The position numbers were made by a program, and so were the translations under genes. Below are positions 1 through 32,500 of a stretch of DNA of 32,500 nucleotides, in pieces. Where the stretch lies: the NCBI GenBank assembly GCA_000252485.1, contig JH610876.1, positions 1-32,500 on the forward strand. Reading direction: 5' to 3'. Source of the DNA: Prochloron didemni P4-Papua_New_Guinea. GTDB taxonomy: Bacteria; Cyanobacteriota; Cyanobacteriia; Cyanobacteriales; Prochloraceae. Positions within the stretch are counted from its first letter, which is position 1; every line of letters begins with the position of its first letter. The notes under the pieces were generated by a model. It saw only the letters and a list, made by a program, of their open reading frames with translations. It was not told where the DNA came from and did no database searches.

Positions 1-36
1 GTTCCACTGAGCGGAGCCGAAGTGTGCGGTTAAACA

Positions 37-831
37 TTAAAGTGGTTCCTTCGTAGGAATCCCCACTGCACGGGGATAGGTGGAAGGAGTGGAATGAGTT
101 TTACGCAGATAAATACAGTGGCGAACGCTTTCCGTCAAAGGAGTCACAAATGACTCAATGGATTCAATTGTACTACCCAGCAGCAACACTGCTTTCTCCA
201 ACATCTCTGTATCGCTATGGCTCCAAACACCGCGATAAAGAATAGCTACACCCCCAATTTTAAGCAATGGTAAAGCATATTCTGCCACTACAGAGGGGGA
301 ACCAACAGCTCTAACTAAAGCTATATCGTAAGTGGCTCGATAGGAGGGCGATCGCCCCATGTCTTCCGCTCTTCCAGAGAGAGTCATGGCATTTTCTATG
401 GCTAACTTATTAATTAAACTAGTCAAGAAAGCAATTTTTTTCCGCGTTGCATCCAGTAGAGTGACTTGACTCGGAGGAAAAGCTATGGCTACGGGAATGC
501 CCGGGAAACCAGCACCAGTACCAATATCGATTACTTTTTGAGAGCATTTTATCTTTTCTATTCCTACTATTTTCTCCAACCCTTTCATGGCGGCTAAAGA
601 ATCCCAAAGATGCTTTTCCCAAAATTCTTTTGGTTCAGTAATGCGAGTGAGATTCAGCTGGCCATTTCCTGTTAATATTTCTTCATATAGTTGCTGAAAT
701 AGCTGCTGTTGCTGGTAGTTTGGCTGCCATTGAAGAGTTTGCTGCCAAATTTCTTCTAACTGTGGATAGTTGATAGTGGATAGTTGATAGTGGATAGTTG
801 ATAGTTGATAGTTGATAGTTGATTTTTTCAT
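37..831 (-). CDS. rsmG: 16S rRNA (guanine-N7)-methyltransferase RsmG
   Basis: RsmG methylates N7 of G527 in 16S rRNA (E. coli numbering) using S-adenosylmethionine, in the cytoplasm. The SAM-binding loop VIDIGTGAGFPGIP lies at residues 100-113 and the following LDATRKK strand at about 126-132; the LNLTRI and FWEKHLWDSL blocks typical of the family precede it. The 264-residue length slightly exceeds the usual size of roughly 210-250. The excess is N-terminal: residues 4-22 have a seven-residue period (STINYQL, STIHYQL, STINYPQ) because they are read through an eight-unit heptamer array. I see no ATG, GTG or TTG between the array and the conserved LEEIWQQ block, so the ATG at 831 appears to be the working start. 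The first internal Met (residue 82) falls inside the domain. The last residues run through a short repeat near the window edge. Family identity is secure. Confidence 0.95.
   Translation of the reverse strand: MKKSTINYQLSTIHYQLSTINYPQLEEIWQQTLQWQPNYQQQQLFQQLYEEILTGNGQLNLTRITEPKEFWEKHLWDSLAAMKGLEKIVGIEKIKCSQKVIDIGTGAGFPGIPVAIAFPPSQVTLLDATRKKIAFLTSLINKLAIENAMTLSGRAEDMGRSPSYRATYDIALVRAVGSPSVVAEYALPLLKIGGVAILYRGVWSHSDTEMLEKAVLLLGSTIESIESFVTPLTESVRHCIYLRKTHSTPSTYPRAVGIPTKEPL
764..819. repeat. Heptamer array (KGATAGT)8 inside rsmG N-terminus
   Basis: Eight consecutive 7-bp units alternate between ggatagt and tgatagt. The array is translated on the minus strand as part of rsmG. Since 7 is not a multiple of 3, gain or loss of one unit would shift the frame between the only upstream ATG and the conserved domain. 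Such short tandem heptamers (STRR type) are known from cyanobacteria. Confidence 0.95.
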
Positions 832-846
832 TTAATCTTAGTTGTT

Positions 847-1185
847 TTAAAAGTTGTTTTCAAAATCTCCATGAATAGCTAACCAAATACAAGGAGGTTC
901 AGCACTGGTATATTCTACCCGATGTTTTTGACCCGCAGGAATAAAAAGATAATCTCCTGCTTTAAGCAAAATTCTTGTGTTATTATCATATAGTAATTCC
1001 GCTTCTCCTTGCAAGAGAATTACCCATTCATCTTTTTCTTGATTGTACCATTGTTGAGGTGGAGTAATCTGTCCAGTAGAGATAATCCTTTCTATTAAGA
1101 TATTTTTTGAAGATAATAATGGTTCAAATAATTCTTCATTGGGTAAAGATAAGGGTAAATTAAAGATATTTCTTTTTTGAGTCAT
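847..1185 (-). CDS. Small cupin-domain protein
   Basis: A single-domain cupin of 112 residues. The second half shows the cupin pattern: DEWVILLQGEAELL (about residues 53-66), then LLKAGDYLFIPAGQKHRVEY (about 73-92), with H88 in the second metal-binding motif position. The first motif lacks the classic paired histidines and has EKDEW instead, so metal binding and catalysis are uncertain. It starts at an ATG 15 bases downstream (in gene terms upstream) of rsmG, on the same strand, so the two probably form an operon with the cupin gene first. No signal peptide or membrane segment is seen. Comparable small cyanobacterial cupins are usually annotated only as cupin-domain proteins; a specific substrate cannot be inferred. 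Confidence 0.85.
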   Translation of the reverse strand: MTQKRNIFNLPLSLPNEELFEPLLSSKNILIERIISTGQITPPQQWYNQEKDEWVILLQGEAELLYDNNTRILLKAGDYLFIPAGQKHRVEYTSAEPPCIWLAIHGDFENNF

Positions 1186-1280
1186 TTTGGGAAAAAATAA
1201 CCAATCTTCTCAATCAATAACCTAGTTTTTTGGCCAAGCACTTGCTAAAGTGTATTTTATGATACAACTTTTTGTCAAGA

Positions 1281-1327
1281 GTTGAGGATTAAACCGTCAA
1301 GCATGAAGTCGTTGACCTATCCTCAAC
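1281..1327. repeat. Inverted repeat in the divergent intergenic region
   Basis: GTTGAGGAT at 1281-1289 and ATCCTCAAC at 1319-1327 are a perfect 9-bp inverted repeat. A second hairpin-like stretch follows near 1374-1396 (GTTCC...GGAAC). Together with the adjacent coding remnant at 1406, this looks like the scar of a lost element. I cannot assign it to a named IS. Confidence 0.5.
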
Positions 1328-1405
1328 ACTCCCACGGTTGGCTGCAAGGTTGGCGGCAATCCGAAAAAATACGTTCCCAGGGCTAACCCAGGAACGCGCA
1401 ATGAC

Positions 1406-1477
1406 ATGACTAGATTTATTCACGACCAATTGCTCTTGTTCCAAACTGGCAGTCTGGGAACAATTGTTAAATCCTAG
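1406..1477 (+). pseudogene. N-terminal remnant of an Rpn-like gene
   Basis: The open stretch starts MTRFIHDQ and then diverges, ending at a stop after 23 residues. These eight residues are identical to the start of the Rpn-like protein encoded at 10422-11495, although the codons differ in part. I read it as the decayed 5' end of a second gene of that family. The match is short, so this is suggestive only. It lies just upstream of the AAA-like fusion gene. Confidence 0.45.
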
Positions 1478-1511
1478 TTTAACATTAATTGGAGAAATTG
1501 CAATTATTTTA

Positions 1512-4067
1512 ATGAATAAACAAAAACTATACGAACCACCCTACTTTGTTGGCGGCAGTATGCCTGGGTCCGAGCCTAGTTACGTTCCCCGACAGGCGGA
1601 CCGAGAACTCTATGATGCATTGACCCTGGGAGAATTTTGCTACGTTTTCAGCCCCCGCCAGACGGGGAAGTCCAGTTTGCTGGTCAGAACCAAACAACGC
1701 CTGTTGGCGGAAGGTATTGCTTGTGCCGAACTAGATTTAATGGATATTAGCAGTAAGCATCTTTCCTTAGAACAGTGGTATGGCAGTATTTTCCGCAATC
1801 TCGTCCGGGGTTTTGGCCTCTCGGATCGGTTCAACTGGTGGAACTGGTGGCGACAGCATTCTTCCCTTGCCCCGGTAAAACGCTTGAGTGTATTTATTGA
1901 AGAAATTGTACTCAAATACGTCAAGGAAGACCTGGTTATTTTAGTAGATGAAATCGATAGTGCGGTAGGTTTAAACTTTTCCTTTGAATATTTTTTGCGT
2001 TTTATCCGTTCTTGTTACGAGCAACGAGCAAACAATAAAGACTATAGAAGATTAACTTTTGCTTTATTTGGCGTGGCCACTACCAAGGATTTAATTAGAA
2101 ATAAGAAACGGAGTCCATTTCCCTTCTGTCGCCAGATAAAATTAAATGCTTTTAGTCGAGATGAGGTAGAGTTTTTAACTCGCCTTTTGGCAGAAAGATT
2201 CAAAAATCAGCAACTAGCTGTGGATGAAATACTGGTTTGGACTGGGGGGCAACCTTTTTTGACTCAAAAACTATGTCAACTGATAGAACATACAGAAGAA
2301 CCCATCGCCCCCAGTACTGATGCAGATTATATGGAATCTGTAGTGCGATCGCAAATAATTGAAAATTGGTTTGCCCGAGATGTACCACCCCATTTACGCA
2401 GTATTAAAAACCGTCTCGATCAGAATATGCGGTTGCTCAAACTCTATCAACAACTTTTAGAACAAGGAGAAATACCAGCCAATAACAGTCAAGAACAATT
2501 AGAATTAATTATCTCAGGCTTGGCTGTGGAAATTGATTCCGAACGAGGGTCTTATTTACGAATTTATAATTCTATTTATAGCGAAGTTTTTCATGAAAGT
2601 TGGGTGAAAACAGAATTGACTAAACGGCGCTACTATACTATTTCCTTACCAGTGTGGTTGCGTTGGCAGGGATTGGCTGCAGGAGCTGCCATCCTGGTTA
2701 TGGCAGCTGTGCTGGGGATTCGGTCTTTATTACCCCAGTCTTGCGGAACCGACCAAGAATGGAGAGGAAGTAAGTGCAAATCTATTCATTCCCAGCCAAC
2801 CCAAACTCCCAGCCCTACCGCTTCATCTCCTGTACTGGAAAGGTTAAGCAGCGGAGAAAGGCGACTTTTGCGTTACAAAGCTAATTTAGACGGTACTAAC
2901 GGGACAAAAGCTTTCAAAGCTGGGAAATATGAAGAGGCGATCGCTTTCTTTAGCAAAGCAGTTCAAGGCGATCGCCGGGATCCAGAAGTTCAAATTTACC
3001 TCAACAATGCCATTGCTCTTCAAAACAGTCTTAACAATGGATTGACTCCTTTTACTTTAGCAGTGGTAGTTCCTGTAGATGGAGATGCCACTTCGGCGGA
3101 AGAAATATTGCGAGGAGTGGCAGATGCCCAAACAGAATTTAACCATGGTGGAGGATTAAACGGTCGCTTATTGACAATAACCATCGTCAACGACGGCAAC
3201 GACCCTGAGGTAGCCGCTGAAGTAGGAGCGGAATTAGGGCAAAATGAAGCTATTTTAGGAGTCATTGGTCACAACTCAGCCAATGCCAGTTTAGCCGCAC
3301 GAACTGCATACGAAAGAGCAGGTATAGCCATGGTTTCTCCCACTACCAGCATCCAGGATTCTGCTGACAAAGTAGCTGACAAAGTATTCGTTCCCATCTT
3401 GCCTTCCGCAGCAGAATCTATAGCCAAACTAGCAGAATATGGCAAGCAAATAGGAATAGAAAAAATAGCTGCCTTCTACGATTTTGCCGAGAGTTCTAGT
3501 TTAGAACAGCCTTTAATCCAACATTGGGGCAATGGATTGGTTAAGCAAATAAATCTCAGCGATCCAGATCCCAACTTCAATCTAGCCAGTGAGGTACAGG
3601 CCCTTCAAGGAGAAGTAGATGCCATCTTGCTTTTACCCAACCCCAAATCTATATCTGTGGCTATTGCCACTGCAGTAGAAAATAGCAAACTTCCTTCAGA
3701 AGCAAAACTGCAATTATTGGGCAATAAAACACTTTACACCCCGATAACTTTAACTAATGGAGGTAATGCAGTAGTAGGAATGGTTCTCGCTGTTCCTTGG
3801 TTTGGGGAAAATGCCTATGGGGAAACCGCAGCAAAAAGATGGTTGGGAAGAGTTAGTTGGCGTACCGGTACTAGCTATAACGTCACTAAAGCTTTAATTG
3901 AAGCTTTATCGGAAGATGCCACTCCCAGTACTGTGTTGAATAACCTTAAGAATAGATTGGTAGAGGGGGATGGCTTGGAACCTATTTTAGTTAAAGCGGG
4001 TAGAGGAAAAAACACACCTCAAGGAAGTCAATTTACTTTCCTGCCAGTGGAAGAGGGAGAAAACTAA
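1512..4067 (+). CDS. AAA-like ATPase / TM / TPR / periplasmic-binding receptor fusion
   Basis: A large multidomain protein of about 851 residues from the ATG at 1512; a TTG at 1464 would add 16 residues and is less convincing. Residues about 20-300 form a cyanobacterial AAA-like domain (AAA_35 type): Walker A SPRQTGKSS near 47-55 and Walker B VILVDEIDS near 140-148. A helical/winged segment follows, ending in ESWVKTELTKRRYY. One membrane span is at about 387-407 (GLAAGAAILVMAAVLGI). Outside it comes a Ser/Thr/Pro linker, one TPR-like unit (KAFKAGKYEEAIAFF, about 465) and, from about 513 to the end, a type I periplasmic-binding fold like branched-chain amino-acid receptors (FTLAVVVPVDG, GVIGHNSANAS). 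Inferred topology is a cytosolic ATPase with an extracytoplasmic ligand sensor, that is, a receptor-like signalling ATPase. Its ligand and output are unknown. The last ~120 bp recur at 6308-6453. Confidence 0.85.
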   Translation: MNKQKLYEPPYFVGGSMPGSEPSYVPRQADRELYDALTLGEFCYVFSPRQTGKSSLLVRTKQRLLAEGIACAELDLMDISSKHLSLEQWYGSIFRNLVRGFGLSDRFNWWNWWRQHSSLAPVKRLSVFIEEIVLKYVKEDLVILVDEIDSAVGLNFSFEYFLRFIRSCYEQRANNKDYRRLTFALFGVATTKDLIRNKKRSPFPFCRQIKLNAFSRDEVEFLTRLLAERFKNQQLAVDEILVWTGGQPFLTQKLCQLIEHTEEPIAPSTDADYMESVVRSQIIENWFARDVPPHLRSIKNRLDQNMRLLKLYQQLLEQGEIPANNSQEQLELIISGLAVEIDSERGSYLRIYNSIYSEVFHESWVKTELTKRRYYTISLPVWLRWQGLAAGAAILVMAAVLGIRSLLPQSCGTDQEWRGSKCKSIHSQPTQTPSPTASSPVLERLSSGERRLLRYKANLDGTNGTKAFKAGKYEEAIAFFSKAVQGDRRDPEVQIYLNNAIALQNSLNNGLTPFTLAVVVPVDGDATSAEEILRGVADAQTEFNHGGGLNGRLLTITIVNDGNDPEVAAEVGAELGQNEAILGVIGHNSANASLAARTAYERAGIAMVSPTTSIQDSADKVADKVFVPILPSAAESIAKLAEYGKQIGIEKIAAFYDFAESSSLEQPLIQHWGNGLVKQINLSDPDPNFNLASEVQALQGEVDAILLLPNPKSISVAIATAVENSKLPSEAKLQLLGNKTLYTPITLTNGGNAVVGMVLAVPWFGENAYGETAAKRWLGRVSWRTGTSYNVTKALIEALSEDATPSTVLNNLKNRLVEGDGLEPILVKAGRGKNTPQGSQFTFLPVEEGEN

Positions 4068-4068
4068 T

Positions 4069-4096
4069 GTCAACTGTCAACTATCAACTATCAACT
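4069..4096. repeat. Heptamer array directly before the ATPase start
   Basis: Four 7-bp units (gtcaact twice, atcaact twice) end six bases before the ATG at 4102 and occupy the position where a ribosome-binding site would be. The intergenic space between the fusion gene and the ATPase is almost entirely this array, followed by gctata. Confidence 0.9.
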
Positions 4097-4101
4097 GCTA
4101 T

Positions 4102-5277
4102 ATGTCTGGTTTACAAAAACTAATCGTCAGAAACTACCGTTCCCTGGAACATGTAGAAGTAAATCCACAAAAAAACAATGTATTATTTGGTCCCAATGGT
4201 TCCGGTAAAACAACTTTTCTGGATGCAATTTGGTTTATTAGAGACTGTGCAATTCGTGGTGTAGATGTTGCTGCATCAGATCGAAGTCATGGGATTGGTA
4301 TTCTCTGGGATCGAGCGGAACCCGGTGCGTCCATTTCCATCGAGCTAGAAACTGCACGAGCAAATTATAGCCTTAGTTTTGGTTTGGAGTCCGGCAGAAT
4401 TGAGTCCTATGTGGGAGAAAAGCTAACAGCAAAAAACAGCGATCGCATTTTAATAAATCGTATTATTGGCAGCAATAAAGCAAGTTTTTTGAGTTCGGAA
4501 ACGAACAAATTTGTTTCGGTGGCTCTCCGAGAACCTCAAAAACTTGCTCTAAACCGCTATCTTGATTTTGAAAATAATGCTTTGGAAGCTGCAGAAGTGG
4601 ACGAACTATTGCGTTATACTCGAAAATACAACACACGTTCTGCAGATATTTATGGCCTCCGAACCTACGGATCTGCCTCGGATTCCCATCAGCATTTATA
4701 CCACCGATGTGAAAATTTATGGTCGGTGGTTCGGAATCTAAAAGAGAAGCGAGAACTGGGTGAAAACAGCTACGATACCATCATGCAATTCATGCAGAAA
4801 AGCTTTCCCAGATTTGATAAAATTTATCTTGAGTCCCAAGGTGCTAACAATGTCTATGGCAGTTTCATTGAAAAAGATCGTCAAGAACCCATTAAGGCTT
4901 CTGGAGTTTCCGATGGTCACTTACAGCTTCTGATTCATCTAACTGCTTTATTCTCTGAAGGCGATCGCTCAACTTTAATTCTTCTGGACGAACCTGAAAT
5001 ATCTCTTCATCCCTATGCCTTAGCCACTCTAGCTGAAGCAGTAAATGAAGCAGTTGCTAACTGGAATAAACAGGTTTTTATTGCCACCCATTCTCCCGTT
5101 TTAATTAGCCAATTTGATATAGAAAATATTATTGCTACCGAAACTGGTTCCTACGGTCAAACAATGATGCAGCGAGTCAGCGAGATGAGGGAAATACAGG
5201 ATTTATTGGCTGAATATCCCCTAGGTTCCCTTTATATGGCTGAACTGATTGCGCCTCAAAGTAAATTGAAGGTATAG
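4102..5277 (+). CDS. ABC/RecF-like AAA_21 ATPase (OLD-like, TOPRIM-partnered)
   Basis: A 391-residue ATPase of the AAA_21/RecF-SMC type. Walker A FGPNGSGKTT is at residues 29-38, preceded by the typical LIVRNYRSLEHVEV strand. An ABC-signature-like SGVSDGHLQLL lies near 266, Walker B LILLDEPEISLHP near 292 and a switch histidine in ATHSP near 329. No TOPRIM domain is fused to the C-terminus. Instead the next gene encodes a separate TOPRIM-like protein. ATPase/TOPRIM pairs of this kind (OLD-family, AbiL-, RloAB- or PARIS-like) commonly act in phage defence by an ATPase sensor releasing or activating a nuclease; that role here is inferred from arrangement. The start codon has a heptamer array in place of a Shine-Dalgarno. 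HIP1 octamers occur inside the gene (about 4439 and 4960), so it is not compositionally foreign by that measure. Confidence 0.85.
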   Translation: MSGLQKLIVRNYRSLEHVEVNPQKNNVLFGPNGSGKTTFLDAIWFIRDCAIRGVDVAASDRSHGIGILWDRAEPGASISIELETARANYSLSFGLESGRIESYVGEKLTAKNSDRILINRIIGSNKASFLSSETNKFVSVALREPQKLALNRYLDFENNALEAAEVDELLRYTRKYNTRSADIYGLRTYGSASDSHQHLYHRCENLWSVVRNLKEKRELGENSYDTIMQFMQKSFPRFDKIYLESQGANNVYGSFIEKDRQEPIKASGVSDGHLQLLIHLTALFSEGDRSTLILLDEPEISLHPYALATLAEAVNEAVANWNKQVFIATHSPVLISQFDIENIIATETGSYGQTMMQRVSEMREIQDLLAEYPLGSLYMAELIAPQSKLKV

Positions 5278-5278
5278 T

Positions 5279-5533
5279 AGTTGACAGTTGATAGTTGATA
5301 GTGGATAATTGATAGTTGATATAGCGCTCTATAGTAGGGTGGGCATTGCCCACCACAGCATCAGGAGCTGTAGTCAACATCAGTATCAATAGTCTTCTGA
5401 CTCCCTGCAGTTACAATATTCTGAAAAAACTAGATATTAAAGCAACTGGTTTTGACCGCACCCGTTGACAGTTGACAGTTGATAGTTGATAGTTGATAGT
5501 TGATAGTTGATATAGCGCTCTATAGTTTGAGAA
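5279..5533. repeat. Repeat-filled gap: two heptamer arrays, hairpin, MITE scar
   Basis: No gene is evident here. Six heptamer units (agttgat type) span 5279-5320 and seven (gttgata type) span 5464-5512; each is followed by the same tail, atatagcgctctatagt. Between them lies a perfect 8-bp-arm hairpin GGTGGGCATTGCCCACC (5338-5354), a common cyanobacterial intergenic motif. The second array ends 21 bases before the TOPRIM-like gene start. The paired array-plus-tail structure suggests a segmental duplication of the leader region. Confidence 0.85.
5443..5463. mobile_element. Right-end remnant of the 177-bp MITE family
   Basis: CAACTGGTTTTGACCGCACCC differs at two positions from the right terminus of the complete MITE at 25244-25420. 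Only the end is recognisable; the left end is absent, so this is a relic. Confidence 0.55.
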
Positions 5534-6309
5534 ATGTCCGATGCGTGTTACTACTTCAAATTCATTTTATTTGTAACAGGAAAAGGTGAGAAACAACATT
5601 TGCCCAAAATGTTTCAATCTTTATCAAAATCAGGAATTTGCTCCTTTTCTGTAGAAGAATTCGTGGCCCAGCGTCGGCCAATTACATCGCCGAAACGAAT
5701 CGCACGGATGGTAGAAGTCAGAAACTTCCCAATCGGGACTTTGAAGAAATTGGTATCCCAGCAAGGCGATATATTCAAGCAAATCCATGTTATCGAGTTA
5801 TCTTAATTGACGATCTTGAAGGAATTAGTGAAGTAGAAGCGATCGCAACCTTTAACCGTTATCGAAAAGCGCTAGATATGGGTTTGGGAAAGCACAAAGG
5901 GCTTGCTTCAGTTCACTTTCTAGTCAATATGCTTGAAGCTTATTTTTTTGCAGATTCAGATGCTCTCAATCTAGCATTAAATCTCGATCCACCTGTTGAT
6001 TTTGATAATGGTGATGTAGAAACAATAAAACATCCTAAAAACAAACTCAAGGAGATTTTTCCAGCTTATAGGGAAACCGAACATCCCGGTTTGGTTTTGG
6101 ATTTGCTGGATCTGGATGTTGTTCTCTCCAATCCTGATTATTGTGCATCCCTCAGAACCTGTGTTAAATGGATTGTCCATCGAATCGAGACTTATGCCGA
6201 TGGCGAATACTTGAAAAAACTTGATTTTGAGGGACGCTTCCACCTCACAACAGGCAAACTTTATGATGTGTCCGCCAATCAATTAACCGGGGAGTATCAA
6301 GTTTTGTGA
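5534..6309 (+). pseudogene. TOPRIM-like DUF4276-type gene, broken by a -1 frameshift
   Basis: The N-terminal part, MSDACYYFKFILFVTGKGEK onward, is open from 5534 in one frame through RRPITSPKRIARMV. The continuation, GRSQKLPNRDFEEIGIPARR and VILIDDLEG, lies in the -1 frame and runs to the stop at 6307-6309. Joining the two near 5710-5716 gives a continuous protein of about 258 residues, consistent with loss of one base (atggtagaagt where atggtaggaagt would keep frame). The first strand plus GKGEK and the later ILIDDLE fit the acidic positions of a TOPRIM fold, although the usual first Glu position is Thr. It would be the nuclease-like partner of the ATPase upstream. Either the pair is inactivated, or this is a sequencing error or recoding; the sequence alone cannot separate these. 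Confidence 0.7.
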
Positions 6310-6453
6310 ATAACCTCAAGAATAGATTGGTAGAGGGCGATCCCGCAGGGCCGCTCTTAGCGATCGCCTTGAACCTATTTTAGTTAAAGCGGGTAGAGGA
6401 AAAAACACGCCTCAAGGAAGTCAATTTACTTTCCTGCCGGTGGAAGAGGGAGA
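6308..6453 (+). pseudogene. Second copy of the 3' end of the AAA/receptor fusion gene
   Basis: This stretch repeats 3938-4060, the last codons of the fusion gene, with few substitutions (for example LVEGD, LEPILVKAGRGK, GSQFTFLPVEEG). It carries an insertion of about 25 bp around 6340-6368 containing a palindromic ccgcaggg motif and a HIP1 octamer. The duplicate begins exactly where the TOPRIM-like gene stops, so the ATPase/TOPRIM pair lies between two copies of the same gene end. Confidence 0.9.
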
Positions 6454-6472
6454 TAGGATGCGATGAACACAG

Positions 6473-6719
6473 CTGACTCTCTGACAATAATAGCTAAAAC
6501 CATTATATATCAAGGGTTTCAGCATGACAGAGACTTTCTTAATTTTACTGTTTTCTCTGTGCTAAATGGGATTTTATACCTATCAAATTTCGTAAAACCC
6601 CTATAAGTTCCTTCACACAACAATAAATTATTTTTAAATCTCGTCTCTATTTAAACCAATTTGAGGTTTCTGTAATTCTTGCTATATAAGCTTTACAAGC
6701 ATAGTTGTCAGAGAGTCAG
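6473..6719. mobile_element. MITE-like element with perfect 15-bp terminal inverted repeats
   Basis: CTGACTCTCTGACAA at 6473-6487 is exactly inverted at 6705-6719. The 247-bp interior is AT-rich and has no credible ORF. It fills the gap before the hydrolase gene, whose start is 68 bases beyond the right end, so it may supply that locus with its promoter. No clear target duplication is visible. Confidence 0.7.
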
Positions 6720-6787
6720 GTTTTTTGGAATTTTTGAGGATGGTGCAAGATCTGAGTATAATAGTTTTTAGAACTTTTGAGGGTTAT

Positions 6788-7717
6788 ATGGCTGAAAGAA
6801 GAATGGGCTTGCTCCCAATCAAAGGTTGTGACAATTCCAATCGCAGTGGTGATGTAATTTTTGTTCACGGACTGGGAGATCATCCCATAACAACATGGTA
6901 TCCAAATCCACAAGAGATAAAAAAGGAAGTGGATACAGATGAATTTTGGACGGAAAAGTTACCCAATCTAAATTTTTGGCCTAATTGGCTGGGAGAATAT
7001 AGATCCGATCTTGGTATTTGGTCTTACGGCTATGAAGCTATGCCTTTTCTGGAAGACACTCCTTTAGCAAAAGTCCCAGCAATAGGACAGCAAATACCCA
7101 CTGGTAAAGCTTCTCCTATTTTAGATCAAGCTAGCGAACTCCTCGAACTTTTGCAACAAAGAGATATTCTTCAGCGACCTCGAATTTTTGTCACTCATAG
7201 TTTAGGTGGTTTAATTGTTAAAGAGACGCTTGATTCTGCTTACGATGATTTCAACAGTAACCCGAAAATGAAACAGATTATCGGGCAGACTAAAGGGGTT
7301 GTTTTTTTAGCAACTCCTCATCAGGGTTCAGATTTAGCTAATTTCAAGGAACTATTAGCTCGAACTGTAAAAGCTTTCCGTCTTCTCAAAGAAAACGTTA
7401 TTCTTAATGAACTTCGCTCGGATAACATTAATACTCAGTTGTATAAAATGGGTAAATGGTATAGCGGCAATGCTCAAGTTTTAGCAATTGAAACAAAAAC
7501 ATTTTACGAAACTGAAGAGACGGAAATTCCAGCAATAGGAAAGCAAATAGTTGTAGATCGTTACAGTAGCGATCCAAATGTAGGCAGTAGACCCACTGCC
7601 GTAAATGGAGCAGATCATTTTACTATTGCTAAACCCCAAAATCAAAGTAGTGTTGTTTATATTGGGGTCAAAGAATTAATTGATGAGTATTTACCTATAA
7701 AAAAAATCAAAACCTAA
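6788..7717 (+). CDS. SERAC1-like alpha/beta hydrolase, N-terminal part of an NLR-like protein
   Basis: About 309 residues from the ATG at 6788, chosen because GAGGG lies four bases upstream; ATG 6740 and TTG 6725 are weaker alternatives. It is an alpha/beta-hydrolase of SERAC1 type: oxyanion-hole region VIFVHGLGDHP near residues 23-33, nucleophile elbow THSLGGLI near 136-143 with Ser as nucleophile, FLATPHQGSDLA further on, and a candidate catalytic His in GADHFTIAKP near 277. The frame ends at TAA 7715, ten bases after an A8 tract. In the -1 frame the reading continues without a stop into the NB-ARC gene. Hydrolases of this kind serve as N-terminal effectors in bacterial and fungal NLR-like proteins. 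Here it is either split from its ATPase or joined to it by frameshifting. Substrate (lipid or ester) is unknown. Confidence 0.85.
   Translation: MAERRMGLLPIKGCDNSNRSGDVIFVHGLGDHPITTWYPNPQEIKKEVDTDEFWTEKLPNLNFWPNWLGEYRSDLGIWSYGYEAMPFLEDTPLAKVPAIGQQIPTGKASPILDQASELLELLQQRDILQRPRIFVTHSLGGLIVKETLDSAYDDFNSNPKMKQIIGQTKGVVFLATPHQGSDLANFKELLARTVKAFRLLKENVILNELRSDNINTQLYKMGKWYSGNAQVLAIETKTFYETEETEIPAIGKQIVVDRYSSDPNVGSRPTAVNGADHFTIAKPQNQSSVVYIGVKELIDEYLPIKKIKT
7699..7705 (+). other. Candidate -1 slippery heptamer A AAA AAA
   Basis: Zero-frame codons are ATA AAA AAA ATC AAA ACC TAA, so A AAA AAA sits in the exact phase used for -1 slippage. After the shift the frame reads through NQNLKYLQVQ and a Glu/Gln-rich linker into LLGREQEIEVIKN, the canonical entry to an NB-ARC domain. 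I see no strong stimulatory hairpin or upstream Shine-Dalgarno. A plain indel in an eight-A run is the simpler alternative. Confidence 0.5.
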
Positions 7718-7851
7718 AATATCTTCAAGTACAACCAACAGCGATAGAAAAACAAGAAGAAGATGAAGGTGGGCAACAAGAAAAGCAGGAATTAGCGAAA
7801 ATTCCTTCTCCAAGCTATATTGAACTTTTAGGCCGTGAGCAAGAAATTGAG

Positions 7852-8844
7852 GTGATTAAGAATGTTTTAGAAGATCCAACAAGCAAACGTTTAGTAGCAA
7901 TTACTGGACTGGGAGGCAATGGTAAAACTTCTTTAGCTATTGAAGCGGCAAAATCCTTTAAGCAAATGGGTTTTCAAAACATTGTATGGTACACAGTGCC
8001 AGCAAAACGAAATGATACTTCTATAACTTTCCATACTATCCTTGAGGAGATTGCCAATCAATTAGGAACACTAGAAGTTCCTATTATTAAAGCTGAGGAG
8101 TTAAAAAGAAAAACCCGTGAGGTGCTATCTAATACACGAGTTCTGATAGTGTTAGATAACATGGATACTTCCGAGGAACCTCAAAATGAGATTGCTGAAA
8201 AGCTATGCTCAATTTTAGGTAAGAGCAAAGTTTTGTTTACCAGTCGCCATCGTTTTCAAACTTTAGGAGTCGATGTTTTTGAGCGCTATTTACAAGGTTT
8301 AGACGCAGAACAATCTATCAAGTTAATGGAGCAAACTGCTCAAGAAAGAAATATATCTAATTTGGATTCCAACAATGCCCAATCGCTGCTGAAACTAACT
8401 GGTAATAGGAAAACAGGCTATTTACCTTTAGCTTTGAAGTTGGTAACAGGTCAACTCCAAAATAAAAGCCCGTTAGAAATTGCAAGGAGCTTAGAAAGTG
8501 TTACTGTAAATACGACAGACCTAGAGCCTGACAATAAAAATATTTTTCACAAGTTTTGGTGGCATATCTATTTCCCATCTTTCAAGATACTATCCAAATC
8601 AGAACTTGATTTGATGTTTTTTATAGCAGGATTAACGGAACAAGAAGGTACTACGCAAGATAGACTTCTACATATGACGAGAGAAACATTAACAGAAAAG
8701 CAATTTACGCAAGCCATTAATAGGACTTGGTGTTTGTGTTTGTTGGAAAAGGAACGATATGGCAAACAACGTTATTATTTGCATATGTTGACCAGTAAAT
8801 TTTTCAAAACAATTCTAGCCTATGCAGGGAGGATAAATCAATGA
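7852..8844 (+). CDS. NB-ARC STAND NTPase
   Basis: The open frame from GTG 7852 gives 330 residues, but the domain clearly begins earlier: LLGREQEIEVIKN is encoded from about 7825, and that frame stays open back to 7687. Walker A GLGGNGKTSLA is at 19-29, Walker B VLIVLDNMD near 96-104, a sensor-like VLFTSRHR near 126-133 and the GLPLAL-type motif as GYLPLALKL near 190. These are hallmarks of the NB-ARC switch ATPases of NLR immune receptors and of bacterial STAND regulators and defence proteins. A winged-helix-like C-terminal part is plausible. It overlaps the TPR gene by ATGA. The gene therefore provides the switch of a hydrolase/NB-ARC/TPR system. True N-terminus depends on whether the A8 tract is slippery or a mutation. 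Confidence 0.88.
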   Translation: MIKNVLEDPTSKRLVAITGLGGNGKTSLAIEAAKSFKQMGFQNIVWYTVPAKRNDTSITFHTILEEIANQLGTLEVPIIKAEELKRKTREVLSNTRVLIVLDNMDTSEEPQNEIAEKLCSILGKSKVLFTSRHRFQTLGVDVFERYLQGLDAEQSIKLMEQTAQERNISNLDSNNAQSLLKLTGNRKTGYLPLALKLVTGQLQNKSPLEIARSLESVTVNTTDLEPDNKNIFHKFWWHIYFPSFKILSKSELDLMFFIAGLTEQEGTTQDRLLHMTRETLTEKQFTQAINRTWCLCLLEKERYGKQRYYLHMLTSKFFKTILAYAGRINQ

Positions 8845-10214
8845 TAGAAAATAATGTAATAAATAGAATACCTCAAGGATTGCAGGATGTAAAAAATTTT
8901 AAATATTTACAAGAAGAATATCGTAATGGATTGACCGATGAGGAAAGAAAATTGATTGACCTTGAGCTTGAAACAATGTTTAATCCTGAAGAATTACATG
9001 AGATTCAGGAAAAACTAAAGCGATTATTCAGAAACTATAATGAGTATATTAAACCAACGATTATCAAAACATATAATGAATTTTCTCAAGAGCATAATCG
9101 CTATCTGGATCCTAAGTTTTCTAAAAAGGCTACCGAATCTTCTATTGAAACCCAGTCAAATTCAGAAAAGAAAGCTCTGGATTTTTTCCAAACTGAGCTA
9201 AACAATATTAAATTAGCTCTTAGCTATGCCAAAGAAGAACAGCAGTGGCAAAAAATTATTGAAATTAGCGAAAGTCTGCAAAGATTTCTGAGACTCCAAA
9301 CTTATTGGGAAGATTTAGAAAAGATACAAAAAGATGCAATTTTAGCAGCTCAACAAGCTGAAGAGCGTTTGACACAAGCTAACTTACTGAATCAATATGG
9401 TGAGTTACAGCGCTTACTAAGGAAAGCAGACGAGGGAATAGAAAAATGCGAGGAAAGCAAGCGCATTTTTCAAGAATTAAACCACGAATATGGTGAAGCC
9501 AAAGCTTTATATAATTTAGGTTATCTTAACCGTTCGGTAGGCAATTGGGACAAGTCGGCTGAAGCTTTTGAGGGTTCGTTGAAACTATTTAGGAAAGTAG
9601 AGAAAAGTCAAAATTTAGATCTAGACGAAGAGATAGCAGAAGCACTTGATGGTTTGGGTCTAATTTACACCAGACAAGAAAGATTAGAAAGTGCTAAAAA
9701 AGTTTTACTAGAGAGTCTCAATATCAAAAACAAACTTAACAATCGATTTTTAATAAGTAAAACTACCAACAATTTGGGTAAAGTTTACATTGAACTTTAT
9801 AAAATTCAAAAACAACTCAACTTTTTAGAAGAAGCAAAAATGCTATTTGAAAAAAGTTTAGAAATCGGGCGAGAACAGAATAATCGCCAAGGACAAGGTG
9901 TTTCCCTGAATGAGCTAGGTAAAGTTCACCGCCTAATGGGAAATTATAAGAAGGCATTAGAATATTTTAATGAAAGTTTAAAAGTTAAAAAGCAAGTATC
10001 TGGTACTAAAGGTGGTGCTTCTGATCGCAATGGGGAAGGACTTACATACATGGAGATCGGTTTTTTATATCAAGAGCAGGGCAAACAAGAACAAGCACAA
10101 AATGCTTTTGAGAAGGCGATTGATAACCGCTTGAACTTTTACTCTGCTCAATATGAGGAAGTCTCTAAAATTCTTCAAGCAAATAAAACTCTAGCAATCA
10201 GGAATGATTTATGA
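8841..10214 (+). CDS. TPR-repeat protein, sensor part of the NLR-like locus
   Basis: A soluble protein of 457 residues whose ATG overlaps the TGA of the NB-ARC gene (ATGA), indicating translational coupling. The first ~150 residues are helical and charged. From about residue 150 there are tetratricopeptide units, for example AKALYNLGYLNRSVGNWDKS, EALDGLGLIYTRQERLES, GVSLNELGKVHRLMGNYKKA and EGLTYMEIGFLYQEQGKQEQ. Superstructure repeats of this kind form the C-terminal sensor in STAND proteins, so this is probably the ligand-recognition arm of a protein now encoded in pieces. The gene is AT-rich and contains no HIP1 octamer. No signal peptide or membrane span is seen. Confidence 0.85.
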   Translation: MIENNVINRIPQGLQDVKNFKYLQEEYRNGLTDEERKLIDLELETMFNPEELHEIQEKLKRLFRNYNEYIKPTIIKTYNEFSQEHNRYLDPKFSKKATESSIETQSNSEKKALDFFQTELNNIKLALSYAKEEQQWQKIIEISESLQRFLRLQTYWEDLEKIQKDAILAAQQAEERLTQANLLNQYGELQRLLRKADEGIEKCEESKRIFQELNHEYGEAKALYNLGYLNRSVGNWDKSAEAFEGSLKLFRKVEKSQNLDLDEEIAEALDGLGLIYTRQERLESAKKVLLESLNIKNKLNNRFLISKTTNNLGKVYIELYKIQKQLNFLEEAKMLFEKSLEIGREQNNRQGQGVSLNELGKVHRLMGNYKKALEYFNESLKVKKQVSGTKGGASDRNGEGLTYMEIGFLYQEQGKQEQAQNAFEKAIDNRLNFYSAQYEEVSKILQANKTLAIRNDL

Positions 10215-10318
10215 GAATAAGTGAGGCTGTATTGGTCTTTATAGGGTTAACTAGTTCTCACATCTGATTATTGATTGCTATATTGGTTGTTTCTTGCCTG
10301 CACTGAGCGCTTGCCCTG

Positions 10319-10377
10319 CCCTTCGACTTCGCGGCCAGTGAGCGGAGCCGAACTGCAGGGACCGCGTAGTCGAAGGG
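10319..10377. repeat. REP-like inverted repeat
   Basis: CCCTTCGACTTCGCGG (10319-10334) pairs with CCGCGTAGTCGAAGGG (10362-10377) with one mismatch. The loop carries gtgagcggagccgaa, a motif also present at the left window edge (about 7-22). It lies between the convergent TPR and Rpn-like genes and could act as a bidirectional terminator or simply be a dispersed repeat. Confidence 0.75.
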
Positions 10378-10421
10378 TAGCCGAAGTGTTCATTGCCGAT
10401 TGTTAATTATTAATTACTTAA

Positions 10422-11495
10422 TCAAAAACGAGCTAATAAATCTTCTCGAGACGATTGAAGTAATAAAGGAGTAAATTCTTCTGGTGATAATGCTGTTAAC
10501 GGCTCAATAATCCTGGAGATTTCCTCATCAATAGAACCAAAGCGAATTCTTAGTAGGCTTTCAATCATCACACGACGCTCTCCTTTCTTTCCTCGTTCGA
10601 TACCTTGTTCTAGACCTCGTTCGATACCTCGTTCGATACCTTGTTCAATACCTCGTTCGATACCTTGTTCAATACCTTGTTCGATACCTCGTTCAATACC
10701 TTGTTCGATACCTCGTTCGATACCTTGTTCGATACCTTGTTCGATACCTCGTTCGATACCTTGTTCAATTCCTTGCTGAGTAGCATTTTCCAGTTTTTCC
10801 AGATAAATAGTAGATAACTGCATAACCAACTCCTTATCTTCTTGGTCTAATTGTTGTTTTTGTCTTACTTCCAAAAGAGAAAGCATCTCATAAACTAATT
10901 CTAGTGCATTGTTTCGGAGTGTACTTTCCAGCGGTAAAGATTTTAGTTCTTTAATTGCCTTTTCTTGAACCTTTCCCCGACCCAAGATTCTGAACCAGAG
11001 AGTTTCTGGGTTGTCAGGTAGTTGATGAACTGCAATAACTCTCCCTTGGAGAATATCTGGCAGCAAGTAAACCCCTTTCGGATAGTTTTCTTTATCGGGA
11101 ACTGCACAGCAGCGTTTGATTAATTCGGAGGAAAATGTGGGGGAGATAATCCAGAGAAACGGTAATTCTGCTTCTGAGATTTTTTTCTTTTTTCGCTTGG
11201 CTTCTCTTTCTATTTTATCGCGAAAGCTATTTAATTTGCAGCAACAACTGACAAGTTCTTTGGGACTTACTGCATTGCGAAATGGTTCCAATAACGCCGA
11301 ACTTGCTGCTAGTTTTGCAGCCATTGTCATGGTGGGATTATTTGCTGGATTTTTCCCTTTAGCAATAAATAAGACATCGGCCTGTTTTACTTCTGCTGCA
11401 ATATCAACGCTGGTTTTAACTTCTCCTTCTCCGAAGAAGGCTAACAGTTCTGCCAGGTATTTTTTGGCGAATTGGTCATGTATAAAGCGGGTCAT
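10422..11495 (-). CDS. Rpn-like PD-(D/E)XK nuclease with DUF4351 C-terminus
   Basis: About 357 residues from the ATG at 11495 (MTRFIHDQFAKKYL), the standard start for this cyanobacterial family; the frame extends 26 codons upstream through repeat DNA and that part is probably not translated. The N-terminal half matches Rpn/transposase-related nuclease-like proteins, with DIAAEVKQADVLFIAKG near 33-49. Residues about 241-300 are fifteen consecutive GIEQ or GIER tetrapeptides. The C-terminus, MIESLLRIRFG to SREDLLARF, resembles DUF4351. Such proteins have often been mislabelled flagellar assembly protein H because of the tetrapeptide stretch. Family members promote recombination or behave as selfish endonucleases; activity here is inferred. 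The gene has no HIP1 site. Confidence 0.8.
   Translation of the reverse strand: MTRFIHDQFAKKYLAELLAFFGEGEVKTSVDIAAEVKQADVLFIAKGKNPANNPTMTMAAKLAASSALLEPFRNAVSPKELVSCCCKLNSFRDKIEREAKRKKKKISEAELPFLWIISPTFSSELIKRCCAVPDKENYPKGVYLLPDILQGRVIAVHQLPDNPETLWFRILGRGKVQEKAIKELKSLPLESTLRNNALELVYEMLSLLEVRQKQQLDQEDKELVMQLSTIYLEKLENATQQGIEQGIERGIEQGIEQGIERGIEQGIERGIEQGIEQGIERGIEQGIERGIERGLEQGIERGKKGERRVMIESLLRIRFGSIDEEISRIIEPLTALSPEEFTPLLLQSSREDLLARF
10593..10776. repeat. 12-bp tandem array, about 15 units, in the Rpn-like gene
   Basis: Units of the type cgttcgatacct or tgttcgatacct repeat about fifteen times with occasional a/g variants and encode the GIEQ/GIER tetrapeptides. Twelve base pairs keep frame, so copy number can change without breaking the protein. 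Confidence 0.95.
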
Positions 11496-11912
11496 TTTTC
11501 TTGGTTGTTGGTTGTTTACTCTAATTGCCAGGCCGCACCGCGAAGCGTATCCCTTCGGGATCGCCCGTCCCAAATCCTTTTCAATACTTTTGCAAAAAGT
11601 ACGAAATTACTACAGCAAGAGGATTTGGGAGCGTCTCGCCATCCCCCAGACACTATAATAACACATTTTCGCTCAGTGCGAAAATTTACCTGACGGAGTT
11701 ATACCAACGAATCACTAATAGACTTTTTCAGCAAACCCTATATAGCGAGAGGGGGAAATCTCATCTGACAGTTGATAGTTGACAGTTGATAGTTGATAGT
11801 TGATAAAATAAACAAAGAAAACCAGTAGAAACATAACCCTATAAATGATGTGTATTCAGCCTTAGAGCTTGTTCGGTTCTTCTAAATCGACCAGTGTCTA
11901 AGATAAGGACAA
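11496..11912. repeat. Intergenic region with palindromes and heptamer array
   Basis: No gene is supported. There is a HIP1-like REP stretch (gcgaagcgtatcccttcggg, 11541-11560), an inverted repeat CCCAAATCCT (11569-11578) / AGGATTTGGG (11620-11629), and a hairpin TTTTCGC-TCAGT-GCGAAAA near 11665-11683. Five gttgata/gttgaca units lie at 11771-11805. Two ttggttg units at about 11501-11515 lie just upstream of the Rpn-like start. Confidence 0.75.
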
Positions 11913-12677
11913 TTATTCTAAATCTTGAATAAATGCTTCATGCTCTACCGAGTTAATTCCAGCTTGTAAAACCGCTAAAACCCGTTGCATATTTCCTTGC
12001 AACATAGCTTTAACATCTAACCGCAAACCGGGAAACACTTGAGAACGAATAATCCCTTCCTCTTCTATCAAACTAATATAATCTCCATCCTGCAAACTAA
12101 ACCAATCAATTTTTTCCTCAAATACCTGCCAAACAATATATTCTCGTACTCCGCTGCGTCGATAAGCGCGTTTTTTATCCCCTAAATCTATCGCTGAACT
12201 ACTAGCAGCAATTTCAACTACTAATTCCGGTGCTAATTCCAAATATCCCTCTTCACTTAAACGGGACTGTCCTCCCTTTTCAGGACTGATAAGTAAAACA
12301 CCATCAGGTTGAACTTCGTTGTCAATATCTAACCGAACCGTTGGCTCAATACCCATTTCCACTTGGGATGTAGCAGCTTGATAAACTCCCAGCCAAGTAA
12401 TTATACGTCCGTGAGGTTCGGCGTGGGGTCTAAAGCGTAAGGGGGATGCCATGTATACAACTCCTTCAATCAATTCCGCTTTTTTTACTTCTGGCATTGT
12501 TTGGTAACGACGCTCGAATTGAAGAATAGTCAAGCGATCTCCATTTTCCAATGGTGGCAATTGTTGAGTAAATTTGTTATTTGTTATTGGTTGTTGGTTG
12601 TTGGTTGTTTGTTGTTGGTTGTTTGTTGTTTGTTTATTAATAGGAAAGTTTAATGAGCTTGGATGAAAACTATTCAT
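11913..12677 (-). CDS. Uma2-family (DUF820) putative endonuclease
   Basis: A 254-residue member of the Uma2/DUF820 family, PD-(D/E)XK-fold proteins that are expanded in cyanobacteria. The core pattern is visible: ELIEGVVYMAS (about 68-78), VQPDGVLLI with Asp125, PELVVEIAASS with Glu155, then DLGDKKRAYRRSGVREYIVW with Lys169. These fit the nuclease D...E-x-K arrangement. Residues 15-35 are low-complexity (QTTNNQQ type) because the frame begins in a ccaacaa-like heptamer array. I kept ATG 12677 because there is no other Met before the domain (the next is residue 61). Biological role is unknown; the family is common next to mobile and defence genes. Confidence 0.88.
   Translation of the reverse strand: MNSFHPSSLNFPINKQTTNNQQQTTNNQQPITNNKFTQQLPPLENGDRLTILQFERRYQTMPEVKKAELIEGVVYMASPLRFRPHAEPHGRIITWLGVYQAATSQVEMGIEPTVRLDIDNEVQPDGVLLISPEKGGQSRLSEEGYLELAPELVVEIAASSSAIDLGDKKRAYRRSGVREYIVWQVFEEKIDWFSLQDGDYISLIEEEGIIRSQVFPGLRLDVKAMLQGNMQRVLAVLQAGINSVEHEAFIQDLE
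12576..12636. repeat. Degenerate ttgttgg heptamer array in the Uma2 N-terminus
   Basis: Mixed ttgttgg and ttgtttg units spanning about 60 bp are translated on the minus strand as Asn/Gln/Thr-rich sequence. It is the same family as the ccaacaa array before modBC. Confidence 0.85.
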
Positions 12678-12738
12678 GGTTATTTACACATGCAATATTA
12701 TATGTTACGACTGAAGAAGATTATCAATCTTGCTGAAG

Positions 12739-12797
12739 CGCGATCAGGCGTAGCCTGCCACTGCGTGTGCTGCGAAGCAGATCCCGCAGGGATCGCC
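12739..12797. repeat. HIP1-related palindromic repeat cluster
   Basis: Short palindromes (ggcgtagcctgcc, tgctgcgaagca, atcccgcagggat) follow each other directly. The ccgcaggg core also occurs in the insertion at 6340-6368. Typical cyanobacterial REP-type filler; no gene. Confidence 0.6.
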
Positions 12798-12837
12798 CCC
12801 CACCATTTCATATTATATCGCTTCGAGCGAAATATGC

Positions 12838-12985
12838 TATAGCGCTTCGCGCTGGTGTCGTTACATGCTACATTTATACAAAAGTGCTACATCTGCTGCA
12901 TCACCTTTGTACAAAGCGAAAGGGGCATTTTTCCGATCGACCTCTTAATTGAGAGATTGTTAATTGTTCATTGGGAATTGCTATA
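12838..12985. mobile_element. MITE-like element, copy 1 (148 bp)
   Basis: It begins TATAGCGCTTCGCGCT and ends TTGCTATA, and matches 31570-31719 over its whole length. The interior contains the complementary segments acaaaagtgctac and caccTTTGTaca and the line gcgaaaggggcatttttc. No coding capacity. The second copy at 31570 is demonstrably an insertion, which supports mobility of the family. Confidence 0.8.
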
Positions 12986-13016
12986 TTAATTAATTGTAAG
13001 ATGACCGCGAAAAAAA

Positions 13017-13337
13017 ATGTCCGAACAAAAAACCATTGTTAAAGCCCGTCGAAGAAGTAGAATCTTTCCCCAGATTCAATGGTCTTCAGAAAAGATAGCT
13101 CGATGGAAAGCAGAACAAGAGAAATTATATCAACGTTGCAAGCCAATTTTTGAATCGCTAAAACCCACATATATCCATAGCCACTATAACTGGTATCTGG
13201 CGATCGAGCCAAACAGTGGAGATTATTTTCTTGCTGAAAATGAGTTAGAGGCGATCGACCTGTCGAACCAAAAATATCCTAACGCTCCCGTACATATTTT
13301 TCGGATTAATGAAACAGGAGTTGCAGGAACCATATGA
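13017..13337 (+). CDS. Conserved small protein, DUF5678-like
   Basis: A 106-residue protein starting at ATG 13017. The N-terminus is basic (KARRRSR). The second half, YNWYLAIEPNSGDYFLAENE to PNAPVHIFRINETGVAGTI, resembles DUF5678-like proteins, in which a 'W-x-A-I-x-x-x-S/T-G' block precedes an Ala-rich helix and a final 'P...F.RIG' strand. In other cyanobacteria such genes often precede a small aspartic-protease-like gene; here only a few codons (MISEN then stop) follow, so any partner is lost. Function unknown; the family assignment is by resemblance only. Confidence 0.6.
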   Translation: MSEQKTIVKARRRSRIFPQIQWSSEKIARWKAEQEKLYQRCKPIFESLKPTYIHSHYNWYLAIEPNSGDYFLAENELEAIDLSNQKYPNAPVHIFRINETGVAGTI

Positions 13338-13472
13338 TTAGTGAGAACTACTAGATTAAACAACAATTATTCTAATATTTTTTATTTGTTTGTTTATTTA
13401 TTGTTATTTATCTATGAGCTGGAAAATAATGTAGAGACACCGCATTGCCGTACCCCTACACAATTAAATAAA
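13338..13472. repeat. Convergent intergenic region with inverted motif
   Basis: AT-rich sequence is followed by gtagagacaccgcattgccg and then taccccTAC (13431-13459), an imperfect form of the common cyanobacterial GTAGAGAC...GTCTCTAC repeat. It lies between two gene 3' ends. No gene is seen. Confidence 0.5.
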
Positions 13473-14594
13473 TCACTTCAACCAACCCTTCAAACGACGA
13501 GAAACTTGAGGACGACGCAATTTCCGCATCGCTTTAGTTTGAATCTGACGCACTCGCTCTCGCGAAAGATTCAATATTCCTCCCACTTCCTCTAAAGTAT
13601 GAGTCTGACTGGTAGTCAAACCATAGCGCAAAGAAATCACATCCCTTTCTCGTTCCGTCAGTACATCGTTTAACACCTCCCAGATTTCCTGACGCATCAT
13701 TGCTTCACTCATTTGCTCTTCTGGAGTCTGAAGGTCGTTATCTTCCAGCAAATCCAGCAATTCCGTATCTTCTCCCTTTCCCACCCGATGGTTCAGAGAA
13801 AGAGATTGCCGTCGCAATTGAAATAAATGGCGTAGCTGAGGCAAAGTGATTTCCAATTCTGCTGCCAATTCTGATTCATTGGGATTGCGCTGCAATGTTT
13901 GTTTGAGGTTGCGCTGGGCTTTTTTCAGTTTGTTGAGTTTTTCTACTATATGAATGGGCAAGCGAATAGTGCGAGCATCGTTAGCAATAGTGCGGGTAAT
14001 AGCTTGGCGAATCCACCAGTAAGCATAGGTAGAAAACTTATATCCTTTATTGGGGTCGAATTTCTCCGCTGCCCGATTCAAACCGATCGCCCCTTCTTGA
14101 ATCAAATCTAAGAAAGGAACTCCTCGATTTAGATACCGTTTGGCAATAGAAACCACTAACCTCAAATTAGAACGAATCATGGTGCGTTTTGCCACCCGAC
14201 CGCCATAGAGCTGATTGTCCAGTTGCCGTTCGCTCTCTAACCCTAAGGCTGCTGCTAATTCTGCTTTTTGCGGCTGCCGTCCCAACTCCAATTCTAGTTG
14301 CTGTTGTTTCTCTTCTGCCGCGACTAAAAACGTGACACAATGAGCTAATTCTATTTCCTCTTCTGCTTTCAGTAAGGGATAACGAGCCATTTCTTTGAAA
14401 AAAGAACCAATCGTATCGTCAGTATTCTTCTCGCTAACTCGGGAACTGCGAGGGTTTTTTGACTTCGAGGAACTGTGAGAAAATTCTACTTCTACTAATT
14501 TTCCATCTTCTTGCCCTGGTTCCCCAACTCCTTTCAGAGATATACTAGCTGTGGAGTCAAGCTTATTGTCTCGGTCTATACAAGAGATATTCAT
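13473..14594 (-). CDS. RpoD-like group 2 sigma factor
   Basis: A 373-residue sigma-70 family protein. Region 1.2 is TIGSFFKEMARYPLLKAEEE; region 2 includes LRLVVSIAKRYLNRGVPFLD, LIQEGAIGLNRAAEKFDP and YKFSTYAYWWIRQAITRTI (core binding and -10 recognition); region 3 follows. Region 4 has LTERERDVISLRYGL and LEEVGGILNLSRERVRQIQ, the -35-recognising helix-turn-helix. It lacks the long N-terminal region 1.1 of a primary sigma factor, so it is one of the alternative group 2 factors of cyanobacteria (SigB/C/D/E class). I do not assign a letter. The first ~50 residues are Ser/Asn-rich and probably disordered. The start at 14594 is the only good Met ahead of region 1.2. The 3' end converges on the DUF5678-like gene. 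Confidence 0.92.
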   Translation of the reverse strand: MNISCIDRDNKLDSTASISLKGVGEPGQEDGKLVEVEFSHSSSKSKNPRSSRVSEKNTDDTIGSFFKEMARYPLLKAEEEIELAHCVTFLVAAEEKQQQLELELGRQPQKAELAAALGLESERQLDNQLYGGRVAKRTMIRSNLRLVVSIAKRYLNRGVPFLDLIQEGAIGLNRAAEKFDPNKGYKFSTYAYWWIRQAITRTIANDARTIRLPIHIVEKLNKLKKAQRNLKQTLQRNPNESELAAELEITLPQLRHLFQLRRQSLSLNHRVGKGEDTELLDLLEDNDLQTPEEQMSEAMMRQEIWEVLNDVLTERERDVISLRYGLTTSQTHTLEEVGGILNLSRERVRQIQTKAMRKLRRPQVSRRLKGWLK

Positions 14595-14963
14595 AACTAA
14601 AAGTTGTTTTTAAGTTGATTTTGCTAAATTCGAGCGCTGAATTGTTGAAGGGAAATCGATTGACTATGGCAGTTTCTGGTTATTGCTTGTTATTGGCCAA
14701 GATTTTCTTTAATTTTCTTGGGAAATCCCTGTTATTCATTGTTCCCCTCCCAAAAGCGATTGTGAACAATTGTCAAGATTCTTAATAATTATTTAGACTT
14801 TCTGGCTCTATCTTTAAACCCAAATAAGGTATAATGCTGTAAATCTTGATACCAGATTCTACTGAAATTGGATAAAGTCAGGCTAGCACACCGACCCTTT
14901 CCTTCTAATCCCCTCGACAGAAACACTCAGCCATCGGCTTGCGCCCCTACTAAACACAAAAAA
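14595..14963. promoter_or_regulatory. Divergent upstream region of sigma factor and priA
   Basis: About 370 bases without a supported ORF. On the plus strand TATAAT at 14830-14835 is a good -10 but has no matching -35, as is common in cyanobacteria; it could serve priA through a long leader. No operator can be recognised. Confidence 0.3.
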
Positions 14964-15187
14964 TTATAGCATTTCTTGGACTCATGAGGTACATCTATAT
15001 ACTGGCCTATGAAAGTGTTTACTATTAGACACCTGGAAAAACTGGGGATGCAATCTTGATATATAAGGGTTTGAGAATCAATTCTTACGATGTCTATTAG
15101 ACATCTGGAAAAACTAGGGGTGCAATCTTGATATATAAGGGTTTCAGAACCAATTCTTACGATGTCTATTGAGTGAGAGCAACCGCA
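14964..15187. repeat. Dispersed element with internal 72-bp tandem duplication
   Basis: The element starts TTATAGCATTTCTTGGACTC and ends GAGTGAGAGCAACC. Inside, a 72-bp unit occurs twice in tandem (15022-15093 and 15094-15165), each with ctggaaaaact, gcaatcttgatatataaggg and caattcttacgatgt. The same flanks occur joined without the 72-bp units at 21771-21846 in inverse orientation. Confidence 0.88.
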
Positions 15188-15200
15188 GGTTGCTATATAA

Positions 15201-15228
15201 CTATCAACTGTCCACTATCAACTGTCAA
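15201..15228. repeat. Heptamer array upstream of priA
   Basis: Four units (ctatcaa, ctgtcca, ctatcaa, ctgtcaa) end about 36 bases before the priA ATG, followed by ctgctata, the same tail seen after the array at 4069-4096. Confidence 0.85.
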
Positions 15229-15263
15229 CTGCTATAAATCCATTGTTGAGTAAAATAACTCCC

Positions 15264-17765
15264 ATGTCCAATCCTTATTCCGGTCTCCTCTTAGCTGAAC
15301 CAGGTGCGTCTTATCAATGCCACAAGCCTCAAGAAAAGTGGATTGAAGTATTAGTGGATTGTCCGGGAACAGAGCAACAATTGTTTACTTATAGTCTACC
15401 ACCAGATTTGTCGGTAAAATCTGGAGATATAGTAAGCGTATCATTTGGTTTCCGATACCTGGGAGCAATTGTAATTCGCCAGGTAGATTCCCCCCCAGCA
15501 GATTTAGAACCAGAGAAGATTAAAGAAGTAGAAAATATCATCGCCACGGGATTTTTTGCTCCTTCTTATTGGCAGTTATTCTCCAAAGTAGCTAATTATT
15601 ATTATACTGAACTCATAACCGCCATTAGAATTGGACTTCCTCCCGGTGTGTTGGCGCGATCGCAGCGTCGCATTCGTCTCAACACCGAGACCCTACCAAA
15701 GGGTGCAGAGCATTTTTGCAACCCGACAGCCAAGGAAATCCTCCAACTACTTCAATCTTCTAAGAGCCAAGATTACAGCGCTCAATATCTCCACAAACAA
15801 ATTAAAGGAGCCGAGAGAGGACTGCGAGATTTAATCAAACGAGGTTGGGTAGAAAGTTATTTGGCAGCCCCAAAAACTGCCCGTCCCAAACTACAAAAAG
15901 CAGTCACCTTGGTAGTTGACTATTCTCTTCCAAATTTAACCAAGCGACAGCAAGAAATTATTGCTGTACTCCGTTCTCACGGGGGAGAATTATGGCTGAA
16001 TCAATTACTAACCTTAGCTGGCACTACGACAAAAACGGTAGAAGGGTTAGAAGAAAAAGGCTGTATAGTTGTGGAAGCAAGAGAAATACTGCGTCGAGAG
16101 GAAGAAGGGGAATATTCTCCTGATGAAGCCAAAGAACTGACCACCTACCAAGAAGAAGCAGTCAAAACCATCTACCAATGCGAGGGATTTGCCGAACTAT
16201 TACTTCATGGAGTCACAGGTTCTGGGAAAACAGAAGTTTACCTCAGAGCCATCGCCCCCATTCTTTTAGAAGGTAAATCCGCTTTAGTATTAGTGCCGGA
16301 AATAGGACTAACTCCCCAACTGACCGACCGTTTCCGCGCTCGTTTCGGCCATCGCGTTTGGGTCTATCACAGCGCTCTCTCCCAAGGAGAACGTTACGAT
16401 ACCTGGCGGCAAATGCTCGCGGGAGAACCCCAAGTAGTAATTGGCACTCGCTCCGCAATCTTCGCCCCCTTACCTCAACTGGGTTTAATTATTCTGGACG
16501 AAGAACACGATTCTAGTTTCAAGCAAACCGATCGTCCCCCTACCTATCACGCCCGTACCATTGCCAAATGGCGAGCCGAACTGGAAAACTGTCCCTTAAT
16601 CCTCGGTTCCGCAACCCCTTCCCTAGAAACTTGGGTGGCAGCCATAGAAAATAGTAAGCTTCCAGAAGCTCCCTGTTACTACTTATCCCTGCCGGAAAGA
16701 ATCCAATCCAGACCTTTCCCGACCGTAGAAATAGTGGATATGCGGCGAGAATTAGAAAGGGGCAATCGTTCCATTTTTAGCAGTTCCCTGGCTCGCGGGC
16801 TGAAACAAATGCAGCAGCAAGGACAACAGGGTATTCTGTTCATTTCCCGACGGGGACACAGTACCTTCGTCTCCTGTCGCAGTTGCGGTTACGTAATCGA
16901 ATGTCCCCACTGCGACGTTTCCCTCTCCTATCACTACGGTCAAGAAGGAAATAAAGGACTTTTGCGCTGCCATTATTGTAACTACGAGCAAGTACAGCCT
17001 CAAGATTGTCCCGAATGCAATTCTCCCTATTTAAAATACTTCGGTACTGGAACTCAACGGGTAGTAGAAGAATTAAAGCGCAAATTTCCCGAATTGCGCA
17101 CCATTCGTTTCGATAGCGATACCACCCGTACCAAGGGAGCGCACCGCATGCTACTCAGCAGTTTTGCTCGAGGAGAAGCAGATTTATTAGTAGGAACTCA
17201 GATGCTCACCAAAGGTTTGGACTTGCCTCAAGTGACTTTAGTGGGAGTAGTGGCAGCAGATGGACTATTGTATAGATCGGATTACAGAGCCTCGGAAAGA
17301 GCCTTTCAAACTTTGCTCCAAGTAGCAGGTCGTGGAGGCAGGGGAGATGACCCTGGTAAAGTAATTATCCAAACTTATTCGCCGGACCATCCTGCCTTGC
17401 AAGCAGTGGTGCGTGGGGATTGTCAAACCTTTATGGAAACTGAATTAGAAGCCAGGGCAGAATTGGGTTATCCTCCTTACGGGCGTTTAATTTTGCTGCG
17501 ACTGAGCGGTTTGGATGAGGAAGAAGTGCAAAACAGCGCCACGGTATTGGCAGATGCCTGTATGGAATTAGCAGAATCATCTTGGGAAATTTTAGGACCA
17601 GCACCAGCAAGCGTTATGCGAGTTGCTCGTCGTTACCGCTGGCAAATTTTACTCAAGTTTCCTCCAGAAGCCAGTACCACATTGCCCGATTTGACTCAGT
17701 TACGAGCTTTAATACCCAAATCCGTTAGTCTGACTATCGATGTTGACCCTCTTAGTATAGATTAG
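15264..17765 (+). CDS. priA: Primosomal replication-restart helicase PriA
   Basis: PriA is a 3'-to-5' superfamily 2 helicase that reloads the replisome at stalled forks. From ATG 15264 (MSNPYSGLLLAEPG, the usual cyanobacterial start) it has about 833 residues; the TTG at 15243 is unlikely. The N-terminal DNA-binding region is present. Walker A HGVTGSGKTEVYL is near 313-325 and the DEAH-box variant DEEHDSSFKQTDRPPTYHAR near 412. Cysteine pairs for two zinc sites run from CRSC near 538 to CPEC near 586. The C-terminal motifs include QMLTKGLDLPQVTLVG and LLQVAGRGGRG. All expected helicase motifs look intact. It stands alone, flanked by repeat-rich gaps. Confidence 0.97.
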   Translation: MSNPYSGLLLAEPGASYQCHKPQEKWIEVLVDCPGTEQQLFTYSLPPDLSVKSGDIVSVSFGFRYLGAIVIRQVDSPPADLEPEKIKEVENIIATGFFAPSYWQLFSKVANYYYTELITAIRIGLPPGVLARSQRRIRLNTETLPKGAEHFCNPTAKEILQLLQSSKSQDYSAQYLHKQIKGAERGLRDLIKRGWVESYLAAPKTARPKLQKAVTLVVDYSLPNLTKRQQEIIAVLRSHGGELWLNQLLTLAGTTTKTVEGLEEKGCIVVEAREILRREEEGEYSPDEAKELTTYQEEAVKTIYQCEGFAELLLHGVTGSGKTEVYLRAIAPILLEGKSALVLVPEIGLTPQLTDRFRARFGHRVWVYHSALSQGERYDTWRQMLAGEPQVVIGTRSAIFAPLPQLGLIILDEEHDSSFKQTDRPPTYHARTIAKWRAELENCPLILGSATPSLETWVAAIENSKLPEAPCYYLSLPERIQSRPFPTVEIVDMRRELERGNRSIFSSSLARGLKQMQQQGQQGILFISRRGHSTFVSCRSCGYVIECPHCDVSLSYHYGQEGNKGLLRCHYCNYEQVQPQDCPECNSPYLKYFGTGTQRVVEELKRKFPELRTIRFDSDTTRTKGAHRMLLSSFARGEADLLVGTQMLTKGLDLPQVTLVGVVAADGLLYRSDYRASERAFQTLLQVAGRGGRGDDPGKVIIQTYSPDHPALQAVVRGDCQTFMETELEARAELGYPPYGRLILLRLSGLDEEEVQNSATVLADACMELAESSWEILGPAPASVMRVARRYRWQILLKFPPEASTTLPDLTQLRALIPKSVSLTIDVDPLSID

Positions 17766-17883
17766 ATTTGGAAATAGAAAAAAATCAAACACAGTTATAT
17801 TAATTTTGAAAAAACATGCTACTACTATAATAGTATTTATAAGTTATTTGCAGATGCTTTAACGTTCGATCCCCCCCAACCCC

Positions 17884-18015
17884 CCTTAATAAGGGGGGAG
17901 AAGAAACTTATACTTTCCTTAATAAAGGGGGAGAAGAAACTCATATTTTCCTTGATAAAGGGGGAGAAAAAACTTAGATTTTTCTTGAGAAGGTGGGAAA
18001 AGAAACTTAGATTTT
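17884..18015. repeat. Four tandem 33-bp units with G-runs
   Basis: Units of the form ccttaataaagggggagaag plus aaacttagatttt repeat four times with increasing divergence. Because 33 is a multiple of 3 the array is open on the minus strand, giving an 11-residue repeat that I do not consider a gene. A ccccccttaataagggggg palindrome begins the array. Confidence 0.92.
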
Positions 18016-18026
18016 CAAAGTCCCCC

Positions 18027-18119
18027 TTTGGCAAGGGGGATTTAGGGGGATAAAACCTTTGGCAAGGGGGATTTAGGGGGATAAAACCTTTGGCAAGGGG
18101 GATTTAGGGGGATAAAACC
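18027..18119. repeat. Three perfect tandem 31-bp units
   Basis: The unit tttggcaagggggatttagg plus gggataaaacc occurs three times without mismatch. It directly precedes tgtcgcaactattttcggtt and tgatattag, a tail whose variants follow the related array at 20512-20570 and recur near 21536-21568. Placed between priA and anmK, about 60 bp before the anmK start. Confidence 0.93.
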
Positions 18120-18178
18120 TCTTTGTCGCAACTATTTTCGGTTTGATATTAGTATAAGAATTAGCAAAAAAGTTTTAG

Positions 18179-19333
18179 ATGACGAAAATAATTGGTTTAA
18201 TCAGCGGCACTTCCGTAGATGGAATTGATGCAGCTTTAGTAGAAGTTACAGGCAAAGATTTAGATTTAGCAGTAGAGTTATTAGCAGGAGAAACTTATTC
18301 CTATCCCCCTGAGTTGAAAGAGCAAATTTTGGCAGTTTGCGGTGGAGAGCCAATTTCCATGGCCAACTTAGCAAAATTAGACGAGGCGATCGCCCTTCAA
18401 TTCGCCCTGGCCGCCCAAAAAATTCAACAAGGCCATGCCACTGCTAAATTAATTGGTTCTCACGGTCAGACAGTGTTTCACCTTCCCCCAGAAGAAGCAG
18501 CAAACGGACTGGGGTACAGCCAGCAAATAGGAAGAGGAGAATTAATTGCCCACTTAACCCAAATCCCCACAGTCAGCAACTTCCGAGTAGCCGATATAGC
18601 AGCGGGAGGTCAAGGAGCGCCCTTAGTGCCGAAAATAGATGTGTATTTATTGGCATCCCCCAATAAATCTCGCTGCGTTCAAAATCTTGGCGGTATTGGC
18701 AATTTAACCTACATTCCCCCCAGGAAAGATCCCAACTGGTTAGAGCAAGTTTGCGGCTGGGATACAGGTCCGGCTAACGTTCTTTTAGATTTAGCAGTGC
18801 ATCGGTTAACTGACGGTAGTCAAACTTTTGACCCTGATGGCAGTTGGGCGGCAACAGGAACTCCCAATAAATCTCTAGTGGAACGCTGGTTACAGCAAGA
18901 TTTCTTTCAACAACAACCCCCTAAATCTACAGGTAGGGAATTATTTGGAGAAGTTTACCTAGAGCAATGTTGGCAAGATGCTCAGTCAGAGGGATTGAGC
19001 GACGCGGATTGGTTGGCCACTTTAACAGAACTCACTGTTGCTTCTATCGCTCACAGCTATAGCAATTTTTTACCCAGCATGCCAGATGAAGTGCTGCTCT
19101 GTGGCGGTGGTAGTCGCAATTTGTATTTAAAACAAAGATTACAAAAACTGTTAGACCCAGTTAAAGTACTGACTACCGATGAAGTAGGATTGAATGCAGA
19201 TTATAAAGAGGCGATCGCCTTTGCCGTTTTAGCTCACTGGCGCTATAACTGTTGTCTACCAGGTAATTTACCTCAAGTTACAGGAGCTAAACAACCCATG
19301 TTATTAGGAGATATTCACTTGCCAATAAGTTGA
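18179..19333 (+). CDS. anmK: Anhydro-N-acetylmuramic acid kinase
   Basis: AnmK opens and phosphorylates 1,6-anhydro-MurNAc to MurNAc-6-phosphate in cell-wall recycling. The protein has 384 residues, normal for the family. The N-terminal [18 protein letters not shown] (residues 6-23) is the diagnostic ASKHA-type phosphate loop. GSHGQTVFH (about 94), [31 protein letters not shown] and LLCGGGSRN follow in the proper order. It starts at ATG 18179, with no obvious Shine-Dalgarno. The last 138 bp including the stop region (19201-19338) reappear at 19656-19793, and a broken third copy is at 25188-25465. A HIP1 octamer lies in the duplicated part. Confidence 0.97.
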
Positions 19334-19426
19334 TTGGTTCTGAATATACTCGAATCATAATAAGAGTTTCCGAGAAGATCTCAAATAGGTTATATTAAGG
19401 AGTATTAGATTGGAGTTTGATTTACC

Positions 19427-19585
19427 ATGAGTGAACCTCGGTTTCCTTCCCCTGAAACGACTCAGCGTCTCCTGACCAACTTGCGCCGCACTCGCTTAGA
19501 AATGCGTTACGTAAATCTACAGCTTGAGGCAATTATTGCTGATTTTGACCGTGATATTCGTCAACAAAAACTCCGTCGCCGATAG
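19427..19585 (+). CDS. 52-residue conserved-looking small protein between anmK copies
   Basis: A short ORF, MSEPRFPSPETTQRLLTNLR to QQKLRRR. It is amphipathic and helical, rich in Arg and Leu, with a basic C-terminus. The start ATG follows tggag at 19411-19415 (11 bases). Codon use looks bacterial and the sequence is not repetitive. It sits between the authentic anmK end and a second copy of that end, so it may be the cargo of a duplication or insertion event. Function unknown; no partner is seen. I recognise the general look of small cyanobacterial hypothetical proteins but no named family. Confidence 0.5.
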   Translation: MSEPRFPSPETTQRLLTNLRRTRLEMRYVNLQLEAIIADFDRDIRQQKLRRR

Positions 19586-19619
19586 AAAGATATTTTCAAG
19601 TTAGCGATTGGGATAAGGA

Positions 19620-19650
19620 ACCGCAGATAAACGCAGATAAACGCAGATGA
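19620..19650. repeat. cgcagataaa triplicate
   Basis: Three near-identical copies of cgcagataaa/cgcagatga occur in a row immediately before the duplicated anmK end. This is a common cyanobacterial dispersed motif. Confidence 0.7.
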
Positions 19651-19655
19651 ATCTC

Positions 19656-19793
19656 TTATAAAGAGGCGATCGCCTTTGCAGTTTTAGCTCACTGGCGCTA
19701 TAACTGTTCCTTACCGGGTAATTTACCTCAAGTTACAGGAGCGAAACAACCCATGTTGTTAGGGGATATTCACTTGCCAATAGGTTGATTGGT
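19656..19793 (+). pseudogene. Duplicate of the anmK 3' end
   Basis: 138 bp aligning without gaps to 19201-19338, with about nine substitutions by eye, and carrying the same terminal codons and stop. It includes the HIP1 octamer. No start or rest of the gene is present. About 94 bp of unremarkable sequence separate it from the DUF29 gene. Confidence 0.93.
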
Positions 19794-19887
19794 GGAGTTT
19801 TGGTAGGTTGGGTTCAGCGATAGGTAAACCCAACATCATTTGAAAATATATTAATATAGTGTTTTGAATTGAGATGGAAACAAGCTA

Positions 19888-20379
19888 ATGTACATACGAT
19901 CAACTAAGACTAAGATAGGGACATCAACACCCAAACTCTACGATACAGATTTTCATGCTTGGACCCAGAAACAAGCATTGTTTCTGCGCAATAATCAGTG
20001 GAGTGAGTTAGACTTATTGAATCTTATTGAAGAAATTGAATCCTTGGGAAAACAACAACGTCAGGAACTGAGAAATCGTTTAAGTATTTTGATTGGACAT
20101 TTGTTAAAATGGGAGTATCAACCTGAACGCCGTAGTCGCAGTTGGTTAGCCACTATAAGGGTACAGCGCCGCGATACTTTAAGATTATTAAAGGATAATC
20201 CCAGTCTCAAGTCTTATCTTGAAGAAGCTGTAGCAGCAGGATATGAAAATGGTCGGGATTTAGCAATGGGGGAAACTGATTTAGCGGAGCAAACTTTTCC
20301 CCAGAATTGTTGTTATAGTTTAAAGGAAATCTTGAATCTTAGTTTTTATCCTGGGGAAGCTAGTGATTTAATTGATTAA
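19888..20379 (+). CDS. DUF29 family protein
   Basis: A 163-residue DUF29 protein, a family strongly expanded in cyanobacteria and of unknown biochemical role. The characteristic blocks are visible: YDTDFHAWTQKQALFLRN (residues 18-35), LDLLNLIEEIESLGKQQRQE, LIGHLLKWEYQPERRSRSW, and the ending FPQNCCYSLKEIL...FYPGE. No signal peptide or membrane segment is predicted. ATG 19888 was chosen; an upstream ggaaac is a weak ribosome site. It is transcribed in the same direction as anmK and modA but separated from them by repeats. Confidence 0.88.
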   Translation: MYIRSTKTKIGTSTPKLYDTDFHAWTQKQALFLRNNQWSELDLLNLIEEIESLGKQQRQELRNRLSILIGHLLKWEYQPERRSRSWLATIRVQRRDTLRLLKDNPSLKSYLEEAVAAGYENGRDLAMGETDLAEQTFPQNCCYSLKEILNLSFYPGEASDLID

Positions 20380-20511
20380 TTAACTTTACTTCTTTGATTC
20401 GATAAACCTAGACGGCGATCGCTTCATATTTTCTATGAAATCTGAAAAAGAATGCTACAGATACAATAATAGTTCAAGATTTTTACAGATAGGCAAAATT
20501 TCTATATTAAA

Positions 20512-20570
20512 AGTCCCCTGCCCCCCTTATTAAGGGGGGATCGAGGGGGGATCGAGGGGGGATTTAGGGG
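20512..20570. repeat. CCCCCTTATTAAGGGGG-type repeat block
   Basis: Palindromic ccccccttattaaggggggat is followed by tandem cgaggggggat units and gatttagggggataaa, like the arrays between priA and anmK. It sits about 50 bp before the modA start and is followed by tgtagcaatc...tttgatatta, a recurrent element end in this window. Confidence 0.85.
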
Positions 20571-20617
20571 GATAAACCCTATGTGTAGCAATCCTAAACG
20601 TATTTGATATTAGATTT

Positions 20618-21415
20618 GTGTTTAATAAACAGTGGTTTCTCTGGTTAAGTCTATCCTCATGTTTGGTTGCTTGCAGCGTTCCTACTTTAACAAGTCAACA
20701 GCCAGAAGTAGTAAACCTAACAGTCTCAGTACCTGCCAGTTTACAAAATGCTATGAAGGCGATCGAACCCCTCTACACCAAGCAAACGCCAAACATTACC
20801 ATTACTTATAACTTTGGCTCTTCTGGTTCTTTACAGCAACAAATCCAACAGGGAGCGCCAGTAGATATTTTTATTTCAGCAGCTCCGAAACAGATGAATG
20901 CTTTGGAATCTAAGGGGCTGTTACTAGAAAAAACAAGACACAATCTTCTTGAAAATCAGATAGTTTTAGTAAGTCCTCAAGAACAAATTGATCTTGCTAA
21001 TTTTCAACAATTAAATTCTACTCAAATCAGTAAAGTAGCCATGGGCTATCCCGAAAGTGTACCAGCCGGAGAATATGCTAAGGAAGTTCTGACTACTCTT
21101 AATTTGTTCCATCGGCTCAAACCCAAGTTGATTTTTGCCAAAGATGTTCGCCAAGTTTTATATTATGTGGAAACAGGGAATGTAGATGCAGGACTGGTGT
21201 ACGCAACGGACGCAAAACTATCGAATCAAGTTAAACTAGTGGCTACCGCTCCCCCAGATTCTTACTCTCCCATTATCTACCCGGTAGCGGTATTGAAAGA
21301 TTCTCAAAACGACCATAGTGCTAAACATTTCGTCCAGTTTCTTCTGAGTGACTCAGCTAAAAAAGTGTTCGAGAGCTACGGTTTTACCATAGCGAATATA
21401 GCAGTTGACAGTTGA
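20618..21415 (+). CDS. modA: Molybdate ABC transporter substrate-binding lipoprotein
   Basis: ModA captures molybdate (or tungstate) outside the membrane and delivers it to ModBC. The 265-residue protein begins with a lipoprotein signal: WFLWLSLSSCLVACS, with lipobox LVAC and Cys19 or nearby as the lipidated residue. The mature part shows the ModA pattern: LTVSVPASLQNAMKAIEPLY, YNFGSSGSLQQQIQQGAPVD, IFISAAPKQMNALESKG, and later GYPESVPAGEYAKEVL and VETGNVDAGLVYATDA. The GTG at 20618 is needed to include the signal. The stop codon and the last two residues fall in a heptamer repeat (agttgac/agttgat, 21404-21417). The transporter gene modBC follows about 500 bp downstream. Confidence 0.93.
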   Translation: MFNKQWFLWLSLSSCLVACSVPTLTSQQPEVVNLTVSVPASLQNAMKAIEPLYTKQTPNITITYNFGSSGSLQQQIQQGAPVDIFISAAPKQMNALESKGLLLEKTRHNLLENQIVLVSPQEQIDLANFQQLNSTQISKVAMGYPESVPAGEYAKEVLTTLNLFHRLKPKLIFAKDVRQVLYYVETGNVDAGLVYATDAKLSNQVKLVATAPPDSYSPIIYPVAVLKDSQNDHSAKHFVQFLLSDSAKKVFESYGFTIANIAVDS

Positions 21416-21770
21416 TAGCTCCTTCCGTCGAATTCAAAATTCAAAATTCAAAATTCAAAATTTAATTCGTGACGAACATCTGGGCTATTATGGCAGAAAC
21501 TAGACGAGCCTTGTTACTCTTGGTTTTTAGCTTGTTGTCAATTTTAATATCAAATCTGAAAATGGTTGCTACAGATACATTAGTGAATGATTTCAGCCCA
21601 GAAACCGGGTTTCTTCTATTATTTTAAGGGTTAATGCTAAAATTTTGGAAAGAAACCCGGTTTCTCAACCACGGGATAACCTCAATCTATACTATGGTGC
21701 AATAAATTATTTGTAGCAATCATTTTTTTATTTCATATAAGATGATTGTCGAGTTATACAATAACCGATT
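21416..21770. repeat. Repeat-rich gap between modA and modBC
   Basis: No gene is supported. Four attcaaaa-type 8-bp units lie at about 21430-21463. The sequence ttttaatatcaaatctgaaa plus atggttgctaca (21540-21572) is an inverted variant of the tgtagcaa...tttgatatta end seen twice upstream. AGAAACCGGGTTTCTT (21600-21615) is inverted as AAGAAACCCGGTTTCT (about 21650-21665). Another tgtagcaatcattttttta is at 21714-21732. It looks like nested decayed MITEs. Confidence 0.7.
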
Positions 21771-21846
21771 GGTTGCTCTCACTCAATACTAAACATGTTC
21801 ATAGGCCGGTCATAGATGTACCTCATGAGTCCAAGAAACGCTATAA
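21771..21846. repeat. Short form of the dispersed element, inverse orientation
   Basis: Read on the minus strand it starts TTATAGCGTTTCTTGGACTC and ends GTATTGAGTGAGAGCAACC. It matches the outer parts of 14964-15187 but lacks the 72-bp tandem units. It is immediately followed by the ccaacaa array. Confidence 0.88.
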
Positions 21847-21853
21847 TTAAAAG

Positions 21854-21909
21854 CAAACAACCAACAACCAACAACCAACAACCAACAACCAACAACCAAC
21901 AACCAACAA
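21854..21909. repeat. Heptamer array (ccaacaa)7 before modBC
   Basis: Seven perfect ccaacaa units preceded by one caaacaa. The array ends eight bases before the ATG I prefer for modBC. The frame is open through it from 21816, giving an Asn/Gln/Thr-rich 7-residue period that is probably not part of the mature protein. Confidence 0.95.
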
Positions 21910-21917
21910 CCAATCTA

Positions 21918-23786
21918 ATGGAAGATTTATCTCCCTTATGGATTTCCCTCAAAACTGCTTGCTTCGCTACCATCTTTGCCTTTTTTCTCGGAATTACAGC
22001 AGCAGGCTGGATGCTTGTCTATCAAGGAAAAGGGAAAGGAATCATGGACGGTATCTTGACACTTCCTTTAGTGTTACCCCCCACAGTAGTTGGTTTTTTG
22101 TTATTATTATTACTAGGCAGAAATAGCCCAGTAGGACAAATGTTGAGGCAATGGGGAATTTCTGTTATCTTCTCCTGGCCCGCAACTGTTATTGCTGCTA
22201 CCGTAGTTGCCTTTCCCTTGATGTATAAAACCGTACTGGGAGCATTCAAACAAGTAGATGGGGATTTAATTAACTGCGCCCGTACCTTGGGGGCTTCGGA
22301 AACTCGAATATTTTGGCAGATATTGCTACCCCTAGCTTGGCCGGGAGTTATGGCCGGCACTATTCTGGCTTTTGCCAGAGCCTTGGGAGAGTTTGGCGCT
22401 ACTTTAATGCTAGCTGGGAGTATTCCTGGCAAAACCCAAACCATCCCCATCGCTATTTTTTTTGCAGCTGAAGCCGGGAGGATGGAGGAAGCACTAATCT
22501 GGGTGTTGATGATGGTGGCCATTGCCCTGGCGGCGATCGCCGTCATTAACTATTGGTCCGATGCTGAAAACTACTCCCAAAATCGGTTAGTAAATTATTG
22601 CGCCATCTCAATCAATAGTTGGTGGTGGATTATCAGTCACTGGTTACTCAGTTGGCGCAAAACAATAACTCCCAAATCCAAAGAAGAACCAAAGAAACAA
22701 CTTACAACTCAAACCCAAGGACTGTTAGTAGATTTAAAAAAAGATTTAGGAGATAGCTTCACCCTGTCTGCCAAGTTTACTCACCAGGGTAAGCCCTTGG
22801 GAATCTTAGGACCCTCTGGTTCTGGCAAAAGTCTGACTTTGCGCTGCATTGCTGGTTTGGAAACACCAACTCAAGGTCGCATTATTTTAAACGGACGAGT
22901 TCTGTTTGATTCCCAACAGGGTATTAACGTTCCTCCTCACCAACGCCGTATTGGTTTTGTCTTTCAAAACTACGCCCTCTTTCCTCACATGAAAGTAGCT
23001 GACAACATCGGCTTTGGTCTCCACCAATTACCCAAAGCCCAAAGGAAAGAACAGGTGTGGAAATACATGGAACTCATGCAATTACAGGGGCTGGAAAACC
23101 GTTACCCTCACCAACTTTCAGGAGGACAACAACAGCGGGTAGCCTTGGCAAGAGCAATGGCGATCGCTCCAGAAACTTTGCTCTTAGATGAACCTCTTTC
23201 AGCCCTTGATACTTATTTACGCCATCGCATCGAAAAGCTATTAACTGAGGTTTTCTCTACTTATGAAGGATTCACTCTCTTCGTCACTCATAAGTTGGAG
23301 GAAGCTTACCGGGTCTGCGGTAATCTCTTGGTATTATCCCAAGGAGAAGTTATTGCCTTTGGTCCTAAAGAAGATATTTTCGAGCATCCTCCTACTTTTA
23401 GGGTAGCACAATTAACAGAGTGCAAAAACTTTTCTCGGGTTGAAATTCTTGACCATCAGAGAATTAAAGCCCTAGACTGGGGTTGTACTCTCCAAGTGGT
23501 GGAATCTGGAAGCAACCAAATTCAATATGTGGGTATACGGGCCCATCATCTCATTTTCTCCCCAGAGCCAAATCTAGAGAATACTTTTCCTTGTTGGCTA
23601 GTAACCATGAGCGAAACTCAGCATCGGGTTACCCTTTATCTAAGTTTACATGGTTTCCCCATGAATACTCACAACTACCAACTACAAGCTGAAGTCTATA
23701 AAGAAAAATGGAATAATCTTAAAGATGCCCCATTTCCATGGTACGTCCGTTTAGATCCATTTAGATTGATTTTGATGGCAAGTTGA
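21918..23786 (+). CDS. modBC: Fused molybdate ABC permease-ATPase ModBC
   Basis: Permease and ATPase are one polypeptide of about 622 residues, an arrangement known from other cyanobacteria. Residues about 1-215 are ModB: several hydrophobic spans, the EAA-type loop TLGASETRIFWQILLPLAWP, and ALGEFGATLMLAGSIPGKTQ. A linker of ~60 residues leads to ModC: Walker A GPSGSGKS near 298-305, Q-loop FVFQNYALFPHM, signature LSGGQQQRVALARA near 400, Walker B LLLDEPLSALD near 423 and switch FVTHKLEEA. The last ~120 residues form a divergent, TOBE-like end without a clear molybdate-binding Mop motif. I chose ATG 21918 (MEDLSPLWISLKTA); the frame upstream reads only through repeats. A fragment of the ModC signature/Walker B region recurs at 25103. 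Confidence 0.93.
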   Translation: MEDLSPLWISLKTACFATIFAFFLGITAAGWMLVYQGKGKGIMDGILTLPLVLPPTVVGFLLLLLLGRNSPVGQMLRQWGISVIFSWPATVIAATVVAFPLMYKTVLGAFKQVDGDLINCARTLGASETRIFWQILLPLAWPGVMAGTILAFARALGEFGATLMLAGSIPGKTQTIPIAIFFAAEAGRMEEALIWVLMMVAIALAAIAVINYWSDAENYSQNRLVNYCAISINSWWWIISHWLLSWRKTITPKSKEEPKKQLTTQTQGLLVDLKKDLGDSFTLSAKFTHQGKPLGILGPSGSGKSLTLRCIAGLETPTQGRIILNGRVLFDSQQGINVPPHQRRIGFVFQNYALFPHMKVADNIGFGLHQLPKAQRKEQVWKYMELMQLQGLENRYPHQLSGGQQQRVALARAMAIAPETLLLDEPLSALDTYLRHRIEKLLTEVFSTYEGFTLFVTHKLEEAYRVCGNLLVLSQGEVIAFGPKEDIFEHPPTFRVAQLTECKNFSRVEILDHQRIKALDWGCTLQVVESGSNQIQYVGIRAHHLIFSPEPNLENTFPCWLVTMSETQHRVTLYLSLHGFPMNTHNYQLQAEVYKEKWNNLKDAPFPWYVRLDPFRLILMAS

Positions 23787-23794
23787 TTGAATTT

Positions 23795-24823
23795 TTATTT
23801 TCCCATTATATCAATAGATGTTGGAACATACCACGGCACATCACTCTCTGTTTCATGGACTTTATCTGCAACCCCCAGCACAAGAGCAAAAAGAGCCATT
23901 CTCACTGCAATTCCGTTATCTGTCTGCCTGAAAATAGCCAAACTTTGGTGATTGTTTAGATCGTTATTCAATTCATTAGACTGTGGTCTGCTATCTCGTG
24001 GTAAAGGATGCATTATCAAAGTATCTGGACGACAATAGCGATCATATATTTGTCTGTCGATTCTATAATGCCCTTGAAACTTCAAAAAATCTTGTTTATT
24101 CGCGAAACGCTCCTCTTGAATTCTGGTAAGATAAATAATATCTACATCCCTAATACTTTCAAACAATTCTTGAGTTTGCACAACTGAGTGTCCCGCATCT
24201 ATAATGTTTTTGACAATTTTTTGCGGCATTTGGAGTGCCTCTGGTGCAATAAAAATAAACCTTATATCTTCAAACAACAATAACAATTTAGCCAAAGAAT
24301 GTACGGTACGACCGTATTTCATATCTCCTATCATGGCAATAGTTAGCTTATTAATTTTATCAAAGTCTCTTTCTTTTTCTTTATAGATAGTGTAAAGATC
24401 TAGTAGAGCCTGTGTAGGATGTTCACCAGTACCATCACCTCCGTTAATGATCGGGATATTAGTTGCATTGGCAAACTGGAGTACAGAGCCCTCCTGAGGA
24501 TGACGAACAACTAACACATCAACATAACCACTTATTACTCTGCTGGTATCGAAAATAGACTCTCCTTTTGCCATAGAGGAAAATTGAAATCCAACCACAT
24601 CACGCACACAGCCTCCTAGTCGATTAAACGCAGCTCCAAAACTTAGCCTTGAGCGAGTGCTTGCTTCAAAAAAAAGATTCCCTAGTATAGCCCCTTCCAG
24701 TACCCTGGTTTTTTTTGTGCGTAAAGCATAGGGAGTCATTACATCAGCTACTTTAAATAGGTTGTATATGCCTTCTAAATTGAATTGATTGACTGATAGT
24801 ATATGGGAGCCTTTGAATTTCAT
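23795..24823 (-). CDS. pyrB: Aspartate carbamoyltransferase, E. coli-type catalytic chain
   Basis: It catalyses carbamoyl phosphate plus aspartate to carbamoyl-aspartate, the committed step of pyrimidine synthesis. The 342-residue sequence resembles the enterobacterial class more than the usual cyanobacterial PyrB: FFEASTRSRLSFGAAFNRLG (the STRTR phosphate motif with Thr to Ser), SMAKGES with the loop Lys, VVRHPQEGS, GGDGTGEHPTQALLDLYTI, IGDMKYGRTVHSL, YLTRIQEERF and MHPLPRDSRP. All expected catalytic residues are present. It has a C-terminal extension of about 25 residues (VHETESDVPWYVPTS) beyond the E. coli end. No pyrI-like regulatory subunit is nearby. The gene is AT-rich, has no HIP1 octamer and converges on modBC with only 8 bp between. 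I infer a second or laterally acquired copy; the closely related transcarbamylases acting on other substrates are a less likely alternative. Confidence 0.85.
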   Translation of the reverse strand: MKFKGSHILSVNQFNLEGIYNLFKVADVMTPYALRTKKTRVLEGAILGNLFFEASTRSRLSFGAAFNRLGGCVRDVVGFQFSSMAKGESIFDTSRVISGYVDVLVVRHPQEGSVLQFANATNIPIINGGDGTGEHPTQALLDLYTIYKEKERDFDKINKLTIAMIGDMKYGRTVHSLAKLLLLFEDIRFIFIAPEALQMPQKIVKNIIDAGHSVVQTQELFESIRDVDIIYLTRIQEERFANKQDFLKFQGHYRIDRQIYDRYCRPDTLIMHPLPRDSRPQSNELNNDLNNHQSLAIFRQTDNGIAVRMALFALVLGVADKVHETESDVPWYVPTSIDIMGK

Positions 24824-25102
24824 TAGACTTGATCCAAAATAAGGTAAAAATTGTCCTCGTTTTATTTTGGGCTATGATTGCCTAGATTTAAGCAATTGTA
24901 ATAAAACGCTGACTCACGGGGTAGTTAAGTTATGCGATTTCCATGTATAGCACTACGCATTTAGGTTAGGACATTAATAAAGCCTGAAACCTAGTCATAG
25001 CCTCTGAATGAATTTTGAATTTCTCAGTTTGAATTGCGCGTAGCGCTATACTTCTTAGAAATATATCGATCTAAACTTGTTTTTTGTAACCTACGATACA
25101 AG
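24824..25102. other. Intergenic region, nothing recognised
   Basis: AT-rich upstream region of the carbamoyltransferase gene, without ORF or clear promoter. gcgcgtagcgctata near 25036 is a small palindromic repeat piece. Confidence 0.4.
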
Positions 25103-25465
25103 GCGAGTAGCCTTGGCAAGAGCAATGGCGATCGCGCCAGAAGGGTTGCTCTTAGATGAACCTCTTTCCCCCGTAGAACTGGCCTTCGATTATAAAGAGG
25201 CGAGTTCTACCGGGTTCTGCGCGGGTTCTTGGCAGATCCCTGGGGGTGTGGTCAAAAGTAGTTGTTTGTGTCTGAATATGTAGAAAGTCAATTGTGGGGT
25301 AGCCCCCCTTCGGCGACCCGGTCCCAGAGGGTCGTCGAAGGGCTGGGCAAGTCTGGGCTGCCTTAGAGTAAGCCGCTACTATTGAGAAGATAAAATTCTC
25401 AACTGTTTTTGACCACACCCGATCCCTGGAGGATCCCATTTGCCATTTTAGCTCCCTGGCGCTTA
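25103..25465 (+). pseudogene. modC fragment joined to an interrupted anmK fragment
   Basis: 25103-25172 matches modBC about 23135-23205 (the region encoding RVALARAMAIAPE and LLLDEPLS). Soon after, gattataaagaggcga (25188-25203) matches the anmK 3' region, which resumes at 25432-25465 (atttgccattttagctccctggcgct). The anmK piece is interrupted first by about 30 bp of palindromic sequence at its HIP1 site and then by a complete MITE. Both parent genes are intact elsewhere in the window, so this is a rearranged junction of copies. Confidence 0.85.
25244..25420. mobile_element. Complete 177-bp MITE with 9-bp target duplication
   Basis: The left end GGGTGTGGTCAAAAGTAGTTG and the inverted right end CAACTGTTTTTGACCACACCC match at 19 of 21 positions. 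GATCCCTGG occurs on both sides (25235-25243 and 25421-25429), a clear 9-bp target-site duplication. The interior has a central palindromic ccccccttcggc/ggctgcc stretch and no transposase. A truncated copy is at 30782-30862 and an end remnant at 5443-5463. Confidence 0.93.
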
Positions 25466-25535
25466 ACGGTAATTATTGATAACTGCTATATTATTTGGAG
25501 AGAGAGTATCTCAACATCTTTAAAAAGAATTCCAT

Positions 25536-25563
25536 TTGGTGCAGCGGCTTGTTTAGATATAAT
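25536..25563 (+). promoter_or_regulatory. Candidate sigma-70-type promoter
   Basis: TTGGTG and TATAAT are separated by 16 bp. Transcription would start near 25570 and leave a leader of about 90 bases to the gene at 25658. This is by pattern only. Confidence 0.45.
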
Positions 25564-25657
25564 AGAAAAAGCAAACAAGACATTTGTCAGGTCAATGCTA
25601 GGCTCAGAGTTCGGAAATTCCACAGCGGTGGCAAAAAAATAGCTAAGGAGATTCATT

Positions 25658-26062
25658 GTGGCTCATCGCTTTTTAATTGAAGCAGGACGCTGGATCATCC
25701 AGGGAAATTGGTTAAAACGCAACGAAATGCCGATCGCTGTTAAAGGGAAAACAATTATTGCTTGGAGCCAGGAAAATTGGTTCACGATGGTCACCAAGCT
25801 AGTATATCCCGGTAGCAACCATGATGGAATTTCATTTCAGTATCGAGGACGTCTCGACAGTGGAGAAAGTCACTACACTTATGTTTTACAGCAAAGTCTT
25901 TTGGGACGGGTTGAAGGAGAGGGGTGGATCGGACAAAAATCCATTATTCAGCGTTACTGGGTATTAGGCGATCGCCACCGTAGAAGCGGTTTTGAAACTT
26001 TTTATCGCCTTAATGATGTATCCTACCTTTTATCCTGTGGTATCTTAGCCGGACACTACTAA
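25658..26062 (+). CDS. Conserved hypothetical protein
   Basis: A 134-residue protein of unknown function. The GTG start is supported by AAGGAG at 25645-25650 (seven bases). It has no signal peptide. It is rich in aromatic residues and looks beta-rich: RWIIQGNWLKRNEMPI, WSQENWFTMVTKLVYPG, and GISFQYRGRLDSGESHYTYV, then WIGQKSIIQRYWVLGDRHRR and FETFYRLNDVSYLL. This could be a small beta-barrel ligand-binding fold of the lipocalin/nitrobindin general type, but that is a guess from pattern. The Ser/Thr kinase gene follows after 73 bp on the same strand, so co-transcription is possible. A HIP1 octamer is present. Confidence 0.7.
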   Translation: MAHRFLIEAGRWIIQGNWLKRNEMPIAVKGKTIIAWSQENWFTMVTKLVYPGSNHDGISFQYRGRLDSGESHYTYVLQQSLLGRVEGEGWIGQKSIIQRYWVLGDRHRRSGFETFYRLNDVSYLLSCGILAGHY

Positions 26063-26135
26063 CAACGCGACAATGGAAGCAATTCTAGAGCGTCAAGTCT
26101 AATTTTTAGTTCACCACAAATCAATTTAGTTGATC

Positions 26136-27683
26136 ATGACAGACCCTAATCTTAACCGCGTACTCGCTAACCGCTATCAACTCGTTGAGTTGGTTGGGGA
26201 AGGTTCTATGGGTCGAGTGTATCGTGCTAAAGATATCTTACTAGGCAGTGTAACTGTAGCGGTTAAATTTCTGTCCCAAATGCTGCTCAATAAAAAAATG
26301 CGGCAGCGCTTTGAGCGAGAAGCGACTATCTGCGCTCTCTTGGGAGAAAAAAGCATTCATATAGTTCGCGTTCGTGACTATGGAGTGGATGATAACGATA
26401 TTCCTTATTACGTCATGGAATATCTTCAAGGAGAATCTCTGAGCGAGATTATTCAGTCCGACCCCCTTTCCTTATCTAGATTTTGCAATATTACTCGTCA
26501 AATTTGTGTTGGCATGAAGTCAGCCCATGAAGGAATTTCTTTTAATGAAGAACTTTGTCCCATCATTCATCGGGATATTAAACCAAGTAATATTCTGGTC
26601 TTGGAAAATCCTACCATAGGGGAATTGGTTAAAGTATTAGATTTTGGCATCGCTAAACTCATTCAATCTAGCAGCACCATGACTCATTCCTTTATGGGAA
26701 CTCTCGCTTATTGTTCCCCGGAGCAAATGGAAGGCAGGGAACTAGATAGTCGCTCTGATATTTACAGCCTTGGGGTGATGATGTATGAGATGCTGACGGG
26801 GGAAATGCCTTTGCTCCCAGAAACATCTTCTTTTGGTAGTTGGTATAAAGCGCATCATTACTTGGAACCGGAACCATTTAGCCTAGAACTAAACTTGCCA
26901 ACACCGCTGCAAAATCTCGTGATGAAGTGTCTGGCGAAATCACCAAATGCTCGTCCCCAAAGGGTTAGCGAAATTTCTCAAGCTTTAGAAGATCTAGCAC
27001 AAAGAGATAGCGATATTACTTTAGGAAAGATTCTGCCAGACGAAGACGATATTTCGCAAAAAGAAACGGTTTATTATTCTCATCATGATAATCGAATTCC
27101 TATTGAAGACTCTATTGATGATTATTTTGATGAAATTTGTTTAAAATCTTCTTGGCCAAAAGACAAACCTCAGCGAAAAATTGTTTTTCCCGCTTTGATT
27201 CCCACTGAAACAGTACCTATTCCCAGTTTGTGGGTTATGCTAGATGCCGCAGATATGATCAAACGCAAGTCTAGCACTCGCTACAACCAATTTCTATTTA
27301 TGAACAAACCCCATCCCATGATGCTGTGGATTACCGTTCTTTATAAACAGGAATACGGGCCTCGGTGGTTGCCTTGCTATCTAGACTTGAAAACCAATGC
27401 AGGTGAACGTTTAACTCGTATTTTGGGAGAAAAAGGTTCTTACAGAATCTTGCTTTTTTCTCTGAATAATCTTCAGAGTTGCGAACATCTAATGTATGCT
27501 AGTATTGCTCCTAAACAGTGTAAACTGCTCCAAGAATGGGCAGATAGTAGCAAAAAATCACAAGGAAGTAACAACTCGAAGATTAGCAAGCAAAAATTAA
27601 AGCAAGAGTTTGAAAAATTGAAACCAAAAATTTTGATGAAGCTAGAAGGAGTTAATCCCCACTCTGGTAATATCTCTGGTTGA
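26136..27683 (+). CDS. Hanks-type serine/threonine protein kinase
   Basis: A eukaryotic-type protein kinase of about 515 residues from ATG 26136 (MTDPNLNRVLANRYQLVELV). Kinase motifs in order: glycine loop GEGSMGRVYRAKD (about 20-32), catalytic Lys in VAVKFL (about 43-48), HRDIKPSN (about 145), DFGIAK (about 170), CSPEQM in place of APE, and DIYSLGVMMYEMLTGEMP. All catalytic residues are present. The kinase domain ends near 290. The remaining ~220 residues are a cyanobacterial C-terminal region of unknown function (ILWVMLDAADM-like block, LYKQEYGPRWLPCYLD) and a Lys/Ser-rich tail. No membrane segment, so it is a cytosolic kinase. Substrate unknown. The gene is followed by a MITE at the convergent junction with the stress protein gene. 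Confidence 0.93.
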   Translation: MTDPNLNRVLANRYQLVELVGEGSMGRVYRAKDILLGSVTVAVKFLSQMLLNKKMRQRFEREATICALLGEKSIHIVRVRDYGVDDNDIPYYVMEYLQGESLSEIIQSDPLSLSRFCNITRQICVGMKSAHEGISFNEELCPIIHRDIKPSNILVLENPTIGELVKVLDFGIAKLIQSSSTMTHSFMGTLAYCSPEQMEGRELDSRSDIYSLGVMMYEMLTGEMPLLPETSSFGSWYKAHHYLEPEPFSLELNLPTPLQNLVMKCLAKSPNARPQRVSEISQALEDLAQRDSDITLGKILPDEDDISQKETVYYSHHDNRIPIEDSIDDYFDEICLKSSWPKDKPQRKIVFPALIPTETVPIPSLWVMLDAADMIKRKSSTRYNQFLFMNKPHPMMLWITVLYKQEYGPRWLPCYLDLKTNAGERLTRILGEKGSYRILLFSLNNLQSCEHLMYASIAPKQCKLLQEWADSSKKSQGSNNSKISKQKLKQEFEKLKPKILMKLEGVNPHSGNISG

Positions 27684-27744
27684 GAATCAGAATAAACAAT
27701 GAGCAAAGAACAATTAAAAATTTTCTCTGCTATTCTACTATAAT

Positions 27745-27843
27745 AGGACTTACGCCAACAAGCCTAGAAACCGGGTTTGGAGTCGGGATAAAATGGCCAA
27801 ACCCAGAGTTTTGGTTGAGAAACCCGGTTTCTGCGTAAGTCCT
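27745..27843. mobile_element. 99-bp palindromic MITE with AGGACTTACGC ends
   Basis: AGGACTTACGC and its inverse GCGTAAGTCCT bound the element; internal GAAACCGGGTTTGG and AGAAACCCGGTTTCT form a second inverted pair. The flanks are TA-rich. The same inner palindrome occurs at 21600-21665. It lies between the convergent kinase and stress-protein genes and could also terminate both transcripts. Confidence 0.85.
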
Positions 27844-27856
27844 ATATAAGTCAATT

Positions 27857-28732
27857 TTATTTTTTTCGGCCAAAAAATAAAATTGGAAACCAACTCCGAC
27901 GTAGGAGTTCGTTAGCCACACTGGGAACTGTCCACTGGAGTAAACTACTACGGCGATCGCCTCCCATAGCAATAGCACTAATATCATGAGTTAAAGCAGT
28001 ATTTAAAATCTCTTGTAACGGATTCCCAAGTCTCACTTCCATTTCTACTTCCAATCCCAGATTAGTCAAATCTTGTTTCACCACCTCTAACTTAGCCCTT
28101 GCTTCCTGGACAAAATATTCTGGGGCAATTTCCCGGCGACCTTTATCTTCCACGACCCAACAGAGCAAGCATTTTTCAATTGCCTTGTTAGAATTAGCTA
28201 GCAGTCCTTTGATTTGTTCGATTTGGTAATGAGCTGCTGTGCTATCATTGTAAGGGATTAATAGGTAGCGCCAAAGATGCTCACAGCGCAAAGTTAGTTC
28301 TTCCGTTGTATAAGTAGAAATCAGCTGAGGACGGAAAATCATCAGCGGTTTGGCGGTTAATTTGGCCAACTCCATAGTAGTACTGCCAAAAATCTTTTCT
28401 TCCAGAGCGCTCCGAATAGGAGTGCCAACGATAACGACATCGATTGGATAGGATGCGAGAACCCGAGGAATGGTATCTATAGGTCGTCCGGAAGCAACTT
28501 CAACTTTCACTTCTATATCTTTGGGAACTGATTGCAATGCTCTGGAGAGAGTAGATTTAGCTGTTTCAATTTTCCCCTCATCTACCCTAGGGATTTCTCC
28601 TTCTTCCCATAAAGGGACGCTGTGAAAAAAGATGATTTGTTTGAGACCAACTTGAGCTAAACTAGGAACGAAATAGATCAGGCGATCTAAACCGTCGGAC
28701 AAGTCAGTACAAATTAAGCAGGTTTGGAACAT
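27857..28732 (-). CDS. Tandem universal stress protein
   Basis: A 291-residue protein with two UspA-like halves. The first half starts TCLICTDLSDGLDRLIYFVP, contains IEVKVEVASGRPIDTIPRVL and ends with IDVVIVGTPIRSALEEKIFG and STTMELAKLTAKPLMIF, close to the G-x2-G-x9-G(S/T) nucleotide-binding pattern. The second half begins near HLWRYLLIPYNDSTAAHYQI and ends with ISAIAMGGDRRSSLLQWTVP and NELLRRSWFPILFFG. Such tandem Usp proteins are common in cyanobacteria and are linked to stress tolerance. ATP binding by the halves is plausible but not certain. It is transcribed alone and converges on the kinase gene. Confidence 0.9.
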   Translation of the reverse strand: MFQTCLICTDLSDGLDRLIYFVPSLAQVGLKQIIFFHSVPLWEEGEIPRVDEGKIETAKSTLSRALQSVPKDIEVKVEVASGRPIDTIPRVLASYPIDVVIVGTPIRSALEEKIFGSTTMELAKLTAKPLMIFRPQLISTYTTEELTLRCEHLWRYLLIPYNDSTAAHYQIEQIKGLLANSNKAIEKCLLCWVVEDKGRREIAPEYFVQEARAKLEVVKQDLTNLGLEVEMEVRLGNPLQEILNTALTHDISAIAMGGDRRSSLLQWTVPSVANELLRRSWFPILFFGRKK

Positions 28733-28797
28733 GTGAGATAACGATCAAATTAATTTACCATTGCAATCAAGTTAGCATATAAGCTAGGGATGAAGAT

Positions 28798-28831
28798 AAC
28801 CAATAATATTAGTTATTATTGGTTTGTTTTT
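28798..28831. terminator. AT-rich hairpin followed by T-run
   Basis: AACCAATAATA pairs perfectly with TATTATTGGTT around a five-base loop and is followed by tgttttt. It has terminator form on the plus strand, but no gene reads into it from the left, so it could instead be a leader or upstream structure. Confidence 0.4.
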
Positions 28832-29330
28832 GGTCATATTATGACTGCCTTTACTTTTAAGAGGTAGGAGGCCGTGGAGCGATAACAGGGAAATTTGAAA
28901 AAGTTGATTATTTTTCTTGACACAAGAAAATTTATATGATACGTTGCATAAGCCTCCTGTGAGACAGGTCTGCACAATTGCTCAAGATGGAAAAGGTGAA
29001 GATTAGATTGACTCGAGATAATCTCAGAATAGTCTTCCCAAGATGTAAACATTCTGTAATAATCAGAAGAGAAGCAAAATTGAGGTTAGTTCTGCTAGCA
29101 GGATTGTGGAGAGTGAAAACAAGATTTTCAGCTCTCATTCAGCCTACGGAGCCAGAGGAAAGAAGATTTTGACAAGTATACCAGATATTGTAAACAATTG
29201 CAAGGGTTGTCAAGAAACTCTTTGTTTATCAATATCTTGGCAAATTTTGGCCATCAGTTTTGAGACTAGGAGATGGCATTGCTGATGCTGCCACAAGTTT
29301 TTGACCAATCTGAATTTGGAGGTTAATTTC
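28832..29330. promoter_or_regulatory. Long upstream region of the RRM gene
   Basis: About 500 bases without a convincing gene. A possible promoter is TTGTCA (29207-29212) and CAATAT (29230-29235) with 17 bp between, leaving a leader of about 90 bases. Long leaders are typical of cold-responsive cyanobacterial RRM genes, but no known element can be named. An open stretch of 64 codons at 28978-29172 is not convincing as a gene. Confidence 0.35.
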
Positions 29331-29849
29331 ATGTCCGTTCGTCTGTATGTAGGTAATTTACCCAAAGAAGAGGTAGAACGCCAAGCTCTGCAAGAAATGT
29401 TTGCCGATGCTGGTAACTCAGTTTCCACCAAAGTAATTAAAGATCGTAAAACTGGCAAATGCCGTGGTTTTGCTTTCGTCACCGTCCCAACGGATGAAGT
29501 GGCTGACCAATTCATCGAAAAGTTCAACGGTCAGTCTTTTATGGACAGTCCCTTGAAAATTGAAAAAGCTTTACCTCGTTCTAAGAATAAAGGTAAAGAA
29601 GAGTCTGCATCTGAATCTGGAACCCCATCGCCATCCCCATCGCCATCTCCATCTCCATCTCCATCTGCGACGGCAGTGAAAGAAAAACCCACACCTAGCA
29701 ATGGAGGTAGAACTCGCAGTCCCAAGCGTTCCAAACGCAACACACCTGTTAGCAATAAGGACACGGATTCCATTCAACCAGATCCCCGTTGGGCAGCTGA
29801 GTTGGCTAAGTTAAAGGAAATGCTTGTGGCTCAAACCAGCAATACTTAA
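29331..29849 (+). CDS. rbp: RRM-type RNA-binding protein with Ser-Pro linker
   Basis: An RNA-recognition-motif protein of 172 residues; ATG 29331 is fixed by GGAGG at 29318-29322 and by the family start MSVRLYVGNLP. RNP2 is LYVGNL (residues 5-10) and RNP1 is CRGFAFVTV (about 45-53), within an 80-residue RRM. After it, ESGTPSPSPSPSPS is a Ser-Pro stretch coded by a 6-bp repeat, then a basic segment TRSPKRSKRN and an acidic/helical end DPRWAAELAKLKEML. Cyanobacterial Rbp proteins bind RNA and several are induced by cold or target mRNAs to membranes; those often have a Gly-rich tail, which is absent here. The C-terminal form resembles the longer Rbp class. Regulation by temperature is only inferred from the family. 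Confidence 0.92.
   Translation: MSVRLYVGNLPKEEVERQALQEMFADAGNSVSTKVIKDRKTGKCRGFAFVTVPTDEVADQFIEKFNGQSFMDSPLKIEKALPRSKNKGKEESASESGTPSPSPSPSPSPSPSATAVKEKPTPSNGGRTRSPKRSKRNTPVSNKDTDSIQPDPRWAAELAKLKEMLVAQTSNT
29628..29668. repeat. Hexanucleotide repeat (ccatcN) coding for Pro-Ser
   Basis: About seven ccatcg/ccatct/ccatcc units encode alternating Pro and Ser after the RRM. Unit length keeps the frame, so linker length may vary between strains. Confidence 0.9.
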
Positions 29850-30068
29850 ACTGCTGTGGGTCAATTATTTCTGCTGCGCTGTATTTAAGACTGATGGAAA
29901 TAAATTGTTGTTAGTTGGTAGTGGAAAACATCACCTTGAGTTTTGCTTCTACCGACTGGCGACTTGCGGCGAAACCTTCGGCAGGCTCAGGGACCACCAA
30001 GCCCAACTGCTGCTGGCTATTTAACAAAAGAAAATAAGAATCAAAAGAAAATAAAAGGAGTTTTCACA

Positions 30069-30779
30069 ATGGCAGAAGAAATCGATCCAATAAAGGTGAT
30101 GAAAGAAGAAGTGGGCAAAGCGGCAGCCGATCGCGTTCAGTCCAACTCCATTGTAGGTTTAGGAACTGGTTCCACCACAGCTTATGCGATTCAGTATCTA
30201 GGGTCGCGCTTGCAACAAGGAGAGTTGGAAAACATTCTGGGCATTCCCACTTCTTTTCAAGCAGAAGTTTTAGCCAAAAAATACGGCATTCCTTTAACTA
30301 CTTTAGATGCTGCAGATCGGATTGACATCGCCATCGACGGTGCTGATGAAGTAGACCCTCAGAAAAATTTGATTAAAGGAGGGGGTGCAGCTCATACCCG
30401 AGAAAAAGTAGTGGATTCTTTGGCAGAGTCATTTATTGTAGTAGTAGATAGCGGTAAGTTAGTAGATAAACTTGGTTCTACTTTTAAGCTACCAGTAGAA
30501 GTAATTCCCATGGCAGTTGCTCCAGTGATGAGGAGTTTGGAAAAATTAGGAGGGAAACCAGAGCTGCGCATGGGAATCAAGAAAGCTGGACCTGTGGTCA
30601 CGGATCAGGGTAATTTAGTAATTGACGTTCAGTACGAAAGTATTGACGACCCAGCTAGTTTGGAAGTTAAGATTAATAACCTGCCTGGAGTATTGGAAAA
30701 TGGCTTATTTGTAGGAGTAGCCGATGTAATTTTAGTGGGAGAAATTCAAGATGGTAAGCCTGTAGTGAGAAAGATGTAA
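30069..30779 (+). CDS. rpiA: Ribose-5-phosphate isomerase A
   Basis: RpiA interconverts ribose-5-phosphate and ribulose-5-phosphate, needed in the Calvin cycle and the pentose phosphate pathway. From ATG 30069 it has 236 residues, standard for the family. AAGGAG at 30055-30060 supports this start; the open frame upstream is just leader. Diagnostic motifs: [12 protein letters not shown] (near 27-38), [29 protein letters not shown] with the catalytic Glu/Lys region, and [12 protein letters not shown]. The C-terminal substrate loop [18 protein letters not shown] is complete. The 5' leader of about 200 bases after the RRM gene contains a ccttcggcaggctcaggg repeat piece. Confidence 0.97.
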
Positions 30780-30781
30780 AT

Positions 30782-30862
30782 AGGTGTAGTCAAAAGTAGT
30801 TGTTTGGGGCTGAATATATGCATTTGTAAATTGTGGGGTAGCCCTCTGGGCTGCCTAACTTT
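30782..30862. mobile_element. Truncated copy of the 177-bp MITE
   Basis: ggtgtagtcaaaagtagttg and the following ctgaatat...aattgtggggtagccct match the left half of 25244-25420. The right terminus is missing; the copy ends near gggctgcctaac. It starts directly after the rpiA stop codon. Confidence 0.85.
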
Positions 30863-30962
30863 GAGACATGAATAAATAAAAACTAGCGAGCGGCTTTTTC
30901 CTCTGCATCCTCTGCGCCTCTGCGGTTTATTATTATTTCAGATCTTGATTCAGCAACGCCAT

Positions 30963-31164
30963 CTAATGAATATAGCTGTAACGCTAGCACGACTGATAAA
31001 CTCCGCACTTTCCAGCCTTTTTTCGTAACCCTCTAATCTAATTTGCTGTCTAATTTTTCTTCAATTCGCTTCAACTCTCCTTTTGTCTCCGTGAAACCAA
31101 CGTCTACTTTCTTGTCTAAACCGAGAATTAATTCTTTCAACTCTCTAAAGTCCTTGTCTGTCAT
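30963..31164 (-). pseudogene. Broken copy A of the small coiled-coil/TM protein
   Basis: The ATG at 31164 starts MTDKDFRELKELILGLDKK, as in copies B and C, but the frame stops after 43 residues at 31033. Comparison with the intact copies shows an extra five bases (tagag) in the KLD-GYEKRL junction. The rest of the gene is recognisable to 30963 out of frame, then is lost. It also lacks part of the repeated DVGF linker. Confidence 0.88.
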
Positions 31165-31243
31165 GATTTTACTCCTGTTTACAGATACTGGCTATCATCT
31201 TTTGATTATTTTGGATTACTAGAAGCTCTTATGCGATTAAGAT

Positions 31244-31534
31244 TTAGTTGGAAAAGAATATAAGTTTAGCAAGACCACCAACAAGTCCAGCAAATCCAAT
31301 GAATATAGCTGTAACGCTAGCACGACTGATAAACTCCGCACTTGCCAGTCGTTTTTCATAACCATCTAATTTGTTGTCTAATTTTTCTTCAATTCGCTTT
31401 AACTCCACATCAATACGTTTGAACTCTCCTTTTACCTCGGCAAAACCAACATCTACTTTGGCAAAACCAACGTCTACTTTCTTGTCTAAACCGAGAATTA
31501 GTTCTTTCAACTCTCTAAAGTCTTTGTCTGTCAT
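31244..31534 (-). CDS. Small coiled-coil protein with C-terminal membrane span (copy B)
   Basis: A 96-residue protein. The N-terminal two-thirds are charged and helical (MTDKDFRELKELILGLDKKV, then DVGF units and KRIEEKLDNKLDGYEKRL), likely a coiled coil. The C-terminus is one hydrophobic span, SVTAIFIGFAGLVGGLAKLI, with FFSN at the end. This layout resembles XhlA/hemolysin-type small membrane proteins of phage and cyanobacteria, but I would not name it further. Internal KVDVGF occurs twice, showing variation in repeat number between copies. It is one of three paralogous copies in a row. The AT-rich start is preceded by gtaaaatc rather than a strong ribosome site. Confidence 0.65.
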   Translation of the reverse strand: MTDKDFRELKELILGLDKKVDVGFAKVDVGFAEVKGEFKRIDVELKRIEEKLDNKLDGYEKRLASAEFISRASVTAIFIGFAGLVGGLAKLIFFSN

Positions 31535-31569
31535 GATTTTACTTTTGTGATTGTGCTATAATTATATGA

Positions 31570-31719
31570 TATAGCGCTTCGCGCTGATGTCGTTACATAC
31601 TACATTTTTTATACAAAGGTGCTGCATCTGCTGCATCACCTTTGTACAAAGCGAAAGGGGCATTTTTCTTATTAACCTCTTAATTGTTCATTGTTAATTG
31701 TTCATTGCTCATTGCTATA
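31570..31719. mobile_element. MITE-like element, copy 2, with a visible empty site
   Basis: A 150-bp match to 12838-12985. In the paralogous copy C region the corresponding sequence at about 32270-32290 runs gctaacattatattatagca without the element, whereas here gctataattatatga and gcagcctataattgg are separated by it. TATAG occurs at both junctions, so the exact ends are ambiguous by a few bases and TATAG may be the duplicated target. Confidence 0.9.
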
Positions 31720-31746
31720 GCAGCCTATAATTGGCAACTGCAATAA

Positions 31747-31850
31747 TTATCCGTCAACTCCACGAGGAATAAAGCGAATTTCAATTCTGCGTCTGCTAGC
31801 ATTTTCTAGTGGTTCATCTGGGTCAGCTAATTTTCCTGACGGGAGATATA
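31747..31850 (-). pseudogene. OmpA-like C-terminal fragment, copy 1
   Basis: The minus strand reads LPSGKLADPDEPLENASRRR and then IEIRFIPRGVDG followed by a stop. The final R-R-x-I-E-I-R-F pattern is that of the peptidoglycan-binding OmpA/MotB C-terminal domain. Only the end of such a gene is present. It lies just upstream (in gene terms) of copy B. Confidence 0.7.
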
Positions 31851-31967
31851 ATTAGAATGCAGAATAGAAGTACTTTTGATTATTTGATACTAAAGTAATA
31901 TCTTTAGCAATCTTTTTGAAGTTATTTTTATTACTTGCAGCTCTGAAATGGGGTCAAGATTTAAGAT
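31851..31967. other. Intergenic, nothing recognised
   Basis: AT-rich sequence without ORF or clear repeat between the first OmpA-like fragment and copy C. Confidence 0.4.
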
Positions 31968-32249
31968 TTAGTTGGAAAAGAATATAAGTTTAGCAAGACC
32001 ACCAACAAGTCCAGCAAATCCAATGAATATAGCTGTAACGCTAGCACGACTGATAAACTCCGCACTTGCCAGTCTTTTTTCGTAACCATCTAATTTGTCG
32101 TCTAATTTTTGTTCAATTCGCTTCAACTCTCCTTTTATCTCAGTGAAACCAACGTCTACTTTTGCGTTTATCTCCGTCAAACCAACGTCTACTTTCTTGT
32201 CTAAACCGAGAATTAATTCTTTCAACTCTCTAAAGTCTTTGTCTGTCAT
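31968..32249 (-). CDS. Small coiled-coil protein with C-terminal membrane span (copy C)
   Basis: A 93-residue paralogue of copy B with the same ends (MTDKDFRELKELILGLDKKV and SVTAIFIGFAGLVGGLAKLI plus FFSN). The middle differs: DVGLTEINAKVDVGFTEIKG and ELKRIEQKLDDKLDGYEKRL. The strong conservation of the membrane span and N-terminus, with changes limited to the coiled-coil linker, suggests recent duplication. Function unknown; XhlA-like only by layout. It is followed upstream by an OmpA-like 3' fragment as in copy B. Confidence 0.65.
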   Translation of the reverse strand: MTDKDFRELKELILGLDKKVDVGLTEINAKVDVGFTEIKGELKRIEQKLDDKLDGYEKRLASAEFISRASVTAIFIGFAGLVGGLAKLIFFSN

Positions 32250-32313
32250 GATTTTACTTGTGTGATTGTGCTAACATTATATTATAGCAGCCTATAATTG
32301 GCAACTGCAATAA

Positions 32314-32415
32314 TTATTCTTTAACTCCAGGAGTAATAAAGCCAATTTCAATTCTGCGTCTGCTGGCATTTTCTGGTGGTTGATCTGGGTCAGCTAATTT
32401 TCCTGAAGGGAGATA
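32314..32415 (-). pseudogene. OmpA-like C-terminal fragment, copy 2
   Basis: The minus strand reads LPSGKLADPDQPPENASRRR, IEIGFITPGVKE and a stop, parallel to copy 1 with several substitutions. The usual final Arg of IEIR is Gly here. Its 5' side is cut at about 32416 by another repeat. Confidence 0.7.
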
Positions 32416-32500
32416 TATAGCGTTTCTCGCAGTTATGAGGTACAGTCTTCTTTGAGGTTTTACCTGTCTTGATGCAGTGTATCGCTATTCCCCTCCCAGG
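32416..32500. repeat. Partial dispersed element at the window edge
   Basis: tatagcgtttctcgcagttatgaggtaca resembles the start of the elements at 14964 and 21846 (tatagcatttcttggactca tgaggtaca). The remainder differs and runs off the window. It probably interrupts the OmpA-like gene. Confidence 0.5.

What the first reader, a model, noticed from the sequence alone, without database searches (positions are those of the whole stretch)
3938..6453. ATPase/TOPRIM pair enclosed by two copies of the upstream gene's 3' end
The last ~120 bp of the AAA/receptor gene (3938-4060) recur at 6308-6453, starting exactly at the stop of the TOPRIM-like gene. A cassette placed behind a gene end with that end duplicated looks like integration at a 3' end or loss of a second full gene copy by recombination.
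Basis: partly seen in the sequence, partly recalled or inferred. Interest (0 to 1): 0.65.

Follow-up and report, generated by a model that had tools for sequence, protein, structure and literature searches.

The report
Gene-end relic beside broken defence pair
In a cyanobacterium related to sponge symbionts, a two-gene candidate anti-phage pair lies between a gene and a damaged second copy of that gene's tail; the tail is most likely the leftover of a second copy of the gene rather than an integration scar, so this is mostly ordinary genome wear.

Summary
The repeat is real. Window 3937-4060, the 3' end of an intact AAA_35/Peripla_BP_6 gene, recurs at 6307-6453. The copies match at 117 of 124 bases once a 23-bp dispersed unit in the second copy is skipped, and they are the only two in the genome.

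Between them lies a pair matching PADLOC candidate system HEC-01: an intact AAA_21 ATPase and a DUF4276 gene frameshifted by a 4-bp deletion.

Six of seven differences between the copies are synonymous (dN/dS about 0.1; P about 0.002 under neutral change), so they diverged while both were coding. This favours a relic of a second, diverged gene copy or allele over a fresh target duplication. No integrase or recombinase was recognised on the contig. Pairs at seven other loci have no duplicated gene ends. The two congeners carry the pair elsewhere (after murT), and their AAA/receptor gene has different neighbours.

A one-step alternative remains: single-crossover insertion of a circle holding the pair plus a divergent gene end. 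No relative keeps a syntenic empty site or a full second copy, so the event is unproven. Interest is low; the pair's recurrent aminotransferase-rimM site is the more useful by-product.

The parts
1464..4067 (+). Complete AAA/receptor gene: AAA_35 domain plus Peripla_BP_6 receptor domain, 867 aa
   Evidence: ORF; Pfam AAA_35 1e-26, Peripla_BP_6 4.9e-19; 67% identical homologue in G001
3937..4060 (+). First copy of the repeat: the coding 3' end of the AAA/receptor gene
4068..4101 (.). Array of TCAACTA/TCAACTG-type heptamers between the gene stop and the ATPase start, a repeat type found at several places in the window
   Evidence: sequence; families D2 and I4-I24
4102..5277 (+). Intact AAA_21 (OLD/AriA/RecF-type) ATPase, 391 aa, PADLOC HEC-01A
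   Evidence: Pfam AAA_21 1.4e-31; PADLOC HEC-01A 1.4e-48; 85% identical in both congeners
5279..5526 (.). About 250 bp of repeat-rich sequence separating the two genes of the pair (two 57-nt copies, 96% alike); only 3 bp separate the genes in LD05
   Evidence: family D2
5534..6309 (+). DUF4276 (TOPRIM-like, HEC-01B) gene, frameshifted by a 4-bp deletion near 5714; its stop TGA is the first codon-length of the repeat
   Evidence: two overlapping frames; alignment to LD05; DUF4276 in intact relatives
6307..6453 (+). Second copy of the repeat: 5'-truncated, non-coding relic of the AAA/receptor gene end
6338..6360 (.). 23-bp HIP1-linked dispersed unit inside the relic (position given to within a few bases because its ends repeat)
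6473..6719 (.). 247-bp MITE-like element with 15-bp terminal inverted repeats CTGACTCTCTGACAA, directly behind the relic
   Evidence: full 87% copy at G000:C518:13285-13534

Best explanation
The downstream repeat is the residue of a second, independently evolving coding copy of the AAA/receptor gene, either a tandem paralogue or an allele from a related strain. Its 5' part was lost in a recombination or deletion that joined the stop codon of the DUF4276 gene to about codon 825 of that copy. The pair in between is an ordinary, horizontally exchanged two-gene HEC-01-like candidate defence system: an OLD/AriA-like ATPase, probably the sensor and restraint, plus a DUF4276 effector. It is not an integrative element. 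In this genome the pair has since lost its effector by frameshift. Shown: the repeat, the coding-type divergence, the frameshift, the family matches, the non-syntenic positions in congeners. Inferred: the order of events, the deletion itself, and that intact versions act against phages.
For: Only 7 substitutions in 124 bp, 6 synonymous, P = 0.0017 against neutral change, dN 0.022 and dS 0.211. Relative to the congener, the coding copy changed at 3968 and the relic at 4016, so both lineages evolved. Junction at the DUF4276 stop with a shared TGA, as in illegitimate joining. No other copy in the genome. No recognised integrase on the contig. Pairs elsewhere lack gene-end duplications. The pair occupies different places in congeners and other families, and its ATPase is less diverged at fourfold sites (65%) than four housekeeping genes (47-56%), P = 0.005.
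Against: No genome with a complete second copy at this place was found. Four of the seven differences are clustered beside the inserted unit and may be fewer events; on the three isolated ones alone P is only 0.018. The different sequences behind the two copies (4061 and 6454 onward) need a second breakpoint under a tandem-copy model, which a single-crossover insertion would not.
Confidence: 0.5

Rival explanations
1. Single-crossover (Campbell-type) insertion: a 2.37-kb circle carrying the pair plus a divergent 3' end of the AAA/receptor gene recombined with the chromosomal gene, leaving one full gene, the pair, and a 5'-truncated gene end followed by the original downstream sequence. No integrase is needed.
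For: One event explains the full gene on the left, the truncated copy on the right, the abrupt change of sequence behind each copy at 4060 and 6453, and the divergence if the circle came from another strain.
Against: No relative has the pair linked to an AAA/receptor gene end; no plasmid, phage or viral contig carries a relative of the pair; 124 bp is short for homologous recombination between copies about 6% apart.
Confidence: 0.27
2. Insertion of the pair by repair of a staggered break within the gene end, the repeat of about 124 bp being a long target duplication that then decayed.
For: One-step origin of a direct repeat flanking foreign DNA; the right copy is non-coding now.
Against: A fresh duplicate should collect mostly amino-acid-changing substitutions in its non-coding copy; six of seven differences are synonymous.
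Confidence: 0.1
3. Site-specific integration at the gene's 3' end, with the repeat as attL/attR of a small non-autonomous element.
For: Topology matches: full gene, cargo, displaced gene end.
Against: No recognised recombinase on the contig; copies only 94% alike and one interrupted by a 23-bp unit; no gene-end repeat at seven other loci with the pair; homology with congeners stops at the coding ends of the pair.
Confidence: 0.06

Closest known systems
PADLOC HEC-01 (candidate two-gene system, AAA ATPase + DUF4276)
   Same: ATPase matches HEC-01A profiles best (1.4e-48) and lies directly upstream of a DUF4276 partner in intact relatives
   Different: The partner matches HEC-01B profiles only weakly (best 4e-5 in LD05) and is frameshifted in the window; separated by about 250 bp of repeats here
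PARIS (AriA/AriB) and other OLD-family systems
   Same: Separate ABC-type ATPase and TOPRIM-like genes; ATPase matches AriA (1e-34) and, at its ends, GajA and AriA structures
   Different: HEC-01A scores far higher than AriA; the partner has no AriB match and is DUF4276
Gene-end duplication from integration at gene 3' ends (integrative elements)
   Same: Cargo flanked by a full gene and a displaced gene end
   Different: No recombinase recognised, imperfect and interrupted repeat, coding-type divergence, no recurrence at other loci
HIP1 repeats and small dispersed repeats of cyanobacteria (HIP1: PMC4390886)
   Same: The 23-bp unit in the relic carries GCGATCGC and is dispersed and locally tandem in this genome
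   Different: Not compared unit by unit with published repeat families

Membership tests
HEC-01 (PADLOC) | ATPase matching HEC-01A | tested here: met
   1.4e-48, best of all PADLOC models
HEC-01 (PADLOC) | Adjacent DUF4276 partner matching HEC-01B | tested here: inconclusive
   Intact LD05 partner: DUF4276 1.2e-8 above the gathering cut-off, HEC-01B only 4e-5. Window gene is frameshifted
HEC-01 (PADLOC) | Protects against phage | not testable with these tools
   Needs a plaque assay; HEC-01 itself is a candidate system
PARIS | AriB-type TOPRIM partner | tested here: not met
   No AriB model at E up to 0.1 for the LD05 or UBA11372 partner
PARIS | AriA-type ATPase | tested here: inconclusive
   AriA 1e-34 but HEC-01A 1.4e-48
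TOPRIM nuclease | Conserved acidic motifs | tested here: met
   E of TGxxE and DDLE invariant in seven intact partners; in the window they are in different frames
TOPRIM nuclease | TOPRIM fold | tested here: inconclusive
   Models unusable, pLDDT 33 and 38; no PDB sequence match
Integrative element at a gene 3' end | Recombinase gene within or near the element | tested here: not met
   None recognised on the contig; one acting in trans is not excluded
Integrative element at a gene 3' end | Empty site with one gene end in relatives | tested here: inconclusive
   G001 has a single gene end but in another neighbourhood
Integrative element at a gene 3' end | Same arrangement recurring with other copies of the cargo | tested here: not met
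   Seven other pair loci have no duplicated gene end
Integrative element at a gene 3' end | Excised circular form | not testable with these tools
   No reads available

The most novel reading that the evidence does not exclude
The pair is a small non-autonomous unit that integrates behind genes as a circle carrying a stretch of the target gene's end, by an unidentified recombinase, and can excise again. The repeat would then be a functional attachment site.
Probability: 0.06. Interest if true: 0.5.

Novelty: new member of a known kind. Interest (0 to 1): 0.2.

Why it matters
As a structure it is a small record of gene duplication, exchange and loss around a candidate defence pair. Its main use is as a caution: a gene-end repeat around defence cargo need not be an integration scar, and the synonymous/non-synonymous pattern of the two copies helps to tell. 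The by-products, a recurrent aminotransferase-rimM site for HEC-01-like pairs with many empty counterparts, and effector-gene damage in two of three congeners, give testable material on how such pairs are gained, moved and disarmed in cyanobacteria.

Tried and rejected
Empty-site comparison at this locus: no relative keeps the same flanks. Further copies of the gene end in the genome and 100 relatives: only the two window copies and one in G001, plus short weak matches. Mobile carriage of the pair: no match in plasmids, phages or viral contigs. Structure prediction of the DUF4276 protein gave unusable models (pLDDT 33 and 38), so no fold search was made; the TOPRIM label rests on family matches and the E/DDLE motifs. 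A first idea, that the natural DUF4276 stop had been lost in the window, was dropped: the window's longer end (..NQL..) agrees with six of the seven relatives, which have QL at that place, so the LD05 stop is the odd one. A literature search found no paper in the held library naming both HEC-01 and PADLOC, and none naming DUF4276.

Full report
What is there. The window is a whole contig (C411, 32,500 bp) of a 5.7-Mb cyanobacterial genome whose two congeners in the held set are Candidatus Paraprochloron terpiosi genomes: G001, equal in length to CP073341 (LD05), and G002, matching the SP5CPC1 contig. Gene 1464-4067 encodes an AAA_35 domain and a Peripla_BP_6 receptor domain. Behind it come an AAA_21 ATPase gene (4102-5277), a DUF4276 gene (5534-6309), the repeated gene end (6307-6453), a 247-bp MITE-like element (6473-6719), and a hydrolase / NB-ARC / TPR gene set (6725-10214).

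The repeat. Bases 3937-4060 recur at 6307-6453. The alignment scores 200 against a maximum of 36 in 200 shuffles. The second copy is 23 bp longer because of a HIP1-linked unit that is dispersed in this genome and tandem with 23-bp spacing on contig C85. No third copy exists in the genome. The sequence behind the two copies is unrelated from 4061 and 6454 onward.

How the copies differ. With the extra unit skipped there are seven substitutions in 124 positions. Five are at third codon positions, six are synonymous, and one changes Gly to Arg. The expected synonymous fraction for random changes in this stretch is 0.26, so six or more of seven has P = 0.0017. The NG86 estimate is dN 0.022 and dS 0.211. 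Four of the seven are clustered beside the inserted unit; the three isolated ones are all synonymous (P = 0.018). Against the congener's gene end, the coding copy carries a change at 3968 and the relic one at 4016. The simplest reading is that both sequences were coding while they diverged and that the downstream one became a fragment only later. A fresh duplication at insertion, followed by decay of the non-coding copy, does not predict this.

The junctions. On the right, the DUF4276 frame ends with a TGA that is also the first three bases of the repeat. Its last codons (..NQL..) agree with six of seven relatives, so the join lies at, or within a few codons of, the natural end of that gene. 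On the left, homology with LD05 begins one base before the ATPase start codon, behind an array of heptamer repeats that is common in this window. The part shared with the congeners is thus the two genes and nothing more.

The pair. The ATPase is intact and matches PADLOC HEC-01A best (1.4e-48), well ahead of AriA (1e-34) and GajA. The partner in relatives is a DUF4276 protein that matches HEC-01B weakly and AriB not at all. Invariant positions in seven intact partners include the E of TGxxE and DDLE, as expected of a TOPRIM-type nuclease, but no usable structure was obtained. In the window the partner gene has a 4-bp deletion near 5714 that puts these two motifs in different frames, and about 250 bp of repeats lie between the two genes, which are 3 bp apart in LD05. 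In SP5CPC1 the partner gene has a large internal deletion that also removes the DDLE part, while the ATPase frame is kept. In PARIS the ATPase holds the TOPRIM effector inactive until a phage trigger appears (PMC12409363). By analogy, loss of the effector with retention of the ATPase is a plausible way for such a pair to be disarmed; that is inference, not shown.

Where the pair sits in relatives. In LD05 and SP5CPC1 it follows murT; the window genome's murT is followed by a ridA-like gene instead, with no pair. In UBA11372, G055, G073 and G060 it sits between an aminotransferase gene and rimM, and G038 has it at matching coordinates. Of 35 genomes in which I found those two genes linked, the gap is below 400 bp in 26 and 1,986-2,084 bp in the four that hold the pair, so clean empty sites exist there. 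In G005 and G093 the pair is in yet other places. None of seven loci tested has a duplicated gene end around the pair. The ATPase is less diverged from LD05 at fourfold sites (65%) than murT, cobA, petJ and a sigma gene (47-56%), which suggests exchange after the species split; codon bias was not modelled. No relatives of the pair were found on plasmids, phages or viral contigs.

A syntenic empty site or a full second gene would decide the case. Neither is available. G001 has a single close AAA/receptor gene, next to cobA; G002's copy is cut by its contig end and has an in-frame stop; the window genome's cobA has no AAA/receptor gene beside it. Of the part of the window searched (1-19,500), only 13473-19333 keeps its neighbourhood in G001.

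Mechanism. Two histories remain. In the first, a second coding copy of the AAA/receptor gene stood behind the pair and lost its 5' part by a join at the DUF4276 stop. In the second, a circle carrying the pair and a divergent gene end inserted by a single crossover; this accounts for both junctions and both flanks in one step. I put the first somewhat ahead because no relative links the pair to such a gene end, no mobile carrier was found, and 124 bp is little homology. Site-specific integration has the same topology as the second history but lacks a recombinase, an intact repeat and any recurrence.

Verdict. Observation confirmed. Integration at the gene's 3' end by a recombinase is not supported. 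A relic of a second, diverged coding copy is favoured, with a single-crossover insertion as the main rival; the two cannot be separated with the genomes at hand. The thing is an ordinary product of gene exchange and decay around a known kind of candidate defence pair.

Noticed in passing
L050 3115-7314; L114, L115, L116, L118 (G055, G073, G060, G038): HEC-01-like pair sits between an aminotransferase gene and rimM in five genomes from at least two families, while 26 of 35 genomes with those genes linked have a gap under 400 bp: a recurrent insertion or loss site with clean empty counterparts and no flanking direct repeats.
   Followed up: partly
window 6725-10214: Alpha/beta hydrolase, NB-ARC and TPR frames look like one STAND/NLR-type gene split by a frame change near a run of A at about 7700 and a 4-base ATGA overlap at 8841; the hydrolase part matches PADLOC DUF626_VIII (2.9e-15) and LmuA (6e-7).
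   Followed up: partly
window 6473-6719: 247-bp MITE-like element with 15-bp terminal inverted repeats; one full 87% copy and several partial matches elsewhere in the genome.
   Followed up: partly
L049 7087-7335: The DUF4276 gene of Paraprochloron SP5CPC1 has a large internal deletion, so two of three congeners have a damaged effector gene beside an intact ATPase.
   Followed up: partly
L048 10083-13468: Next to the pair in LD05 lie two further AAA_21 ATPase genes and a small partner gene on the opposite strand, one ATPase apparently truncated: a second, related ATPase/partner family at the same spot.
   Followed up: no
window 10422-11573: Gene whose product ends in a long 4-residue repeat (GIEQ/GIER), encoded by a 12-bp tandem array; no Pfam match at 0.001.
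   Followed up: no

Follow-up and report, generated by a model that had tools for sequence, protein, structure and literature searches.

A predicted cyanobacterial single-pass receptor joins a STAND-related AAA_35 ATPase to a widespread span-TPR-binding-protein module and may act with a short AAA_35 partner

The first 32,500 nucleotides of contig JH610876.1 of Prochloron didemni P4-Papua_New_Guinea (hereafter the window) contain a single reading frame whose product resembles an ATPase at one end and a transport-type binding protein at the other. The locus raises the question of what such a protein might sense and through what it might act. An initial annotation, made from the sequence alone, described it as a one-component, receptor-like signalling ATPase with one membrane span and a TPR segment. 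The domain search that it proposed placed both ends well above the curated Pfam cut-offs, with AAA_35 (PF14516) at E 9.9e-27 and 94 bits against a cut-off of 27, and Peripla_BP_6 at E 4.8e-19 and 69.7 bits against 31.7. Coordinates of the features are collected in Table 1; use of an alternative TTG start at 1464 (ORF 1464/1512-4067, + strand) would lengthen the product to 867 residues.

Table 1. Features of the receptor gene, in window coordinates
Feature	Position	Strand	Basis
Whole receptor ORF, ATG start at 1512, 851 aa	1512..4067	+	Open reading frame
AAA_35 STAND-like ATPase domain, residues 15-351	1554..2564	+	Pfam; invariant columns; hhalign against sibling STAND-type domains
Single predicted transmembrane helix, ~residues 388-406, N-terminal side net positive	2673..2729	+	Hydropathy
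Juxtamembrane cysteine pair right after the span (SCG...SKC)	2730..2790	+	Sequence; counts in relatives
Conserved SxGE motif (446-449) and one TPR-like hairpin (~458-506)	2838..3029	+	Conservation; phmmer to consensus TPR proteins
Peripla_BP_6 sensor domain (type I periplasmic-binding fold), residue 515 to C-terminus	3054..4064	+	Pfam 515-787; profile match to Leu/Ile/Val-binding proteins

Between the two domains lies one hydrophobic stretch (Kyte-Doolittle 2.06; residues 422-440 of the stop-to-stop ORF), in agreement with the single span first proposed, and no further stretch of the receptor reached the Kyte-Doolittle threshold for a second. The 15 residues before the span carry a net charge of +2 and the 15 after it a net charge of 0, and across 44 fused family members the N-terminal side of the span is likewise the more positive (Wilcoxon p 3.4e-4). 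This charge bias, together with the types of domain on either side, makes an N-in/C-out orientation very probable, and the predicted span and its flanks lend support to the receptor-like topology. The proposed TPR segment was recovered in part: a single weak hairpin (~464-506) matched designed consensus TPRs in phmmer, but the protein gave no Pfam TPR match at E 0.01. TPR profiles of Pfam do match several of its relatives. We are nearly certain of the overall architecture, AAA_35 followed by a span, a TPR-like hairpin and a periplasmic binding protein (PBP) domain, and of its membership in a combinatorial cyanobacterial family.

The half of the protein that comprises span, TPR and binding domain recurs widely in cyanobacteria as a module, joined to cytosolic partners of five classes. 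At E 1e-25 the sensor half (C-terminal 427 residues) matched at least 88 of the 386 genomes sampled from the phylum, a lower bound, as are all our counts of genomes with sensor or receptor, with few candidates scored per genome. Many matches are stand-alone ORFs of ~470 aa. The N-termini of 46 long ORFs, a sample rather than a full census that comprises the ORFs of >600 aa among the matches listed plus earlier loci, fell into five BLAST clusters, which were named by Pfam searches of representatives. These were STAND-type ATPases (16 ORFs, a label based on ATPase_2 and nSTAND1 matches in 2 members), AAA_35 (10), Ser/Thr kinases (8), CHAT proteases (7, of which L151 was assigned by a short N-terminus only) and caspases (5). 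The window genome itself has four Peripla_BP_6 matches, of which three are fusions of this type: two carry kinases and the third is the window gene.

The module keeps a recognizable form across these classes. A span with a hydropathy of at least 1.6 precedes the SxGE motif in 68 of 69 measurable sequences, the caspase member L158 has no clear span near its sensor, and 64-71 residues (10th-90th percentile) separate the SxG motif from the start of the PBP domain. The segment from span to motif contains at least two cysteines in 12/15 STAND and 3/10 AAA_35 sequences (the window protein included), in 1/5 caspase sequences, and in none of the 8 kinase, 7 CHAT or 24 stand-alone ones. When six labels (the five classes and stand-alone) were mapped on a tree of 72 sensors, 17 changes were required, where the minimum is 5 and the shuffled mean 40.5; partners have therefore been exchanged repeatedly. 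The ten AAA_35 receptors need five changes on this tree, at least four of them forced by well-supported branches. Judged from these sensor sequences, the same class of cytosolic domain became attached to the sensor repeatedly, or else disappeared and was replaced.

Viral contigs scanned with the receptor alignment yielded no relative, and plasmids scanned with the whole protein yielded no record covering 80% of the receptor; the sensor half alone retrieved 9 plasmid records, 5 of them with at least 80% covered. The view of the sensor half as an exchangeable module with five partner classes did not form part of the initial interpretation.

On the cytosolic side, the AAA_35 domain retains a Walker A motif (RQTGKSS, residues 49-55), a Walker B motif (ILVDEID, 143-149) and a GGQP motif (245-248). 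K53, D146 and E147 are invariant across 12 aligned AAA_35 domains, and both Walker motifs are intact in the window protein. Comparison by hhalign of 12 receptor-type AAA_35 domains with 10 STAND-type domains of sibling receptors gave a probability of 97.2% and E 4.5e-11, in an alignment that takes in both Walker motifs and the GGQP region. At the level of sequence profiles, AAA_35 is thus STAND-related, with homology through the P-loop, Walker B and the post-ATPase GGxP region; a search for solved structures of AAA_35 returned none below E 0.5. We infer that the AAA_35 domain of the receptor switches in an ATP-dependent manner. Other Pfam architectures combine AAA_35 with WD40 propellers, histidine kinase, GAF, or a response regulator with PAS, which fits a signalling switch.

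STAND proteins combine a nucleotide switch with assembly. The best explanation of the locus, which we hold with moderate confidence, is a single-pass receptor with a PBP sensor outside, a STAND-like AAA_35 switch inside and a short AAA_35 effector partner. The type I binding-protein domain, predicted to be periplasmic, would sense something outside, and the change would be passed through the TPR hairpin and the single membrane helix to the cytosolic AAA_35. By analogy with STAND proteins, AAA_35 may serve as a nucleotide-driven assembly switch and would then co-assemble with a short AAA_35 protein bearing an effector N-terminus, either a CHAT protease or a helix-turn-helix. Recruitment of such a partner is suggested by gene pairs in relatives, and in the window genome it would occur in trans.

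How far a ligand gates this particular copy is, in our judgment, evenly balanced. The closest solved structures to the sensor are binding proteins of branched-chain amino acid ABC transporters. In the alignment to the Leu/Ile/Val-binding protein (LIVBP), Ser79, Thr102 and Glu226, which we take to be residues of the amino-acid pocket, correspond to Ala590, Ser613 and Lys739 of the window protein, so that one of the three is kept conservatively. The Ser79 position is Ser in 64 of 72 family sequences, and the ortholog discussed below (LD05) keeps it; the Glu226 position is varied, with Asp in 31/72 and Lys in 2/72 only, namely the window protein and LD05. A conserved Arg of an FRT stretch (Arg in 64/72) is replaced by Pro628, and a conserved Asp (69/72) by Asn790, with His in LD05. 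The working transport-type ligand cleft that the initial annotation assumed is consequently unsupported. Structure prediction of the two halves, with only the window protein and two related copies as input, reached mean pLDDT values of 37.5 and 43.9, too poor to show a cleft. The altered pocket positions suggest that the ligand is probably not an ordinary amino acid, or that the domain works without a small ligand; the sensor belongs to the PBP family, but the name amino-acid binding protein would be unwarranted.

An extension of this argument holds that in this genus the sensor has lost small-ligand binding and that its ectodomain now has a structural or protein-binding role, as a constitutive or negative regulator, in place of a ligand-gated switch. 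Beyond the replacements at residues 590, 628, 739 and 790, this reading can draw on Ca. Paraprochloron terpiosi LD05, whose complete chromosome encodes an ortholog arranged in the same way (805 aa, 63% identity across residues 11-848) with in-frame deletions in the same sensor region, and on a broken copy of the gene in SP5CPC1, support that is weakened by the latter being a 71% complete MAG. The LD05 indels nevertheless keep the frame, that ortholog retains the Ser just mentioned, and the wide variation at the Glu226 position means that other receptors depart from the amino-acid type too. Selection points the same way. Between the window and LD05 genes, NG86 dN/dS was 0.22/1.16 over the whole receptor; the AAA_35 half alone gave 0.20/1.15 and the PBP half 0.235/1.36, with dS near saturation and the ratios therefore approximate. 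The two halves look similarly constrained and the sensor appears to be under purifying selection, which argues against plain decay. Loss of ligand binding seems to us an unlikely reading, if one to be taken seriously.

In the preferred reading, a second protein would provide the output of the receptor. When the neighbours of 41 fused loci were clustered, conserved partners emerged, and a short AAA_35 gene was found to adjoin the receptor in 8 of the 10 loci that encode AAA_35-sensor fusions. Seven of these eight genes lie upstream on the same strand (six at gaps of 11-74 nt and one at 727 nt) and one lies convergently downstream; the eight loci are not fully independent, as they include close relatives (L144/L145). 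Five of the partners were scanned with Pfam and scored 381-462 bits for AAA_35, compared with 94 for the window receptor. A CHAT domain was present in three of them (L132, L139 and L145), HTH_26 matched weakly in L135, and L154 had no N-terminal match. The L143 and L144 partners share 73% and 97% identity with CHAT partners that were scanned, so that, with the three identified by Pfam, at least five loci carry CHAT-AAA_35. All three scanned CHAT-AAA_35 partners contain the CHAT His and Cys, as located by what we take to be the dyad motifs. Across 52 receptor-type AAA_35 loci, examined with ~1.5 kb of flank, 23 adjoin a short AAA_35 gene, which in 21 cases is upstream and on the same strand; the 23 include two sensor receptors that also belong to the ten above.

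The alternative is that the receptor ATPase is fully self-contained and acts without an AAA_35 partner, as first proposed. Its intact Walker motifs would suit such a protein, and no linked partner gene is found at the window locus, where the contig extends only 1.5 kb upstream of the gene, or at the LD05 locus. Set against this are the adjacent short AAA_35 genes in relatives, most of the eight with an effector-type N-terminus, and the content of the window genome, which includes at least three further short AAA_35 genes whose flanks, as far as extracted, show no receptor-type AAA_35 ORF. The same genome holds two adjacent AAA_35 pairs of the kind described above. In the small LD05 genome, two proteins exceed the AAA_35 cut-off: the receptor and, ~306 kb away, a single short AAA_35 protein. 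The best match to the latter in the window genome reaches only 43% identity, versus 67% for the receptor, and so is not clearly the same gene; pairing in trans is accordingly putative. A self-contained receptor is improbable in our estimation, and the term one-component is probably wrong. The receptor looks, from gene order and domain content, like the sensor half of an AAA_35 pair. Given the adjacent gene in 8 of 10 loci, the output is probably made by a partner; the narrower claim that an AAA_35 partner with an effector supplies it is advanced tentatively, at somewhat less than even confidence.

It is far less probable that the C-terminal half is a true transport component and that the AAA_35 half controls the uptake carried out by an ABC transporter. 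The structural likeness to branched-chain amino acid transporter proteins, and the curation of stand-alone relatives as 'ABC transporter substrate-binding protein', would agree with this, but the window gene has no HAAT permease or ATPase gene as a neighbour, the one ABC system scanned in the window (20618-23786) goes with another binding-protein family, SBP_bac_11, and kinases, caspases and CHAT proteases carry this module too. Finally, the gene is close to a contig end in an assembly of 690 contigs, yet a chance fusion or assembly error that joined two genes is already refuted, because the closed LD05 chromosome carries a full-length ortholog and nine other AAA_35-sensor ORFs, LD05 among them, share the arrangement.

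The ~130 nt before the gene are well conserved with LD05 and SP5CPC1, and they fold better than shuffled sequences (z -2.65; 3/200 shuffles as good). A regulatory RNA was considered for this stretch and rejected, since it contains the start of an ORF (MTRFIHDQ...), has no Rfam match, and gives a consensus fold with almost no covariation. This ORF spans 136-331 aa in 8 of 11 relative loci with the start pattern and is cut to 23 or 14 codons in the window, where we treat it as a relic; its family has no name in Pfam or NCBIfam. The immediate upstream gene is a divergent cupin.

Judged by their gene content, the other receptor classes sit in conflict-system surroundings. Three caspase receptors are preceded, at 4 nt, by a 125-aa gene that we presume from its look to be EACC1 and that had no match in Pfam or NCBIfam. 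On the Gloeothece verrucosa plasmid Cy782203, a caspase gene overlaps a sensor gene, and both are grouped with a CU044_2847 gene. Downstream of the AAA_35 receptor at L145, Pfam identifies a Trypco1 gene, and L144 has a related gene on its downstream side. At 6 loci two conserved genes lie upstream of the CHAT receptor, one of which is DUF1822 in the scanned locus, and STAND receptors often form a tandem with an additional upstream gene for a soluble ATPase. A broader idea, which we offer as speculation and consider rather unlikely as a whole, is that of a bacterial counterpart to death receptors. One exchangeable span-TPR-PBP ectodomain would be carried by kinases, STAND ATPases, caspases and CHAT proteases, and an outside ligand would drive co-assembly of AAA_35 with CHAT-AAA_35 or helix-turn-helix-AAA_35, linked or, in this genus, unlinked, switching on a caspase-like protease or a transcription response.

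These loci offer a testable route by which an outside chemical signal could be coupled to ATPase switches and caspase-like proteases in cyanobacteria. Such a link is seldom available for bacterial STAND and CHAT proteins, most of which have unknown triggers, and the A/B pairing of AAA_35 genes provides a concrete partner hypothesis for a large cyanobacterial family annotated only as AAA-like.

Caspase-membrane-PBP and kinase-ANF fusions are already in print, in the parts of the literature available to us. Literature searches, conducted mostly outside subscription journals, found no AAA_35-PBP fusion, shared exchangeable module or AAA_35 gene pairs. In the available portion of Kaur et al. 2020 (PMC7159879), cyanobacterial EACC1-caspase systems with a TM helix and an extracellular PBP domain are described, and PBP figures there among many variable C-terminal domains; neither AAA_35 nor CHAT is mentioned in the main text. 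As portrayed there, these systems resemble the window receptor in having a cytosolic effector, a TM helix and an extracellular PBP domain, and caspase members L147, L153 and L161 carry the same sensor module. The window protein differs in that it has AAA_35, no caspase domain by Pfam, and no EACC1-like gene beside it. The accessible sections of Zhang et al. 2007 (PMC2176072) report cyanobacterial Ser/Thr kinase-ANF proteins, such as Anabaena alr0344, with ANF as an accessory domain. By that description, alr0344 and its like also join a cytosolic domain to a type I PBP-family domain, and the kinase members among our 46 long ORFs carry the window-type sensor module; the cytosolic domain is a kinase there and a STAND-like ATPase here. 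One metacaspase-ANF_receptor protein, from Cyanothece PCC 7424, appears in the consulted part of Asplund-Samuelsson et al. 2012 (PMC3501461). It shares with the window receptor a receptor-type ligand-binding domain, placed there on a protease, and, as a single reported protein, has no AAA_35, unlike the window protein. AAA_35-WD40 and AAA_35-histidine kinase proteins possess an AAA_35 of the same receptor type, mostly at 40-50% identity over ~residues 11-383 of the window protein, but end in WD40 or histidine kinase where the window receptor has a membrane span and a PBP domain.

The AAA_21 ATPase encoded 3' of the receptor gene (AAA_35 ATPase, single span, TPR-like hairpin and Peripla_BP_6 sensor) had HEC-01A as its top PADLOC match. 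The tail of the receptor gene (3937-4060) is repeated at 6307-6453 as an imperfect, 80% identical copy that carries a 23-nt extra stretch; the whole genome holds only these two copies, which flank the AAA_21 and DUF4276 genes. At the receptor locus of Ca. Paraprochloron terpiosi LD05, which holds the receptor ortholog, neither the AAA_21 ATPase nor the DUF4276 gene was present. Judged from sequence, this segment looks like a defence cassette whose insertion would have been accompanied by duplication of the receptor-gene tail. Among other sites in the window, TTGATAG-type repeat arrays occur at both ends of the AAA_21 gene. A 157-bp stretch of the diverged repeat block (31564-31719) was found again at 12832-12985.

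Features in the window and at related loci of the same genome
Feature	Position	Remarks
Relic ORF start (MTRFIHDQ...), family unnamed	1406-1477	Directly before receptor gene
AAA_21 ATPase gene and DUF4276 gene (weak match)	4102-6460	Between two copies of receptor-gene tail
Lipase-like protein (weak, DUF7379/DUF676), then NB-ARC ORF, then TPR ORF	6725-10214	
SBP_bac_11 gene, then single ORF with BPD_transp_1 permease domain and ABC ATPase	20618-23786	
Short TTGATAG-type repeat arrays	767-823, 5279-5335, 5464-5526, 11766-11805, 15192-15231	Dispersed
Several diverged repeats, 135-350 bp, 77-93% identical	30961-32417	Close to window end
Ser/Thr kinase with same span-TPR-PBP sensor as receptor	L092:2124-4349	Contig C239
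Ser/Thr kinase with same span-TPR-PBP sensor as receptor	L093:2657-5086	Contig C480

On the 5' side of the receptor gene, the MTRFIHDQ... ORF is shortened to 23 codons, and it is also shortened in LD05 and in the MAG SP5CPC1, which has a broken receptor copy; at 8 of 11 loci in other genomes it spans 136-331 aa. Further downstream, the NB-ARC and TPR ORFs overlap by 4 nt, and together with the lipase-like gene they look like a split STAND system next to the receptor gene. The ORF that follows the SBP_bac_11 gene is predicted to be a fused transporter.

Elsewhere in cyanobacteria, the sensor module is joined to other partners. Upstream of the CHAT-PBP receptors (L146, L149, L151, L157, L160, L169) lie two conserved genes, one of 214-239 aa and one of 358-399 aa; at L149, the sole such locus scanned with Pfam, the latter was DUF1822 and the former received no Pfam name. 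The 968 aa ORF of L151 seems to contain two sensor modules, and L159 encodes a giant caspase-sensor ORF of 3065 aa. STAND-PBP receptors (L134, L136, L137, L138, L141) occur as tandem pairs, e.g., of ~1045 and ~906 aa, most with a further soluble ATPase gene of ~421 aa upstream, an arrangement that forms a conserved multi-gene unit.
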